DNA from: Frigoribacterium endophyticum
Lineage (GTDB): Bacteria; Actinomycetota; Actinomycetes; Actinomycetales; Microbacteriaceae
Length of the DNA: 64,000 nt
NCBI RefSeq assembly: GCF_011759585.1
Contig: NZ_JAAOYV010000002.1
Span: 617,510-681,509 of the forward strand
Reading direction: 5' to 3'
Positions 1 through 64,000 of this stretch are shown here, piece after piece. Positions within the stretch are counted from its first letter, which is position 1, and each line of letters opens with the position of its first letter. The notes under the pieces are model-generated. The model was not told where the DNA came from, made no database searches, and worked only from the letters and a program-made list of their open reading frames with translations. The position numbers and the translations under genes are program-made.

Positions 1-1
1 C

Positions 2-298
2 CGCTACGACCTGGTGCCGGGGGTGCTCGACGACTTCCTGGCGTGGTTCCACGCCGAGATCGTGCCCGTGCGCACCGCGCAGGGCTTCACGGTCGAGTTC
101 GCGTACGCCGACCGCGAGGCCGAGCAGTTCACCTGGGCGGTCAGCGTGCCCGGCGACGCCGCGGCCTTCACCGCCCTCGAGCAGACGTACCTGGCCAGCG
201 AGGGCCGGGCCGCGGCGTTCGCCGGCCAGCCGACCCGCGTCGCCGTCTCGCACGTCGGCCTCGTCGAGACCGTCGTCGAGGCCGGCAGCCGCGCGTAG
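2..298 (+). CDS. NIPSNAP-like protein, 5' end cut off
   Basis: The reading frame is open from base 2, so the gene begins before the window; only the last 98 codons are present, ending in TAG at 296-298. The residues start YDLVPG and run through an FLAWF..EIVPVR stretch, then FTWAVSVPGDAAAF and a TYLASEGR-type segment. That pattern (pairing of an amphipathic helix, a WxVS strand and a Y-x-x-S-E-R motif) is typical of the small dimeric ferredoxin-fold NIPSNAP domain. NIPSNAP proteins in bacteria have no settled function. The GTG at 14 is probably an internal codon. The next gene is convergent, 60 nt away. Confidence 0.6.
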   Translation, partial: RYDLVPGVLDDFLAWFHAEIVPVRTAQGFTVEFAYADREAEQFTWAVSVPGDAAAFTALEQTYLASEGRAAAFAGQPTRVAVSHVGLVETVVEAGSRA

Positions 299-300
299 CG

Positions 301-325
301 CTGCGCCTGCGCCTGCACCTGCACC
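301..325. repeat. Short CTGCGC/CTGCAC tandem repeat
   Basis: About four copies of a six-base unit (CTGCGC, later CTGCAC) sit directly after the stop codon of the NIPSNAP-like gene. A small GC hairpin (CCGCC and GGCGG arms) follows at about 329-347. The pair lies between two convergent genes and could help end transcription, but no T-run is present. Confidence 0.35.
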
Positions 326-358
326 CACCGCCGGTCGGGGGCGGCAGGCGGCAGTGCG

Positions 359-1225
359 TCAGGCGGCGGAGACGCCGACCATCGCCGCGCTGCGCTCCCA
401 GAGGCCGCGCGAGAGCTCGCGGTCGCCGGCCTGCGCCGCGACGCGGCCGGGCGCCTTGAGGCGGTCGAAGTAGTTGCCGCTCGGGGCGGGCACCGAGGCC
501 GCGGCCGCGAGCCGGACGAGGGGCTCGGCGCCCTGCTCGGTGCTGATCGCGAGGTTCTTGGCGAGGCTGACGACGGGGCCGCCGCCGCCGAAGCTCGAGG
601 CGACGAAGCCGGGGTGGAAGGCGAAGGCGTCCACCGCGGTGCCGCGGAGGCGGCGCGCCAGCTCCCGCGTGAAGAGCACGTTCGCGAGCTTCGAGGTGCC
701 GTACGCCCGCATGCCGCCGAGCCAGGGGCCGGTCGAGGTGTCGAGGTCGTCGAGGTCGACGCGGCCCATGAGGTTGCCGGCGCTCGATGTCTGGACGATG
801 CGGACGGCGCCCGGCGGGACGTCCTGCGCGGTCTCGGTGAGCCGCGGCAGCAGGATCGAGGTCAGCAGGAAGGCCGCGAGGTGGTTGCTCTGCAGCGTCG
901 TCTCGAAGCCGTCGCCGGTGGTGCCGCGCTCGGGCATGAGGCCGCCGGCGTTGTTCGCCAGCACGTGGATGCGCGGGTGGTCGGCGAGCAGCTGCTCGCC
1001 GAGCGAGCGCACGGCGGCGAGGTCGGTGAAGTCGGCGAGGTAGGCCTGGCCGCCGACCTCGTCGGCGACGCGGCGGGTGCGCTCGGCGTTGCGCCCGACG
1101 ACGGCGACGGTGGCGCCGAGGCCCGACAGGGCGACCGCCGCAGCGCGGCCGATGCCCGAGCTCGCGCCGGTGATCACGACCGTGCGGTCGTCGAGTCGGG
1201 CGGGGGCGGGCAGCGTGACGGTCAT
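359..1225 (-). CDS. Short-chain dehydrogenase/reductase
   Basis: This 288-residue cytoplasmic protein is a classical SDR oxidoreductase. The Rossmann glycine motif TGASSGIG is at residues 19-26, NNAG at 91-94, the catalytic Ser at 147/148, and the YxxxK pair at Y175 and K179, all with the usual spacing. The length and the C-terminal half resemble the retinol-dehydrogenase/WW-oxidoreductase-like SDRs common in actinobacteria, usually NADP-dependent; the substrate cannot be told. I place the start at the ATG at 1225 rather than the GTG at 1234, because a TATCGT -10 box lies seven bases upstream, which fits a leaderless transcript. It stands alone: the genes on either side belong to other units. 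Confidence 0.9.
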   Translation of the reverse strand: MTVTLPAPARLDDRTVVITGASSGIGRAAAVALSGLGATVAVVGRNAERTRRVADEVGGQAYLADFTDLAAVRSLGEQLLADHPRIHVLANNAGGLMPERGTTGDGFETTLQSNHLAAFLLTSILLPRLTETAQDVPPGAVRIVQTSSAGNLMGRVDLDDLDTSTGPWLGGMRAYGTSKLANVLFTRELARRLRGTAVDAFAFHPGFVASSFGGGGPVVSLAKNLAISTEQGAEPLVRLAAAASVPAPSGNYFDRLKAPGRVAAQAGDRELSRGLWERSAAMVGVSAA

Positions 1226-1309
1226 GCCGTGCACGATAGCCGCGCGCCCCCCGCCCCGCCTGGGTGCGGGAGGAGGGGCGCGGGGCGGAGCACGGGAGGC
1301 GCGGTGCGG

Positions 1310-4361
<3,052 letters not shown>

Positions 4362-4388
4362 ATCGCCGAGACGGCCCGGCCACGCAGA

Positions 4389-4425
4389 GGAGGCGCGGTG
4401 CCGGTCAGACCGGCACCGCGCCTCC
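4389..4425 (-). terminator. Perfect 17-bp hairpin after the MMPL gene
   Basis: Arms at 4389-4405 and 4409-4425 are exact reverse complements around a three-base CAG loop. It lies 34 nt past the stop codon of the MMPL gene on the minus strand and upstream of the TetR operon, so it most likely ends the MMPL transcript. The arm contains the GGAGGCGCGGTG motif that recurs near other gene ends in this window. Confidence 0.8.
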
Positions 4426-4458
4426 CACGGTCGCTCCCCCGCGCTCGCGGGGCCCGGG

Positions 4459-7050
4459 CTAGGCCCGGTGCGCGCCGTCGCCGTCGTGCGACGTCGCCGG
4501 GACCGGCGCGTCGACCTCGGCGTCGGCCGCGACGTGCGAGTGGTGCTGCTCGTCGGCGGTGTGCGCGGCCGCCGGGTGCGAGCGCTCGAGCGAGGCGCCC
4601 TCCACGTCGACGTCGGGCAGGATGCGGTCGAGCCACTTGGGGATCCACCACGCGGCGTCGCCGAGCAGGTGCATCACGGCCGGGATCAGCAGCAGGCGGA
4701 CGACGAACGCGTCGACGAGCACGCCGAGCGCGAGGCCGAGGCCGATCGACTGGATCATCACCGAGTTCGAGAAGACGAAGCCGGAGAAGACCGCGGTCAT
4801 GATCAGGGCCGCCGCGATGACGACCGTCCGCCCGGCGTGCACGCCGCGCTGGACGGCGAGGCGGGCCGGGGCACCGTGCGCGAACGACTCGCGCATGCCG
4901 CTGACGAGGAAGAGCTGGTAGTCCATCGCGAGCCCGAAGAGCACGCCGACCATCAGGATCGGCAGGAAGCTCAGGATGGGCCCCGGGTCGTGCACGCCGA
5001 AGACCGGCGCGAGCCAGCCCCACTGGAACACCGCGGTGACGCCGCCGAAGGCCGCGAACAGCGACAGCACGAAGCCGAGCGTCGCCGTGATCGGCACGAG
5101 GATCGACCGGAACACGAAGATCAGGATGATCAGCGACAGCCCCACGACCACGAGCAGGTAGAGCGGCAGCGCCGAGGCGAGCTTCTCGCTGACGTCGATG
5201 TTGCCCGAGGCGTTGCCCGCGACGCCGAGCGCGGAGACGCCCTCGACGTCGAGCCCGCGGAGGTCGCGGACGAGCTGCTCGGTCGACTCGCTCGACGGGC
5301 CGCCCTGCGGGACCACCTGGAAGGCGAGGGTGCGGTCGTCGTCCGAGGCGCCGATCGGGGCCACCGCCACGACGTCGTCCTCGCCCTTGATCTCGGTGCC
5401 GATGCGCACCTGCTCGGCGACGAGGTCGTCCTCCGAGACGGCCTGGTCGAGGTCGGCGACGACGATCAGCGGGCCGTTGACGCCGGCGCCGAACTTGTCG
5501 TCGATCAACTTGTACGCCTTGTACGCGCTCGAGTCGACGGGCTCCGACGAGCCAGCCGGCAGGCCGAGGCGCATCGACAGCGCCGGGATGGCGACGATCA
5601 GCAGCACGGCGACGCCGGCGACCAGCGTGAGCACGGCACGGCCGGTGCGCATCGGCGAGGTGGGCACCTTGACCGGGCCGGTCTGGCCGACGCGGGCGCG
5701 CACCTTCTTGGTGAGGATGCGCATGCCGACCAGGCGCAGCAGCGCCGGGGTGAGCGTGACGGCGATGAGGATGGCGACGAAGACGCAGACCGCGCCGACG
5801 GTGCCCATCAGGCCGAGGAAGGGGATGCCCGTGAGGTTCAGCGCCAGGAGGGCGATGAGCACGGTCGAGCCGGCGAAGACGACGGCGTTGCCCGAGGTGC
5901 CGTTGGCGAGCCCGATCGACTCCTCGAGGGGCACCCCGTCGCGCAGTTGCTGCCGGTGGCGGTTGAGGATGAAGAGCGAGTAGTCGATGCCGACCGCCAG
6001 GCCGAGCATCACGCCCAGCACGGGGGTGACCGAGAGCATCTCGACGGTGCCCGAGAGGGCGAGCGAGGCGAGCACCCCGACGCCCACGCCGATCAGGGCG
6101 TTGACGAGCGGCAGGCCGGCGCCGATGAGGGTGCCGAGCATGACGAAGAGCACGATCGCGGCGATGACGACGCCGGCGACCTCGCCCGGGCCGAGGATCT
6201 CGGGGATGCTCGCGGCGATGTCGTTCGACACCTCGACCTCGACGCCGGCGATGTCGGCGCCCTGCATCTCCTCGACGAGGGCGTCCTTCGACTCCGTCGT
6301 CACGAGGTTGAGGGCCTTGTCGAACTGGATGCTGGCGACCGCGGTCGTCTCGTCCTTCGAGACCTGGCGGATCTCCTCCGCGAGGGCGAGCAGGTCGGCG
6401 CCGTCCTCCAACGTGGTCGACTGCGTCTCGAGCTCGGTGCGGCTGGCGTCGAGCGTGGCCTGCTGCTCGTCGATCTGCTGCTGGCCCGCGGTGATCTGGG
6501 CCTGCTGCGCGTCGAGCTGCGCCTGGGCGGCGGCGAGCTGACCCGCGGCCTCGGCCTGCGCCTTCGCCGCGTCGAGCTGCTGCTGGCCGGCGGTCAGCTG
6601 CGCCTGCGCGGCGTCGATCTGTGCCTGCCCGGCCTCGAGCTGCGCCGTTCCCGCGTCGATCTGGGCGCGCCCGTCGGTGACCTTCTGCGCCTGCTCCGCG
6701 AGCTGCGCCTGCGTGTCGAAGGGGTTCGTGGTGCCCTTGACGTCGTCGAGCTCCTCCGTCCGGGTGAGCAGGTCGGCGATCTCGGTCTTCTGCTCGTCGG
6801 TGAACGCCGAGTCGTCCGAGGTGGTGAAGACCACGGAGCCCGAGCCGCCGCTCGCCGCCGGGAACTTCTCGGAGAGCTCGTCGCTCACCGCCTGGGTCGC
6901 GGTGCCGGGGATGCTGACGGCGGAGGTCAGCGTGCCGCCGAACAGGGCGAAGGCGCCGCCGGCGAGGCCGAGCACGACGACCCACGCCACGATCACCAGC
7001 CAGGCGCGTCGGGCCGCGAGGCGGCCGAGTCGGTAGAGCAGTGTCGCCAT
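4459..7050 (-). CDS. MMPL/RND-superfamily transporter with long coiled-coil loop
   Basis: An 863-residue MMPL-type RND transporter. The first helix is at about residues 15-37. The first extracytoplasmic loop contains about 100 residues (about 115-215) of heptad-like AQxQL/AGQxQID repeats, a long predicted coiled coil. Helices 2-6 follow at about 280-420, a second external domain at about 510-640, and the last helices at 650-800. The conserved GxDYxxF elements are present twice (GIDYSLFILNRHR and AMDYQLFLVSGMRES). Such proteins move lipids or drugs across the membrane with proton coupling. The SD GGAGGA sits 8-9 bases before the ATG. A TetR gene precedes it on the same strand, 147 nt upstream. 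Confidence 0.93.
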   Translation of the reverse strand: MATLLYRLGRLAARRAWLVIVAWVVVLGLAGGAFALFGGTLTSAVSIPGTATQAVSDELSEKFPAASGGSGSVVFTTSDDSAFTDEQKTEIADLLTRTEELDDVKGTTNPFDTQAQLAEQAQKVTDGRAQIDAGTAQLEAGQAQIDAAQAQLTAGQQQLDAAKAQAEAAGQLAAAQAQLDAQQAQITAGQQQIDEQQATLDASRTELETQSTTLEDGADLLALAEEIRQVSKDETTAVASIQFDKALNLVTTESKDALVEEMQGADIAGVEVEVSNDIAASIPEILGPGEVAGVVIAAIVLFVMLGTLIGAGLPLVNALIGVGVGVLASLALSGTVEMLSVTPVLGVMLGLAVGIDYSLFILNRHRQQLRDGVPLEESIGLANGTSGNAVVFAGSTVLIALLALNLTGIPFLGLMGTVGAVCVFVAILIAVTLTPALLRLVGMRILTKKVRARVGQTGPVKVPTSPMRTGRAVLTLVAGVAVLLIVAIPALSMRLGLPAGSSEPVDSSAYKAYKLIDDKFGAGVNGPLIVVADLDQAVSEDDLVAEQVRIGTEIKGEDDVVAVAPIGASDDDRTLAFQVVPQGGPSSESTEQLVRDLRGLDVEGVSALGVAGNASGNIDVSEKLASALPLYLLVVVGLSLIILIFVFRSILVPITATLGFVLSLFAAFGGVTAVFQWGWLAPVFGVHDPGPILSFLPILMVGVLFGLAMDYQLFLVSGMRESFAHGAPARLAVQRGVHAGRTVVIAAALIMTAVFSGFVFSNSVMIQSIGLGLALGVLVDAFVVRLLLIPAVMHLLGDAAWWIPKWLDRILPDVDVEGASLERSHPAAAHTADEQHHSHVAADAEVDAPVPATSHDGDGAHRA

Positions 7051-7197
7051 GGTGGTGGTCCTCCAGGTGGGGCGGTGGTGGCCGTGCGGTGGTGGCCGGG
7101 GGCGGTGGGCCTCGCGTCGTCGGGAGGAGGGGCGGAGCAGCCGTGGTGCGGCGGGTCGGGGGGCGCCGGGTCGGGGCGCCCGGGGCGGTCGGGCAGG

Positions 7198-7860
7198 TCA
7201 GGTCCCGTCGGGGCCGCGGGCCGCGGGGTAGCCCGTGCGCACCGTCTCGACGAGACGGTCGAGCAGCTCGCCCCAGACCGCGCGCGACGCGTCGTCGAGC
7301 GCGCCGTCGGTACGGCGGACCCAGTGCACCGCGATCACGGCGATGCCGTGCATCAGCGAGCTGACGAGCAGCTCGACGTCGAGGTCGTCGACCTCGGAGC
7401 TGCGGCGGGCCGCGTCGGCCGAGAGGTGCTCGGTCGCCCGCGAGAAGACGTCCTGCATGACGTTCGGCTCGCCCGGCCCCTCGCTGCCGCCCTCGAGCAC
7501 GCGCCAGAGGTAGGCGATCACGGCCGGCAGGTCGATGCTGCGGAGGGCGAGGGTGACCTCGTCGAAGAGGGAGGCGCGGGTGAGCACCGCGGCGGGGGTC
7601 GCCACGGCCGCGGTGGCGGTCTGGAACTCCTCGACGGCGTTCGTGATGGCGACGGTGCCGAGGGTCAGCACCACCTGGTCGAGGCCGGAGAAGTGGTTGA
7701 AGATCGTGCGGCGCGACACGTCGGCACGCTCGGCGAGCTCGTCGACGCTGAACCTCGGGGCGCCCCGCTCGGCGATGAGGGCGTCGGCCGCGTCGAGGAT
7801 CGCCTGCCGGTGCCGCGCCTTGAGGGCGGCACGTCGGTCGAGGGCGGGAGCGGCGGTCAC
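7198..7860 (-). CDS. TetR-family regulator upstream of the MMPL pump
   Basis: A TetR regulator of about 220 residues with the helix-turn-helix near residues 36-63 (SVDELAERADVSRRTIFNHFSG). I choose the GTG at 7860 over the GTG at 7884 because a TAGTGT -10 box (minus strand, 7873-7868) lies seven bases before it, which fits a leaderless message. GTGCAC-containing repeats between 7875 and 7900 overlap the likely promoter and may be the autoregulatory operator. They share a TGCACCC core with the repeat near 4320. The gene is followed on the same strand by the MMPL transporter, its likely target. Confidence 0.85.
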   Translation of the reverse strand: MTAAPALDRRAALKARHRQAILDAADALIAERGAPRFSVDELAERADVSRRTIFNHFSGLDQVVLTLGTVAITNAVEEFQTATAAVATPAAVLTRASLFDEVTLALRSIDLPAVIAYLWRVLEGGSEGPGEPNVMQDVFSRATEHLSADAARRSSEVDDLDVELLVSSLMHGIAVIAVHWVRRTDGALDDASRAVWGELLDRLVETVRTGYPAARGPDGT

Positions 7861-7942
7861 GGTGATTACACTAAGTGCACCCACGCACTCGGTGCACCCT
7901 GCTCTGGGCGCATTCCCAGGCCCCCTGAGCCCCGGGCCGTCG

Positions 7943-10372
7943 TCAGGGCCGGAGCCGCCGCCCGAGGTACGGCGCCGTCCGGCTCGCCGTGCTCGCCGCG
8001 ACCTCGCGCGGGGTGCCGCTCGCGACGACCTGCCCGCCCGCGTCGCCGCCGCCCGGGCCGAGGTCGATCACGTGGTCGGCCGCCGCGACGACGTCCATCG
8101 CGTGCTCGACGAGCACCACGGTGCCGCCGGCGTCGACGAGCCGCTGCAGCTGGGCGACGAGCAGCTCGACGTCGGCCGGGTGCAGCCCCGTCGTCGGCTC
8201 GTCGAGGAGGTACAGCGTGTGGCCGCCGCGGGCGCGCTGCAGCTCGGTCGCCAGCTTGATGCGCTGCGCCTCGCCGCCCGACAGCTCGGGGGCCGGCTGC
8301 CCGAGCCGCAGGTAGCCGAGGCCCACCTGCCGCAGGGCCTCGAGCGCCCGGGCGGCGGCGGGCACCTCGGCGAGGAAGCCCGCGGCCTCCTCGACGGTCA
8401 TGCCGAGCACGTCGGCGACGGTGGCCCCGTGCCAGGTGACCTCGAGCGTCTCGGGCGCGTAGCGCGACCCGTGGCACTCCGGGCACGGCGCGTACGAGCC
8501 GGGCAGGAAGAGCAGCTCGACCGAGACCGACCCCTCGCCCTGGCAGACCTCGCACCGGCCGCCCACGACGTTGAACGAGAAGCGGCCGGCGCCCCAGCCG
8601 CGGGCCCGCGCCTCGTCGGTGGCCGCGAAGGAGGCGCGGACCGCGTCGAAGAGGCCGGTGTACGTCGCGAGGTTCGAGCGCGGGGTCCGCCCGATCGGCT
8701 TCTGGTCGACCTGCACGACGCGGTCGACGCCGGGGTGCTCGACCGCCCGCTCGGCGACGACGTGGCCGACCAGGGTCGACTTGCCGGAGCCGGAGACGCC
8801 CGTGACCGCGGTCAGCACGCCGAGGGGCACGTCGACGTCGAGCGCTCGGAGGTTGTGCCGGGTGACGTCGCGGAGCTCCAGCCACGCGGCCGCGGTGCGC
8901 GGCTCGCGATCGGCGGGGCGCGCCTCCTCGGCTCCCAGGAATCGGCGGGTCACCGACGCCTCGACGTCGGCCAGCCCGGCGACCGGGCCGCTGTAGAGCA
9001 CCTCGCCGCCGCCCGCCCCGGCGGCGGGCCCGACGTCGACGACCCAGTCGGCGCGGCGCACGACGTCCATGTCGTGCTCGACGACGAAGACGCTGTTGCC
9101 GCTCGCGACGAGCTGCTCGAGCACCTCGACGAGGGGCTCGGCGTCGGCCGGGTGCAGCCCGGCGCTCGGCTCGTCGAGCACGTAGACGACGCCGAACAGG
9201 CCCGAGCGCAGCTGCGTCGCGATGCGCAGGCGCTGCATCTCGCCGGGCGAGAGCGTCGGGGTGGCCCGGCCGAGGCTGAGGTAGCCGAGGCCGAGCTCGG
9301 TCAGCACCTCGACCCGCGCGAGCAGGTCGCGGCTGATCGCGACCGCGACCTCGGTGCGCTCGCCCGACGACGCGCGCGACGTCGCGACGCCGGCGTCGGT
9401 GATGGCCGCGATCGGCCGCAGCAGCTCGGCGACCTCGGTGAGCGGCAGCGCGTTCAGCTCGGCGACCGTGCGGCCCGCGACCGTCACCGCGAGCGCCGCC
9501 CGGGTGAGGCCGGTGCCGCCGCAGAGCGAGCACGGCCCCGACTCGACGAACTGCAGCACCTTCGTCCGCTGCGTCTCGCTCTGCGAGTCGGCGAGGGTGT
9601 GCAGCACGAACTGCCGGGCGCTCCAGAAGCGCCCCTTGTACGGCTTGGCGACGCGGTCGCGCTGGGGCTGCACCTCGACCACGGGCTGCTCCTCGGTGAA
9701 GAGCAGCCAGTCGCGGTCCTCCCGCGACAGCTCCCGCCACGGCCGGTCGACGTCGTAGCCCAGCACGGCGGTGACGTCGCGGAGGTTCTTGCCCTGCCAG
9801 GCGCCCGGCCACGCCGCGATCGCGCCGTCGCGGATGCTCAGCGACGGGTCACGGACGGCCGAGGCCTCGGTCACCTCGTGCGCGACGCCGAGGCCGTGGC
9901 AGCGCGGGCACGCGCCGGCCACGGTGTTCGGCGAGAACGAGTCGGACTCGAGGCGGTCGGCGCCCTCGGGGTAGGTGCCCGCGCGCGACCACAGCATGCG
10001 GACGGAGTTCGACAGCGTCGTCACCGTGCCGACCGACGAGCGCGAGCTGGGAGCGCCGCGGCGCTGCTGCAGCGCGACGGCGGGCGGCAGGCCCGTGATC
10101 GAGTCGACCCGGGGCGTCGACCCCTGCGCGATCAGCCGGCGGGCGTAGGGGGCCACCGACTCGAGGAACCTCCGCTGCGCCTCGGCGAAGACGGTGCCGA
10201 AGGCGAGCGACGACTTGCCCGAGCCGGAGACCCCGGTGAACGCGACGATGCGGTCGCGGGGCACGTCGACGTCGACGGCCCGCAGGTTGTTCTCGCGGGC
10301 GCCCCGCACCCGCACGAAGCCGTCGACCGGGTCGGGGGCGGACGAGGAGGCGCGGGTGCGGTCGGCAGGCAT
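7943..10372 (-). CDS. UvrA-like ABC ATPase, short form
   Basis: An 809-residue protein built like UvrA but about 150 residues shorter than true excinuclease subunit A. Both nucleotide-binding halves are intact, with Walker A GVSGSGKS twice (near residues 42 and 490) and ABC signatures LSPGEMQRLRIA and LSGGEAQRIKLA. CxxC zinc modules are visible (CPRCHG, CSLCGG, CEVCQGEG, CPECHG). The shortness suggests it lacks the UvrB-binding insertion. Such paralogues, like DrrC of anthracycline producers, are linked to tolerance of DNA-binding drugs and not to general excision repair. The start ATG at 10372 has a TACCAT box seven bases upstream (leaderless). No uvrB or uvrC is nearby. Confidence 0.88.
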   Translation of the reverse strand: MPADRTRASSSAPDPVDGFVRVRGARENNLRAVDVDVPRDRIVAFTGVSGSGKSSLAFGTVFAEAQRRFLESVAPYARRLIAQGSTPRVDSITGLPPAVALQQRRGAPSSRSSVGTVTTLSNSVRMLWSRAGTYPEGADRLESDSFSPNTVAGACPRCHGLGVAHEVTEASAVRDPSLSIRDGAIAAWPGAWQGKNLRDVTAVLGYDVDRPWRELSREDRDWLLFTEEQPVVEVQPQRDRVAKPYKGRFWSARQFVLHTLADSQSETQRTKVLQFVESGPCSLCGGTGLTRAALAVTVAGRTVAELNALPLTEVAELLRPIAAITDAGVATSRASSGERTEVAVAISRDLLARVEVLTELGLGYLSLGRATPTLSPGEMQRLRIATQLRSGLFGVVYVLDEPSAGLHPADAEPLVEVLEQLVASGNSVFVVEHDMDVVRRADWVVDVGPAAGAGGGEVLYSGPVAGLADVEASVTRRFLGAEEARPADREPRTAAAWLELRDVTRHNLRALDVDVPLGVLTAVTGVSGSGKSTLVGHVVAERAVEHPGVDRVVQVDQKPIGRTPRSNLATYTGLFDAVRASFAATDEARARGWGAGRFSFNVVGGRCEVCQGEGSVSVELLFLPGSYAPCPECHGSRYAPETLEVTWHGATVADVLGMTVEEAAGFLAEVPAAARALEALRQVGLGYLRLGQPAPELSGGEAQRIKLATELQRARGGHTLYLLDEPTTGLHPADVELLVAQLQRLVDAGGTVVLVEHAMDVVAAADHVIDLGPGGGDAGGQVVASGTPREVAASTASRTAPYLGRRLRP

Positions 10373-10417
10373 CCGGTGGATGGTAGGCGGCCGCTCCGCG
10401 GCGGGGCCGGGGAGACT

Positions 10418-10461
10418 CCCGGGCAGACGACCTTGTCTGCCCGGGCGCGCGTGGCTAGCGT
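10418..10461 (+). promoter_or_regulatory. Promoter with overlapping perfect inverted repeat
   Basis: CCCGGGCAGAC at 10418-10428 and GTCTGCCCGGG at 10435-10445 form an exact 11-base inverted repeat with a six-base centre. TTGTCT (10433-10438) and TAGCGT (10456-10461) are spaced by 17 bases and make a good vegetative -35/-10 pair on the plus strand. The repeat covers the -35 box, as expected of a repressor operator. The transcript would run into the tiny ORF and the SGNH-GAF gene. Confidence 0.65.
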
Positions 10462-10554
10462 GGGGGGGACGACGCCCGGGGGGCGTCGGGGCACGAGGCA
10501 GCACCGCTGCACACCGACTCGTCGCCGGCGACACCGGATCAGGGAGACAGCACG

Positions 10555-10620
10555 ATGGGCGAGACGACGCAGGGCGGCTCGGGGCGCACGGGGGCGCACG
10601 GCGCCGGGGCGACGTCGTGA
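10555..10620 (+). CDS. Tiny 21-residue leader ORF
   Basis: ATG at 10555 begins a 21-codon frame rich in Gly, Thr, Ala and Ser (starts MGETTQGG, ends GATS). An AGGGAGA ribosome site lies seven bases upstream, and the TGA at 10618-10620 overlaps the GTG of the next gene (GTGA). The promoter at 10418-10461 points at it. The next gene has no ribosome site of its own beyond this frame, so the likely role is translational coupling. A function for the peptide itself cannot be claimed. Confidence 0.5.
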   Translation: MGETTQGGSGRTGAHGAGATS

Positions 10621-11837
10621 ACCCGGCCGCGCGCCTCCTCCTCTCCCCCGCCCTCGCGGCCCGGTACGCCTGGCTCTGCGCCCGGTCGACGACGACGCCG
10701 CGGCCCCGCGACGTGCCCTTCGGCGCCGGGGCGGGCCTCGACCCCGACCGGGTCCTCATCGTGGGCGCCGGGCCCGCCGTGGGCTGGGGCACGAGCTCGC
10801 ACTCGGTCGCCCTGCCGGGCCGGCTCGCGCGGCGCCTGGCCCGCCGCACCGGCCGGGGCTCGCACGTCGCGGCCCTCGCCGACCCGACGCACCGGGTGCC
10901 GTCGCTGCACGCCGTGCTCGGGGACGCCTTCCTCGAGAACTGGGACGTCGTGGTGGTGACGCTCGGGGCCGCCGAGGCGATGACCCTGCGGTCGCCCCGC
11001 GCCTGCGCCCGCGACCTCGACGGCCTCGTCTCGACGCTGCTCGAGCGCACGAGGCCGTGCGCGAGGGTGGTCGTGGCCTCCACTCCCCTGGCCGACGCGC
11101 TCGGCACGTTCGGGGTGCAGCCGACGGCCGTCGCCGAGCGCCACTCGGCCCTGCTGGCGGAGGTCTCGGCGGGGGTCTGCGCCGAGCACGCCCGGGTCAC
11201 CCACCTGACGCTGCCGACGGGGGGAGGCGCGGAGACCGTCGACGACGACCGGTCGCCGGGTCGTGCGGAGGCCACGGCCGAGCTCTACGAGAGCTGGGCG
11301 GAGGCGCTCAGTGAGCACGTCGCACCTCTGCTGCACGCCCAGCGGGCGCGCATCGACTCGCCGCAGCGGGCCCGGAGCCGGCCGCAGCCCGAGGCGACGC
11401 GGCTCGAGGCGATCGCCGCGTCGGGCGTCGTGCAGCCCGAGCCGGAGGCGGCCTTCCAGCAGATCACCGACCAGGCCAGGGCCCTGTTCGAGACCGACGG
11501 CGCCGCGTTCAACCTCGTGCTCGACGACCACCAGTGGAACGTCGTGAGCACCCTCGGGTCGAGCACGGCCGTGCCGCTCAGCGAGTCGTTCTGCGCGACG
11601 ACGGTCGACGCCGACGAGCCCTTCGTCGTGGCGGACGCCTGGGAGACGACCCTGACGGTGCCCCGCAACGACATCCGGTTCTACGCCGGCTACCCGGTGC
11701 ACACCGCGGAGGGCATCCGCATCGGGGCGCTCTGCGTCTTCGACCCGGAGCCCCGCGACGTGCGGGGCCTGCCGCTCGACGCCCTGCGCGAGCTGGCCCT
11801 CGACATCGAGCGGGAGCTCTGGCGCCGAGCCGCCTAG
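10617..11837 (+). CDS. SGNH-like / GAF two-domain protein
   Basis: A 406-residue cytoplasmic protein. Residues about 40-230 look like an SGNH/GDSL hydrolase fold (DRVLIVGAGPAVGWGT, then VVVVTLGAAEA, then RVVVASTPL). The block that should carry the catalytic GDS reads GAG, so the nucleophilic serine is missing and this half is probably inactive or a binding domain. Residues about 275-405 form a GAF domain (FETDGAAFNLVLDD, SESFCATTV, FYAGYPVHTAEGIRIGALCVFD) of the type that senses small molecules or redox state. The start GTG overlaps the TGA of the upstream tiny ORF. It converges on tatA 30 nt downstream. Confidence 0.75.
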   Translation: MNPAARLLLSPALAARYAWLCARSTTTPRPRDVPFGAGAGLDPDRVLIVGAGPAVGWGTSSHSVALPGRLARRLARRTGRGSHVAALADPTHRVPSLHAVLGDAFLENWDVVVVTLGAAEAMTLRSPRACARDLDGLVSTLLERTRPCARVVVASTPLADALGTFGVQPTAVAERHSALLAEVSAGVCAEHARVTHLTLPTGGGAETVDDDRSPGRAEATAELYESWAEALSEHVAPLLHAQRARIDSPQRARSRPQPEATRLEAIAASGVVQPEPEAAFQQITDQARALFETDGAAFNLVLDDHQWNVVSTLGSSTAVPLSESFCATTVDADEPFVVADAWETTLTVPRNDIRFYAGYPVHTAEGIRIGALCVFDPEPRDVRGLPLDALRELALDIERELWRRAA

Positions 11838-11867
11838 CGCGCCGGGCTGCCCAGCGCGCCGCGGCGC

Positions 11868-12113
11868 CTAGCGCGCCGGGTCGGCCGGGGCCGGCGACAC
11901 CGTGGTCGCCGTCGCGGGAGCGGCGGTCGCGGCGACCGTCGGGGCGGCCGCCGACGCGGCGTCGGCCTCGGCGCCCTTCTCGGTCTCCTTCTTGAAGATG
12001 CTGATCGACTGGCCGAGGCCCTTCGCGAGGGCGGGGAGCTTCGTCGAGCCGAAGAGCAGCAGGACGATGCCGAGGATGATCAGCAGGTGCACTCCGCCGA
12101 GGTTGGCGAGCAT
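11868..12113 (-). CDS. tatA: Sec-independent translocase subunit TatA/E
   Basis: An 81-residue protein with the TatA plan: a short N-terminal membrane helix (LLIILGIVLLLF, residues 9-20), the hinge FGSTKLPALAKGLGQ with the conserved Phe-Gly and Lys-Leu-Pro, an amphipathic helix (SISIFKKETE), then an Ala/Thr/Pro-rich tail. TatA forms the pore of twin-arginine export. An AAGGAG site is six bases before the ATG. TatA is usually beside tatC, which is not in this window, so this may be a second copy. The repeat protein at 32601-34262 carries a twin-arginine leader and is one possible client. Confidence 0.88.
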   Translation of the reverse strand: MLANLGGVHLLIILGIVLLLFGSTKLPALAKGLGQSISIFKKETEKGAEADAASAAAPTVAATAAPATATTVSPAPADPAR

Positions 12114-12276
12114 GGGGACTCCTTGGGTCGTGAGGGCGTCCCGGAGGTACCGGGTCGTCCCGCACCGTAGGCCGCGCCGGAGGGCCGTGCGGCGAGCCGG
12201 CCCCGTCGCCGTGGTGGACGCGCCCCGCGATGCCACCCCCGCCTCCACCCCGCCCGTCGCCCGGTCTCACGTCGTG

Positions 12277-12298
12277 CCGGAGGAGATCTCACCTCCGG
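12277..12298. promoter_or_regulatory. Inverted repeat in the tatA/LuxR intergenic region
   Basis: CCGGAGG (12277-12283) and CCTCCGG (12292-12298) pair around an eight-base centre AGATCTCA, itself partly symmetrical. The repeat is followed by the most AT-rich stretch between the divergent tatA and LuxR genes (GATATTTTG, 12311-12319), where the regulator promoter is expected. It lies 60 nt before the LuxR start, so an operator is more likely than a terminator. Confidence 0.45.
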
Positions 12299-12357
12299 CG
12301 TGATGAGTGTGATATTTTGTGTTCCTGCACTGGATATCTTCCACAGGAGAGGCCACC

Positions 12358-14967
12358 ATGTCACCCACGTCCACGCTCGCCGAGCACCGCTCCCCCGACC
12401 AGGGCCTCCGCGGTCGCCCCCGCACCCGCCGCCACGTGCTGCGTCGCGAGGGCGTCTCGGATGCCCTCAGCCGTGCGGCGGAGGCCTCGGTCGTCGTGGT
12501 GCGCGGGCCCGCCGGCGTCGGCAAGACGACCGCCGTCGCGGCCTGGCTCGACGAGGCGCCGGCCCGGGGCGCCTGGTGGACGGTGCGGGGCGACCAGGCC
12601 CTCGCCGACGTCTGGGCGGGCGTGGCCCGACTGCTCGCCCCCACGGTCGGCGACGTCGACGGCGCCCCCCTCGCCGCCCTCGACGAGGTGCTGGGCGGAC
12701 TGGCCGCCCCGGTCACCGTGGTGCTCGACGACGTCGACCGCCTCGACGACCCGCGGCTCGCGGCCGACGTGGAACGCCTCGTGCTGCGCCACGACCACCT
12801 CCACGTCGTGCTGGTCGGCCGCGTGCGGACGGCCTTCGAGCGCGCCGCGGGCGCCGACCTCGACGTCGAGCTCGTCGCCCCCGACGTCTTCGAGCTCGAC
12901 CGGGGCGAGGTCGCTGCGCTGCTCACGGCCCGCGGGGTCTGCTTCGACGACGCCGCGCTCTCCCTCGTCGACGACGCGCTCGGCGGCTGGGCCGTCGCCG
13001 TGCAGCGCCTGGCGCACGAGCTGGCCCTGCAGCCGCGGCGCCTGTGGCGACGCCGCGACCTCGCCCCGCTCGTGGCCCGGCTCGAGGGCGAGCTGGCCGG
13101 CGACGTGTCGGCGCAGGCCGAGGCCCTCGTCGGGGCCGACGCGCTCCGGGCCGCCGCCGAGCTCCCCTTCCTCTCGCCCGAGCTGCTCGAGGCCGTCACC
13201 GGCGACCGCGACGCCGCGGCCGAGCTGCTCGACGTCGTCGAGCGGTCGGGCGTCGGCGGCTGGACGGTCGTCGGCAGCACCCGGCACCTCGTGCTGGTGC
13301 CGGTCGTCCGCCGGGTCCTGCTCGAGCGCCGGGTCGACGAGGCCCAGCGGGAGGAGGCCCGGCGCGTCCAGGTGGCCGGAGCCCGCCAGCTGCTCGACGA
13401 CGGCGACGCCCGGGAGGCCCTGGGGCTCGCGGCCGCGGCCCACGACTGGCCCCTGCTCGGCGAGGTGCTCGAGCGGCACCACGCCGAGCTGACCCGCGAC
13501 CACGCCGACGAGGTCCTGGGCGTGCTCGAGACCGTGCCCGAGGGGCCCCTGCGCACCGACCCGTGGCTGCTCTGCCTGCTCGGCAAGCTCTCGGCGTTCC
13601 GCGGTCGCAGCTGGCTGGCCGCCGCCGGCACCCTCGCCGCCGCCGACACGGCCGCGCGCGAGCTGCAGAAGGACGCGGGCCCCACCGGCGCCCTCCGGCT
13701 CGCCGCGGTGCGCATCGCGGCGCTGCGGCGGGCGGGCAGCGTCGGGAGGGCCGCGGCCCTCGCCCGACGCACCCGGGAGTCGATGGCCCAGCTCCGGGTG
13801 CCCCGCACCCCCGAGCTCGCGCGTCGACTGGCCGACGCCCACCTCCAGATCGGCCTCTCGCTCTTCCACGAGGGGGCGTACGACGAGGCACTGCTCGAGT
13901 TCGGCGCCGTCGGGCGCCTCGACGAGGCGACCGACCCGGTGCGCCTGCGGGCCCTCGGCACCGCGGCCCTCGTGCACGCCCTCGACGGGCGGCTCGGCGA
14001 GGCACGGGCGCTCGTCGCCGCGGCGGAGGGCGACGAGCGCTGGTCGGACTGGCGGCACACGGTCTGGGCACTGCCGGCGCACCTCGCGGCCGGCGTCGCC
14101 GCGCTCGACGCGGGCGACGACCGGGAGGCCCGTCGCCGGGTCCGCACGGCGGCCAGCATGCCGGCCTCCGTGGAGGAGTGGCCCGTCGTCGCGTGGCTCA
14201 CGGCCCTGCGGCACCTGGCCCACGGCGACGGGGCCGCCGGCTTCAGCGTCGTCCGCGACGCGGAGGCCGCCCACCCGCAGGGCGTGGCGAGCAACCACCT
14301 GCACGGGCTCCTGACCGCCCTGAAGTCCGACTTCCTCCTGCTCTCGAAGCAGGCGCGCTCGGCCCTCGGCGCCCTGCGGCCCTTCGTCGACGGCCGCGAG
14401 TCGGTCGCCGGGGCGCACGCCCGGGCGCTGCTCTTCGCGGGCGCGGCGGCCGACGCCCGGGTCGTCGCCGACCGCATGGTCTGGCGGGGCCGGCTCGCGC
14501 CCCGCCCGCAGCTCGAGCTGCAGCTCGTCCGGGCGGTCGCCAGCGGCCGCGTCGGCGACCTCGACGTCGCACGGACGGCGCTCGAGCAGGCCGTCTCGGT
14601 GTCGGCCCGCCACGACCTCCGCCTGCCGTGGTGGCTCGTCCCCGCCGAGGAGCTCCGCTCCCTCGCCCGGCAGGCGGGCGTCGACCTCGACCCGGTGCTC
14701 GCCGACGCTCCCCGCATCTACTCGAGCGGCCTCACCGTGCCCAAGCTCACGCGACGCGAGGCCGTCGTGCTCGCGCAGCTGCGCGGCGCCGGCTCCGTCG
14801 AGGACATCGCCCGCACCCTCGGGGTCTCCCACAACACCGTCAAGAGCCAGGTGCGGAGCCTCTACCGCAAGCTCGGCGTGAGCACCCGGCCGGCGGCCCT
14901 CCGCGTCGCCTACGAGTGGCGGCTCCTGGCCCCCGTCAGCCGCGAGCAGGCGGCCACCGCCTCCTAG
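12358..14967 (+). CDS. LuxR-type regulator with N-terminal NTPase
   Basis: An 869-residue MalT/LAL-like regulator. A P-loop GPAGVGKT is at residues 50-57 and a Walker B-like VVLDDVD about 65 residues later; a long helical middle with TPR-like pairs (about 380-780) follows. A C-terminal LuxR helix-turn-helix (LTRREAVVLAQLRGAGSVEDIARTLGVSHNTVKSQVRSLYRKL in outline) occupies about residues 800-850. These proteins are ATP-dependent activators that respond to a small ligand. The ATG at 12358 has an AGGAGA site eight bases upstream and is preferred to 12319. It borders the exopolysaccharide island and is a candidate regulator of it. Its stop codon overlaps that of the convergent PqqD gene within one CTAG. 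Confidence 0.85.
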   Translation: MSPTSTLAEHRSPDQGLRGRPRTRRHVLRREGVSDALSRAAEASVVVVRGPAGVGKTTAVAAWLDEAPARGAWWTVRGDQALADVWAGVARLLAPTVGDVDGAPLAALDEVLGGLAAPVTVVLDDVDRLDDPRLAADVERLVLRHDHLHVVLVGRVRTAFERAAGADLDVELVAPDVFELDRGEVAALLTARGVCFDDAALSLVDDALGGWAVAVQRLAHELALQPRRLWRRRDLAPLVARLEGELAGDVSAQAEALVGADALRAAAELPFLSPELLEAVTGDRDAAAELLDVVERSGVGGWTVVGSTRHLVLVPVVRRVLLERRVDEAQREEARRVQVAGARQLLDDGDAREALGLAAAAHDWPLLGEVLERHHAELTRDHADEVLGVLETVPEGPLRTDPWLLCLLGKLSAFRGRSWLAAAGTLAAADTAARELQKDAGPTGALRLAAVRIAALRRAGSVGRAAALARRTRESMAQLRVPRTPELARRLADAHLQIGLSLFHEGAYDEALLEFGAVGRLDEATDPVRLRALGTAALVHALDGRLGEARALVAAAEGDERWSDWRHTVWALPAHLAAGVAALDAGDDREARRRVRTAASMPASVEEWPVVAWLTALRHLAHGDGAAGFSVVRDAEAAHPQGVASNHLHGLLTALKSDFLLLSKQARSALGALRPFVDGRESVAGAHARALLFAGAAADARVVADRMVWRGRLAPRPQLELQLVRAVASGRVGDLDVARTALEQAVSVSARHDLRLPWWLVPAEELRSLARQAGVDLDPVLADAPRIYSSGLTVPKLTRREAVVLAQLRGAGSVEDIARTLGVSHNTVKSQVRSLYRKLGVSTRPAALRVAYEWRLLAPVSREQAATAS

Positions 14968-15329
14968 GCCCGTTCCGCCCGCTCGACGAGCCCCTCGGCC
15001 ACCAGCTGCGCGACGAAGGCCGACACCTGCTCGCGCACCGCCGCGGGGTCGGCCCCGGGGTGGTCGCGGAGCGACGCGTCGACGAGGTCGTCGACCGCGG
15101 CGACGCCGTCGAGCCGCGCCCAGAGCTCCGCCGCCGTGCCCTCGAGCCGGCGGAGCGTGCTGCGGTCGAGCTGAGCGACGACGAGCGCGTCGCCGTCACG
15201 GGCGACCGCGGCGCGCGGCGACACGCGGACGACGAGGCGGCCGTCGGCTCCTGAGCCTCCGGGGCCTCCGTCGGGCGGTGCCGCGCGCCCCTCGCCGGGC
15301 CCTCGGCCGGTCCCCTCGCCGTCGGTCAT
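14964..15329 (-). CDS. PqqD-family peptide-binding protein
   Basis: A 121-residue protein. The first 30 residues are Gly/Pro-rich and probably disordered. The rest fits the PqqD fold: RVSPRAAVARDGDALVV (strands), then LEGTAAELWARLDGVAAVDDLVDASLRD, then a C-terminal helix pair FVAQLVAEGLVERA. PqqD domains bind the leader of a precursor peptide and deliver it to a modifying enzyme. A second PqqD domain is fused to the HprK-like kinase at 28623-29855. It faces away from the phosphatase operon across the direct-repeat site at 15391-15407. No precursor peptide was recognised. Confidence 0.7.
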   Translation of the reverse strand: MTDGEGTGRGPGEGRAAPPDGGPGGSGADGRLVVRVSPRAAVARDGDALVVAQLDRSTLRRLEGTAAELWARLDGVAAVDDLVDASLRDHPGADPAAVREQVSAFVAQLVAEGLVERAERA

Positions 15330-15380
15330 CCGGCCATCTTCCCACGCCGCCCGGCCACGGCACGCGGGGTGTCATGCGAC

Positions 15381-15410
15381 ATGTCACCCCGGTGAAGGGC
15401 GGGGTGACAT
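15381..15410 (+). promoter_or_regulatory. EPS direct-repeat element, site 1, inside a hairpin
   Basis: GGTGA at 15391-15395 and 15403-15407, start-to-start 12 bases, point toward the phosphatase operon, which starts 107 nt after the second unit. The same stretch forms an 11-base inverted repeat (15381-15391 and 15400-15410, loop GTGAAGGG). A TACGGT box at 15472-15477 could be the -10 of the operon. The element matches four others at 20810, 25059, 32494 and 34399. Confidence 0.6.
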
Positions 15411-15514
15411 CTCGGCGGCCGGGGCCCGTCGCACCGCCCGACCCGCGACTCCCGGGGGTGACGGCGCTGCCTACGGTGCACGCCTCTGACACCGACCCCG
15501 AGGAGCTGATCACG

Positions 15515-16150
15515 GTGCCACGCCCCGAGACCCGACCCGCCGCCCACCGCCTGCCCTGGGCCACCGCGACCGAGACCGTCGAGCCCGCCCGGGCGGGCGG
15601 CCCGTTCGCGATCGTCGTCGTCTGCCGGGCCAACGAGGCCCGCTCGCCGCTGATCGAGAGGCTGCTCGGCGCGGAGCTCGAGCGCCTCGCCCCCGGCGAC
15701 TTCCGCGTCACGAGCTGCGGCACCCGGGCCCGGGTCGGCGCCGGCGCCGCGCTCGGCACCCTCGAGCTGCTCCGGTCGCACGGCATCGACGCGGCCGACC
15801 ACCGTGCCCGGCAGCTGACCCCGGCCGAGCTCGACGACGTCGACCTCGTCGTCACGGCGGAGCGGAGCCACTCCGACCGCGTGCTCGACCTCGCGCCCGG
15901 GCTCTTCAAGCGCACCTTCACCTTCCTCGAGCTGGCCGGTCTCGCCGTGCACGCCGAGACCGGCGCCCTCGAGGGCCGGGCGTTCGTCGAGCGGGCCGCC
16001 GCCCTCCGCGCCGGCCTCGCCGTCGTCGACGGCCACCGGGCCGACCTCGACGACCCGGTCTCGACGGTCCCCGGCGCGTTCGAGCTGCTCGACCTGCGCA
16101 CGCAGGACGCGGTGTTCGTCATCGCACGCGCCCTCGCGGGTGCGTCGTGA
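15515..16150 (+). CDS. Low-molecular-weight protein tyrosine phosphatase (Wzb-like)
   Basis: A 211-residue phosphatase. The P-loop C-x5-R is CRANEAR at residues 37-43, followed by Ser, as in arsenate-reductase/LMW-PTP folds. A DDP segment near residue 180 matches the general-acid loop. In capsule and exopolysaccharide loci such enzymes remove phosphate from the tyrosine tail of the chain-length kinase; the kinase here is at 21012-22724. The GTG at 15515 has an AGGAG site nine bases upstream and is preferred over longer frames. The first gene of a five-gene unit, it overlaps the next by GTGA. Confidence 0.88.
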   Translation: MPRPETRPAAHRLPWATATETVEPARAGGPFAIVVVCRANEARSPLIERLLGAELERLAPGDFRVTSCGTRARVGAGAALGTLELLRSHGIDAADHRARQLTPAELDDVDLVVTAERSHSDRVLDLAPGLFKRTFTFLELAGLAVHAETGALEGRAFVERAAALRAGLAVVDGHRADLDDPVSTVPGAFELLDLRTQDAVFVIARALAGAS

Positions 16151-17358
16151 CCGGCACCGTGCCGCCCCGCGACGACGTCGGCCCCGTGACGGACGGGCTG
16201 GCGCTCGTCTTCCCGGAGAACGCCGGGGAGCCCGTGTCGCTGCCGCCGCGGCGTCGGCGCAGCCACCAGCCGCACGCCTCGTCGTCGCGCACCCACCCCC
16301 GCACCGACGGGTCCCGCGACGCGGGCCCCCGCACCGCCGGGTCCCGCGGCCGGGCGGCCGCGCGCGGCCCCCGTCGCCGACGCGCCCTCCGCCGCCTCAC
16401 CGCTGTGCTCGTCGTCCTCGTCGGGCTGCCGCTGCTGGCCGGCGCCCTCGTTCAGCTCGGCTGGCGGTCGGGGGTGACCACCTTCGAGGCCGATCCCTTC
16501 CCGTCCGGCAGCCGACCCGCGCCTCCGGCCGACGGGGCCCTCAACGTGCTGCTCATCGGCTCCGACAGCCGCGACGGCGACCTCGACGCGGTCGACGAGG
16601 CCGGCCCCACGGGTCAGCGCTCCGACACGATGATGCTCGTCAACGTCTCCGGCGACCGCCGCGACGTGACCGTGGTCTCGATCATGCGCGACCTCTGGGT
16701 CGACGTGCCGGGGCACGGCGAGGCGAAGGTGAACGCGGCCTACGCCTGGGGCGGCGCGCCGCTGCTCGTGCAGACGGTCGAGCAGCTGCTCGACACCCGC
16801 GTGGCCCACGTGGCCCTGGTCGACTTCGAGGGCTTCGCCTCGATGTCGACCGCGCTCGGCGGCGTCGAGGTCGACTCCCCCGTCGCCTTCAGCAGCCGCA
16901 ACGTGCCGGGCCACGACTTCGCCGCCGGGGCGAACACCGTCGCCGGCGAGCGGGCCCTGGCCTTCGTGCGCGAGCGGTACGCGTTCGCCGACGCCGACCA
17001 CCAACGCGTGCGCAACCAGCAGGCGTTCCTCCGCGGCGTCGTCGACGGGCTGCTCCGCGACGGCCTCGCCGACCCCGGCCGCCTGGCGTCCTTCGTCAGC
17101 ACGACGACCCGCTGGGTGACCGTCGACGCCGGGCTCGGCCCCGCCGAGACGACCCGCCTCGGCTACGAGCTGCGCGGCGTCCGGGCCGACGACGTCGCCT
17201 TCTTCACCCTCCCCACCGCCGGCGGCGGCGTGCGGGGCGGCGGCCAGTCCGTCGTCCTGCCCGACGAGGCGGCGACGACCGCCGTCTCCGCCGCCCTCGC
17301 CGACGACGACCTGCGCCGCTGGAGCGACGCGGCAGACCTCACCCCGGAGCGACCATGA
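16147..17358 (+). CDS. LytR-CpsA-Psr (LCP) family glycopolymer ligase
   Basis: A 403-residue membrane-anchored protein: a basic, low-complexity cytoplasmic head (residues 1-80), one membrane helix (about 81-103), then the external LCP domain (about 130-330). Conserved LCP elements are LNVLLIGSDSRDGD, RSDTMMLV, VVSIMRDLWVDVPG, KVNAAYAWGG and the FVRERYAFADADHQRVRNQQ stretch with the Arg pair that binds polyprenyl pyrophosphate. LCP enzymes move lipid-linked glycans to the cell wall, so this one probably attaches the polymer made by this island. The GTG overlaps the phosphatase stop, and the ATGA at the end couples it to the glycosyltransferase. Confidence 0.9.
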   Translation: MTGTVPPRDDVGPVTDGLALVFPENAGEPVSLPPRRRRSHQPHASSSRTHPRTDGSRDAGPRTAGSRGRAAARGPRRRRALRRLTAVLVVLVGLPLLAGALVQLGWRSGVTTFEADPFPSGSRPAPPADGALNVLLIGSDSRDGDLDAVDEAGPTGQRSDTMMLVNVSGDRRDVTVVSIMRDLWVDVPGHGEAKVNAAYAWGGAPLLVQTVEQLLDTRVAHVALVDFEGFASMSTALGGVEVDSPVAFSSRNVPGHDFAAGANTVAGERALAFVRERYAFADADHQRVRNQQAFLRGVVDGLLRDGLADPGRLASFVSTTTRWVTVDAGLGPAETTRLGYELRGVRADDVAFFTLPTAGGGVRGGGQSVVLPDEAATTAVSAALADDDLRRWSDAADLTPERP

Positions 17359-18962
17359 CCAGCACCCTCCGGGGCCCGACCACCACGGGCCCCGCCACGA
17401 CCGACGCGACGACCGCGGTCCGGGCCCGGCCCGCCGACCGACCCGCCGTCCGCCCCACCGAGCCGCGGCCCGAGCGCCCGGCCGAGCGTCCCGCCGAGCG
17501 CCCCGCCGACCGCACCCCGCCCCGGGCGCCGGCACCGCGCCTCCCCCGGCGTGCCCTGCCCGTCGTCCCGATGGCCGTCACTGAGGCGGCCGCCCTGCTC
17601 GTCGCGACGTCCGCCGCGCAGCTCGCCTGGTTCGGGCGCGGCCCCCAGGGGCTCGCGATCGGCGACGGCGGCGTGGGCTACAGCACCGTCTCGGTGGCCC
17701 TCACGGCGGCCTGGACCCTCCTCCTCGTCGTCGTCCGCGCCGACGTCCGACCCGACGACCTCTTCGCGACCGGCACCGCGGCGTTCCGCGACGTGCTGCG
17801 CGCGACCGTCGTCGTGGCGGTCGGCGTGAGCCTCTTCTCCGCGGCGACGCAGACGCAGATCTCCCGCGGGTGGCTGCTCGTCGCCGTGCCCGCCGGGCTC
17901 GCCGTGCTGCTGCTCAACCGGCTCGCGTGGCGCGCGCACGTCCGGGCGCTGCGGGCCGCCCGGCGCCTCGGCACCCGCACCGTCGTCGTCGGCACGGCCG
18001 CCGGCGTGGCCGGCCTCCGCCAGGTCCTCGCCCGCGATGCGTCGTCGGGGCTCGACGTCGTCGCCGAGGTCGTCCTGGACGACCTCGACGACGCCCCGGT
18101 GGCCCACGCCGCCCGCACCGCGGAGCTCGTCTCGCTCGTCGAGCGGCGACTGGCCGCCGAGGGCGCGGAGGGCGTGGTCGTCGTCGGCAGCGGGCTCGTC
18201 GGCGACGAGTTCGTGCGCCGCCTGTCGTGGGCCCTCGAGGGCGGCGACGTGCAGCTGATCGTGTCGCCGCAGGTCGGCCCGGTGTCGAGCCGGCGCCTGC
18301 AGCCCGTGGCCGTCGGCGGGCACCAGCTCATCCGCGTCGACCGGGTCCAGCTCGGCGGGCGCCAGTCGGTGCTCAAGCGCCTGATGGACGTGGCGCTCTC
18401 CGCCGTGGGCCTCGTGGTGCTCGCGCCGCTGCTCGCCGGCGTGGCCGCGGCGATCCGCCTGACGTCGCCCGGCCCCGCGGTGTTCCGCCAGACCCGCGTC
18501 GGCGTCGACGGCGCCGAGTTCACCCTCTACAAGTTCCGCAGCATGGTCACCGGGGCGGACGCCCTCGTCACCGCCCTCGTCTCCGACGACGACGACGCCC
18601 GCGGCCCGCTCTTCAAGATGCGCGACGACCCCCGGGTCACTCGGGTCGGCCGCGTCATCCGCCGGTTCTCGGTCGACGAGCTGCCGCAGCTGGTCAACGT
18701 GCTGCGCGGCGACATGAGCCTCGTGGGCCCCCGCCCGCCCCTGCCGCGCGAGGTCGCCGCCTACGACCGCACGGCCCACCGACGCCTGCTGACCCGCCCC
18801 GGCCTGACCGGGGCCTGGCAGGTCAGCGGCCGCGCCGACCTCGACTGGGAGGAGGGGCTCGTGATCGACCTCCTCTACGTCGAGAACTGGACCCTCGCGG
18901 GCGACCTCGCCATCCTCGGCCGCACCGTCGGCGCCGTCCTCCGAGCACGGGGGGCCTACTGA
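17355..18962 (+). CDS. Polyprenyl glycosylphosphotransferase (priming enzyme)
   Basis: A 535-residue protein of the WbaP/CpsE type. A Pro/Arg-rich head (PAERPAERPADR repeats, residues 35-55) is followed by several membrane helices (about 70-200), a nucleotide-binding-like middle, a further membrane helix near 345-370 and the Bac_transf catalytic domain (about 340-535). That domain has FRQTRVGVDG, FTLYKFRSMV, RFSVDELPQLVNVLRGDMSLVGPRP in outline, and RPGLTGAWQVSGR. It transfers a sugar-1-phosphate onto undecaprenyl phosphate to start repeat-unit synthesis. Starts within an ATGA overlap and ends in TGATG with the next gene. Confidence 0.93.
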   Translation: MTSTLRGPTTTGPATTDATTAVRARPADRPAVRPTEPRPERPAERPAERPADRTPPRAPAPRLPRRALPVVPMAVTEAAALLVATSAAQLAWFGRGPQGLAIGDGGVGYSTVSVALTAAWTLLLVVVRADVRPDDLFATGTAAFRDVLRATVVVAVGVSLFSAATQTQISRGWLLVAVPAGLAVLLLNRLAWRAHVRALRAARRLGTRTVVVGTAAGVAGLRQVLARDASSGLDVVAEVVLDDLDDAPVAHAARTAELVSLVERRLAAEGAEGVVVVGSGLVGDEFVRRLSWALEGGDVQLIVSPQVGPVSSRRLQPVAVGGHQLIRVDRVQLGGRQSVLKRLMDVALSAVGLVVLAPLLAGVAAAIRLTSPGPAVFRQTRVGVDGAEFTLYKFRSMVTGADALVTALVSDDDDARGPLFKMRDDPRVTRVGRVIRRFSVDELPQLVNVLRGDMSLVGPRPPLPREVAAYDRTAHRRLLTRPGLTGAWQVSGRADLDWEEGLVIDLLYVENWTLAGDLAILGRTVGAVLRARGAY

Positions 18963-19756
18963 TGTCGCTCGTCACCGCGCCCCTGCTGCGCGTCGGCGCC
19001 CGGGGCACGCACCTCGACGGGCAGCCGCTCTTCCGGGGCGGCCCCGACGAGCTCCTCGACGCGATGGAGGCGCTGGTCGCCTCGGGCGGCCGCCACCTGG
19101 TCATGACCCCGAACGTCGACCAGGTGCTGGCCCTCCGCACTGACCCGCGCACCGCCGCCGCGCACCGTGCCGCCTCCCTGCGGATCGCCGACGGCGCCCC
19201 CCTCGTCGGCCTCGCCCGTCTGCTCGGCGACCAGCACATCCAGCGGCTCACGGGCGCCGACCTCCTCGGCGACGTCGTCGCCCGGGCGGCGCGGAACGGC
19301 TGGCGCGTCGCGATCGTCGGGGGCGCCGAGGGCGTCAGCGACGACGCGGCGGCCAGGCTGAGGGCGTCGTCGCCGGGCGTCCGCCTCGTCACCGTGCCCT
19401 TCCCGTTCGTGCGCTCGGTCGACGACGCCGGGTGCAGAGCCGTCGCCGACGCGCTGCGCGTCGAGCGGCCCGACGTCGTCTTCGCCTGCCTCGGCTCGCC
19501 GAAGCAGGAGGCCTGGTTCCTCGAGTGGCGCGACCGCCTCCCCCCGGGCGTCTACGTCGGCGCCGGCGCCGCCGTCGAGTTCGCGGCGGGCACCCGGGCG
19601 CGTGCCCCGCGCCTCGTGCAGCGCCTCGGCGGCGAGTGGCTCTGGCGGCTCGCCCAGGAGCCGCGCCGCCTGGCGCACCGCTACCTCGTGCGCGGCCCGG
19701 CCTTCGTCGGCGTCGTGCTGGGCTCGCTCCTCGCGGCCCGCGGGCGGCGCTCGTGA
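18962..19756 (+). CDS. WecG/TagA/CpsF-family glycosyltransferase
   Basis: A 264-residue GT26-type enzyme. Seen in order are TPNVDQVLALR, RIADGAPLVGLARLLG (the DG dipeptide holds the catalytic Asp), RLTGADLL, VAIVGG, CLGSPKQEAWF, and GAAVEFAAGT near the C-terminus. Family members add the second sugar, often N-acetylmannosaminuronic acid or N-acetylmannosamine, to the lipid-linked primer. This follows the preceding gene product in both the pathway and the operon. The start codon shares one base with the previous stop (TGATG), and the end overlaps the GT2 start by GTGA. Confidence 0.9.
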   Translation: MSLVTAPLLRVGARGTHLDGQPLFRGGPDELLDAMEALVASGGRHLVMTPNVDQVLALRTDPRTAAAHRAASLRIADGAPLVGLARLLGDQHIQRLTGADLLGDVVARAARNGWRVAIVGGAEGVSDDAAARLRASSPGVRLVTVPFPFVRSVDDAGCRAVADALRVERPDVVFACLGSPKQEAWFLEWRDRLPPGVYVGAGAAVEFAAGTRARAPRLVQRLGGEWLWRLAQEPRRLAHRYLVRGPAFVGVVLGSLLAARGRRS

Positions 19757-20814
19757 GCGCGCCCCGGGTCACCGTCGTCTCGGCCGTGCACCGGCCGGGC
19801 CCCCACCTGCCCGCCTTCCTCGCCCGGCTCGACGGCTGCCTCGCCGAGGGCGCGCAGGTCGTCGTCGTCGACGACGCCTCCGGGGACGGCACCGGGGAGG
19901 CGCTGGTCACGTGGGCCGCGTCACGCCCGTCCGCCGTCGTGGTCGTCGCCGACGAGAACGCGGGCGTCGCCCGCAGCCGCAACCGGGCGCTCTGCCACGC
20001 CGTCGGCGACTTCGTGTGGTTCGTCGACCACGACGACGAGTGGGAGGACGACGCGCTCGCCGTCCTCACCGCCGCCACGGGCGACGACGACGGCGAGCGC
20101 GTCGACGTCGTCTGGTGCCGGGCCGACCACCGACGGGCGGCCGGGGTGCCCGGCAAGGTCGTCGACGGCCTCGCCGAGCACCGGACGGTGACCGGCGACG
20201 TCGCCCTCGCGCTCCTCCTCGACCGCCGGGTCGACGGGTTCCTCTGGTCGAAGCTGCTGCGACGCCGGCTGCTCGGCGACGCGCCCTTCCCCGAGCTGAC
20301 CTCGCAGAGCGACGTCGCGGGGGCGGCGGCGGTGCTGGCCCGCGCCTCCCGGGTGCGGTTCGTGCCCGAGGTGCTCTACCACTGGACCCACCGCCCGGGG
20401 TCGATCACGAGGGTCTCGACGCCGCGGCTCGCCAACCTCGAGCGGGCGCACGACCTCGTGCTGGCGGCGGCCCGGGCCCGGGGCGGCGCGGCCGCCGACG
20501 AGCGCGTGCGCCAGCGCTTCACCACGACCTTCCTCTGCCTGGCGCTCGTCGCCCTGCCCGTGCGCCTGGGCGCCCCCGCGGCGGTGCGGCGGGAGGGGCT
20601 CCGACGGGCCCGGCACGCCCTCGACGGCGTCGACCTCGGCGCGGTGCGACGACGCGACCCCCTGGCCTGGGGCGTGCTCCGGGGCGCCCTCGTGGCGCCC
20701 GCCGCGACGACCGCGGCGCTCCGCGTGCTGTACGCCGCGCACGACGTGAGGGGCCGTGCCCGGCTCCGGCTCGGGGCCGCCGCCCGGGCACGCGGAGCGG
20801 TCCACCCGGGGTGA
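19753..20814 (+). CDS. GT2-family glycosyltransferase
   Basis: A 353-residue enzyme with a GT-A fold. The nucleotide-sugar site is seen as VVVVDDASGDGT (about residues 36-47) and the metal-binding acidic motif as WFVDHDDEWEDD (about 92-103), unusual in reading DHDDE rather than DxD. About 120 C-terminal residues beyond the catalytic core are Arg/Ala-rich. It probably adds a sugar to the growing lipid-linked unit on the inner face of the membrane. It is the last gene of the first exopolysaccharide operon, and its stop codon overlaps direct-repeat site 2. Confidence 0.88.
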   Translation: MSAPRVTVVSAVHRPGPHLPAFLARLDGCLAEGAQVVVVDDASGDGTGEALVTWAASRPSAVVVVADENAGVARSRNRALCHAVGDFVWFVDHDDEWEDDALAVLTAATGDDDGERVDVVWCRADHRRAAGVPGKVVDGLAEHRTVTGDVALALLLDRRVDGFLWSKLLRRRLLGDAPFPELTSQSDVAGAAAVLARASRVRFVPEVLYHWTHRPGSITRVSTPRLANLERAHDLVLAAARARGGAAADERVRQRFTTTFLCLALVALPVRLGAPAAVRREGLRRARHALDGVDLGAVRRRDPLAWGVLRGALVAPAATTAALRVLYAAHDVRGRARLRLGAAARARGAVHPG

Positions 20815-20826
20815 GACCCGGGGTGA
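20810..20826 (+). promoter_or_regulatory. EPS direct-repeat element, site 2
   Basis: GGTGA at 20810-20814 and 20822-20826, 12 bases apart, inside a nearly exact 12-mer repeat of the form ACCCGGGGTGAG / ACCCGGGGTGAA. The first unit overlaps the stop codon of the GT2 gene. The tyrosine kinase gene starts 185 nt downstream. The possible -10 is TAGGAA at 20913-20918, weak. Confidence 0.6.
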
Positions 20827-21011
20827 AAGCCCCGTCCGCCCCGGGGCCCGCCCGCCCCGCGCCCCCGGGCATCGGCCCGCAGCGGGCCGCCGGGGCGCCC
20901 GGCCGCAGGCGGTAGGAACGACCCGGCGCCCGCCTCCGGACGCCCTCCGGCCCCCGGCCGGCACCCGCCCCCGCGACACCAGCAGCACCGCCACCGCGAC
21001 AGGAGAAGCCC

Positions 21012-22724
21012 GTGGACCGACCCGACACCGAGCCCCGCCCCAGGACCCTCGACCTGCAGGACTACCTGCGCATCGTGCGGTCGTACTGGCTGGGCGCCTT
21101 CCTCATCGTGCTGCTCGGCGTGACCGCCAGCGCCGGCTGGACCCTCACCCAGACCCGCGTCTACGAGTCGAGCGCGTCCGGCGTCGTGCGGGTGGCGGCC
21201 GGGGGCGACGCCAACCTCGCCTTCGCCGCCGACCAGCTGGCGAAGTCGCAGGCGCAGTCGTACGTCGAGCTCGGCGGCTCGCTCGCGGTGGCCGAGTCGG
21301 CCGCGGCGGCGCTCGGCGGAGCGGCGTCGCCGGCGTCGCTGCTGGGGCGCGTGACCACCTCGCTGCCCGAGGACACGGCCATCATCACCGTCACCTCCCG
21401 CGGCTCGACCCCGGCCGACGCCGCGGCGCTGACCGACGCCTGGCTCGCCGCGATGGGCGAGCAGATCGCCGCGATGCAGGAGGAGAGCACCGACACGGGC
21501 TGCTCGGCCACGTCGTTCGTCGCGCTCTCGTCGGCGTCGGTGCCGACCTCGCCCGCGTCGCCGAACGTGGAGGTGGCCCTCCTGCTCGGCGGGCTCTCGG
21601 GCCTCCTGCTCGCCGGCGTCTACCTGCTCGTCCGCAACACGCTCGACCGCCGGATCCGCTCCGCGGCCGAGGTGGAGTCGCGGTTCGGCGTGGGCGTGAT
21701 CGGCACCATCCCGCAGAACGACGCGCTGGCAGAGCACGGCGGCCTCGTCGCGGCGCTGCCGAACGCCACCGCCGACGACCGGCACGTGAACTTCGCCATG
21801 TCGGAGGCGCTGCGCGAGCTCCGCACCAACCTCGCCTACGTCAAGGTCGACGCCCAGCCGCGGGTGATCGTGATGACGAGCCCGCAGCCCGGGGACGGCA
21901 AGTCGACGCTGGCGGCCAACCTCGCGGAGTCGCTCGCCGTGTCGTCCGACCAGCGGGTCGTCGTCATCGACTGCGACCTGCGTCGGCCGACCCTCTCGAA
22001 GGTGCTCGGCGTCTCCGAGGGCGCGGGCCTCACCGACGTGCTCTCCGGCCGGGCGCAGCTGCACCAGGTCATGCAGCAGACCGAGGCCGCGTCGAACCTC
22101 TGGGTGGTCGGCGCGGGGCGCATCCCCCCGAACCCGAGCGAGCTGCTCGGGTCGAAGACCTTCCAGGACCTCGTCTCGACCCTCGCCGAGCACGCGACCG
22201 TCATCCTCGACGCTCCCCCGGTGCTCGCCGTGACCGACGCCGCCGTGCTGGCGGCCAAGGCCGACGGCGTGCTGATGACCGCCTCGGCCGCGCGCACCAC
22301 CTTCGACCAGCTCGACCGGGCGCTCCAGCTCGTGACGCGCGGCGGCGGCGACGTGCTCGGCGTCGTGCTGAACCGCGTGCCCACCAAGGGCCGCGACGCC
22401 CGCGAGTACGGCTACTTCGGCGGCAGCTACTACTACTACGAGGGCGACGTCGGCACGGGCGGGGAGGTCGGGCCCGGCGCGGGCTCCGGCCCGGTGGCTC
22501 CCTCGCCCGAGGCCGTGACGGCCCCCGCGCCCGTGGTCGCCGCGACGCCGGCGGCGACCCCGGAACAGGCACAGGCACCGGCTCCGGCTGCGGCTCCGGG
22601 TCCGGCCCGCGTCCCCGCCTCGCCCGGGGCCCCCGCCTCCCCCGCCGAGGCCGCCGAGGTCCCCGAGGCCCCCGGCGGCGCGCTCACCCGTCGCGAGATC
22701 CGCGAGCGCGAGCGCACGCGGTGA
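21012..22724 (+). CDS. Chain-length determinant / tyrosine kinase (Wzc-like)
   Basis: A 570-residue fused Wzz and BY-kinase protein. Membrane helices lie near residues 24-45 and 190-212 and bracket a short external region of about 145 residues. The kinase follows, with Walker A GDGKST at residues 295-299 region, Walker A' VVVIDCDLRRPTL and Walker B VILDAPPVL. A tyrosine cluster (YGYFGGSYYYYEG) lies near 466-478 and is the likely autophosphorylation site. A Pro/Ala-rich tail of about 85 residues follows the tyrosines, which is unusual because the cluster is normally terminal. It controls polymer length and export with the phosphatase at 15515. An AGGAGAAG site precedes the GTG start. Confidence 0.92.
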   Translation: MDRPDTEPRPRTLDLQDYLRIVRSYWLGAFLIVLLGVTASAGWTLTQTRVYESSASGVVRVAAGGDANLAFAADQLAKSQAQSYVELGGSLAVAESAAAALGGAASPASLLGRVTTSLPEDTAIITVTSRGSTPADAAALTDAWLAAMGEQIAAMQEESTDTGCSATSFVALSSASVPTSPASPNVEVALLLGGLSGLLLAGVYLLVRNTLDRRIRSAAEVESRFGVGVIGTIPQNDALAEHGGLVAALPNATADDRHVNFAMSEALRELRTNLAYVKVDAQPRVIVMTSPQPGDGKSTLAANLAESLAVSSDQRVVVIDCDLRRPTLSKVLGVSEGAGLTDVLSGRAQLHQVMQQTEAASNLWVVGAGRIPPNPSELLGSKTFQDLVSTLAEHATVILDAPPVLAVTDAAVLAAKADGVLMTASAARTTFDQLDRALQLVTRGGGDVLGVVLNRVPTKGRDAREYGYFGGSYYYYEGDVGTGGEVGPGAGSGPVAPSPEAVTAPAPVVAATPAATPEQAQAPAPAAAPGPARVPASPGAPASPAEAAEVPEAPGGALTRREIRERERTR

Positions 22725-23611
22725 CCGGGCCGGCCGTCGTCGTGGCCGCCGCCCCCGTCGTCGAGCTGGCCCACGCCCTCGTCGCCGACGTGGCCGGCGG
22801 CGTCGGCCTGCGGGCCCTCGTCGTCAAGGGCGACGGGGCCGCCCACCACGGCCTCCGGCCGCCCCGCGTCAGCGCCGACGTCGACGTCCTGCTCCGCGGC
22901 CGGGACGACGCCGCCCGGTTCGGGGCGGAGCTGGCACGACGGGGCTGGCGCACCCGCCCCGCCGACGCCGACCTCACGGCCTTCCCCCGCCACTCCGAGA
23001 CCTGGTTCCACCCGGGCTGGAGCTGCGACCTCGACGTGCACCACCGCTTCCCGGGGCTCGACGACGACCCCGGGGCGGCGTTCGACGCCCTCTGGGCCCG
23101 CCGCGTGGTGCTCGACCGGGCCGGCCGCGACGTCGCGGTGCCCGGCCGGGTCGACACCCTCCTCGTGCTGGCCCTGCACTGCCTCCGCAGCCCCTGGGTC
23201 GAGCGCCACGCCGACGAGCACGACCGCCTGGTCGAGCACGCGCGGGCGCTCCCCGTCGCGGAGCTCGTCGACGCCGCGCGTCGCCTGCGCGCCCTCGCGC
23301 CGCTGCGCCCCTTCGTCGAGGAGGCCGCGGGTCCGCTCGACCTCGCCTGGGGCGCCCCGTCCGCGGAGTGGCGGCTGCGCACCCGGTCGGCCTCGCCCCT
23401 GACGCGTCGGCTCGTGGCCTTCCGCGACGCCGGCGCCCGCGAGCGGCTGCACGCCGTGCGCCTCGCGCTGCTGCCGCCGCGGGCGACCCTCGTGAAGGAC
23501 GGCCTCGGCGCCGACCTCCGGGGCGTCGACCTGCTGCGCGCCTACGTCGTGCGCTGGGCGCGGGGCCTGCGCGGGCTGCCCGTGGCCTGGCGCGACGCGC
23601 GGCACGGCTGA
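22721..23611 (+). CDS. Nucleotidyltransferase-fold protein (NTP_transf_5 type)
   Basis: A 296-residue protein starting in a GTGA overlap with the kinase gene. The segment LRALVVKGDGAAHHG followed by RVSADVDVLLRGRDD matches the LKG...SDxDLLV pattern of the NTP_transf_5 group, with acidic pair D-V-D as metal ligands. DLDVHHRFPG further on supplies the third acidic residue. Members of this group occur beside HprK-like kinases and PqqD proteins in lasso-peptide and HPr-rel clusters, where they nucleotidylate or otherwise modify a phosphorylated partner. Both companions are in this island. The target here is unknown. Confidence 0.7.
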   Translation: MTGPAVVVAAAPVVELAHALVADVAGGVGLRALVVKGDGAAHHGLRPPRVSADVDVLLRGRDDAARFGAELARRGWRTRPADADLTAFPRHSETWFHPGWSCDLDVHHRFPGLDDDPGAAFDALWARRVVLDRAGRDVAVPGRVDTLLVLALHCLRSPWVERHADEHDRLVEHARALPVAELVDAARRLRALAPLRPFVEEAAGPLDLAWGAPSAEWRLRTRSASPLTRRLVAFRDAGARERLHAVRLALLPPRATLVKDGLGADLRGVDLLRAYVVRWARGLRGLPVAWRDARHG

Positions 23612-23627
23612 GGCCCCGCCGGTCGCC

Positions 23628-24944
23628 TCAGGCGGCGAGCGCCGGGCGGCGGTCCTCGCGGGCCGGGTCGTCCTCGACGCTCGCGTCCTCGCGGTCCCGG
23701 CCCTGCTGCTCCGCGCGGTCCGACGCGGCCAGCGCCGCGGCGCCCGGCAGGGCGAAGAAGAGCGACATCAGCACGCCGACCCCGAGCCAGACGACGAGGT
23801 CGAAGGAGGCGCCCATGCCGAGGAAGAGCACGACCACGGCGCGGGTCAGGCGGTCGCCGCGGGCGAAGGTCACCACGGCGACGAGCAGGAAGGCCGACAG
23901 CCCCAGCACCCCCGTGGTGCCGAGCAGGTACACGTAGAAGTTGTCGACGACCTCGAGCCCGAAGGTCAGCCGGATGTGCCCGTCGCGGAACAGCCCGACC
24001 TCGCTGCCGAAGCCGGTGCCCCAGAGCGACTCCGCGAGCGGCCGGGCCAGCAGGGCGGGCACCGCCTGCACCGACTCGAGGCGGTGCACCCACGAGCCCG
24101 AGGCGAGCAGGTCGTCGACGATCTCGGAGAGGCCGAGGTCGAGCAGCAGCACCCCGCTGCCGACCACCGCCGCGATCGCGACGTTGCGCAGCCACGCGGC
24201 GAGCCGCGACCGGAGGAGGAGGTGCACGCCGACGGCCACGACGAGGCAGGCCGCGATGCTCCTCGTGCCCGAGAGCAGCACGCCGCCCGCGCACACGGCG
24301 AGCAGGGCCCACCGGGCCCGGCCGGAGAGGTGCCACGGGTCGGCCCAGACGAGGAGGACGGCGAGCCCCTCGAGCAGGCCGAGGATGATCGGGTGGCCGA
24401 GGGTGCCCTGCACCCGGTCGACGGCGTCGCCGAGGAAGGGGTTGAGGCGCGTGCCGCCGCGGAGGCCCCACAGCAGCGGCTCGCCGACCGCCAGCTCGGC
24501 CAGGGCGAGGCCGACCTGGACCACCGCGACCGCGACCACGGCGCCGAGCACGAGGTGCACCTCCCGACGGGTGAGCTGGCCGGCGACGAGCGCGACGACG
24601 ACGGCGAGCCCGAAGTACGCGACGAGACGGGGCACCGAGTACGTCCCCGCGACGAGCGCGCCCACGGCGAGCCAGGCCCAGAGGCCGGAGACGAGCAGGA
24701 AGGGCACGCCGCCGACGCGCCGCTCGAGGCCGCCGCGCGCCAGGGCCACGAGGAGGAGCACCGCCGAGGAGGCGAAGCCGGCCACCCACGCGGCGGGCGG
24801 TGCGCTGTTGTTGCCGACGGCCACGACGACGGCGACGGTCACGGCGAGCGCCGCCGCACGGACGCACCAGGCGGGCACGACGAGGAGGAAGACGGCGAGC
24901 ACCAGCAGGCCGGCGCTCGCGAGCAGGAGGAGGGTCATCAGCAT
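23628..24944 (-). CDS. O-antigen ligase/Wzy-like membrane polymerase
   Basis: A 438-residue protein with about eleven membrane helices over residues 3-405 and a charged cytoplasmic tail. The larger external loop (about 285-345, WVHRLESVQAVPALLARPLAESLWGTGFGSE) with conserved Arg, His and WGTGFG elements matches Wzy_C polymerases and ligases. It should polymerise or transfer the flipped repeat units. I take the ATG at 24944; the GTG at 24980 has weaker support. It converges on the nucleotidyltransferase gene with only 16 nt between stops and diverges from the acyltransferase operon. Confidence 0.82.
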   Translation of the reverse strand: MLMTLLLLASAGLLVLAVFLLVVPAWCVRAAALAVTVAVVVAVGNNSAPPAAWVAGFASSAVLLLVALARGGLERRVGGVPFLLVSGLWAWLAVGALVAGTYSVPRLVAYFGLAVVVALVAGQLTRREVHLVLGAVVAVAVVQVGLALAELAVGEPLLWGLRGGTRLNPFLGDAVDRVQGTLGHPIILGLLEGLAVLLVWADPWHLSGRARWALLAVCAGGVLLSGTRSIAACLVVAVGVHLLLRSRLAAWLRNVAIAAVVGSGVLLLDLGLSEIVDDLLASGSWVHRLESVQAVPALLARPLAESLWGTGFGSEVGLFRDGHIRLTFGLEVVDNFYVYLLGTTGVLGLSAFLLVAVVTFARGDRLTRAVVVLFLGMGASFDLVVWLGVGVLMSLFFALPGAAALAASDRAEQQGRDREDASVEDDPAREDRRPALAA

Positions 24945-25058
24945 GGGGCGGTCTCCGTTCGGGAGGGGCCATCGCACCACGTCGCCCGGCCGCCGCCGGG
25001 CCCTCCGCCCGCCTCCGCGGGGCCGGGCGGCGCCCCTTCCACCCCGCGCTTCGCCCGG

Positions 25059-25075
25059 GGTGAGCGCCGGGATGA
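25059..25075 (+). promoter_or_regulatory. EPS direct-repeat element, site 3
   Basis: GGTGA at 25059-25063 and GATGA at 25071-25075 (one mismatch), 12 bases apart, preceded in each case by CCGG. It lies between the divergent polymerase and acyltransferase genes, reads toward the acyltransferase and ends 99 nt before its start codon. Confidence 0.5.
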
Positions 25076-25174
25076 AGCGCCGCGCCGGCGGCCCCGTCAG
25101 CGCCCGGGGCGACCGGGGGAGGCGGTCGTCACGCCCCGCAGGATCACCGGGTGTCGATCACCCGAGGAGGACCC

Positions 25175-27469
25175 GTGACCCGCTCCGTCGCACCCGCACC
25201 CGCACCCGCCCCCGCCGCCCCGCGCCCCGCACGCCCGGCCCCGCACCTCGCGCTCCGCTTCCGCCCCGACGTCGAGGGGCTCCGGGCGCTCGCCGTGCTG
25301 CTGGTGCTCGCCGACCACCTCGTCGGCGCCCCCTCCGGCGGGTTCGTCGGCGTGGACGTCTTCTTCGTCCTCTCCGGCTTCCTCATCACCGGGCTCCTGC
25401 TGCGGGAGGCCGAGACCACCGGGCGCGTCGACCTGCTGGCCTTCTACCTGCGGCGCACCCGCCGCATCGTGCCGGCCGCGCTGCTCGTCGTGGTCGTCAC
25501 CGTCGTCGCGTCGGCCCTCGTCCTGCACCGCGTCGGCGCCCTCCGCGTGCTCGGCGACGGGGTCGCGTCGGTGCTCATGGTGCAGAACTGGCACCTGGTG
25601 CGGCGCGGGGTGAGCTACTTCGGCGGCGACGGCACCGGCTCGCCCCTGCTGCACTACTGGTCGCTCGCCGTCGAGGAGCAGTTCTACGTGCTCTGGCCCT
25701 GGCTGTTCGTGGTCTGGGCCTGGTCACGTCGGCGTGCGCGACGGCGCACCGCGTCCGGGTCGACGACGCCCCGCCCGGGCACCGGGCGCCCAGCGCTGAT
25801 GGTGGTCGTGCTCGCGGCGACCGCCGCCTCGTTCGGGGCCTCCGTCGCGGAGACCGAGCTGCGCCAGGGCTGGGCCTACTTCTCGTTCCAGTCGCGCGCC
25901 TGGGAGCTGGGCGTGGGGGCGGCCGTCGCCGTGGCGGCCCCCGCCCTCGCCCGGGCGGGCCGGGCCGGGCGCACCGTGCTCTGGTCGGGCGGCCTGCTCG
26001 CGATCCTCGCGTCGGCCGTGCTCGTCGGCCCCGAGCACGCCTTCCCCGGCGTCGCCGCGCTGCCGGTCGTGCTCGGCACCGCCGCCCTGCTCGCCTCGGG
26101 AGGTGCCTCCGGCGGGCGGCGCCTCGCCCCCGTCGTCCTGCTCGACAACCCGCCGATGCGCTGGCTCGGCCGCGTCTCGTACTCCCTCTACCTCTGGCAC
26201 CTGCCCGTGTTCGTCCTGCTCTCGGCCGTGTGGCCCGACCGCGGCCTCGCCGTCGCGGGGCTCGCGGCCACGCTGTCGGTCGGCCTCGCCGCCCTCACCC
26301 ACCGGTTCGTCGAGCAGCCCCTCCGCCACAGCGCCGTCGGGCGGCGTGGCGGCTCGGCCGACCCCCGGGCGGAGTCGCGGGCAGGGTCGCGCGCGGAGGC
26401 CCGGACGGAGGCGCGGCGCCGGTCGCACGGCTTCCTGGCCGGGACGACGGTGGCGGTGGCGGTGCTCGGCCTCTCCGCCGTGCAGCTCGTCGGCCCGGCG
26501 ACGTTCCCGCTGCCCGCGCGGGCTCCTGCGGAGCGTGCCGCCGCCACACCGTTCCCCGATGAGGCCGCCCTGCGCGCCGCCGTGCAGGAGGCGGCGGACG
26601 CGGAAGGCTGGCCGGCCCTCTCGCCGTCGCCGGACGACGTGTCGCCGGCCGACGGCGCGGCCGCCTCGGCGGGCCCCGGCTGCCTCGTCGACCCGGTGGG
26701 CGCCTCCCCCCGGTCCGTGGCGGAGGCCGCGGCGTCCTGCACCGCGGGCGCCGAGCACGCCGAGCGCACCGCCGTCGTGCTCGGCGACTCCATCGCGACC
26801 AGCTGGCTGCCGGGGATCACCGGGGCGCTGGTGCCGGAGGGCTGGAGGGTGGTCGGTCAGGGCCTGCAGAGCTGCCCCGCCGTCGACGTGCGCACGACCG
26901 ACCGGCTCGAGCGCGCCTCCTTCGCCGGCGACTGCACGGCCGCCCGCGACGCCGCCGTGGAGCGCGTGGTGGCCGAGGCCCCCGACCTCGTCGTGCTGTC
27001 GAGCTCCCTCGGCGCGTACCAGCGGCTGACCGGGCGGGGCGACGAGGCCGACGCGGCGGGAGCCTGGCGGGAGGGCACGGCCCGCACCGTGGCCGAGCTC
27101 GCGGCGACCGGAGCGACCGTCGTCGTGCTCAGCTCGCCGCCCGAGTCCGCGCCCGCCGCGGAGTGCGCCGTGCGCCCCCGCGGGCCCGTGACGTGCCTCA
27201 GCACGCCCTCCCGCGCGTGGGTCGACAAGACGGCCGCGGAGCAGGAGGCCGTGGCCGGCCTCGCCGACGGCTCGACGCCCGGGGCGCCGCTGCGCGCCCG
27301 GTTCGTCGACACGACGCCCTGGACGTGCACGGACGAGCTGCGCTGCCCGGCCTTCGTCGGCGACGGCCTGGTCAAGGTCGACGCCGGGCACCTCGCGGAG
27401 CGGTGGTCGGCCTCGCTGGCGCTCGTCCTCCGGGCGGCCCTGCTCGACGGGGCGGGTGACGCCCGGTGA
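25175..27469 (+). CDS. OafA/YrhL-type acyltransferase with SGNH domain
   Basis: A 764-residue protein. The N-terminal half is an Acyltransferase-3 membrane domain (about ten helices, residues 30-420) with FVGVDVFFVLSGFLITGLL, the HYWSLAVEEQFYVLWP block and the WLGRVSYSLYLWHLP block. The C-terminal extracytoplasmic half (about 490-764) is SGNH-like, with VVLGDSIATSWLPG as block I (Ser in GDS) and VVLSSSLGAY later; several Cys may form disulfides outside the cell. It should O-acetylate or otherwise acylate the polymer. The GTG at 25175 follows a GAGGAGG site. It ends in a GTGA overlap with the GT4 gene. Confidence 0.9.
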   Translation: MTRSVAPAPAPAPAAPRPARPAPHLALRFRPDVEGLRALAVLLVLADHLVGAPSGGFVGVDVFFVLSGFLITGLLLREAETTGRVDLLAFYLRRTRRIVPAALLVVVVTVVASALVLHRVGALRVLGDGVASVLMVQNWHLVRRGVSYFGGDGTGSPLLHYWSLAVEEQFYVLWPWLFVVWAWSRRRARRRTASGSTTPRPGTGRPALMVVVLAATAASFGASVAETELRQGWAYFSFQSRAWELGVGAAVAVAAPALARAGRAGRTVLWSGGLLAILASAVLVGPEHAFPGVAALPVVLGTAALLASGGASGGRRLAPVVLLDNPPMRWLGRVSYSLYLWHLPVFVLLSAVWPDRGLAVAGLAATLSVGLAALTHRFVEQPLRHSAVGRRGGSADPRAESRAGSRAEARTEARRRSHGFLAGTTVAVAVLGLSAVQLVGPATFPLPARAPAERAAATPFPDEAALRAAVQEAADAEGWPALSPSPDDVSPADGAAASAGPGCLVDPVGASPRSVAEAAASCTAGAEHAERTAVVLGDSIATSWLPGITGALVPEGWRVVGQGLQSCPAVDVRTTDRLERASFAGDCTAARDAAVERVVAEAPDLVVLSSSLGAYQRLTGRGDEADAAGAWREGTARTVAELAATGATVVVLSSPPESAPAAECAVRPRGPVTCLSTPSRAWVDKTAAEQEAVAGLADGSTPGAPLRARFVDTTPWTCTDELRCPAFVGDGLVKVDAGHLAERWSASLALVLRAALLDGAGDAR

Positions 27470-28626
27470 GCGGGCTCACGACGGGGCCCGACGGGGTCGG
27501 CCCGGCCGGCGGCGAGGGGCCCGGGGCGGCGCTCCGCGTGGTCCACGTGCTCGACTCGTTCACGACCGGCGGCGCCCAGGCGGTCGCCGTGCAGCTGAGC
27601 ACCTGGCTCGTCGCACGCGGCGCCGAGGCGCACCTGCTCGGCGTCGACGGCCCGCTGGCCCCGGACGCCCGACGGGCCCTCGGGCCGGCGCGCGTGCACG
27701 TGCGCCCAGGGACGGTCGCCGTCGGGGGCTCCGTCGGGCGCTTCGTCGCGGGCCTGCGCGCACTCGACCGGGCCTGCCGTGAGGTCCGCCCCCACGTCCT
27801 CCACGCGCACCAGCGCCGCGAGGCCCTGCAGTGCCTCCTGGTCGGCGCGCGGCACGGCGTGCCCGTCGTCGAGCACGCCCACACCTACCTGCCCCGCGCC
27901 GGCCTCCGGGCATTGTCGTTCCGGAGCGCCGCCGTGTTCGCGGTCAGCGACCACGTCGGGGCGATGATCGCCGACCGGTTCGGTCGTCGAGACGGCGTCC
28001 TCGTCGTCGGCAACGCACCGGCCCGGACGACCGACCGGTCCGTGCTGCCCGTCCCGCCGCCGGGCGACCGCCCGCTGCGGATCGTCGGCCTGGGCCGGCT
28101 CGTCGAGCAGAAGGACCCGCTCCGCTTCGTCCGCGTGGTGGCGGCGGCGGCCCGGGTCGTCGACGTCGAGGCGGTGTGGCACGGCGACGGTCCCCTGCTC
28201 GACGAGGCCCGGGCGCTCGCCTCCCGCCTCGGGGCGCCCGTCGTCTTCGCCGGCCACGCCGACGACGTGCCGGCGAGGATCGACGCGGCCGACGCCCTGC
28301 TCATGACCTCGGCCTGGGAGGGGCTCCCCCTCGTGGTGCTCGAGGCCTTCGCCCGGCACCGGCCCGTCGTCGCGACGGCGGCCTCGGGCGCGCCCGGCGC
28401 GCTGGGCGACGGCCGCGCGGTGGTCGTGCCCGACGACGCCGACGACGAGACCGCGGCCCGCCTGCTGACCACCGCCCTCGCCGACCGGGCGAGGACGACC
28501 GAGCAGGTCTCCCTCGCCGCCGGGTGGCTGGCCCGCCGGGCCACCCCCGACGCCGTCTTCGGCCCCGTGCTGCGGACCTACGATGAACTGCGGCGCCGCG
28601 CCGCACCGAGAGGGCGACGACCGTGA
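27466..28626 (+). CDS. GT4-family glycosyltransferase
   Basis: A 386-residue GT-B enzyme. The acceptor half shows LRVVHVLDSFTTGGAQ and HAHQRREAL. The donor half has VGLGRLVEQKDPLRFV, WHGDGPLLDEAR and the E-x7-E region SAWEGLPLVVLEAF that binds the nucleotide sugar. It should add a sugar on the cytoplasmic side. The sugar cannot be predicted. The middle gene of the acyltransferase, GT4 and HprK-PqqD unit, it is joined on both sides by GTGA overlaps, which argues that the kinase belongs to the polymer pathway. Confidence 0.9.
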   Translation: MSGLTTGPDGVGPAGGEGPGAALRVVHVLDSFTTGGAQAVAVQLSTWLVARGAEAHLLGVDGPLAPDARRALGPARVHVRPGTVAVGGSVGRFVAGLRALDRACREVRPHVLHAHQRREALQCLLVGARHGVPVVEHAHTYLPRAGLRALSFRSAAVFAVSDHVGAMIADRFGRRDGVLVVGNAPARTTDRSVLPVPPPGDRPLRIVGLGRLVEQKDPLRFVRVVAAAARVVDVEAVWHGDGPLLDEARALASRLGAPVVFAGHADDVPARIDAADALLMTSAWEGLPLVVLEAFARHRPVVATAASGAPGALGDGRAVVVPDDADDETAARLLTTALADRARTTEQVSLAAGWLARRATPDAVFGPVLRTYDELRRRAAPRGRRP

Positions 28627-29855
28627 GCCACCAGACCGACCCCGCCGACCTCGACGCCCTCGACGCCCTGACCGTCACCGCGATCGGCTGCCGGGTGGTG
28701 GTCGGGCTCGTGGGCCTCGACGCCGGGCAGCGCGCCGACCTCGCGACGTCGTGGGCGTGGTGCGAGCCCGTCCTCGAGCGTCGACCCCGCTCGGAGTGCG
28801 ACGCCGTGGCCGTGCTCGGCGGCGGCGCAGCCGACGACGCCGACGCCGACGGCCCCGCCGACGGGCCCGTGCTCGTCGTTGCCGACGCGCTCGACCAGCT
28901 CGCGGAGACCGTCACGACCGTGGTCACGCAGCTCGCCATCGACCAGCGCCGTGACGACCTCCTCCTGCTGCACGCCGGCGGCGTCGCCGACCCCGTCACG
29001 GGCGCCGTCGTCGCGTACGTGGCCCCGTCCGGGCACGGCAAGACGACCGCCTCCCGCGCCCTCGGCCGCACCCTCGGCTACGTGACCGACGAGACCGTCG
29101 CCGTCGACGACGACGGCCTGGTGGTGCGCTACCCCAAGCCCCTCTCGGTGCGGGGCCCGGCCGCGCCGGGGACGTCGCGGCCCAAGGCGCAGGTCTCGCC
29201 CGACGCGGCGGGGCTCCGACGCGCTCCCGACGGGCCCCTGACGCTCGCGCGCGTCGTGCTGCTCGACCGCGCCCCCGCCGCGACCGAGGTGACGGTCGGC
29301 CCGATCGGCCTCGCCGAGGCCGCCGCCCGGCTCTTCCCGCAGATCAGCTACCTCGGCGCCCGCAGCCGCCCGCTGCGCCGGCTGCAGGCCCTGCTCGAGC
29401 GCACCGGCGGCCTGCTCGTCGTGCGCTACGCCGAGGCCGCGACCCTCGAGTCGGCCGTGCGCGAGCTGCTCGCCGTGTCGGCACCGGCCGCGACGCCGGG
29501 GGGCGAGGGCCCCGGGGAGGCGACGGTCGGGCTCGACGCGCACCGCGCCTCCCCGGGGGCGCCGGGCCCGACGCACGGCGGGGGCGTCCTCGCCGCGACG
29601 GCGGTGGACGACTGGGTGGCCGACGGGGGCTCCGTCGTGGTGCTGCACCGCGACTCCCTGCGGACCCTCTCGGGCATCGGCGTCGCCGTGTGGCACGCGG
29701 CCCGGGCCGGCCGCACGCTCGACGAGGCCGTGGCCGCCGTCGTGCGCGAGCACGGCCTGCCGGGCGACGGGCCCGAGGCGGTCGCCCGGGCCCGCGAGCT
29801 CGTGCTGGCCGCCGTCGCCGAGCTCGTCGCCGCCGGCCTCGTGCGTCAGCGCTGA
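28623..29855 (+). CDS. HprK-like kinase fused to a PqqD domain
   Basis: A 410-residue fusion. Residues about 85-300 resemble HPr kinase-like ATPases: LLLLHAGGVAD, then the P-loop PSGHGKTT (Lys140), then VTDETVAVDDDGLVVRYPKPLSV as in the HprK_C strand and RPKAQVSP. Residues about 325-410 form a PqqD domain (DDWVADGGSVVVLHRDSLRTLSGIGVAVWHAA in outline, then AVAELVAAGLVRQR). The fusion suggests a kinase that is brought to its target through a peptide-binding module. Relatives include HprK-related kinases of exosortase loci and the Ser kinases of lasso-peptide clusters. No HPr or precursor gene was recognised. It is the last gene of its operon, started in a GTGA overlap. Confidence 0.75.
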   Translation: MSHQTDPADLDALDALTVTAIGCRVVVGLVGLDAGQRADLATSWAWCEPVLERRPRSECDAVAVLGGGAADDADADGPADGPVLVVADALDQLAETVTTVVTQLAIDQRRDDLLLLHAGGVADPVTGAVVAYVAPSGHGKTTASRALGRTLGYVTDETVAVDDDGLVVRYPKPLSVRGPAAPGTSRPKAQVSPDAAGLRRAPDGPLTLARVVLLDRAPAATEVTVGPIGLAEAAARLFPQISYLGARSRPLRRLQALLERTGGLLVVRYAEAATLESAVRELLAVSAPAATPGGEGPGEATVGLDAHRASPGAPGPTHGGGVLAATAVDDWVADGGSVVVLHRDSLRTLSGIGVAVWHAARAGRTLDEAVAAVVREHGLPGDGPEAVARARELVLAAVAELVAAGLVRQR

Positions 29856-29879
29856 CCGGGCGGCCGCGACCGCGGCACC

Positions 29880-32370
<2,491 letters not shown>

Positions 32371-32493
32371 CGGGGCACCTCGGTCGGGGACGGTCCTCGG
32401 CGGGACGGGACGGAGCAGGACTCCCAGGGTGCGACTCCCCCGTCACGCGCCCCGCGGGCTCGGGCCTGGCCCCGCGGCCCCGGCCCCGCGACC

Positions 32494-32510
32494 TCACCCC
32501 GGCCTTCACC
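32494..32510 (-). promoter_or_regulatory. EPS direct-repeat element, site 4
   Basis: On the minus strand GGTGA is at 32510-32506 and 32498-32494, 12 bases apart, each preceded by CCGG. The plus strand shows the 12-mer pair CTCACCCCGGCC / TTCACCCCGGGA. The flippase-glycosyltransferase gene starts 123 nt further on in the same direction. Confidence 0.6.
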
Positions 32511-32600
32511 CCGGGACGCCGCGAGCCCCCCACCCGGGTCGGGCAGGGGGCTCGGGTCGCTCCGAGGCCGCGGTGGCGGCGGGTCGGCCGGGAAGGCGGC

Positions 32601-34262
32601 CTACGCGGGCACGGTGCCCACGAAGAGGTGCGTGCTGCCGTCGGGGGCGCCGCCGATGGCCGTGGCCGGCAGGACGGTCGGGTTCGCCCCGCTGCCGAGC
32701 TGCCATGCTCCGCGGTTGTCGGTCGCGATGTACGAGTGGCCCCAGACCTCACCGGTCGCGGTCACCATCGTGTAGGCGATCTGCGGGTCCTCGCCGGCGC
32801 GGTGGGCGCTGGCCGCCGAGATGCCGACGACGGCGCCCGTCGCGCCCTCGGCCTTGCGCGCGATCGGGTCGAAGCCGTCGCCGTACGACCAGGCGCGCCA
32901 GAGCTGGCCGCCCTTGGCGTAGTAGTGCACGCTGCCCGTCGCGTTGCCGCCGATCGCCGTCGCGGGCCGCACGGCGCCGTCGACGCCCGTGTCCTGGAGC
33001 TCCCAGGGCACCTCGTTGGCGAGCGTGCTCGCCGAGGCCCACAGCTGGCCGGTGCTGGTGATCGCCGTGGCCGCGAGCTGGCCCGCCATCTCCGGGTGGT
33101 AGGCGTCGACCGCGTCGATCTGCACGACGGCGCCGTCGACGCCGTCGAGCTGGCGCTCGGGCGAGGCCGCCGAGGCCGCGGTGCTCGTGACGAGCCAGAG
33201 CTGGCCGTCCTTGACGTAGCGGTGCTGGCTCGTGCCGCCGGGGCCGCCGACCGTGGTGGCCGGGCGGACCGACGACGAGGCGCCGGTGTCGACGAGCCGC
33301 TGACTCGTGCCGGTGTTGAACGACGCGAAGGCCCAGACCTGGCCGGTGCTCGTGACGGCCGTGAGGGCGAGGGGGGTCGACGCGCCGGAGACGTGGCCGT
33401 TCGCGGCGGAGACCTGGGCCACCGAGCCGGTCGCGCCGGTGAGGAGGCGGTTCGGGCCCGCGCCGGTGCCGGCCCCGCCGTACCACCAGAGCTGGCCGTC
33501 CTTGACGTAGAGGTGGTAGCTCCAGCTGCCCGTGTAGCCGATGGCCGTGGCGCCCTCGACCGCGGGGTCGGCCCCGGTGTCGACGAGGCCCCAGCCGGCG
33601 CCGGCGCCCCGGGTCGCGCCCAGCGCCCAGACCTCGCCGGTCGTGGTGACCGCCGTGTAGGCGACCTGGCCCGGCTGGCCGGGCAGGGTCACGGTCGCGG
33701 CGGAGACGTGCGCGATGTTCCCCGTCGCGTCGGGGATCTGCCGGGCGGCCGGCTGGTCGCCCGTGCCCGCCGTGACGGGGACGAGGAAGAGGCCCTCCTG
33801 CACGACCGTGACGGTGGCGGTGACGGGCGCGACGCCGGCTACCGTGGCCGTGAGGGTGACGACGCCTCCCTCGGCGGCGCTCGCGACGAGGCCGGTGGCG
33901 ACCGCCACTCCCGCGGCGTTCGTCACCGTCGTCCAGGTGGTCGAGCCGCCGAACGAGGCGGGGCCGGTGACGGTCAGGGTGACGGTCTCGTTCGCGAGCG
34001 GGACGCCGTTCTGCGAGAGCACGAGCACGCTGGCGTCCGACAGGTCGGAGCCGAGCGCCCGCGGCAGCTCGTTCGAGAAGCCGATGGTGGCGCGGGCGTT
34101 CGACGACGCGGCGTGGGCGGGGGTCGCGAGGGCGATGCTCACGACGGGCACGGCCCAGGCCGCGGCGGTGACGACGGAGCGGCGCGAGGGCCCGGCGTGC
34201 CCCTCGACGACGGACGGCGGGGCGGCCGGGTTCACGGGCAGGGAGCGATGACGATCGGTCAC
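32601..34262 (-). CDS. Tat-exported repeat protein, propeller-like
   Basis: A 553-residue exported protein of unknown function. SRRSVVTAAAWAVPVVSIALA ending in AHA is a twin-arginine signal. Residues about 55-150 look like an Ig-like/invasin domain (GVPLANETVTLTVTGP, GVAVATGLVASAAEGGVVTLTA in outline). The remaining 380 residues are about four tandem copies of a near-95-residue repeat, each with TAVTSTGQVWA, a LVDTGA..V.PATAIGG strand and a HxYVKDGQLW strand. This is reminiscent of RCC1 or tectonin-like propellers that bind glycans. It is in the exopolysaccharide island and preceded by direct-repeat site 5, so it may bind the polymer at the surface. The start is GTG at 34262. Confidence 0.7.
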   Translation of the reverse strand: MTDRHRSLPVNPAAPPSVVEGHAGPSRRSVVTAAAWAVPVVSIALATPAHAASSNARATIGFSNELPRALGSDLSDASVLVLSQNGVPLANETVTLTVTGPASFGGSTTWTTVTNAAGVAVATGLVASAAEGGVVTLTATVAGVAPVTATVTVVQEGLFLVPVTAGTGDQPAARQIPDATGNIAHVSAATVTLPGQPGQVAYTAVTTTGEVWALGATRGAGAGWGLVDTGADPAVEGATAIGYTGSWSYHLYVKDGQLWWYGGAGTGAGPNRLLTGATGSVAQVSAANGHVSGASTPLALTAVTSTGQVWAFASFNTGTSQRLVDTGASSSVRPATTVGGPGGTSQHRYVKDGQLWLVTSTAASAASPERQLDGVDGAVVQIDAVDAYHPEMAGQLAATAITSTGQLWASASTLANEVPWELQDTGVDGAVRPATAIGGNATGSVHYYAKGGQLWRAWSYGDGFDPIARKAEGATGAVVGISAASAHRAGEDPQIAYTMVTATGEVWGHSYIATDNRGAWQLGSGANPTVLPATAIGGAPDGSTHLFVGTVPA

Positions 34263-34299
34263 GGTGGGGAGTCCTCTTCGTAAGGGGGGTCGACGACGA

Positions 34300-34318
34300 C
34301 CAGACGTCTCCCGTCTGG
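34300..34318. promoter_or_regulatory. Hairpin in the leader of the repeat-protein gene
   Basis: CCAGACG (34300-34306) and CGTCTGG (34312-34318) pair around a five-base loop, 38 nt before the start codon of the repeat protein. It could be an operator or an mRNA hairpin; nothing else is seen here. Confidence 0.4.
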
Positions 34319-34398
34319 CTCGTGTCGGCACCCTGGACCCTCCGCCGGGGCCGGTCACCGCGACTCCCGCGCCCCCGCGCCGCCGGCGCACCGACATT

Positions 34399-34415
34399 TC
34401 ACCCGCTCCGTCACC
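34399..34415 (-). promoter_or_regulatory. EPS direct-repeat element, site 5
   Basis: On the minus strand GGTGA is at 34415-34411 and 34403-34399, 12 bases apart. The flanks are less like the CCGG consensus than at the other sites. It reads toward the Tat-exported repeat protein, whose start is 136 nt downstream, and lies between that gene and the LacI gene. Confidence 0.5.
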
Positions 34416-34466
34416 TGGCGGCGACCCGCGGACGGCAGGAGTCGCGGCGCCGGCGGCGGGGCGCGG

Positions 34467-35528
34467 TCAGGCGCGCGGCGGCCCGGCGCTCTCGCGGACG
34501 ACGAGGTGGGTCGGCACGATGCGGTCGGCCGAGGGCTCCTGCCCCTCGAGCATCTCGAGCAGCACGTGCATCGACCGCAGCCCGATCTCGCCGAAGTTCT
34601 GGTGCACGGTCGTGAGCGGCGGCCAGAACGAGCCGGACTCCTCCGAGTCGTCGAAGCCGACCACGCTGACGTCGCCGGGGATGGAGCGGCCGAGCTCGTG
34701 CAGCGCGTGCATCACCCCGAGCGCCATCTGGTCGTTCGCCGCCACGACGCCGGTGACGTCGTCGCGACGACCGATCTCGAGGCCGATGCGGTAGCCGGAG
34801 GCGGTGGTCCAGTCCCCGCCGAGGGGCGCCTCCGGCTCGAGCCCCGCGTCGCGCATCGTGTCGAGCCACGACGTCGCGCGGCGCGTGGCCGAGTACGAGG
34901 TGGCGGGCCCGGCCACGTGCACGACGCGGGTGTGGCCGAGGTCGAGCAGGTGCCGGGTGGCGAGGCGCATGCCCTGCTCTTGGTCGGTGTCGACGACGAC
35001 GTACGGGTCGCCGGCGTCGGAGTCGATGATGACGACGGGCAGGCCGACCGGGACGATGAGGTCGGCGCGGTCGAGCATCTGGGCCTCGATGATGATGACG
35101 ACGCCGTCGACCGCCTCCTCCTGCAGGCGGCTGAAGGCGCCGGCGACCTCGCCCTCGGTGGGGTGCGCGACCGGCATGAGGGTGATCGTGTAGCCCGCGC
35201 CCGAGGCGGCCGTGACGATGGCGTCGAGGGTCTTCATGTTGCCGAGGGTCGAGAGCGTGAACATGATGACGCCGATGCTGCGGAAGCGACCGGTCTTCAG
35301 CGCCCGGGCGGCGCTGTTCGGCCGGTAGCCGAGCTCGGCCATCGCGTCGAGCACCCGCTGCCGGGTGCCCGCCTCGACGTTGGCAGCGCCGTTCGACACC
35401 CTCGAGACCGTCTGCGACGACACCCCGGCGCGCGCCGCGACGTCCGCCATCGAGACGGTGCGCGTGCGGGAGGGGCGCCGGTTGCTCGACTTGACGATCG
35501 GCGTCGAAGGTGTCATGGTTGCGAGCAT
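34467..35528 (-). CDS. LacI-family repressor of the galactoside locus
   Basis: A 353-residue LacI/GalR regulator. The headpiece has VSMADVAARAGVSSQTVSRVSNG (about residues 25-47) with the conserved helix-turn-helix, then the hinge helix NSAARALKTGR and a periplasmic-binding-like ligand domain (VVIIDSDAGDPY, VAANDQMALGVMHAL, VVGFDDSEESGSFWPPLTTV in outline). It faces the ABC transporter operon across a LacI-type palindrome and should repress it until a beta-galactoside or derivative binds. The ATG at 35528 has TAAACA six bases upstream and fits a leaderless start; the ATG at 35516 is an alternative. Confidence 0.9.
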   Translation of the reverse strand: MLATMTPSTPIVKSSNRRPSRTRTVSMADVAARAGVSSQTVSRVSNGAANVEAGTRQRVLDAMAELGYRPNSAARALKTGRFRSIGVIMFTLSTLGNMKTLDAIVTAASGAGYTITLMPVAHPTEGEVAGAFSRLQEEAVDGVVIIIEAQMLDRADLIVPVGLPVVIIDSDAGDPYVVVDTDQEQGMRLATRHLLDLGHTRVVHVAGPATSYSATRRATSWLDTMRDAGLEPEAPLGGDWTTASGYRIGLEIGRRDDVTGVVAANDQMALGVMHALHELGRSIPGDVSVVGFDDSEESGSFWPPLTTVHQNFGEIGLRSMHVLLEMLEGQEPSADRIVPTHLVVRESAGPPRA

Positions 35529-35534
35529 CCCAGA

Positions 35535-35548
35535 TGTTTACGCAAACA
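35535..35548. promoter_or_regulatory. LacI-type operator
   Basis: TGTTTACGCAAACA, symmetrical at 12 of 14 positions and with the central CG typical of LacI/CcpA-family sites. It lies seven bases upstream of the LacI start and 45 bases before the first permease gene, so one site could control both divergent units. Confidence 0.8.
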
Positions 35549-35592
35549 CCCAATCAGTGGCTGCGAGACGAACCCCGACGAAGTGGATGGAC

Positions 35593-36540
35593 ATGACGAC
35601 GTTGTCGACACCGGCAGCCCGGCCGAAGGCCGACGCGGCCCCGAGCCCCGTGGGCGGCGGCGCCCCGATCCGTCGTGACAAGCGTCGCTGGACGGGCTGG
35701 GGCTTCGTCCTCCCCTTCCTCGCCGTCTTCCTCGTGGTGCTCGTCGCCCCGGTCGTCTACGCGATCTACCTCAGCCTGTTCCAGGAGAAGATGATCGGCG
35801 GCAACGCCTTCGTCGGCATCGCGAACTACGCGCAGGCCCTCGGCGACCCGAACTTCTGGGACGCCCTCGGCCGCGTCGCGCTCTTCCTGGTCGTGCAGGT
35901 GCCGATCATGCTGATCATCGCCCTGGTCGCCGCGTTGGCCCTCGACTCGGCCCGGCTGCACCTCACGTCGTTCTTCCGCATCGCGATCTTCCTGCCCTAC
36001 GCCGTCCCCGCCGTGGTCGCCGCCCTCATGTGGGGCTTCATCTACGGCAACCGCTTCGGGCTCGTCGGCAACCTCGAGGACCTCACGGGGTGGGCGCTCC
36101 CCGACCTGCTCTCGCAGGGCTGGATCCTCGCGTCGATCGGCAACATCGTCACGTGGGAGTTCGTCGGCTACAACATGCTGCTGTTCTACGCCGCCCTCCG
36201 CGTCATCTCGCCCGACCTCTACGAAGCCGCCGAGCTCGACGGCGCCGGACCGCTCCGCATCGTGAAGAACATCAAGCTGCCCGCCATCCGCGGGGCCATC
36301 GTGATCGGCATCATCTTCTCGATCATCGGCAGCTTCCAGCTCTTCAACGAGCCGAACATCCTGCAGACGCTCGCGCCGAACTCGATCAGCACGTACTTCA
36401 CCCCGAACATGTACGCCTACAACCTCTCGTTCGCAGGCCAGCAGTTCAACTACTCCGCCGCGATCGCGATCATCATGGGCGTCCTGACGATGGTCGTCGC
36501 CTACGTGGTCCAGCTCGTCGGCTCGCGGAAGGACGCCTGA
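35593..36540 (+). CDS. Sugar ABC transporter permease (MalF type)
   Basis: A 315-residue CUT1-family inner-membrane permease with six helices after a charged N-terminal segment. The cytoplasmic EAA loop that contacts the ATPase reads EAAELDGAGPLRIVKNIKLP. It pairs with the next gene to form the channel for an oligosaccharide or beta-galactoside. No ATPase gene is in the operon, so a shared MsmK/MsiK-like ATPase elsewhere must drive it, as is usual in actinobacteria. I favour the ATG at 35593; the ATG at 35587 would leave almost no space for a ribosome site. Confidence 0.92.
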   Translation: MTTLSTPAARPKADAAPSPVGGGAPIRRDKRRWTGWGFVLPFLAVFLVVLVAPVVYAIYLSLFQEKMIGGNAFVGIANYAQALGDPNFWDALGRVALFLVVQVPIMLIIALVAALALDSARLHLTSFFRIAIFLPYAVPAVVAALMWGFIYGNRFGLVGNLEDLTGWALPDLLSQGWILASIGNIVTWEFVGYNMLLFYAALRVISPDLYEAAELDGAGPLRIVKNIKLPAIRGAIVIGIIFSIIGSFQLFNEPNILQTLAPNSISTYFTPNMYAYNLSFAGQQFNYSAAIAIIMGVLTMVVAYVVQLVGSRKDA

Positions 36541-36542
36541 CC

Positions 36543-37490
36543 ATGTCGACCCTCACCGGTTCCCCCCTCGCGGCGCCCGACGCCGGCACCCCGACCGTGA
36601 CCCCGACGCGCGAGACGCGCGACCGCAAGCGCCGCGCCGGCGCCCCGCGCGACAAGCGCAGCGTGCTGCTCACGCTCGTCATGGCGCTGCTGCTCATCTA
36701 CTCGGTGCTGCCCCTCTTCTGGCTCCTGGTCAACTCGACCAAGACGCAGGAGGCCCTCTTCAGCTCGTTCGGCCTCTGGTTCAGCGGCGACTTCGCCCTC
36801 TTCGACAACATCGCGGGCGTCTTCACCTACGGCGACGGCGAGTTCATCCGCTGGCTCGGCAACACGCTCCTCTACGTCGTCGTCGGCGCCGGCGGCGCCA
36901 CGCTGCTCGCCACCCTGGCGGGCTACGGGCTGGCCAAGTTCGACTTCCCCGGCAAGAAGGCCGTCTTCGCCGTCGTGCTCGGCGCCGTGGCCATCCCCGG
37001 CACGGCCCTGGCCGTGCCGACCTTCCTCATGTTCAGCCAGATGGGCCTGACGAACACCCCGTGGGCGATCATCCTGCCCTCCCTGATCAGCCCCTTCGGC
37101 CTGTACCTGATCTGGACGTACGCGGTCGACTCCGTGCCGAACGAGATCCTCGAGGCCGCCCGGATGGACGGCTCCAGCGAGGTCCGCACCTTCTTCACGA
37201 TCAGCCTGCGCCTCCTCAGCCCCGGCCTCATCACGGTGCTGCTCTTCTCGATCGTCGCGACCTGGAACAACTACTTCCTGCCGCTGATCATGCTGAGCGA
37301 CTCGCGCTGGTACCCGCTGACGGTCGGCCTGAACCAGTGGAACGCCCAGTCGACCACCGTCGGCGGCGACCCGATCTACAACCTCGTCATCACCGGGTCG
37401 TTCCTCGCGATCATCCCGATCGTGGTCGCGTTCCTCTTCCTCCAGCGCTACTGGCAGTCCGGCCTGTCGGCCGGCGGCGTCAAGGCCTGA
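36543..37490 (+). CDS. Sugar ABC transporter permease (MalG type)
   Basis: A 315-residue partner permease with six membrane helices from about residue 40. The EAA loop reads EAARMDGSSEVRTFFTISLRLL. The N-terminal 40 residues are Thr/Pro/Arg-rich. It starts two bases after the upstream permease stop and should form the heterodimeric channel with it. The substrate is inferred from the beta-galactosidase downstream and the LacI regulator upstream. The solute-binding protein gene follows 97 nt later. Confidence 0.92.
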   Translation: MSTLTGSPLAAPDAGTPTVTPTRETRDRKRRAGAPRDKRSVLLTLVMALLLIYSVLPLFWLLVNSTKTQEALFSSFGLWFSGDFALFDNIAGVFTYGDGEFIRWLGNTLLYVVVGAGGATLLATLAGYGLAKFDFPGKKAVFAVVLGAVAIPGTALAVPTFLMFSQMGLTNTPWAIILPSLISPFGLYLIWTYAVDSVPNEILEAARMDGSSEVRTFFTISLRLLSPGLITVLLFSIVATWNNYFLPLIMLSDSRWYPLTVGLNQWNAQSTTVGGDPIYNLVITGSFLAIIPIVVAFLFLQRYWQSGLSAGGVKA

Positions 37491-37587
37491 CGCCGTCGCG
37501 GCCCGCGCCTCCCTCGTCCTCCCCCCTGCACCACCACCCGCACCATCACCACGGCACCACCTCCACGATGAAGTGAAAGGCACCACA

Positions 37588-38943
37588 ATGTCCCGTTCCC
37601 TCCCCCGCTCCGCCAAGCGCGCCATCGCGCTGGGCCTGGGCGTCGTCCTCGCCGGCTCGCTCGCGGCCTGCTCCTCCGGCTCCGGCGGCGGCTCGAGCCC
37701 CGACACGGCGTCGGCCGACGAGCTCGCCGCGGCCCTGACGGAGAAGTCGACGATCACCGTCTGGGCCTGGGCCCCGGCCGTCGAGCCCATCGCCGAGGCC
37801 TTCGAGGCCAAGTACCCCGACATCACCGTCGACGTGCAGAACGTCGGCACCGGAGCCGACCAGTACACCAAGCTGCAGAACGCCATCAAGGCCGGCAAGG
37901 GCGCGCCCGACGTGGCCCAGGTCGAGTACTTCGCGATCCCGCAGTTCTCGCTCAGCGACTCCCTCGCCGACCTCAGCGGCTTCGGCTACGGCGACCTCGA
38001 GAGCGACTTCACCGCCTCGACCTGGAACGCGGTCTCCGACGACGACGCCGTCTACGCGCTGCCCCAGGACTCCGGCCCCATGGCGATGTTCTACCGCCAG
38101 GACGTCTTCGACAAGTACGGCATCGCCGTGCCGAAGACGTGGGACGAGTACGTCGCGGCCGCCGAGACCATGCACTCGGCCGACCCGAACCAGTTCATCA
38201 CCAGCGACACCGGCGACGCCGGCTTCACCACGAGCATGATCTGGCAGGCCGGCGGCCAGCCGTACAAGGTCGACGGCGAGACCGTCTCGATCGACCTGCA
38301 GGACGAGGGCGCGAAGAAGTGGACCTCGACCTGGAACACGCTGGTCGAGAACGGCTCGCTCGCGCAGACCCCCGGCTGGACGGACGAGTGGTTCCGCGGC
38401 CTGAGCGACGGCTCGATCGCCACGCTGCTGACCGGCGCCTGGATGCCCGGCAACCTCGAGGGCCAGGCCGCCGAGGGCTCGGGCCAGTGGCGTGTCGCGC
38501 CCATGCCGCAGTACACCGAGGGCGACACCGCGACCGCCGAGAACGGCGGGTCGTCGATCGCCGTCATGCAGCAGTCGGCGAACAAGCTCGTCGCCGCCGA
38601 GTTCACCCGCTTCGCCACGGCGGAGGACGAGGGCAAGCAGATCTCGTTCGACGAGGGCGGCTTCCCGTCGACCACGGCCGACCTGAACGACCCGGCCTTC
38701 CTCGCCGAGGCCCCCGAGTACTTCGGCGGCCAGAAGATCAACGAGGTCCTGTCGCAGGCCGCCGCCGACGTGGTGCCCGACTGGCAGTACCTGCCCTTCC
38801 AGGTCTACGCGAACAGCATCTACAGCGACAGCGCGTCGTCGGCCTACTCGAACGGCACCTCGCTCGACCCCGTCCTCGAGGCGTGGGGCAAGGCGTCCGC
38901 CGACTACGGCACGCAGCAGGGCTTCGACGTCACCACGAAGTAG
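37588..38943 (+). CDS. Sugar ABC transporter solute-binding lipoprotein
   Basis: A 451-residue lipoprotein of the SBP_bac_1 type. The signal peptide ends in a lipobox LAAC (Cys about residue 27) and is followed by a Gly/Ser linker. The mature part shows TVWAWAPAVEPIAEAFEAKYPDITV in outline, AGKGAPDVAQVEY and AVYALPQDSGPMAMFYRQDVFDKYG in outline, typical of CUT1 receptors. It captures the sugar outside the membrane for the two permeases. ATG at 37588 has a GAAAGG site eight bases upstream. Unlike in many actinobacterial loci, it follows the permeases rather than precedes them. Confidence 0.93.
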   Translation: MSRSLPRSAKRAIALGLGVVLAGSLAACSSGSGGGSSPDTASADELAAALTEKSTITVWAWAPAVEPIAEAFEAKYPDITVDVQNVGTGADQYTKLQNAIKAGKGAPDVAQVEYFAIPQFSLSDSLADLSGFGYGDLESDFTASTWNAVSDDDAVYALPQDSGPMAMFYRQDVFDKYGIAVPKTWDEYVAAAETMHSADPNQFITSDTGDAGFTTSMIWQAGGQPYKVDGETVSIDLQDEGAKKWTSTWNTLVENGSLAQTPGWTDEWFRGLSDGSIATLLTGAWMPGNLEGQAAEGSGQWRVAPMPQYTEGDTATAENGGSSIAVMQQSANKLVAAEFTRFATAEDEGKQISFDEGGFPSTTADLNDPAFLAEAPEYFGGQKINEVLSQAAADVVPDWQYLPFQVYANSIYSDSASSAYSNGTSLDPVLEAWGKASADYGTQQGFDVTTK

Positions 38944-38963
38944 CGCCCGCGCTCCCGGGCACC

Positions 38964-39001
38964 GGGCGGGGAGGCACGACGCAGGTCGCGCCTCCCCGCC
39001 C
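38964..39001 (+). terminator. Long hairpin between binding protein and beta-galactosidase
   Basis: GGGCGGGGAGGC (38964-38975) pairs with GCCTCCCCGCCC (38990-39001), and an inner CGAC/GTCG stem continues it. It begins 20 nt after the binding-protein stop. It may be a terminator or a stabilising hairpin that raises binding-protein mRNA over the downstream enzyme. Confidence 0.7.
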
Positions 39002-39053
39002 TGCGTCCGCCGCACCTCCCCCGCACTCCCCCGCCACCGACAGGACACGCCAC

Positions 39054-40967
39054 ATGTCGAGCCCCGTGCCCGCCTCCGCCGCCACCAGCCGCCGCTTCGT
39101 CGTCGGCCCCGAGCACTTCGAGCTCGACGGCGCCCCGCACCGCGTCCTCGCCGGTGCTCTGCACTACTTCCGCGTCCACCCCGACCAGTGGGCCGACCGC
39201 ATCCACAAGGCCCGGCTGATGGGGCTGAACACCATCGAGACGTACGTCGCCTGGAACGCCCACTCTCCCCAGCGTGGCGAGTTCGACGCGACCGGCGGCC
39301 TCGACCTCGGCCGGTTCCTCGACCTGGTGGCCACCGAGGGCATGCACGCGATCGTGCGCCCCGGGCCCTACATCTGCGCGGAGTGGGACGGCGGCGGGCT
39401 GCCCGGCTGGCTCTTCGACGACCCGGCGGTCGGCGTCCGCCGCAGCGAGCCCCTCTACCTGGCCGCCGTCGACGAGTTCCTCGCCCGCGTCTACGAGATC
39501 GTCGTGCCGCGGCAGATCGACGCCGGCGGCCCCGTCGTGCTCGTGCAGATCGAGAACGAGTACGGCGCGTACGGCGACGACGCCGGGTACCTGCGCCACC
39601 TCGTCGACCTGACCCGCGCCTCCGGCGTGACCGTGCCGCTGACCACGGTCGACCAGCCCACCGACGAGATGCTCTCGCGCGGCAGCCTGCCCGACCTGCA
39701 CCGCACGGGCTCCTTCGGCTCGCGCGCCGACGAGCGCCTCGCGACCCTGCGTCGCCACCAGCCGACGGGCCCGCTGATGTGCTCGGAGTTCTGGGACGGC
39801 TGGTTCGACCACTGGGGCGAGCACCACCACACGACCCCCGTCGCCGAGGCGTCGGCCGAGCTCGACGCGCTGCTCGCGGCCGGGGCCTCGGTGAACATCT
39901 ACATGTTCCACGGCGGCACCAACTTCGGCTTCACGAACGGTGCGAACCACAAGGGCACTTACCAGTCGCACGTCACCTCGTACGACTACGACGCCCCCCT
40001 CGACGAGGCGGGCTTCCCGACCGACAAGTTCTTCGCGTTCCGCGACGTCATCGCCCGCTGGGCGCCGGTGCCCGACGAGCTGCCCGCGCGGCGCACGCCG
40101 GCGCCCGTGCTGCGGACCGACTTCGACGCCGTCGTGCCGCTCGACCAGCTGGTCGGCGACGCGGGCGACGGCGACGCCCCCGGTGACGACGCCGGAGCGA
40201 CCGCGCAGGAGTCGCGGGTCGACACGCGCGCGTCGGTCGCGACCGCGACGCGTCGCCGTGCCGCCGTGGCCCCCGCCGCCGGGCAGTGGCACCGCACCGC
40301 GGCCGTGCCCACCATGGACGAGCTCAGCGCCTTCCGCGGGTTCTCGCTGCACCGCGTGGCGCTGCCCGCCGGCGACGGCCCCCGGGCGCTCTCGTTCGCG
40401 GGCGTCCGCGACCGCGCCGTCGTCTCGGTCGACGGCCGCCGCGTCGGGGTGCTGCAGCGCGACCAGCACGAGCGCTCGATCGTCGTGCCGCCCGGCGCGC
40501 GGCTCGAGGTGCTCGTCGAGGACCAGGGCCGCGTCAACTACGGCCGCCACATCGGCGAGGCGAAGGGGCTCGTCGGCCCCGCCCTGCTCGACGGCGTGGA
40601 GCTGCTCGAGTGGGAGTCGCTGCCCCTCGACCTCGACGCGATGGTGGCGAGAGTCACCCGCCGGGTCGACCGCGCCGCGGGCTCGGTGCGGTTCCTCGAC
40701 GGGCCCGTCTTCGCGCACGCGACCGTCACGGTCGAGGAGCCCGGCGACCTGTACCTCGACACGCGCTCGTGGGGCAAGGGCGTGGCCTTCGTGAACGGCT
40801 TCGCGCTCGGCCGGTACTGGACGCGCGGCCCCCAGCACACGCTCTACGTGCCCGGCGAGCAGCTGCGCGCCGGCGACAACGACCTCGTCGTCTTCGAGAC
40901 CGGCGCCGCGGCGCGGCCGGAGGTGTCGTTCGTGGCCGAGCCCGACCTGGGGCACCTGGAGTCGTAG
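39054..40967 (+). CDS. Beta-galactosidase, GH35 family
   Basis: A 637-residue cytoplasmic enzyme with no signal peptide. The GH35 TIM-barrel (about residues 10-330) shows YFRVHPDQWADRIHKARLMGLNTIETYVAWN in outline, and RPGPYICAEWDGGGLPGWL in part. The acid/base Glu169 is in QIENEYG and the nucleophile Glu245 in SEFWDGWFDHWG. Beta-sandwich jelly-roll domains follow (FNGFALGRYW type motif near residue 580). It hydrolyses terminal beta-galactosides imported by the adjacent ABC system. A 40-residue Asp/Gly/Ala insert (about 365-410) between barrel and sandwich has low complexity. ATG at 39054 follows AGGACA. Confidence 0.92.
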   Translation: MSSPVPASAATSRRFVVGPEHFELDGAPHRVLAGALHYFRVHPDQWADRIHKARLMGLNTIETYVAWNAHSPQRGEFDATGGLDLGRFLDLVATEGMHAIVRPGPYICAEWDGGGLPGWLFDDPAVGVRRSEPLYLAAVDEFLARVYEIVVPRQIDAGGPVVLVQIENEYGAYGDDAGYLRHLVDLTRASGVTVPLTTVDQPTDEMLSRGSLPDLHRTGSFGSRADERLATLRRHQPTGPLMCSEFWDGWFDHWGEHHHTTPVAEASAELDALLAAGASVNIYMFHGGTNFGFTNGANHKGTYQSHVTSYDYDAPLDEAGFPTDKFFAFRDVIARWAPVPDELPARRTPAPVLRTDFDAVVPLDQLVGDAGDGDAPGDDAGATAQESRVDTRASVATATRRRAAVAPAAGQWHRTAAVPTMDELSAFRGFSLHRVALPAGDGPRALSFAGVRDRAVVSVDGRRVGVLQRDQHERSIVVPPGARLEVLVEDQGRVNYGRHIGEAKGLVGPALLDGVELLEWESLPLDLDAMVARVTRRVDRAAGSVRFLDGPVFAHATVTVEEPGDLYLDTRSWGKGVAFVNGFALGRYWTRGPQHTLYVPGEQLRAGDNDLVVFETGAAARPEVSFVAEPDLGHLES

Positions 40968-40985
40968 CGGGGGCGGCGAGCCCCC

Positions 40986-41012
40986 GAGGCGGGCCCTCGC
41001 AGGGCCTGCCTC
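40986..41012 (+). terminator. Terminator after the beta-galactosidase gene
   Basis: GAGGCGGGCCC (40986-40996) pairs with GGGCCTGCCTC (41002-41012) with one G-U pair and a five-base loop, 18 nt past the stop codon. It separates the galactoside operon from the leaderless XRE gene at 41043. Confidence 0.7.
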
Positions 41013-41042
41013 CGCCGCCGGGCCGCCCGTATCGTCGTCGGC

Positions 41043-41921
41043 ATGGACCCCCGAGCTGACGTGCGCGACTTCCTCTCCAGCCGCCGGGCGCGCATCACCC
41101 CCGAGCAGGCCGGCCTCGGTCGCGGCGGTGGTCGCCGGCGCGTGCCGGGGCTGCGCCGCGACGAGGTCGCGACGCTCGCCGGGGTGAGCGTCGACTACTA
41201 CACGCGCCTCGAGCGGGGCGACCTCGGCGGCGTCTCCGACAGCGTCCTCGACGCCATCGCCGGGGCCCTCGAGCTGACCCGCGCCGAGCACGACCACCTC
41301 TACGACCTGGCCCGCTCGTTCGCGCCCACCCGACGCCGCGGGCCCGTCGTCGAGGCACGCGGGGCCGCGTTGGAGGCGCCGGTGCAGCACCTCCTCGACG
41401 CGGTCACCGCGGCGCCCGCGTTCGTCACGAACACGCGCATGGACATGGTGGCCGCCAACGCCCTCGGCGTCGCCCTCTACTCCGAGATGTACCGCGGCGA
41501 CGAGCGGCCCGCGAACCACTCGCGCTTCATCTTCCTCGACCCGCGGGCGCGGGAGTTCTACCCCGACTGGGAGCGCGCGGCCGCCGTCAACGTGGCCATC
41601 CTGCGCCGTGACGCCGGCCGCGACCCCCGAGACCGGGGCCTCGCCGAGCTGGTCGGCGAGCTCTCGGTGCGCAGCGACGAGTTCCGCGCGCGCTGGGCCA
41701 CCCACGAGGTGCGTCGGCACTACTCGGGAGCCAAGTCGTTCCGCCACCCGGTCGTGGGTCTGCTCGAGCTCGACTACCTGGTCATGGAGCTGCAGGACGC
41801 CCCGGGCCACTCGATGACCGTCTACCCGGCGGCGCCGGGCAGCCCGTCGGCCGAGGGGCTCGCCCTCCTGGCCTCGTGGGCGGCGACCGAGGGCGTCAGC
41901 GCCGTGCCGGAGCGCTCGTGA
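41043..41921 (+). CDS. XRE-family regulator with MmyB-like ligand domain
   Basis: A 292-residue regulator. An N-terminal helix-turn-helix (GLRRDEVATLAGVSVDYYTRLERGDLGGVSD in outline, residues 37-67) is followed by a MmyB-like PAS/ligand-binding domain (NTRMDMVAANALGVALYS, then FIFLDPRAREFYPDWE, then LLELDYLVMELQDAPG in outline). This architecture is very common in actinobacteria and usually controls an adjacent oxidoreductase or transporter. Here an MFS gene overlaps its stop (GTGA), so it is the likely target. TATCGT at 41030-41035 lies seven bases before the ATG (leaderless). Confidence 0.88.
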   Translation: MDPRADVRDFLSSRRARITPEQAGLGRGGGRRRVPGLRRDEVATLAGVSVDYYTRLERGDLGGVSDSVLDAIAGALELTRAEHDHLYDLARSFAPTRRRGPVVEARGAALEAPVQHLLDAVTAAPAFVTNTRMDMVAANALGVALYSEMYRGDERPANHSRFIFLDPRAREFYPDWERAAAVNVAILRRDAGRDPRDRGLAELVGELSVRSDEFRARWATHEVRRHYSGAKSFRHPVVGLLELDYLVMELQDAPGHSMTVYPAAPGSPSAEGLALLASWAATEGVSAVPERS

Positions 41922-43147
41922 GCGCGACCCGCGCGACGGCCCCGGTCGCCCCTCGGCCGCCGCAGGGCGAGGTGACGCGCCTGCCGGTCGTCGCCCTCGC
42001 GCTGCTCGCCGCCATCGGCTTCGTGCTGGTCGCGATGGAGACCATGCCGGCCGGGCTGCTGCCGCAGATCGCCGCGGGCCTCGACACCGGCGAGGGCACG
42101 GTCGGGCTCCTGATCAGCGCGTACGCCCTCGGCACCGTCGTCGTGACCGTGCCGGCCATCACGCTGACCCGCGGCCTCCGTCGCAAGCCCCTGCTGCTCG
42201 GCGCGGTCGCGGGGCTCGTCGTCGCCAACGCCGTGACGGCGGGCTCGACCGAGGTGGCCCTGTCGCTGGCCTCCCGCTTCGTCGCCGGGGCCTTCTCCGG
42301 GGTGATCTGGGGCATGCTCGCGGCGTACGGCCGCCGGATCAGCCCGCCCTCGCGGGCGGGGCTGTCGCTCTCGATCGTCTCCACCGGCGCCCCGCTCGGC
42401 TTCGCGTTCGGCACGCCGCTCGGCTCGTGGATCGGCAGCACGCTCGACTGGCGCTGGTCGTTCGGCGGGCTGTCGCTCGTGGCCGCGGTGGTCGCGGTGC
42501 TCATCGCCCTCGTGGTGCCCGCCGCCACGGCGCCCGCGGCGACCGGCGACGCGGCGGCCCGCCGCCTCCCCCTGCTCCGCGTGGCACGGCTGCCCGGCAT
42601 CGCGGTCATCCTCGCGGTGATCGCCACCTGGATGCTCGGGCACAACACGATCTACACCTACGTCGCCCCGTACCTGCGGTCGACGAGCGCGGACCTCTCG
42701 GTCGAGCTCCTCCTGCTGCTTTACGGCGTCGCGTCGATCGGGGGCGTCGTGCTGACGGGGGCCCTGCTCGACCGCCACCCGCGGCCGCTGCTGCACGGCA
42801 GCCTCGCCGTCTTCGTGCTGGCCGGGGTCGTGCTGCTCGTCGGCCGCGACGTCACCGCCGCGGTCGTCGTCGCCGCCGTGCTCTGGGGCCTCACCTTCGG
42901 CGGCGCCTCGGCGCAGCTGCAGGCCGCCCTGACGACGGCGGGAGGCGCGGAGTCGGACGTCGCGAACTCGTTCCTGCCCGTGGCGTTCAACGTCGCGATC
43001 TTCGCCGCCGGCATCGTCGGAGCGGTGCTGCTCCAGCACGCCGACGGGCTCGTGCTGCCCGTCGTCATGATCGTCGGGGGCTCGGCGGCGTTCGTGCTCA
43101 CGCTGTGGGGGCGGCGCGCCGCCTTCCCCGCCAGACTGGTCGGGTGA
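41918..43147 (+). CDS. MFS transporter (DHA1/AraJ type)
   Basis: A 409-residue 12-helix transporter. FVLVAMETMPAGLLPQIAAGL in outline, GLLISAYALGTVVVTVPAITLTRGLRRKPLLLG in outline and SRFVAGAFSGVIWGMLAAY correspond to the DHA1 inner-membrane exporters of the AraJ/YdhP group that export sugars or drugs. The GTG start lies within the stop of the XRE gene, and the GNAT gene overlaps its end by GTGA, making a three-gene operon. Confidence 0.9.
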   Translation: MSATRATAPVAPRPPQGEVTRLPVVALALLAAIGFVLVAMETMPAGLLPQIAAGLDTGEGTVGLLISAYALGTVVVTVPAITLTRGLRRKPLLLGAVAGLVVANAVTAGSTEVALSLASRFVAGAFSGVIWGMLAAYGRRISPPSRAGLSLSIVSTGAPLGFAFGTPLGSWIGSTLDWRWSFGGLSLVAAVVAVLIALVVPAATAPAATGDAAARRLPLLRVARLPGIAVILAVIATWMLGHNTIYTYVAPYLRSTSADLSVELLLLLYGVASIGGVVLTGALLDRHPRPLLHGSLAVFVLAGVVLLVGRDVTAAVVVAAVLWGLTFGGASAQLQAALTTAGGAESDVANSFLPVAFNVAIFAAGIVGAVLLQHADGLVLPVVMIVGGSAAFVLTLWGRRAAFPARLVG

Positions 43148-43656
43148 CCACACCGCACGACCTCGCCATCGTCGCCCGCCCGTACGACCACCCCGACGTG
43201 CAGCAGCTCGTCGAGGGCCTGCAGCAGCTGTACGTCGAGATCTACGGCGGCCGTGACGAGAGCCCGATCGACGCCGCCGAGTTCGAGCCGCCCCGCGGGG
43301 CGTTCGCGGTGGCGTACCTGTCGGAGGGCCCGCAGCCGGCGGGCTCGGACCGCGAGGGCTCGCCGGCGGGGCAGCCCGTCGGCATGGGCGCCTGGCGGCT
43401 GCTGCCCGACGGGCGCGGCGAGCTCAAGCGGCTGTTCGTGCGGCCCGGGCACCGCGGTCGGGGAGTCTCGCGCCGGCTGCTGGGCTGGCTCGAGGAGTCG
43501 GCCCGCGACTCCGGCGTGGCCTGGATGGTGCTCGAGACCAACACGGCGCACCCCGAGGCGATCCGTCTCTACCGCTCGGCCGGGTACGAGCCGGTGCCCG
43601 ACTACGGCCACTACGCCGACGAGCCGGAGACGGTGTCGCTCGGACGGGAGCTCTGA
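43144..43656 (+). CDS. GNAT-family N-acetyltransferase
   Basis: A 170-residue enzyme. The acetyl-CoA pyrophosphate loop is RPGHRGRGVSRRLL (about residues 100-113, R-x-x-G-x-G). VLETNTAHPEAIRLYRSAGYEPVPDY is the usual C-terminal pattern of strands 5-7, given here in outline only. A polar insert rich in Pro, Gly and Ser sits around 60-78. The substrate is unknown. It is the third gene of the XRE-MFS-GNAT unit and could modify a compound the pump exports. Confidence 0.88.
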   Translation: MTTPHDLAIVARPYDHPDVQQLVEGLQQLYVEIYGGRDESPIDAAEFEPPRGAFAVAYLSEGPQPAGSDREGSPAGQPVGMGAWRLLPDGRGELKRLFVRPGHRGRGVSRRLLGWLEESARDSGVAWMVLETNTAHPEAIRLYRSAGYEPVPDYGHYADEPETVSLGREL

Positions 43657-43752
43657 CACCGGCTCGTCGGCGGACGACCGACGGCGGGGGTCCGGCGCCG
43701 CTCGGGTGCCGGGCCCTCCGGCGGCGCGGCGTCTCCGCCGCGACGGTCGTCG

Positions 43753-44247
43753 CTACAGCTCGATCTTCTCGTTCTCGCCCTCGAGGGCCTCGCCGGTCAC
43801 CTTCGACTTGACGAAGGAGAGCACCGAGGCGACCTTGCCGCCGGGGGTGTCCCAGTACTCGGCGCTGTCGGCGCTGAACTTCACCAGCCCGACGTTCGGG
43901 TCGGCGGGCCCGTCGGGGAACCACGCCTCGACGCGGCTGTTCCAGAGCTCCTCGAGCTTCGCGTGGTCGTCGACCACCGCGGCGGTGCCGGCGAGCGACA
44001 CCCAGGAGTCGTTCGAGCTCAGCGTGACGCCGACCGTCCGCTCACGCGCCAGGTGGTGCACGGCCGAGGAGTCCTGCCCGACGATGAACCACAGGTCGCC
44101 GTCGAACTCGGCCTCCTGCACGGTCATCGGGTGGCCGACGAGGGCGCCCTTCTCGTCGATGGTCGTGAGCATCGCGAAGTCGAAGCCGCGGAGCAGCCCC
44201 GCGAGCTTGGCGACGTCGTCGTCGTGGGTGCTGGTGGTGTCGGTCAC
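43753..44247 (-). CDS. Pyridoxamine-phosphate-oxidase-fold general stress protein
   Basis: A 164-residue FMN-binding split-barrel protein like Bacillus GsiB/YdaG or general stress protein 26. Seen are FAMLTTIDEKGALVGHPMT, DGDLWFIVGQDSSAVHHL in outline, TVGVTLSSNDSWVSLAGTA in outline, and the WFPDGPADPNVGLVKF segment with the PNV turn that contacts flavin. The start GTG at 44247 has AAGGAG six bases upstream, so the longer frame is rejected. It stands alone, convergent to the GNAT gene, and the physiological substrate is unknown. Confidence 0.88.
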   Translation of the reverse strand: MTDTTSTHDDDVAKLAGLLRGFDFAMLTTIDEKGALVGHPMTVQEAEFDGDLWFIVGQDSSAVHHLARERTVGVTLSSNDSWVSLAGTAAVVDDHAKLEELWNSRVEAWFPDGPADPNVGLVKFSADSAEYWDTPGGKVASVLSFVKSKVTGEALEGENEKIEL

Positions 44248-44386
44248 GGTGTGCTCCTTCGCGCAGGGCCGGGCACGGTGGGCGCCCGGGGTCGCCCCCA
44301 TTCTGCTCTCCCCGGGGCGGGGCGTGCCCAGGCGGCGGGAACGTCGTGGCGCGACGACGCGGTCGGTGGTCAGGTCGAGGCCCCGG

Positions 44387-45886
44387 TCACCGCGCCCTGT
44401 CGTGGACGACGGAGACGGCACCGGTGCTGAAGTCCTCCTCGAGCTGCTCGAGCGACCGGCCGTTGGTCTCGGGGACACGGGTCACGGCGAAGAGCAGCGA
44501 GCCGGCGTTCAGAACGGCGAAGATGAAGAAGGTCGTGGAGATGCCGATGCCCGCCACGAGGACGGGGAACAGCAGGCTGACCGCGAAGTTCGTCAGCCAG
44601 AGCACGAGTGCGGTGAGCCCCATGCCGACGCCGCGGAGCCTGAGGGGGAAGATCTCGGAGAGCATCAGCCAGACGAGCGGGCCGATCGTGCCCTGCATCG
44701 TCCCGACGAAGCAGATGACGAAGATCAGCACGACGATCGCCCGGCCGAGACCTTCGGGGATGAGCAGCGACGACAGCCCGATGAGCAGGTGGAAGACGGC
44801 GATGCCGGTGAACCCTGCGATCAGCATCGTGCGTCGACCGACCCGGTTGATCACCCGGAGCGCCACCAGCATGGCGACGACGGCGATCACGCCGGCCCCG
44901 ACGTTGGCGATGAGCGCGCCGCTCTGGGAGAAGCCGGACTGCTGCAGCACCTGCGTGCCGTAGTACATGATCGAGTTGATGCCGGTCAGCTGCTGCGCGA
45001 CGGCGAGCCCGAGGCCGATCAGCAGGATCTTGCGCAGCCAGGGCTCCGCCACGAGGTCGGCGAACCGGGCCCTCTTCGCCTCGTGCTCCTCGTCGGCCAG
45101 GAGGCGCACCTCCGCCATCTCGGCCGTGGCGCGGTCGTCGCTGCGGATCTGGCGCAGCACGGCCAGGGCGTCGTCGTCGCGGCCCTTCGCGATGAGCCAC
45201 CGGGGGCTCTCGGGCACGCGGAACATGCCGATGAAGAGGACCACGGCGGGCAGCGCCGCGACCGAGAGCATGTAGCGCCAGACCTGGTCGTGCTCGCCCC
45301 AGACGCTGCCGATCACGGCGTTGACGGCGAAGGCGGCCAGCTGCCCGGAGACGATCATCAGCTCGTTGCGGCTGACGAGTCCGCCGCGCTGCTCGGTCGG
45401 CGCCAGCTCGGCGAGGAACACCGGCACGGTGACGGACGCCCCGCCGACCGCGATGCCGAGCACGAAGCGCGCGGCCGTCAGGAACTCCCACGTCGGCGCG
45501 AGCACGCAGGCGAGGGCGGCGAAGAAGAAGAGGACGGCGAGCGCGTTGATCGTCGGCTTCCGCCCGAACGCGTCGGAGATCCGCCCGATGAAGAACGCCC
45601 CGACGGCCGCGCCGACGAGGATGGCCGAGACCATGAGGCCCTCGGTCGCGGGGGTGAGCCCCAGGCTCTCCTCCAGGGAGTCGAGCGCGCCGTTGATGAC
45701 GCCGGTGTCGTACCCGAAGAGGAGACCGCCGAAGGTGGCGATGACGGCCACCGTGCCGAGGCGTCGCGTGTGGGGGCCGGAGACGAGCGCGGGCAGGGCC
45801 GGACGGGAGCCGACCGCGGGCCCCCCGCCGGGGCTGCCGCTGCCGGGGGTGCCACCGGGGGTGTTGCCGGATGTGTTCGTGACCAC
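44387..45886 (-). CDS. Sugar porter (MFS), IolT/XylE-like
   Basis: A 499-residue 12-helix sugar porter. The family signatures are GGLLFGYDTGVINGAL, RISDAFGRKP (motif A), VPESPRWLIAKGR, QQLTGINSIMYYG and PETNGRSLEQLEEDF. The set best matches proton-coupled myo-inositol or hexose/pentose importers of actinobacteria. An N-terminal 35-residue Gly/Ser/Thr/Pro region is cytoplasmic. The GTG at 45886 has GGAGGAG just upstream (short spacing). No sugar kinase is adjacent and no regulator faces it. Confidence 0.92.
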   Translation of the reverse strand: MVTNTSGNTPGGTPGSGSPGGGPAVGSRPALPALVSGPHTRRLGTVAVIATFGGLLFGYDTGVINGALDSLEESLGLTPATEGLMVSAILVGAAVGAFFIGRISDAFGRKPTINALAVLFFFAALACVLAPTWEFLTAARFVLGIAVGGASVTVPVFLAELAPTEQRGGLVSRNELMIVSGQLAAFAVNAVIGSVWGEHDQVWRYMLSVAALPAVVLFIGMFRVPESPRWLIAKGRDDDALAVLRQIRSDDRATAEMAEVRLLADEEHEAKRARFADLVAEPWLRKILLIGLGLAVAQQLTGINSIMYYGTQVLQQSGFSQSGALIANVGAGVIAVVAMLVALRVINRVGRRTMLIAGFTGIAVFHLLIGLSSLLIPEGLGRAIVVLIFVICFVGTMQGTIGPLVWLMLSEIFPLRLRGVGMGLTALVLWLTNFAVSLLFPVLVAGIGISTTFFIFAVLNAGSLLFAVTRVPETNGRSLEQLEEDFSTGAVSVVHDRAR

Positions 45887-46056
45887 TGCTCCTCCATCGG
45901 TCTTTCGCGTACGTCCAGCGTGGTCCTCTTCGGGGCTCGCCGCGCTCCGTCGGGTGGAGACGAGTCCCGGGTGCGTGTCCTGTCACGGAACGGTCCCGGG
46001 GACCGGTCCCAGACCGGTCCGGTGGACCGGCGGCGATGAGGAGGAGCCTGCTCCGG

Positions 46057-46683
46057 TCAGCCGACCCGCGCCTCCGGGGCCCGCCGCAGGCCGACGAGCA
46101 GCCAGGCGACCCCGACGAAGGCCGCCGAGAGGACGGCGAGGATCTGCCCGCCCCAGGCGATCACGACGCTGGCCTCGCCCAGCCACACGGGCGACGTGAA
46201 GAAGAGCTGCCGCACCACGGCGAGGGCGGCCCACACGAGCAGCGACCACCCGGCGAGCGCGGGCACGACGCGCACCCGCACGACGACGACGGCGGCCAGC
46301 ACGAGCGCGACCAGGCCGATGAACTCCACGGCGCTGGAGAGCACGGCGACCTGCCAGCCGAGCAGCGAGCGCGCTGGCAGCACCGCGGTCAGGGCAGGCA
46401 CCACGACGAGGGCCACGGCGGCGATGCGCAGGCCGAGCCGGCCCGGGCGGCTGGGGCCCGCGATGCCCGGCTGGGACCGGCTGCCGCTCACCAGCCAGAG
46501 CGCGACCGACACGACGAGGGCGGCGGCGAAGAGCAGCACCGGCAGCACGGTGACGAAGACGAACGCCGACGACGCGGCCGCGACGACGACGAGCCGCAGG
46601 AGGACGAGGAGCGCCGCTCCGCCGAAGAGCGAGCCGGCGACGACCAGACGGGTGGACAGGGCCGGGGGCGTGGCGTCGGTCAT
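46057..46683 (-). CDS. Membrane protein of unknown function
   Basis: A 208-residue protein with six likely membrane helices (about residues 12-32, 38-62, 82-102, 108-135, 140-160 and 168-195) joined by very short loops. No known motif was recognised. The ATG at 46683 is preceded by TACGGT at six bases (leaderless), which supports expression. The DNA after its stop (45990-46040) contains three ACCGGT-type repeats that may form a terminator. Confidence 0.6.
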   Translation of the reverse strand: MTDATPPALSTRLVVAGSLFGGAALLVLLRLVVVAAASSAFVFVTVLPVLLFAAALVVSVALWLVSGSRSQPGIAGPSRPGRLGLRIAAVALVVVPALTAVLPARSLLGWQVAVLSSAVEFIGLVALVLAAVVVVRVRVVPALAGWSLLVWAALAVVRQLFFTSPVWLGEASVVIAWGGQILAVLSAAFVGVAWLLVGLRRAPEARVG

Positions 46684-47121
46684 CCCCCGACCGTACCGGC
46701 GCCCCGGCGGGCGCGGACGCCGCGTCGACGCTTTCCTGTGAGCGGGCGGCGGAAGGGGGCGTAGCGTCCATCGCTGTCCCCCGGAGGCACCTAGCCCTCG
46801 ATGTACCCCGATCGATGTGCCCCACCGTCGGCTCGCTCCGACGGCGGACGGACGCCCCTCTCGGCCCGAACCGCGAGGGGCGTCACACCCTCTTCATGTC
46901 GAGGCATCGTCGTGCCCGTTCGCGCTCACAGCCTGTACTGTCTCTCTCATCGGGCGGCTCAGCCGTTCGCACGAGGTCGTGGGATTCGGGTCCCTGGCCT
47001 CGCGGTGGGGTCGCCGCGGAGGGGTCCGCGATGCCGGCCCCACCTCAGATCTCCTCCGGCCCCGGGGTGGTCTCCGTCGGGGCCGACCTCCCTGCTGCCG
47101 TCAGGTCGTGGGCCTCGCCGC
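46684..47121. other. 438-base region without a confident gene
   Basis: All three plus-strand frames are open through much of this stretch but none has codon usage like its neighbours or a ribosome site. GC content is lower around 46880-46980 than in nearby genes. A direct repeat CGATGTACCCC / CGATGTGCCCC is at 46799-46809 and 46813-46823, and a TAGCGT box stands near 46761. It might be a degraded gene or an unrecognised RNA. Confidence 0.3.
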
Positions 47122-47961
47122 TCAGACCGCCCGCACGGCGTCCAGCACGGCCTCCGCGACGACGCGCGGTGCGACCTCCGGCAGCCAGTGCCCCTCGTCG
47201 AGCTCCACGAACCGGTACGGCCCCGACACGTGACGCTCCGTGAGCTCGGCGGCGCGGCGCCCGAGCGCGGTGTCGTGGTGACCCCACAGGTACCGGGTGG
47301 GGACGGTGACGCGACCGGTCGCCAGCGACGGCCTCGCGCCTCCCCCCGGCAGCCAGAGGGCGCGGTACCAGGCGATCGCGCCGGTGAGGGCCCGGGAGTC
47401 GCGCATCGCGCCCGCGTACTCCTCCGCCCGCTCGGCGGGCAGCCCCATGCCCCGCAGCACGGGCGCCAGCCGGCGGCGCAGCAGCGCCTCGGGCAGCCAC
47501 GGCAGCTGGAAGGCCACCATGTACCAGGAGCGCAGCGCCTGCAGCGACGAGATCAGCGAGGCGGCCAGGGCCGCGGGGTGCGGCGTCGACAGCACCGTGA
47601 GGCTGGCGACCCGGTCGGGGCGCTCGGCGGCGAGCTTCCAGGCGACGGCCCCGCCCCAGTCGTGGCCGACCACGTGGGCACGATCGACGCCGGCCTGGTC
47701 GAGCAGGGCCACGACGTCGGCGACCAGCTCGGTCGACCGGTAGGCGCGCCTCCCCCGCGGTCGCGCACCCGGCGAGTAGCCGCGCAGCAGCGGCACCAGG
47801 CAGCGCAGCCCCGCCGCCTCCAGCCGGGGCACGACGTCCCGCCAGCTGGCCCGCGTGGCGGGGAACCCGTGCAGCAGCACGACCACCTCGCCCTCCGCGG
47901 GGCCGGAGTCGGTGGTCTCGAACGCGAGTCCGTCACGCTCGTAGCGGGTCAGGCGGTCCAT
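47122..47961 (-). CDS. Alpha/beta hydrolase, epoxide-hydrolase-like
   Basis: A 279-residue hydrolase. The oxyanion stretch is VVLLHGFPATRASWRDVV in outline, with HGFP; the nucleophile elbow is GHDWGG, where Asp in place of Ser marks the epoxide hydrolase/haloalkane dehalogenase group; the acid is in TRYLWGHHD and the catalytic His in ELDEGHWLPEVAP. It could open small epoxides; the substrate is unknown. TAGGCT six bases before the ATG gives a leaderless start. The gene stands alone, downstream of the tRNA on the same strand. Confidence 0.88.
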   Translation of the reverse strand: MDRLTRYERDGLAFETTDSGPAEGEVVVLLHGFPATRASWRDVVPRLEAAGLRCLVPLLRGYSPGARPRGRRAYRSTELVADVVALLDQAGVDRAHVVGHDWGGAVAWKLAAERPDRVASLTVLSTPHPAALAASLISSLQALRSWYMVAFQLPWLPEALLRRRLAPVLRGMGLPAERAEEYAGAMRDSRALTGAIAWYRALWLPGGGARPSLATGRVTVPTRYLWGHHDTALGRRAAELTERHVSGPYRFVELDEGHWLPEVAPRVVAEAVLDAVRAV

Positions 47962-47996
47962 GGGCTCAGCCTAGGCAGCGAGGGCGGGCGCGTGCG

Positions 47997-48034
47997 CCCC
48001 GGCCCCGGCCCCGGCCCCGGCCCCGGCCCCGGCC
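47997..48034. repeat. GGCCCC hexanucleotide tandem repeat
   Basis: Five full GGCCCC units (48001-48030) with partial units on both sides, in the 122-base gap between the alpha/beta hydrolase and the tRNA. The tract is pure and long enough to vary by slippage. It lies just upstream of the hydrolase promoter. Confidence 0.8.
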
Positions 48035-48083
48035 AGGGACGCGCGTCGGCGACAGGCGGACCGACGTCGGCGCGGAGAGGCGG

Positions 48084-48155
48084 TGCCCCTGGAGGGACTC
48101 GAACCCCCAACCCTTTCCTTAGGACGGAACTGCTCTTCCATTGAGCTACAGAGGC
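48084..48155 (-). tRNA. tRNA-Arg (anticodon CCT)
   Basis: On the minus strand a complete cloverleaf of 72 nt can be folded: acceptor GCCTCTG with CAGGGGC (one G-U), discriminator A, D-arm GCTC/GAGC, anticodon arm TTCC/GGAA with loop GTCCTAA giving anticodon CCT, and T-arm GGGGG-TTCGAGT-CCCTC. It reads AGG codons, which are rare in this genome. The CCA end is not encoded. The closing G27-A43 of the anticodon stem is mismatched. Confidence 0.9.
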
Positions 48156-48211
48156 TGACCCGGCGAGTCTACCGAACCCGCGCCTCCCCGCCCTCGGCCG
48201 ACGAAGAACCG

Positions 48212-48270
48212 CGTTCCGCACGATGAACCGCACTAGAACCCGGTTCATCGTTCGGAACGAGGTTCATCGC
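48212..48270. repeat. Large imperfect palindrome with extra direct copy
   Basis: CGTTCCG-CA-CGATGAACC (48212-48229) is the reverse complement of GGTTCATCG-TT-CGGAACG (48242-48259) except for the two central bases, with a 12-base loop. A further GGTTCATCG follows at 48262-48270. Because of the symmetry both strands encode similar short frames. It lies between the tRNA-Arg and the HNH gene and could be a mobile palindrome remnant or a strong terminator. Confidence 0.75.
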
Positions 48271-48298
48271 ACGCAGCGTGGGGCGGCAGCACCCGCAC

Positions 48299-48793
48299 CT
48301 ACGCGGCCGCGAGGAACGCGTCCCACTCCTCCTGCGGCCGCTCGACCCCGCGCACGACCCAGCCGACTCCGTGCGGCGCCTTCGGCTGCCAGCGCAGCGA
48401 CCAGCCCATCTCGGCCGGCGTCCGGTCGCTCTTGACGTTGTTGCAGCGCAGGCAGCAGGCGACGAGGTTCTCCCAGCTGTCGGCCCCGCCGCGCGACCGC
48501 GGCTGCACGTGGTCGATGGTCGACGCCGTCGCACCGCAGTAGGCGCAGCGGTGGGCGTCGCGCCGCAGGACTCCGCGCCGCGACACCGGCACGGACCGCG
48601 AGTGCGGGATCTTCACGTAGCGCGTCAGCACGATCACCGACGGGCGGTCGTAGGCGAAGCCGGTGCTGACCACGGGGTGCTCGGCGTCGGCGGCCAGCAC
48701 CGTCGCCTTCTGGGTCATGACGAGCACGAGGGCTCGTCGGAACGAGACGACCGCGAGGGGCTCGTAACCGGCGTTGAGGACGAGAGTGCGCAT
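48299..48793 (-). CDS. HNH endonuclease
   Basis: A 164-residue protein widespread in actinobacteria. The HNH core is CAYCGATASTIDHVQPRSRGG in outline: the first CxxC zinc pair, the DH pair with the catalytic His, then NLVACCLRCNNVKSDRT with the second CxxC and the Asn and Lys of the motif. The N-terminal 80 residues are a conserved accessory domain (MRTLVLNAGYEPLAVVSFRRA in outline). The cellular role of this type is not known; it is not linked to a mobile element here. GAAAGGGAAAG precedes the ATG. Confidence 0.9.
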   Translation of the reverse strand: MRTLVLNAGYEPLAVVSFRRALVLVMTQKATVLAADAEHPVVSTGFAYDRPSVIVLTRYVKIPHSRSVPVSRRGVLRRDAHRCAYCGATASTIDHVQPRSRGGADSWENLVACCLRCNNVKSDRTPAEMGWSLRWQPKAPHGVGWVVRGVERPQEEWDAFLAAA

Positions 48794-48877
48794 GCTTTCC
48801 CTTTCGAAGCACCCTGGACGGCTTCCAGGGATTCGACTGCCCTCGGTGAGAGCTGGGCCAGCAGTCCGCAGACGAGA

Positions 48878-48905
48878 AGAGCACCGTCACGCGTGACGGT
48901 GCTCT
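48878..48905 (-). terminator. Perfect 28-base palindromic terminator
   Basis: Arms of 14 bases (48878-48891 and 48892-48905) are exact reverse complements with a CACGCGTG centre. On the minus strand it begins two bases after the stop codon of the 23-residue ORF and is followed by TCTCGTC. It would close a short transcript or, failing that, fold in the HNH leader. Confidence 0.75.
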
Positions 48906-48907
48906 GG

Positions 48908-48979
48908 TCATCGGGCGGGGTGTCGTATGTGCTCGCTCGACGACGCACCCATGGTGCGGGCGGCGGTCGAACGGCTCAT
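48908..48979 (-). CDS. 23-residue small ORF with own terminator
   Basis: ATG at 48979, 23 codons, TGA at 48908-48910. An AGGAG site lies six bases before the ATG, and a TAACCT -10 box (minus strand, about 49023-49018) stands upstream, so a transcript of about 140 nt is expected. It ends at the perfect palindrome two bases after the stop. The peptide starts MSRSTAART and is basic with many Ser and His. No relative was recognised. The package of promoter, ribosome site, frame and terminator makes chance unlikely. Confidence 0.55.
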   Translation of the reverse strand: MSRSTAARTMGASSSEHIRHPAR

Positions 48980-49030
48980 GTGACGCTCCTGGTCTCAGCA
49001 GTGCTCCGAGAGCGCCAGGTTAACCCGCGG

Positions 49031-49060
49031 GAGCCGCCCTGCCTAGAGGCGGGGCGGCTC
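49031..49060 (-). terminator. Terminator after the NlpC/P60 gene
   Basis: GAGCCGCCCTGCC pairs with the mirror arm ending GGGGCGGCTC (49031-49060 in all) with one G-U pair and a TAGA loop, 54 nt past the NlpC/P60 stop on the minus strand. Confidence 0.75.
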
Positions 49061-49113
49061 TTCACAGTCCGTTCACGAGCGCGGGAGGCGCGGTGCGGGA
49101 GGCGCGGGTCGGC

Positions 49114-50070
49114 TCAGACCCCGAAGCGCACGTAGTGCACGGCGCTCGTCCACAGCGGGCGGACGCTGACCGAGCCGCCGGGCTTCGGTGCGTCGAGGAT
49201 CATCCCGTTGCCGGCGTAGAAGCCGTCGTGCGACCCGTCGTTGAAGATGACGACGTCGCCGGGCTGGGCCTCGGAGGCCGAGATCGGCGTGCCGAGCGCG
49301 CCCTGCGCGGTCACCGAGTGCGGCATCGAGATGCCGTACTGCGCGTAGACGAACATGACGAAGCCCGAGCAGTCGAAGCCGGCCGGGGTCGCGCCGCCGA
49401 AGACGTAGGGCGTGCCGACGTACTGCAGCGCCGTCTGGTAGACGTTCGCGAGGCTGAACGCGCCGGGGGTCGCGGTCGTGCCCGTGGCGGTCGAGGTCGC
49501 CGTGGCGGCCGTGCCCGAGCCGGAGAGGTACTCCGACGCGGTGGGGCCGGTGTAGCTGTCGTACGACGCGGCGAGCTGGGCCCGCTCGGCCTCGCGCTGC
49601 GAGGCGAGGGCCACCGCGGCGGCCGCGGCGTCGAGCGACTCCTGCGAGGTGGCGGTGTAGCCGTCGCGCGACGCGTCGGCGGCGGCGACCGTGGCGTCGA
49701 CCGCGACGGTCTGGCCGTCGGCCTGGCGCGACGCCGACTCGGCGGCGGCCTCGCTCGAGCCGGTCGAGGCCGGCGCCGTCTGGGCGAAGGCCGGCAGTGC
49801 CATCGTGCCGAACAGGCCGGCGGTGAGCGTCATGACGGCGGCCGTGGCGACGGTCCGCTTGCCTCGCGACCGGCGGGTCGGTCGGGCGGCGGCGGCCTCG
49901 GCGGCCGCTGCCGCGAGGGCGGCGGCACGGACGGAGGAGCGCGTCGGGAGGTCGGCTCGGGTCGGGAGAGCGCTGCGGGGCGTGAGGTCGGTGCGGGTCT
50001 GGAGGTCGGTGCGGGGAGTGCGGAGGGCGTCGGGTGCGCCTCCGGGCTGGGTGGGCTCGGTGAGGGTCAA
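49114..50070 (-). CDS. NlpC/P60 cell-wall endopeptidase
   Basis: A 318-residue exported peptidoglycan hydrolase. A basic head (to about residue 75) precedes a signal helix (TVATAAVMTLTAGLFGTMALPAFA in outline), an Ala-rich stalk and the NlpC/P60 domain (about 205-318). Catalytic Cys is in FDCSGFV and His in SHDGFYAG. It should cut peptide stems of peptidoglycan during growth or division. I place the start at TTG 50070, which has an AGGAGA site nine bases upstream; the TTG at 50097 lacks one. An MtrA-like direct repeat lies 190 nt upstream. The long leader (about 180 nt) is unexplained. Confidence 0.87.
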   Translation of the reverse strand: MTLTEPTQPGGAPDALRTPRTDLQTRTDLTPRSALPTRADLPTRSSVRAAALAAAAAEAAAARPTRRSRGKRTVATAAVMTLTAGLFGTMALPAFAQTAPASTGSSEAAAESASRQADGQTVAVDATVAAADASRDGYTATSQESLDAAAAAVALASQREAERAQLAASYDSYTGPTASEYLSGSGTAATATSTATGTTATPGAFSLANVYQTALQYVGTPYVFGGATPAGFDCSGFVMFVYAQYGISMPHSVTAQGALGTPISASEAQPGDVVIFNDGSHDGFYAGNGMILDAPKPGGSVSVRPLWTSAVHYVRFGV

Positions 50071-50257
50071 GAGGGCGGGTCTCCTGCGTCTCGACAACCC
50101 TAGGGAAGTTGCCCCATCCGTTCGTCAGTTCACGACAAGCGACAGGAGACGGGTGCACGAGACGTCCTGCCACGGGCCTCCACGCCGGCTTCCTGGCGCG
50201 GGGACTCAGCGACCATACCCGAGGGAGTCGGTGAAATCATCCTCGAGGAGGACTTTT

Positions 50258-50273
50258 GTAACGAATCGGTAAA
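50258..50273 (+). promoter_or_regulatory. MtrA-like direct repeat upstream of NlpC/P60
   Basis: GTAACGA at 50258 and GTAAAGG at 50269, 11 bases start to start. MtrA of mycobacteria and streptomycetes binds paired GTAAC/GTCAC-type units with this period and controls cell-wall hydrolases, including NlpC/P60 proteins. The resemblance is by eye. The surrounding GATTCGTTACAAAAG on the minus strand is one of the few AT-rich spots here and likely marks the promoter. Confidence 0.45.
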
Positions 50274-50327
50274 GGACCGATGTGCCCGCCGTGCGCCTCC
50301 TGGGAGCCGGCCGGGCGCCTCCCCCGG

Positions 50328-52219
<1,892 letters not shown>

Positions 52220-52244
52220 GCCCCACCTCGCCGAGACCGCGAGA

Positions 52245-52274
52245 CGCCCCCGTCACCGAGAGGTGGCGGGGGCG
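52245..52274 (+). terminator. serC terminator
   Basis: A 13-bp stem (52245-52257 and 52262-52274, one G-U pair) closed by a GAGA tetraloop. It sits between convergent serC and the DUF3027-type gene and can serve both strands. Confidence 0.85.
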
Positions 52275-52321
52275 CCGTCGTGGGCCCAGGGCCCGAGGAG
52301 TCGCGGGTCGGGTCGACCGGG

Positions 52322-52999
52322 TCAGCGGCGGCGACGTCGACGGCGCGGCGCGCTCTCCTCGCGGGGCGCGGCGTCGGAGTCCGCGTCGTCGTCGGAGTCG
52401 TCGTCGTCGGAGTCGTCGTCGTCGTCCGCGTCGTCGTCGGAGTCGTCGCCGTCCGAGCGGTCGTGGGCGTCGAGCCCGTCGATGTCGACGCCGTCGACGT
52501 CGCCACCGTGCACGACCGCCTGGGGCTCGCCGTCGTCCGAGTCGTCGTCGTCCGAGTCGTCATCGTCGTCGTCATCGTCGTCCGAGTCGTCGTCAGACTC
52601 GTCGTCGTCGTCGTCAGACTCGTCGTCGTCGTCGTCAGACTCGTCGTCGTCGTCAGACTCGTCGTCCTCGTCCTCGTCGGACTCCTCGTCCGCCCCCTGG
52701 GCGGCGAGGCGGTCGGCCCACGGCACCCACTCGGGCGCGACGAGCGCGTCGTCGCCGGGCAGCAGCTCGACCTCGAGCACGGTGGGCTCCTGGCCCTCGA
52801 CCTGCGCGACGCTGACCGTCCACGCCCAGCCCGGGTAGCCGGGCAGCAGGGTGGCGAAGCGCACGCTGACGACGCCGTCGACCTCGTCGACCGGCTCGAG
52901 CTCGGCACCGATGGTGTCGGGCGGGGTGATCTCGGTGAGCGCCCGGCGAGCGAGCTCGGCGTGGGCCGACCCGGTCGGCTGCGCGGCGGCGTCAGACAT
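52322..52999 (-). CDS. DUF3027-type protein with hyperacidic tail
   Basis: A 225-residue protein of unknown function. The N-terminal 100 residues match the DUF3027 domain seen beside cold-shock genes in actinobacteria (HAELARRALTEITPPDTIG in outline, GYPGWAWTVSVAQVEG, LLPGDDALVAPEWVPW). The last 115 residues are almost all Asp, Ser and Glu, in runs such as ESDDDDDESDD, ending in a block of seven Arg. The DNA is a GTC-GTC-GTC-type trinucleotide tract with shifting period. Its ATG overlaps the cold-shock stop by eight bases. Length of the acidic tract may vary between strains. Confidence 0.8.
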   Translation of the reverse strand: MSDAAAQPTGSAHAELARRALTEITPPDTIGAELEPVDEVDGVVSVRFATLLPGYPGWAWTVSVAQVEGQEPTVLEVELLPGDDALVAPEWVPWADRLAAQGADEESDEDEDDESDDDDESDDDDDESDDDDDESDDDSDDDDDDDDDSDDDDSDDGEPQAVVHGGDVDGVDIDGLDAHDRSDGDDSDDDADDDDDSDDDDSDDDADSDAAPREESAPRRRRRRR

Positions 53000-53369
53000 C
53001 GAACGAGTCCGCGACGGTGCGGAGCAGCACGGCGATGCGGGCGCCGTTCTGCGGGTAGCGGCCGTGGCGCAGGTCGCCGCCGGCCTTGTCGAGCACCTTC
53101 ACGAGGTCCTCGACGATGACGGCCATGTCGTCGGCGGAGCGACGGTTCATCTTGGCGAGGCTCGGGGCGGCCTCGAGCACCCGGACGGAGAGGGCCTGGG
53201 CACCGCGCTTGCCGTCGGCGATGCCGAACTCGAGCCGGGTGCCGGCCTTGACGCCCACGGTGCCGGCGGGCAGGGCCGACGCGTGCAGGAACACCTCGGC
53301 GCCGTCATCGCTGGTGATGAAGCCGAAGCCCTTCTCGTCGTCGTAGAACTTGACCTTGCCGGTGGGCAT
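52992..53369 (-). CDS. Cold-shock protein with C-terminal extension
   Basis: A 125-residue protein: a Csp domain (residues 1-67) with RNP1 KGFGFI and RNP2 VFLHAS, then a helical extension of nearly 60 residues (NRRSADDMAVIVEDLVKVLDKAGGDL in outline). The extended form is typical of actinobacteria, where it co-occurs with DUF3027. The domain binds single-stranded RNA or DNA. TAAGCT on the minus strand near 53481 could be the -10 box, giving a leader of about 100 nt. Overlaps the DUF3027 gene downstream by eight bases. Confidence 0.9.
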   Translation of the reverse strand: MPTGKVKFYDDEKGFGFITSDDGAEVFLHASALPAGTVGVKAGTRLEFGIADGKRGAQALSVRVLEAAPSLAKMNRRSADDMAVIVEDLVKVLDKAGGDLRHGRYPQNGARIAVLLRTVADSFDV

Positions 53370-53520
53370 GACGTGACTCCTCGTCGGGGGTTGGTGTCGG
53401 TGCTCGGTGGGGGGTGCGCGGCCTCGGCCGCGGCTCCCGGGGGCTCCACCGCCCGGGTCTGCCGGACGGAGACCTCAGCTTAGGGCGCGCTCTCCGAGCA
53501 CGCCCCACTATCCTGTGCAC

Positions 53521-53799
53521 GTGGCAGAGATCAAAGACCCGACCGTGTCCGGCGGCGTCCATCGTACTGAACGCGTCCTGGTCTCCATGATCGCCGCCGT
53601 CGTGGGGCTCTCCGTGGTGGCCTTCCTGGCCCGCATCGTCGGCACCCTCGTCGGCGTCTCCGACTACACGGCGGGCGTCTGGCCCGCGGTGACCGTCCTG
53701 CCGCTGGTCGGCTTCCCCGTCGCGATCCTGCTCATCATCGCCTTCGTCGTGGCCACCGTCGTCCGACGCGGTCGAGACACCCGAGGCACCACACGCTAG
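53521..53799 (+). CDS. Small membrane protein, two helices
   Basis: A 92-residue protein with two hydrophobic helices (about residues 21-44 and 52-78) and charged ends. Homologues stand at the same place, beside the cold-shock and helicase genes, in related actinobacteria and have no known function. The GTG start is preceded by TATCCT at 53509-53514, six bases away, giving a leaderless transcript. Ends 39 nt before the helicase-associated gene. Confidence 0.7.
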   Translation: MAEIKDPTVSGGVHRTERVLVSMIAAVVGLSVVAFLARIVGTLVGVSDYTAGVWPAVTVLPLVGFPVAILLIIAFVVATVVRRGRDTRGTTR

Positions 53800-53838
53800 C
53801 CGCAGCCGACGGCTGCGCGCCCCCAGGAGGACCCGCCC

Positions 53839-55707
53839 ATGTCCAGTGCTCTCGACCTCGCCGGAGTCCTCCGCGACACCCCGCCCGACGAGCTGGTGCG
53901 GAGGCTCGCCCCGCGCCTCGTCCGCGCCTCCTCGGTGAACGACGCCTTCGACCTCGCCGACACCCTCCTCGACCCCTCGTCCGTCCGTGACGCGCTGACG
54001 CGCCTCGACCGGACGGAGCTGCTCGTGCTCCAGGCGGCCCGCGTCCCGGCCGACGTCGACGCGCTGGCCGCGCGGCTCGACACGGTCTTCGACGTCGACC
54101 GCGACGGCGTGCGGGCGGCCGGCGACCACCTCGTCGACCTCTTCCTCGCCGTCCGCACCGGCGACTCCCTCAGCACCCTCGACGCGGTGGGCGAGCGGCT
54201 CGACGACGACCCCGAGCTCTCCCCCGTGCGGCTCGGCGCCGTGCACCCGCCCGTCGTGCTCGAGAGCGTCGGCGACGTCGACCGCGCCGCCGTCGACGCC
54301 CGGTCGGCCGAGCGGCTCTACGCCGTGGTGATCGAGGTCGCCGAGATCCTGCGCGCCCTCGACCGCTCGCCGGCCCGCGAGCTCGCCAAGGGCGGGCTCG
54401 CCCTGCCCGAGACGCGCCGCCTGGCCGAGGCCGCGCACCTCGACGTCGACGACGTCCCCGTCGTGCTCGCGATCGCGGCGCGGGCCGGGCTCGCCGCCTC
54501 GGGGCCCGACGGCTACGCGACCACCGTCGACGCCGTCGACTGGCTCGCCGCCTCCTGGCCCGACCGCTGGGAGCAGCTCACCCGGGCGTGGCTCGCGACG
54601 CTGCCGACCGAGATCCTCGCCGTGCTGTCGCAGCGGGTCGAGACGTCGTGGGGCGAGCCCCTGGCCGAGTTCACCGCGTGGGCCTACCCGGCCGGAGGCG
54701 CGTGGATCGGCGAGCGCCTCGCCTCCTTCGAGCGGGCGGCCCAGCTGCTCGGCCTCACCTCGGGCGGCTCGCCGACCTCCGCCGCCGTCGCGCTCTTCCG
54801 CGAGGGGCCCGAGGCCGCGCGGGCCCGCGTCGCCGAGCTCCTGCCCGACGCGATCGACGAGGTGTACCTGCAGCACGACCTCACCGTCGTCTCGCCCGGT
54901 CCGCTCGCCCCGGCGCTCGACGCCCGCCTCCGCGTCGTCGCCGACGTCGAGAGCGCCGGCCTCGCCGCCACCTACCGCATCACCGAGGGCGGCATCCAGC
55001 GGGCGCTGACCCGGGGCGAGACGGCCGACAGCCTGCGCGAGTTCCTCTCCGGCATCTCGCTCTCGGGCATCCCGCAGCCGCTCGAGTACCTCATCCAGCA
55101 GTCGGCCGAACGGCACGGGCGCTTCCGCGTCGCCGCCGCCGACCCCGCGGCCACCGACCTGCCCGAGGGCACGGCCTCGGTCGTCAGCGCCGTCGAGCGC
55201 TCCGACGTCGACACCCTCGAGGTCGACCACGCGCTCTCGCCCCTCGGGCTGCAGCGGCTCGACGGCCAGCGCGTCGCGAGCCGCTTCGAGCGCGAGACCG
55301 TGTTCTGGGCGCTCAGCGACGAGCGCTACCCGGTCGTGCTCGTCGACCCCGACGGCGACGAGTCGGCGCCGCCGGTGCGCCGTCGCCCGCGACGGCCGGC
55401 CCCGGTCGAGGCCCGTGACCCGCTCCGCGAGATGGTCGAGCGCCTCCGCGAGGCCGGCGCCGCGGCGGCGTCGGGCGGCAGCCCCGAGACGACCGACCGC
55501 GCCTGGATCGCCCGCCAGCTCGACGCCGCCGTGAAGGGCCGGCTCACGGTCACCGTGACCATCGCCATGCCCGACGGCAGCACCACCCACCTCGAGATGG
55601 AGCCCACCGGCATCGGCGGCGGTCGCGTCCGCGGCCGCGACAAGAAGTCCGACGTCGAGCGCACGCTGCCGCTGTCGCACGTCGTCGCGGTGTCGAGCGC
55701 GACCTGA
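53839..55707 (+). CDS. Helicase-associated protein (partner of XPB)
   Basis: A 622-residue protein without an ATPase motif. It has an N-terminal winged-helix-like region and a C-terminal helicase-associated domain (Helicase_C_3 type, about residues 360-610) including LEYLIQQSAERHGRFRV and ESRFERETVFWALSDERYPVVLV-type strands in outline. In actinobacteria this gene almost always precedes the XPB helicase gene, so it is probably its partner or loader. AGGAGGA precedes the ATG. Followed 67 nt later by xpb, which has its own leaderless promoter. Confidence 0.82.
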   Translation: MSSALDLAGVLRDTPPDELVRRLAPRLVRASSVNDAFDLADTLLDPSSVRDALTRLDRTELLVLQAARVPADVDALAARLDTVFDVDRDGVRAAGDHLVDLFLAVRTGDSLSTLDAVGERLDDDPELSPVRLGAVHPPVVLESVGDVDRAAVDARSAERLYAVVIEVAEILRALDRSPARELAKGGLALPETRRLAEAAHLDVDDVPVVLAIAARAGLAASGPDGYATTVDAVDWLAASWPDRWEQLTRAWLATLPTEILAVLSQRVETSWGEPLAEFTAWAYPAGGAWIGERLASFERAAQLLGLTSGGSPTSAAVALFREGPEAARARVAELLPDAIDEVYLQHDLTVVSPGPLAPALDARLRVVADVESAGLAATYRITEGGIQRALTRGETADSLREFLSGISLSGIPQPLEYLIQQSAERHGRFRVAAADPAATDLPEGTASVVSAVERSDVDTLEVDHALSPLGLQRLDGQRVASRFERETVFWALSDERYPVVLVDPDGDESAPPVRRRPRRPAPVEARDPLREMVERLREAGAAAASGGSPETTDRAWIARQLDAAVKGRLTVTVTIAMPDGSTTHLEMEPTGIGGGRVRGRDKKSDVERTLPLSHVVAVSSAT

Positions 55708-55774
55708 GCCGGCACCGGGCCGCTCCCCGTCACCCTGTGAGCGGTGTCGGGGGCCCCGCCTAGACTCGATCCTC

Positions 55775-57412
55775 ATGACCGGCCCCCTGATCGTGCAGAG
55801 CGATCGAACCGTCCTGCTCGAGGTCGCGCACCCCGACGCAGGCGACGCCCGCCACGACCTCGCGGTCTTCGCGGAGCTCGAGCGTGCCCCCGAGCACGTC
55901 CACACCTACCGCATCACCCGACTCGGCCTCTGGAACGCCCGGGCCGCCGGCCACACGGCCGACGACATGCTCGGCACGCTCGAGAAGTACTCCAAGTTCC
56001 CGGTGCCGCAGAGCGTCAGCGTCGACATCGCCGAGACGGTCGCGCGCTACGGCCGCATCGTGATCGAGCGCGACGACGAGGGCGCCCTCGTGCTGCGGGG
56101 CACCGACTCCTCGGTGCTCAGCGAGGTCACGCGGGCCAAGAAGGTCGGCGAGCTGCTCGGCGTCCGCCGCAGCGACACCGAGTGGGAGCTCCTGCCCTGG
56201 GCCCGCGGCGAGGTCAAGCAGCAGCTGGTCAAGCTCGGCTGGCCCGCGGAGGACCACGCCGGCTACACCCCCGGCACGCCGCACGCGATCCAGCTCGACC
56301 CCGACGGCTGGGAGCTCCGCGGCTACCAGCAGCAGGCCATCGACAACTTCTTCGAGGGCGGCTCCGGCGTCGTGGTCCTCCCCTGCGGCGCGGGCAAGAC
56401 CCTCGTCGGGGCGGGCGCGATGGCGAAGGCCGGCACGACGACGCTCATCCTCGTCACGAACACCGTGAGCGCGCGCCAGTGGCGTGACGAGCTCCTCAAG
56501 CGCACCTCCCTGACGGAGGACGAGATCGGCGAGTACTCGGGCTCCGTCAAGGAGGTCAAGCCGGTCACCATCGCGACGTACCAGATCCTCACCGCCCGAC
56601 GCGGCGGCCAGTACACGCACCTGTCGCTGCTCGACGCCCTCGACTGGGGCCTCGTGGTCTACGACGAGGTGCACCTGCTCCCCGCACCGGTCTTCAAGCT
56701 GACCGCCGAGCTGCAGGCCCGGCGGCGGCTCGGGCTCACCGCGACGCTCGTCCGCGAGGACGGCCGCGAGAGCGACGTCTTCAGCCTGATCGGCCCCAAG
56801 CGCTTCGACGCCCCGTGGAAGGAGATCGAGGCGCAGGGCTACATCTCGCCGGCCAGCTGCTACGAGGTGCGGGTCGACCTGCCCCAGCACGACCGGCTCG
56901 AGTACGCCGCCGCCCCCGACGACGAGCGCTACCGCCTCGCCGCCACGGCGCCGGCCAAGCTCGACGTCGTCTCGCACCTGGTGCACCGCCACGAGGGCGA
57001 GCAGATCCTCGTCATCGGCCAGTACCTCGACCAGCTCGACGAGCTCGCCGCCGTGCTCGACGCGCCGACGCTCACGGGCGCGACGCCGATCGACGAGCGC
57101 GAGCGGCTCTTCCAGGCCTTCCGCGACGGTGAGCTCAAGGTGCTCGTCGTGTCGAAGGTGGCCAACTTCTCGGTCGACCTGCCGGAGGCGACCGTCGCGA
57201 TCCAGGTCAGCGGCTCCTTCGGCTCCCGGCAGGAGGAGGCCCAGCGCCTCGGCCGCCTGCTCCGCCCGAAGAAGTCCGGCCTGCCGGCGTCGTTCTACAC
57301 GCTCGTCAGCCGCGACACGGTCGACCAGGAGTTCGCGCAGAACCGTCAGCGCTTCCTCGCCGAGCAGGGCTACAGCTACACGATCCTCGACTCCCCCGCG
57401 CTGGCGGCATGA
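55775..57412 (+). CDS. DNA repair helicase XPB (ERCC3-like)
   Basis: A 545-residue superfamily 2 helicase. Walker A CGAGKT (about residue 205), DEVH box (about 297) and the XPB-specific RED loop (VREDGRE) are present, with the damage-recognition domain at the N-terminus and motifs V and VI (VSKVANFSVDLP, QRLGRLLRP) at the C-terminus. It unwinds DNA in 3' to 5' direction and is thought to aid repair in actinobacteria. TAGACT is eight bases before the ATG. Overlaps the next gene by ATGA. Confidence 0.94.
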   Translation: MTGPLIVQSDRTVLLEVAHPDAGDARHDLAVFAELERAPEHVHTYRITRLGLWNARAAGHTADDMLGTLEKYSKFPVPQSVSVDIAETVARYGRIVIERDDEGALVLRGTDSSVLSEVTRAKKVGELLGVRRSDTEWELLPWARGEVKQQLVKLGWPAEDHAGYTPGTPHAIQLDPDGWELRGYQQQAIDNFFEGGSGVVVLPCGAGKTLVGAGAMAKAGTTTLILVTNTVSARQWRDELLKRTSLTEDEIGEYSGSVKEVKPVTIATYQILTARRGGQYTHLSLLDALDWGLVVYDEVHLLPAPVFKLTAELQARRRLGLTATLVREDGRESDVFSLIGPKRFDAPWKEIEAQGYISPASCYEVRVDLPQHDRLEYAAAPDDERYRLAATAPAKLDVVSHLVHRHEGEQILVIGQYLDQLDELAAVLDAPTLTGATPIDERERLFQAFRDGELKVLVVSKVANFSVDLPEATVAIQVSGSFGSRQEEAQRLGRLLRPKKSGLPASFYTLVSRDTVDQEFAQNRQRFLAEQGYSYTILDSPALAA

Positions 57413-57972
57413 GCGACGCGCACGACCTGTCGCTGGGCGACGACGAGCTCTGGCGCGACAGCCTGCGGCGGGTGTTCCTGGCCGACCAGTCGGCGACGGC
57501 GACCTTCGGGCCGCTGGTCGCCTCCCTCGACCACGACGCCCTGGCCTTCGTCGGCCAGCAGGCCCGCGTCGCGGAGTGGGACTCCTCGGTGGTCGTCTCG
57601 GTCGAGCGCAGCTACGAGGTGCAGGGCGGGCTGCACGCCGGGTCCGTGCTGAGCGTCGTCACCTGGAGCCCCGACCCCGACGTGCTCGAGCGCTCCGACC
57701 TGCTGGCCGGCTCGCCGGTGAAGGACCACCTCTTCGCCGGCCTGAGCGCCCTCGGCGAGCTGGACGACGCGGAGGAGGCGCGGGTCGTCTCGGCCCCGGT
57801 CGAGGCCTTCCCCGGGTGGCAGATCGCCCGCGCCTCCGGCTACACCGCCGTCCTCGAGCACCGCGACGGCGTGGCCTTCACCCTCGCCGTGCCCGACGAG
57901 CTGCTCGAGCTGACGACGCGCATCGCGCTCGTGCCCAACACCGACTGGCCCGGCGAGCACACGGCCCGGTGA
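57409..57972 (+). CDS. Unknown protein coupled to XPB
   Basis: A 187-residue acidic cytoplasmic protein. No motif was recognised. It begins in an ATGA overlap with the XPB stop, so it is translated with the helicase. The sequence has alternating strands and no membrane helix (WDSSVVVSVERSYEVQGGL in outline, GWQIARASGYTAVLEHRDG). Helical N-terminus LGDDELWRDSLRRVFLADQ. It might be a helicase accessory factor, by position only. Confidence 0.6.
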   Translation: MSDAHDLSLGDDELWRDSLRRVFLADQSATATFGPLVASLDHDALAFVGQQARVAEWDSSVVVSVERSYEVQGGLHAGSVLSVVTWSPDPDVLERSDLLAGSPVKDHLFAGLSALGELDDAEEARVVSAPVEAFPGWQIARASGYTAVLEHRDGVAFTLAVPDELLELTTRIALVPNTDWPGEHTAR

Positions 57973-58053
57973 GGGCGGGCACGCTGCGCTCACCCGGGTG
58001 ACTCGCGCTCGGCTCACAGACAACACCGAGGAGGCGCGCAGATACTTGCGTGC

Positions 58054-58746
58054 ATGAGTGACGGCCCCAAGATCCTGATCGTCGACGACGAGCCCAACAT
58101 CCGCGACCTGCTGACCACGAGCCTGCGCTTCGCCGGCTTCGCGGTCCGGGCGGTCGGCAACGGCGCGCAGGCCATCTCGGCCGTGCTCGAGGAGGAGCCG
58201 GACCTGATCATCCTCGACGTGATGCTGCCCGACATGAACGGCTTCGGCGTCACGAAGCGCCTCCGCTCGTCGGGTTACACCTCCCCCATCCTCTTCCTCA
58301 CCGCGAAGGACGACACGGAGGACAAGATCACCGGCCTCACGGTCGGCGGCGACGACTACGTGACGAAGCCGTTCAGCCTCGACGAGATCGTGGCTCGCAT
58401 CAAGGCGATCCTCCGCCGCACCATGAACGAGGACGAGGACGCGATCATCCGCGCCGGCGAGCTCACCATGGACCAGGACACCCACGAGGTCACCATCGGC
58501 GACACGGCGATCGAGCTCAGCCCGACCGAGTTCAAGCTGCTCCGCTACCTGATGCTCAACCCCAACCGCGTGCTGTCGAAGGCCCAGATCCTCGACCACG
58601 TGTGGGAGTACGACTTCAACGGCGACGCCGGCATCGTCGAGAGCTACATCTCGTACCTGCGCCGCAAGCTCGACCAGTTCTCGGCCGAGCCGATCATCCA
58701 GACCAAGCGCGGCTTCGGCTACATGCTCAAGGCCGCCAAGGCCTGA
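58054..58746 (+). CDS. OmpR-family response regulator, PhoP/MprA-like
   Basis: A 230-residue response regulator. The receiver domain holds the DDE acidic pocket, phospho-acceptor Asp55 (LDVMLPDMNGFG) and Lys of YVTKPFS. The winged-helix DNA-binding domain has LSPTEFKLLRYLMLNPNRVLSKAQIL in outline, then the SYISYLRRKLD recognition region. The receiver and output domains closely resemble mycobacterial PhoP. GATACT seven bases before the ATG gives a leaderless start. It forms a pair with the sensor kinase 108 nt downstream, separated by a terminator hairpin. Confidence 0.92.
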   Translation: MSDGPKILIVDDEPNIRDLLTTSLRFAGFAVRAVGNGAQAISAVLEEEPDLIILDVMLPDMNGFGVTKRLRSSGYTSPILFLTAKDDTEDKITGLTVGGDDYVTKPFSLDEIVARIKAILRRTMNEDEDAIIRAGELTMDQDTHEVTIGDTAIELSPTEFKLLRYLMLNPNRVLSKAQILDHVWEYDFNGDAGIVESYISYLRRKLDQFSAEPIIQTKRGFGYMLKAAKA

Positions 58747-58800
58747 CCGGCCGGCGCACCGCCTCCTCGGCGGCGCGCGCCCTGCTCCAGCACTCTCCCG

Positions 58801-58833
58801 GGCGCCTGGGGGCCTCACCGGCTCCCAGGCGCC
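58801..58833 (+). terminator. Hairpin between regulator and sensor kinase
   Basis: GGCGCCTGGG (58801-58810) pairs with CCCAGGCGCC (58824-58833), and GGCC/GGCT extends it inward to a TCACC loop. The kinase has its own leaderless promoter just downstream, so this hairpin separates expression levels of the two genes. Confidence 0.8.
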
Positions 58834-58854
58834 TCGCGCTAGATTGACCCCTCT

Positions 58855-60606
58855 ATGCACGCACGCCTGTCGCAGTGGTGGAACGAGATCTCCATCCGCA
58901 CGAAGATCACCGGCATCACGGTCACGCTGGTGACCCTCGGGCTGCTCGTCGCCGGCCTGGGCACGATGACCGTGCTGAGCACGTACCTCTACGGCCAGGT
59001 CGACATGTCGCTCGAGGCCGCGGCCAAGGGCTTCACCGGGGCGACGCCGAACACGACGAACGCGCAGTCGTGCACCGTCACGTTCGGCGACACGCGGAGC
59101 AGCTACGTCGCCCTGTACCGGGCCGACGGCACCCAGATCTGCGACAACAGCGACGAGCTGGCCGCGGGCACGGCTCCCGACCTCTCGTCGGTGCACATCC
59201 CGGCCGACGAGACCAACGACGAGGCCGAGAGCGTCTTCAACGAGGCCCACGACCAGCAGTGGCGGGTCTTCGCCTACAACACCACCCTGCAGACGACGTC
59301 GGGAGGGTCGGTCGAGCGCATCGACGCGACCATCGTCACCGGCACGAACCTCGCGGTCACCACGGCCCTGATCGGCCGGTTCAGCGGCATCTTCCTGGGC
59401 TTCGGCGTCTCGGTCGTCGTGCTCGGCGCCGCGCTCACCCGCCTGCTCGTCACCTCGACCTTCTCGCCGCTGCGCGACGTCGAGGCGACCGCGGCGCGGT
59501 TCGCCGACGGCGACTTCAGCCAGCGGCTTGACTCGACGACGCCCAACACCGAGGTCGGGCGCCTCAACCGCTCGCTCAACTCCATGCTGAGCCGGATCGA
59601 CAGCGCGTTCGACGACCGGGCGCGCACCATCGACCAGATGCGCCGGTTCGTCGGCGACGCGAGCCACGAGCTGCGCACGCCCCTCGTCAGCCTGCGGGGC
59701 TACGCCGAGCTCTACCGGATGGGCGCCCTGACGAAGCCTGAGGACGTCGCCCAGGCGATGGACCGCATCGAGAAGGAGGCGATCCGCATGGGCGTGCTCG
59801 TGCAGGACCTCCTGGCGCTGGCCCGCCTCGACGAGTCGAAGCCGCTCGAGCTGGGCCCGGTCGACCTCGTGACCATCGCCCGCGACTCCGCCCTCGACAC
59901 CATGGCGTCGAACCCCGACCGCGACATCGCGGTGGTCGTGCACGACCCGGTCGTGTCGGAGACCGGCGAGGAGGCGCCCACCGGCCCGGACGCGCCCGCC
60001 AGCGTGCCCGAGACGGCCCTCGACCCCGGGGCGACGGGCCCCGTGTCGTTCGCGGGCGCGACCCTCGCCCGGCTGCGGAGCCTCCGCGCCCGCGCCACGC
60101 GGGCCGCCGACGAGGCCGCTGCCGGCACCGGTGACGGCACGGCCGGCCACGGCCCCGAGGCGCCCGCCGTCGTGCTCGGCGAGGAGAACAAGCTGCGCCA
60201 GGTGATCACGAACCTGATGGGCAACGCGATGCGCTTCACGGAGCACGACAGCCCCATCGAGCTCGTGGTGCAGTCCGACCCGGGCCGGGGGGTGGCGACG
60301 ATCGACATCGTCGACCACGGTGAGGGGATCCCGCCACAGATCCGCGAGAAGATCTTCCAGCGCTTCTGGCGCGCCGACTCGTCGCGCACCCGCGACACCG
60401 GCGGCTCGGGCCTGGGGCTGGCGATCGTGTCGGGCATCGTGGCGGCTCACCGGGGCAGCGTCGACGTCTTCGACACCCCCGGGGGCGGAGCCACCTTCCG
60501 CGTGGCCCTGCCGCTCTTCCCCGAGAACGGCGTCCCGCCCGAGACGCCGGCGACCGGCGTGCCCGGCCAGGCCCCCGCCTCCCCCGGCTCCGTCACGCTC
60601 GCGTAG
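58855..60606 (+). CDS. Sensor histidine kinase, PhoR/TcrY-like
   Basis: A 583-residue membrane sensor. Helices at about 18-45 and 170-195 bracket an external sensor region of about 125 residues. Then come HAMP (about 197-250), HisKA with His271 in DASHELRTPL, and HATPase (N box LMGNAMRF, G boxes DHGEGI and GGSGLGLAI). About 70 residues rich in Pro, Ala and Gly (about 365-435) are inserted before the ATP-binding domain, which is unusual. A C-terminal tail follows. It should phosphorylate the adjacent regulator. TAGATT nine bases before the ATG gives a leaderless start. The two Cys in the external part may form a disulfide. Confidence 0.92.
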   Translation: MHARLSQWWNEISIRTKITGITVTLVTLGLLVAGLGTMTVLSTYLYGQVDMSLEAAAKGFTGATPNTTNAQSCTVTFGDTRSSYVALYRADGTQICDNSDELAAGTAPDLSSVHIPADETNDEAESVFNEAHDQQWRVFAYNTTLQTTSGGSVERIDATIVTGTNLAVTTALIGRFSGIFLGFGVSVVVLGAALTRLLVTSTFSPLRDVEATAARFADGDFSQRLDSTTPNTEVGRLNRSLNSMLSRIDSAFDDRARTIDQMRRFVGDASHELRTPLVSLRGYAELYRMGALTKPEDVAQAMDRIEKEAIRMGVLVQDLLALARLDESKPLELGPVDLVTIARDSALDTMASNPDRDIAVVVHDPVVSETGEEAPTGPDAPASVPETALDPGATGPVSFAGATLARLRSLRARATRAADEAAAGTGDGTAGHGPEAPAVVLGEENKLRQVITNLMGNAMRFTEHDSPIELVVQSDPGRGVATIDIVDHGEGIPPQIREKIFQRFWRADSSRTRDTGGSGLGLAIVSGIVAAHRGSVDVFDTPGGGATFRVALPLFPENGVPPETPATGVPGQAPASPGSVTLA

Positions 60607-60707
60607 CCCGCGCTCCGCCGCCCGCTGCGTCTCGCTCGCGGCCCCTGCGCGCCTCCGGCCTGCCCGCCCCCGCCTCCCGGCTCGCGTCCCCCCGGCACGC
60701 CAGCCCC

Positions 60708-60735
60708 GTTCACCCGACGTTCGCCCTGTCATAAT
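60708..60735 (+). promoter_or_regulatory. PHO-box-like direct repeat and -10 box without a gene
   Basis: GTTCACCCGAC and GTTCGCCCTGT (60708-60718, 60719-60729) are 11-base direct repeats that resemble Streptomyces PHO boxes. They abut CATAAT (60730-60735), the best -10 in the window, reading plus. Transcription would run into a stretch without a clear gene and stop at the hairpin at 61009-61040. Confidence 0.45.
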
Positions 60736-61008
60736 TTGAGAGGGATCGGGCGATAGAACGCCGGGGATCCCCGTGATCTGGTCGACGGCGGACGGATCGC
60801 TCGCGTTCTTCACCCGCACCGGGCAGCCCTCCTGCATGCCCAGAACGAGAGGGATGGCGGCGGCAGCCCGCGAGGACGTGGTGCCGCAGAGCCCGTGGCC
60901 CAGGATCACTCTCAGATCACGAGCCCCGACCCGAGCGGCCCGCCGGACGCGGGGAGGCCGGGCGGAGGCCGAGCGGACGGGCACACGGGGCGCACCCCGG
61001 GAACGCCG
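60736..61008 (+). other. Possible short RNA region between sensor kinase and groEL
   Basis: The 450-base gap between the kinase and groEL stops has no confident gene. The GTG frame at 60773 (89 codons) has no ribosome site and uses rare AGA/AGG codons. The minus frames are parts of very long antisense frames. GC content is lower at 60720-60920 than around it. The region could be a short untranslated RNA started by the promoter above. Confidence 0.3.
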
Positions 61009-61040
61009 AAGGGCGGCTCCCCCGGAGGGGAACCGCCCTT
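61009..61040 (-). terminator. groEL terminator
   Basis: AAGGGCGG and CCGCCCTT arms with an inner TCCCC/GGGGA stem and one mismatch (61009-61040), 20 nt past the groEL stop on the minus strand. Able to act on both strands. Confidence 0.8.
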
Positions 61041-61059
61041 GAGCGTGGAACCGTGCGGA

Positions 61060-62682
<1,623 letters not shown>

Positions 62683-62719
62683 TTACTCGTCCCTCCCGGA
62701 CGTCATGAAGCAGAGGTAC

Positions 62720-62746
62720 TTGGCACTCACCTGCGGCGAGTGCCAG
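62720..62746 (-). promoter_or_regulatory. CIRCE element 1 (HrcA operator)
   Basis: TTGGCACTC-N9-GAGTGCCAG, with arms at 62720-62728 and 62738-62746, fits the HrcA consensus TTAGCACTC-N9-GAGTGCTAA except at two positions in each arm. It lies in the groEL leader, 41 nt before the start codon. Confidence 0.9.
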
Positions 62747-62753
62747 AGCGATT

Positions 62754-62780
62754 CTGGCACTCCCACCTTGTGAGTGCAAG
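62754..62780 (-). promoter_or_regulatory. CIRCE element 2 (HrcA operator)
   Basis: CTGGCACTC-N9-GAGTGCAAG, arms at 62754-62762 and 62772-62780, 34 bases from the first element. Two tandem sites should give tight repression of groEL in the absence of heat stress. Confidence 0.88.
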
Positions 62781-62816
62781 CCGTCCGGGCAGGCCCACGG
62801 CGAGCCCCCGGACGTG

Positions 62817-62851
62817 ACGACGCCGCCCGCCCCGGGGGCGGACGGCGTCGT
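62817..62851 (-). terminator. Terminator between cold-shock gene and groEL
   Basis: ACGACGCCG (62817-62825) pairs with CGGCGTCGT (62843-62851), with an inner CCGCC/GGCGG stem. It lies 33 nt past the cold-shock stop and keeps its transcript out of groEL. Confidence 0.82.
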
Positions 62852-62883
62852 GACGGAGAGGCCGAGGGGCCGAGGGGCGGGGC

Positions 62884-63087
62884 TCAGGCGAGCCGCACCG
62901 ACTCCGCCTGCGGCCCCTTGCTCCCGGTGCCCACCTCGAAGACGACCGCCTGGCCCTCCTCGAGCACCTTGTAGCCGCTCATGTCGATGGCCGAGTAGTG
63001 CACGAAGACGTCCTGCCCGCCTCCCTCGACCGTGATGAAGCCGAAGCCCTTCTCCGCGTTGAACCACTTGACGGTCCCGTGTGCCAT
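62884..63087 (-). CDS. Cold-shock protein, CspA type
   Basis: A 67-residue classical cold-shock protein: [19 protein letters not shown] in outline with RNP1 KGFGFI, RNP2 VFVHYSAI, and the closing [24 protein letters not shown] in outline. It binds nucleic acid and melts mRNA structure. GGGGAG lies eight bases before the ATG. A TAGCAT -10 box at about 63233-63228 on the minus strand would give a leader of 130-140 nt, as is usual for cold-regulated csp mRNA. Confidence 0.95.
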
Positions 63088-63399
63088 GGTGCTGCTCCCC
63101 TTGCTGTGTTCGTACGGCGGCCGGTCGGTGCCGGGGCCGGGTCGACGCAGTGGCCTGCGCACCCGAACGGTGCAGCCTCGCTCGTTCGGGGCGGGGCGGG
63201 CGGGCCGTAGGGGGCGACCAAGACCAGATGCTAGTGCGGCCCCCGGCGCCGATGACAGCCCCGAAGGCCGCAGAACGAACCCGCGGGCGCCCGTCGGCCC
63301 GATCCTTTACACGCCCGAAACAGAAGGGGCACGAGGAGGCCCCCGAGGAGGCGCGGAGCGGGGCCCGGCCCCGGTCGCGTCGACCCCCGCGCTCGCCCG
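63088..63399 (-). other. Cold-shock leader and upstream region
   Basis: The 312-base gap before the cold-shock gene. It holds its likely promoter (-10 TAGCAT on the minus strand, 63233-63228), a GC-rich leader and, at 63330-63360, a GAGGAGGCGCGGAG stretch like the motif seen near other gene ends. No reading frame in it is convincing. Confidence 0.4.
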
Positions 63400-63999
63400 C
63401 TACGACGAGAAGTCGGTGCCGAGCACGACGGTGATGGTCGCCCCCGGGAAGGCCGTGCTCTGCTGCGTCGCGTCGATGCCGAGCGACTCGGCGACGCCGA
63501 GCGCGGCCGCGCGGTCGGCGGCCGTGGCGTAGTAGACGGTGGAGGTGGCGGAGCGCTCGGGCGCGTTGCCCTGGCTGCCGACCGTCCAGCCGTCGGTGTC
63601 GAGAGTCGTCGCGGCCCGCCCGGCGAGGCCGCTCGTCGTCGTCGCGTTGAGCACGGCGATCGTCGTCGAGGCGGGCACGTCGGAGGGGTCGGCGGCGGTG
63701 GCCGTCGGGGTCGGCGTCACGGCGGGCGTCTCGCCGGCGGCGTCGGTCGACCCGTCGGTCGAGGCCCCGTCGCCGTCGGTCGCCTCGTCGGACGGCTCGG
63801 TCGTCGCGTCGCCGGCCTCGGCCGAGCTGCTCGCGCTGGGGGCCACGAACTGGAAGCTGTCGTTGAGGACGCCCAGGGCGACCACCCCGGCGCCGACGAG
63901 GAGGCCGGTGGCGAGGGCCGCCCAGGCGACGACCACCCAGCCGCGCCCCCGGCGGGGCTCGGAGCGGTGCGCCCCGACCCTCTCCAGGTCGCGGGGCAC
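63400..63999 (-). CDS. LytR_C-domain membrane protein, possibly cut at 5' end
   Basis: At least 199 residues. A basic cytoplasmic head is followed by one membrane helix (VVVAWAALATGLLVGAGVVALGVL in outline, about residues 20-45). A linker of about 65 residues rich in Ser, Thr, Asp and Pro and the LytR C-terminal domain (IAVLNATTTSGLAGRAATTLDTDGWTVGSQGN in outline) complete it. The domain is common in wall-linked proteins and in LCP ligases, but here it stands alone. GTG at 63999 may be the start, but the gene could extend past the window edge. Confidence 0.8.
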   Translation of the reverse strand: MPRDLERVGAHRSEPRRGRGWVVVAWAALATGLLVGAGVVALGVLNDSFQFVAPSASSSAEAGDATTEPSDEATDGDGASTDGSTDAAGETPAVTPTPTATAADPSDVPASTTIAVLNATTTSGLAGRAATTLDTDGWTVGSQGNAPERSATSTVYYATAADRAAALGVAESLGIDATQQSTAFPGATITVVLGTDFSS

Positions 64000-64000
64000 C

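Follow-up and report, generated by a model that had tools for sequence, protein, structure and literature searches.

A kinase-RRE fusion and a family of Tat-signal proteins with an RRE-type leader motif in actinobacterial polysaccharide loci

The closest described systems are the LPP loci of Bacillota, capsule loci that carry an HprK, an RRE, an NTP transferase and a signal peptidase (PMC13381572). Experiments demonstrated that the LPP kinase, RRE and signal peptidase act on a leader containing YxxP and a downstream Ser, and the kinase phosphorylates Ser3, 18 residues after the leader Tyr, several times (PMC13381572). LPP precursors are short peptides with the motif YxxPxVLxHQxIxFETxxS; lasso and LPP RREs bind their leaders at WxxPx[V/I], in the form [Y/W]xxPx[V/I], and the paeninodin leader carries WxxP (PMC13381572). 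The same paper restricts LPP and paeninodin to Bacillota, and its Discussion gives the biological role of kinase/NTP-transferase pairs of capsule loci as unknown. Phosphorylated lasso peptides, paeninodin and pseudomycoidin, also involve related enzymes: lasso kinases have an HKDD motif, and PsmN, the pseudomycoidin nucleotidyltransferase homologue, is needed for hexoses on phospho-Ser (PMC9266682).

The window analyzed here, 64,000 nucleotides from Frigoribacterium endophyticum, shares with LPP an HprK-like kinase, a discrete RRE, an NTP transferase, the lack of a cyclase and a capsule or polysaccharide setting, together with an aromatic-xxPx[V/I] leader motif, a variable C-terminal part and, in some loci, a signal peptidase. 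The serine that we propose as acceptor lies 17 residues past the aromatic residue, against 18 in LPP. In other respects the two differ. Here the leader is a Tat signal in which W replaces Y, and the LPP precursor motif gives way to WxxPx[VI]...S(+17) in 190 sequences; the cargo consists of predicted secreted proteins, numbering from 1 to at least 31 in a genome and frequently unlinked to the locus, rather than short peptides; the RRE is fused to the kinase or lies just behind it; the signal peptidase I of relatives is of the bacterial rather than the archaeal (SipW-like) type; the MsbA-like exporter of LPP has no Pfam match among the cluster genes scanned in the window; and the host belongs to Actinomycetota, not Bacillota. 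The sequence-only reading had suggested an undescribed system, whereas the parts were already in print for LPP.

Phosphorylated lasso peptides share the HprK-like kinase and the nucleotidyltransferase homologue, but are phosphorylated on the C-terminal Ser of a short peptide. We rejected a lasso reading for this locus: Asn-synthase (lasso cyclase) gave 0 matches in the own genome at E<=0.001, as the sequence-only reading had anticipated from the window, while the control gave a match in 11 of 14 genomes. The NCBIfam HPr-rel-A families (TIGR04352 / TIGR04353) also combine an HprK-related kinase with a PqqD protein, but the matches here stay at 16.9 and 17.4 bits where 200 and 35 are required. 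In PEP-CTERM/exosortase systems one tag on many unlinked proteins is served by one machinery in a polysaccharide locus; the sorting logic is similar, but the tag here is N-terminal, a Tat signal. We consider it probable that the locus encodes an RRE-guided protein modification coupled to Tat export, an actinobacterial relative of LPP whose product is a full-size secreted protein.

The kinase-RRE fusion and its surroundings

Table 1. Features of the window discussed in the text
Feature	Position	Strand	Remarks
TatA	11868..12113	-	may be housekeeping copy
Stand-alone PqqD/RRE protein	14964..15329	-	Pfam PqqD 44.2 bits, over cut-off
Low-molecular-weight protein tyrosine phosphatase (PTP)	15515..16150	+	Pfam LMWPc 65.1 bits
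Polysaccharide genes: LCP ligase, Bac_transf sugar transferase, WecG/TagA, GT2	16147..20814	+	domain matches
Wzz-Wzc type bacterial tyrosine kinase (BYK)	21012..22724	+	GTGA overlap with NTP_transf_5
NTP_transf_5 nucleotidyltransferase	22721..23611	+	Pfam 38.8 bits, over cut-off
GT4 glycosyltransferase	27466..28626	+	overlaps kinase gene
HprK-like kinase + C-terminal PqqD/RRE fusion	28623..29855	+	410 aa; kinase ~aa 83-285, RRE ~aa 322-409
Catalytic His117 codon	28971..28973	+	invariant in 43/43
Walker A SGHGKTT including Lys140	29028..29048	+	Lys invariant in 43/43
Asp156-Glu157 pair	29088..29093	+	invariant in 43/43; DE where lasso kinases have DD
RRE (PqqD) domain of fusion	29586..29855	+	Pfam, AlphaFold2 model, profile vs PDB
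Proposed substrate, Tat-signal protein	32601..34262	-	weak Ig-like match, then repeats; start possibly upstream, 34397
Serine at W+17, proposed phospho-acceptor	34104..34106	-	putative acceptor; Ser in 180/190 distinct cargo
WAVPVV, WxxPx[V/I] motif inside Tat signal	34140..34157	-	putative RRE-binding
Twin arginine of cargo signal peptide	34179..34184	-	

The GTG start of the fusion overlaps the TGA of the GT4 gene. Its profile scores are weak: we found no Pfam kinase family at E<=0.01, the match to NCBIfam HprK_rel_A (TIGR04352) covers aa 105-177 at the score given above, and Pfam PqqD on aa 338-407 reaches 21.8 bits in the whole-protein scan (cut-off 23.4) and 26.5 bits, above the cut-off, in the six-frame search. 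Such scores would suit an HPr kinase of the ordinary kind or a degenerate remnant of one, its PqqD-like tail being a product of chance. That explanation is barely credible, as it is contradicted by the conservation of the catalytic residues and by the presence of an RRE within 900 bp after the kinase in 68 of 69 named loci. H117, G137, G139, K140, T142, D156 and E157 are invariant in 18 of 18 rows of alignment A2 (the window and 17 of 20 relatives' loci, omitting L030, L035 and L043) and in 43 of 43 rows of alignment A4 (the window and 42 of the 69 named loci), and the second Asp of the HKDD motif is Glu in all 43. The AlphaFold2 model (pLDDT 89.6, pTM 0.86) matched PEP carboxykinases in Foldseek (best 1oen, E 1.6e-5, TM 0.38 over the fused model) and, at rank 42, HPr kinase 1ko7 (E 3.4e-4). 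Because of the invariant residues, the predicted fold and these matches, the fusion is a genuine HprK/PEPCK-fold kinase despite its weak profile scores. The sequence-only reading is thus borne out in describing an HprK-like and a C-terminal PqqD domain in one frame, coupled by GTGA overlap, and the P-loop lysine, whose loss it had named as telling against its proposal, is retained throughout.

The RREs are kin to leader-binding RREs. The best PDB matches of the RRE profile, from an alignment (A6) that holds the window's stand-alone RRE twice, were TbiB1, PbaB1 and LppB (9x8z, 1.6e-6). In NTP_transf_5, residues K36, G37, D53, D55, D105 and H107 are invariant in 34 of 34 rows of alignment A5, which uses 33 of 35 NTP_transf_5 matches. 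The grouping of the fusion with a stand-alone PqqD protein and NTP_transf_5, also part of the sequence-only reading, holds in the window, where both partners pass their Pfam cut-offs, and beyond it: NTP_transf_5 occurs in 16 of the family's 18 genomes with the kinase and in 12 of its 181 without. The other finding named as telling against that reading, a trio that does not co-occur elsewhere, therefore did not come about either.

The polysaccharide setting was likewise read correctly, with LCP, Bac_transf, WecG/TagA, GT2, GT4 and a Wzc-type BYK around the kinase. This setting is the attraction of the function first suggested for the locus, in which polysaccharide export would be controlled through a peptide or carrier that is both phosphorylated and nucleotidylated. 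We now hold that function to be highly unlikely: the carrier was not found, the co-occurring partner is a family of predicted exported proteins, and the evidence points instead to modification of exported proteins. A role in defence was rejected as well, since PADLOC matched none of three proteins. The window's TatA may be a housekeeping copy, as the own genome has two TatA_B_E matches. No signal peptidase, of the archaeal (SipW-like) type or otherwise, appeared among the window genes scanned.

The Tat-signal proteins and their co-occurrence with the kinase

The sequence-only reading saw no recognised precursor, but a recognisable family exists, predicted Tat-exported proteins with WxxPx[V/I] in their signals, and the window copy is encoded one gene away from the kinase. 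Its signal runs RR...AHA and has the anatomy of a Tat substrate (twin arginine, hydrophobic stretch, AxA). Across this family, which we call the cargo, signal peptides combine RR-x7-W-x-x-P-x-[V/I] with a serine 17 residues past the W. The W is found in 190 of 193 distinct-leader profile matches, with three exceptions all in locus L208; the count is partly built in by the profile and a [WYF]xxP filter, yet Y or F is never used. Among the 190, R occupies the two twin-arginine positions in 97% and 100% of sequences, 172 have I or V at +5, and 118 have A at both +14 and +16. Conservation then ends abruptly at Ser(+17). As our control set of ordinary Tat signals was mixed with false matches and sub-threshold cargo, it is this abrupt end, by itself, that argues for Ser(+17) as a site of modification, and the conservation could also reflect signal-peptidase preference. 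The mature parts fall into 100 clusters, 71 of them singletons, with length quartiles of 129, 150 and 212 residues, and 0 of 9 cargo scanned had a Pfam match over cut-off. Simple patterns for C-terminal anchors picked out LPxTG in two cargo and no hydrophobic tail in any of the 190, counts and lengths that include some ORFs cut by the fetched stretch.

Kinase and cargo co-occur across genomes. Within the family, 17 of the 18 genomes with the kinase have cargo (E<=1e-10), against 2 of the 181 others (18/18 and 25/181 at the loose E<=0.01), a test that is partly circular because cargo profile A1 was trained on cargo of 11 family genomes; of the kinase-positive family genomes outside that training, 6 of 7 pass E<=1e-10. 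Within the order, 40 of the 45 genomes with the kinase have cargo, against 4 of the 203 others (Fisher 5.7e-36), with a kinase cut-off (E<=1e-40) chosen after the list was seen; E<=1e-8 gives 40/50 and 4/198. The own genome is the sole overlap between the order set and the A1 training rows, and without it the count is 39 of 44. At least seven kinase-negative genomes belong to both the family and the order sets. Across the phylum, cargo (E<=1e-7) appears in only 2 of 296 genomes, both kinase-positive, and nine genomes without cargo match the kinase more weakly (E 2e-21 to 7e-13).

The association has exceptions on both sides. Five kinase-positive order genomes, all of family f18, gave no cargo match at E<=1e-8, and the 19.5 kb fetched around the kinase contains none either; these stretches also have no BYK, phosphatase or NTP_transf_5 match, and the kinase therefore also occurs outside such loci. 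Conversely, cargo is present but a clear kinase is missing in four genomes of the order set and two of the family set. Kinase-bearing genomes usually have cargo, in 1 to at least 31 copies (the latter in G073, where the count reaches the number of candidates scored) that are often unlinked to the locus; because the best candidates alone were scored per genome (9 for family kinase, 31 for family cargo, 7 for order kinase and 25 for order cargo), an apparent absence may reflect a missed match and each copy number is a minimum. A single-protein query of the genome contigs gave nothing, and a six-row alignment worked.

Linkage and the nature of the substrate

Cargo is also linked to the kinase. 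It was found in 37 of the 69 named kinase loci, which were collected irrespective of cargo, against 1 of 40 control regions, which were placed at round rather than random coordinates in genomes that carry the kinase; the median distance from kinase to nearest cargo is 1340 bp. The other 32 named loci lack cargo in the fetched stretch of up to 10 kb a side. When the cargo threshold was lowered to 10 bits, 11 of 20 family loci had a match, against 2 of 40 control regions. The family loci match neighbour profiles partly by construction, because the profiles were built from them, and the named loci are fairer. Several named loci (such as L210, L213, L217, L234 and L238) are the same records as genomes in the genome set. 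The 20 order loci L190-209 serve as illustration only, because most were chosen for cargo near the kinase. In Demequina a single gene run reads NTP5-RRE-BYK-PTP-HprK-RRE-cargo(n), with tandem cargo after the kinase.

The trio might instead produce a short LPP-like peptide encoded by an unrecognised ORF, in which case the Tat proteins would simply be further surface proteins from the same polysaccharide loci. The same enzymes do act on short precursors in Bacillota (PMC13381572). Our clustering of 20 loci and the window gave no family of median length below 200 aa in at least four loci, a weak test because whole proteins were clustered; it would miss a precursor with a short conserved leader, and it missed the cargo too. 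Nevertheless, the cargo leader has the RRE motif with near-LPP spacing, cargo stands in tandem after the Demequina kinase, and the genome-wide co-occurrence holds though many cargo are unlinked. Given this evidence, we think a short-peptide product quite improbable.

A proposed route through the Tat pathway

Modification of the Tat proteins themselves, which we favor, might proceed as follows. The cargo is made with a Tat signal that doubles as leader, RR-x7-W-x-x-P-x-[V/I]-x11-S. The kinase-fused and stand-alone RREs would bind WxxPx[V/I] in the cytoplasm and hold the signal, much as Tat proofreading chaperones hold Tat signals. The Tat h-region is expected to be helical in the membrane and RREs bind leaders as a beta strand, so this binding would have to be transient. 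The HprK domain may then phosphorylate the serine at W+17, perhaps several times, beside the signal-peptidase site, and an RRE-guided NTP_transf_5 may add a nucleotide or sugar to the phosphate. The folded, marked protein would leave by Tat, signal peptidase I would cut the leader, and the protein might come to rest in or on the exopolysaccharide encoded by the surrounding genes.

Alternatively, the RRE-kinase may be a gatekeeper of Tat, which binds the cargo signal and releases it, by an ATP- or phosphorylation-driven switch, during active polysaccharide synthesis, leaving no lasting mark. The position of the RRE motif inside the Tat signal itself fits this idea, as do the BY-kinase and PTP found in 53 and 38 of the 69 named loci. 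Such a switch is unlikely, as it leaves NTP_transf_5 and its conserved active-site residues without a role and the conserved Ser(+17) without a reason.

It is tempting to extend the modification reading to N-terminal anchoring on a genome-wide scale. Kinase and NTP_transf_5 would equip the new N-terminal Ser with a phospho-sugar or phospho-nucleotide handle, which after export would tie as many as 30 or more different surface proteins in one genome to the exopolysaccharide. Such a system would be the N-terminal equivalent of sortase and exosortase, with a tag read by RREs in Tat signals. We offer this extension tentatively and think it rather unlikely; if it holds, the handle would account for the near-absence of C-terminal anchors in the cargo.

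Our analysis brings together two fields, that of RRE-guided peptide modification and that of protein export by Tat. If the proposed modification is real, RRE enzymes act on whole secreted proteins via their signal peptides, many actinobacterial surface proteins share one maturation pathway, and bacteria have a further, new way of marking proteins for the cell surface. It would also suggest what the kinase/NTP-transferase pairs in capsule loci are for.

Linkage of the export machinery itself was uneven. TatC (3/20 family loci, 2/69 named loci, 1/40 controls) and TatA (2/20, 2/69 and 2/40) were set aside as too weakly linked. Signal peptidase I was found in 22 of the 69 named kinase loci and 0 of 40 controls, and the copy in the relative L024 matches the bacterial family TIGR02227 at 110.3 bits, with the archaeal TIGR02228 at 19 bits under its cut-off.

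Proposed cargo proteins and their signal

Tat-signal proteins recur beside the kinase, and their signal peptides share a common form: a twin arginine, W-x-x-P-x-[V/I] within the hydrophobic stretch, a site of small residues and then a serine. The sequence-only reading had recognised no precursor; these proteins supply a candidate precursor family, one copy of which lies a single gene away from the kinase in the window (table). This cargo was found at 18 bits or more in 10 of 20 family kinase loci (21 copies), as against 1 of 40 control regions (one copy), and at 10 bits in 11 and 2, respectively; the family loci are 20-kb stretches around kinase copies of 17 other genomes, and the controls are regions of 20 kb. 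The motif matters because discrete lasso and linear polyphosphorylated peptide (LPP) RREs bind leaders with [Y/W]xxPx[L/V/I/F/A], the aromatic and +5 residues occupying two RRE pockets in crystal structures with the proline in between (PMC13381572).

The tryptophan is present in 190 distinct profile-found leaders (1 from the window, 21 from family loci, 1 from a control region, 75 from targeted fetches, part of them in the cargo-only genomes G085 and G165, 48 from order loci and 44 from named loci). In 172 of these the +5 residue is I or V, and in 180 a serine stands at W+17, beyond which the residues show no conservation. The serine adjoins the likely signal-peptidase site. Three leaders lack the tryptophan, all at one locus (L208, genome G359); they belong to twin-arginine proteins that resemble the cargo profile (RRQVLIGSAIAVPAIM and similar). 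Twin-arginine proteins near the kinase at L253 and L259 (uncultured Aeromicrobium, Actinomycetales) carry a different leader, RRTVVRG...TVWTASAV...A, perhaps a second leader type.

The mature parts are mostly dissimilar (100 clusters, 71 of them singletons). Nine cargo copies had no match over cut-off in Pfam and eight had none in NCBIfam; one copy has a sub-threshold match to the Tat-target family TIGR02811 (16.4 of 48.45 bits). The window copy has a weak Ig-like match, past which we read four apparent repeats, each about 110 residues long and bearing G[QE][LV]W motifs.

Features of the window
Feature	Position	Strand	Remark
LuxR-type regulator with AAA domain	12319-14967	+	ends 4 bases inside convergent stand-alone PqqD gene
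Stand-alone PqqD	14964-15329		over cut-off
NTP_transf_5 protein	22721-23611	+	over cut-off
HprK-like kinase + PqqD	28623-29855	+	410 residues; GTG start overlaps stop of GT4 glycosyltransferase
Glycosyltransferase-domain protein	29905-32370	-	821 residues; domain C-terminal; N-terminal part flippase-like on reading
Cargo copy	32601-34262	-	one gene from kinase
Cargo twin arginine RR	34184-34179	-
Cargo WAVPVV motif	34157-34140	-
Cargo Ser	34106-34104	-

Enzymes, and comparison with LPP and lasso systems

The open reading frame, structural matches and Pfam PqqD confirm the earlier description of an HprK-like and a PqqD domain in one frame, overlapping a glycosyltransferase gene. The kinase half scores weakly against NCBIfam TIGR04352 (16.9 bits; 200 needed), but its predicted fold is secure because the AlphaFold2 model of the fusion reaches a pLDDT of 89.6 and its best 50 Foldseek matches include PEP carboxykinases as well as two HPr kinases (1ko7 at rank 42, 1knx at rank 49). 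Scored on the full-length protein, the PqqD half falls slightly short of the Pfam cut-off, which it passes in a six-frame search. His117, Walker Lys140, Asp156 and Glu157 are invariant in all 43 rows of an alignment of the window with 42 of 69 named loci, so the loss of the P-loop lysine that had been raised as a concern is not seen. The lasso kinases have a His-Lys-Asp-Asp catalytic set (PMC9266682), whereas the last Asp is replaced by Glu in all 43 kinases here.

K36, G37, D53, D55, D105 and H107 of NTP_transf_5 are kept in 34 of 34 sequences, and its model (pLDDT 91.3) resembles nucleotidyltransferases: MenT1 (5e-5) and, more weakly, ANT(2'') and FKRP. By a profile of this RRE family the top solved relatives are TbiB1 (3.3e-8), PbaB1 (1.7e-7), LppB (1.6e-6), PqqD (2.5e-4) and TfuB1 (2.9e-4). 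A search of the genome turned up no asparagine synthase, the lasso cyclase; a lasso peptide is therefore not expected. We also rejected identity with LPP, since the cargo lack the LPP precursor motif and the genes scanned in the window cluster showed neither its peptidase type nor its exporter.

The phosphorylated serine of the LPP precursor (position 3) lies 18 residues past Tyr (-16) (PMC13381572), whereas the cargo serine lies 17 past Trp. A precedent for the proposed NTP_transf_5 step on the phosphate is PsmN of pseudomycoidin, which, according to a review (PMC9266682), is required for one or two hexoses on phospho-serine and is either the glycosyltransferase itself or a nucleotidyltransferase preceding one; deletion of lppN brought no change in the LPP study (PMC13381572). 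That such a handle would go on to anchor the cargo to polysaccharide is a bold reading. The enzymes belong to the LPP/paeninodin type, already known. What is new, as far as our searches reach, is a Tat signal serving as leader and full-size, often unlinked proteins as cargo; we found no description of a Tat-linked kinase/RRE system in a literature search that took in only a minority of subscription journals.

Co-occurrence of kinase and cargo

The kinase was found at E<=1e-8 in 18 of 199 family genomes. Cargo at E<=1e-10 accompanies it in 17 of the 18 and occurs in 2 of the other 181; the remaining kinase-positive genome, G163, has cargo at 1.1e-5. One of the two cargo-only genomes, G085, carries a more distant, weakly matching HprK (29 bits against this kinase family) near PqqD and NTP_transf_5 at locus L296, its cargo lying elsewhere in the genome. 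Across the order (248 genomes), 45 have the kinase at E<=1e-40, 44 have cargo at E<=1e-8 and 40 have both (Fisher 5.7e-36), leaving G302, G316, G356, G382 and G437 with kinase only and G270, G284, G297 and G414 with cargo only. At the loci of the five kinase-only genomes (L303-L307; kinase and RRE), no bacterial tyrosine kinase (BY-kinase), phosphatase, NTP_transf_5 or cargo was matched in 19.5 kb; these loci perhaps represent another use of the same kinase.

Across the phylum (296 genomes), cargo at E<=1e-7 is confined to the window's genome and G215, both kinase-positive; in nine others the kinase matches are weaker and no cargo was found. The cargo signal is therefore no generic Tat signal.

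Judged by the matches listed, kinase and cargo vary together within some genera. Among them, genus g85 has four kinase-positive genomes with cargo and five kinase-negative without; g90 has three and one; and the window's own genus has one and three (G167 at E 0.003 only). Against this, three g96 genomes and one g94 genome contain cargo but show no match to the kinase, and cargo occurs in only one of four kinase-positive g102 genomes. Cargo matches per genome range from 1 to at least 31.

Neighbouring genes and the polysaccharide setting

The plus strand of the window encodes a low-molecular-weight tyrosine phosphatase, LCP ligase, sugar transferase, WecG, GT2, a Wzz-Wzc tyrosine kinase, NTP_transf_5 (the two genes joined by a GTGA overlap), an acyltransferase-SGNH protein, GT4 and the kinase. 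On the minus strand, one protein matches Wzy below threshold (18.7 of 31.7 bits). With neighbour-gene profiles built from the family loci themselves, BY-kinase and phosphatase each turn up in 14 of the 20 family loci, NTP_transf_5 in 12 and signal peptidase I in 7, as against 2, 1, 0 and 0 of the 40 controls. The signal peptidases tested are of bacterial type (TIGR02227, 110.3 bits, at L024; Pfam Peptidase_S26 at L033).

Scanning genome contigs with kinase patterns gave the 69 named loci, which include Subtercola, Rathayibacter, Arthrobacter, Pseudarthrobacter, Herbiconiux, Agromyces, Kocuria, Demequina, Flexivirga and Actinomyces. In 68 of them the kinase is followed by an RRE; 53 have BY-kinase, 38 phosphatase, 35 NTP_transf_5 and 22 signal peptidase. 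Cargo was located inside the stretch fetched at 37 loci, the median distance to the nearest copy being 1340 bp. Two Demequina loci (L265, L267) read NTP_transf_5, RRE, BY-kinase, phosphatase, HprK, RRE, cargo on one strand, with 3 and 7 cargo copies, and thus place an RRE beside both the kinase and NTP_transf_5.

A kinase locus in a Bacillota assembly (L255, Sporosarcina beigongshangi NZ_JADHDY010000011.1) lies on a stretch of 68.6% G+C, which suggests a contaminant contig of actinobacterial origin. In G188 the kinase copy (L043:9427-10311) appears broken past residue ~205; this genome has at least 11 cargo matches. In Subtercola, a Pro-rich, apparently secreted protein with a transmembrane stretch (L024:7236-8381, L025:7264-8400) adjoins the signal peptidase and kinase.
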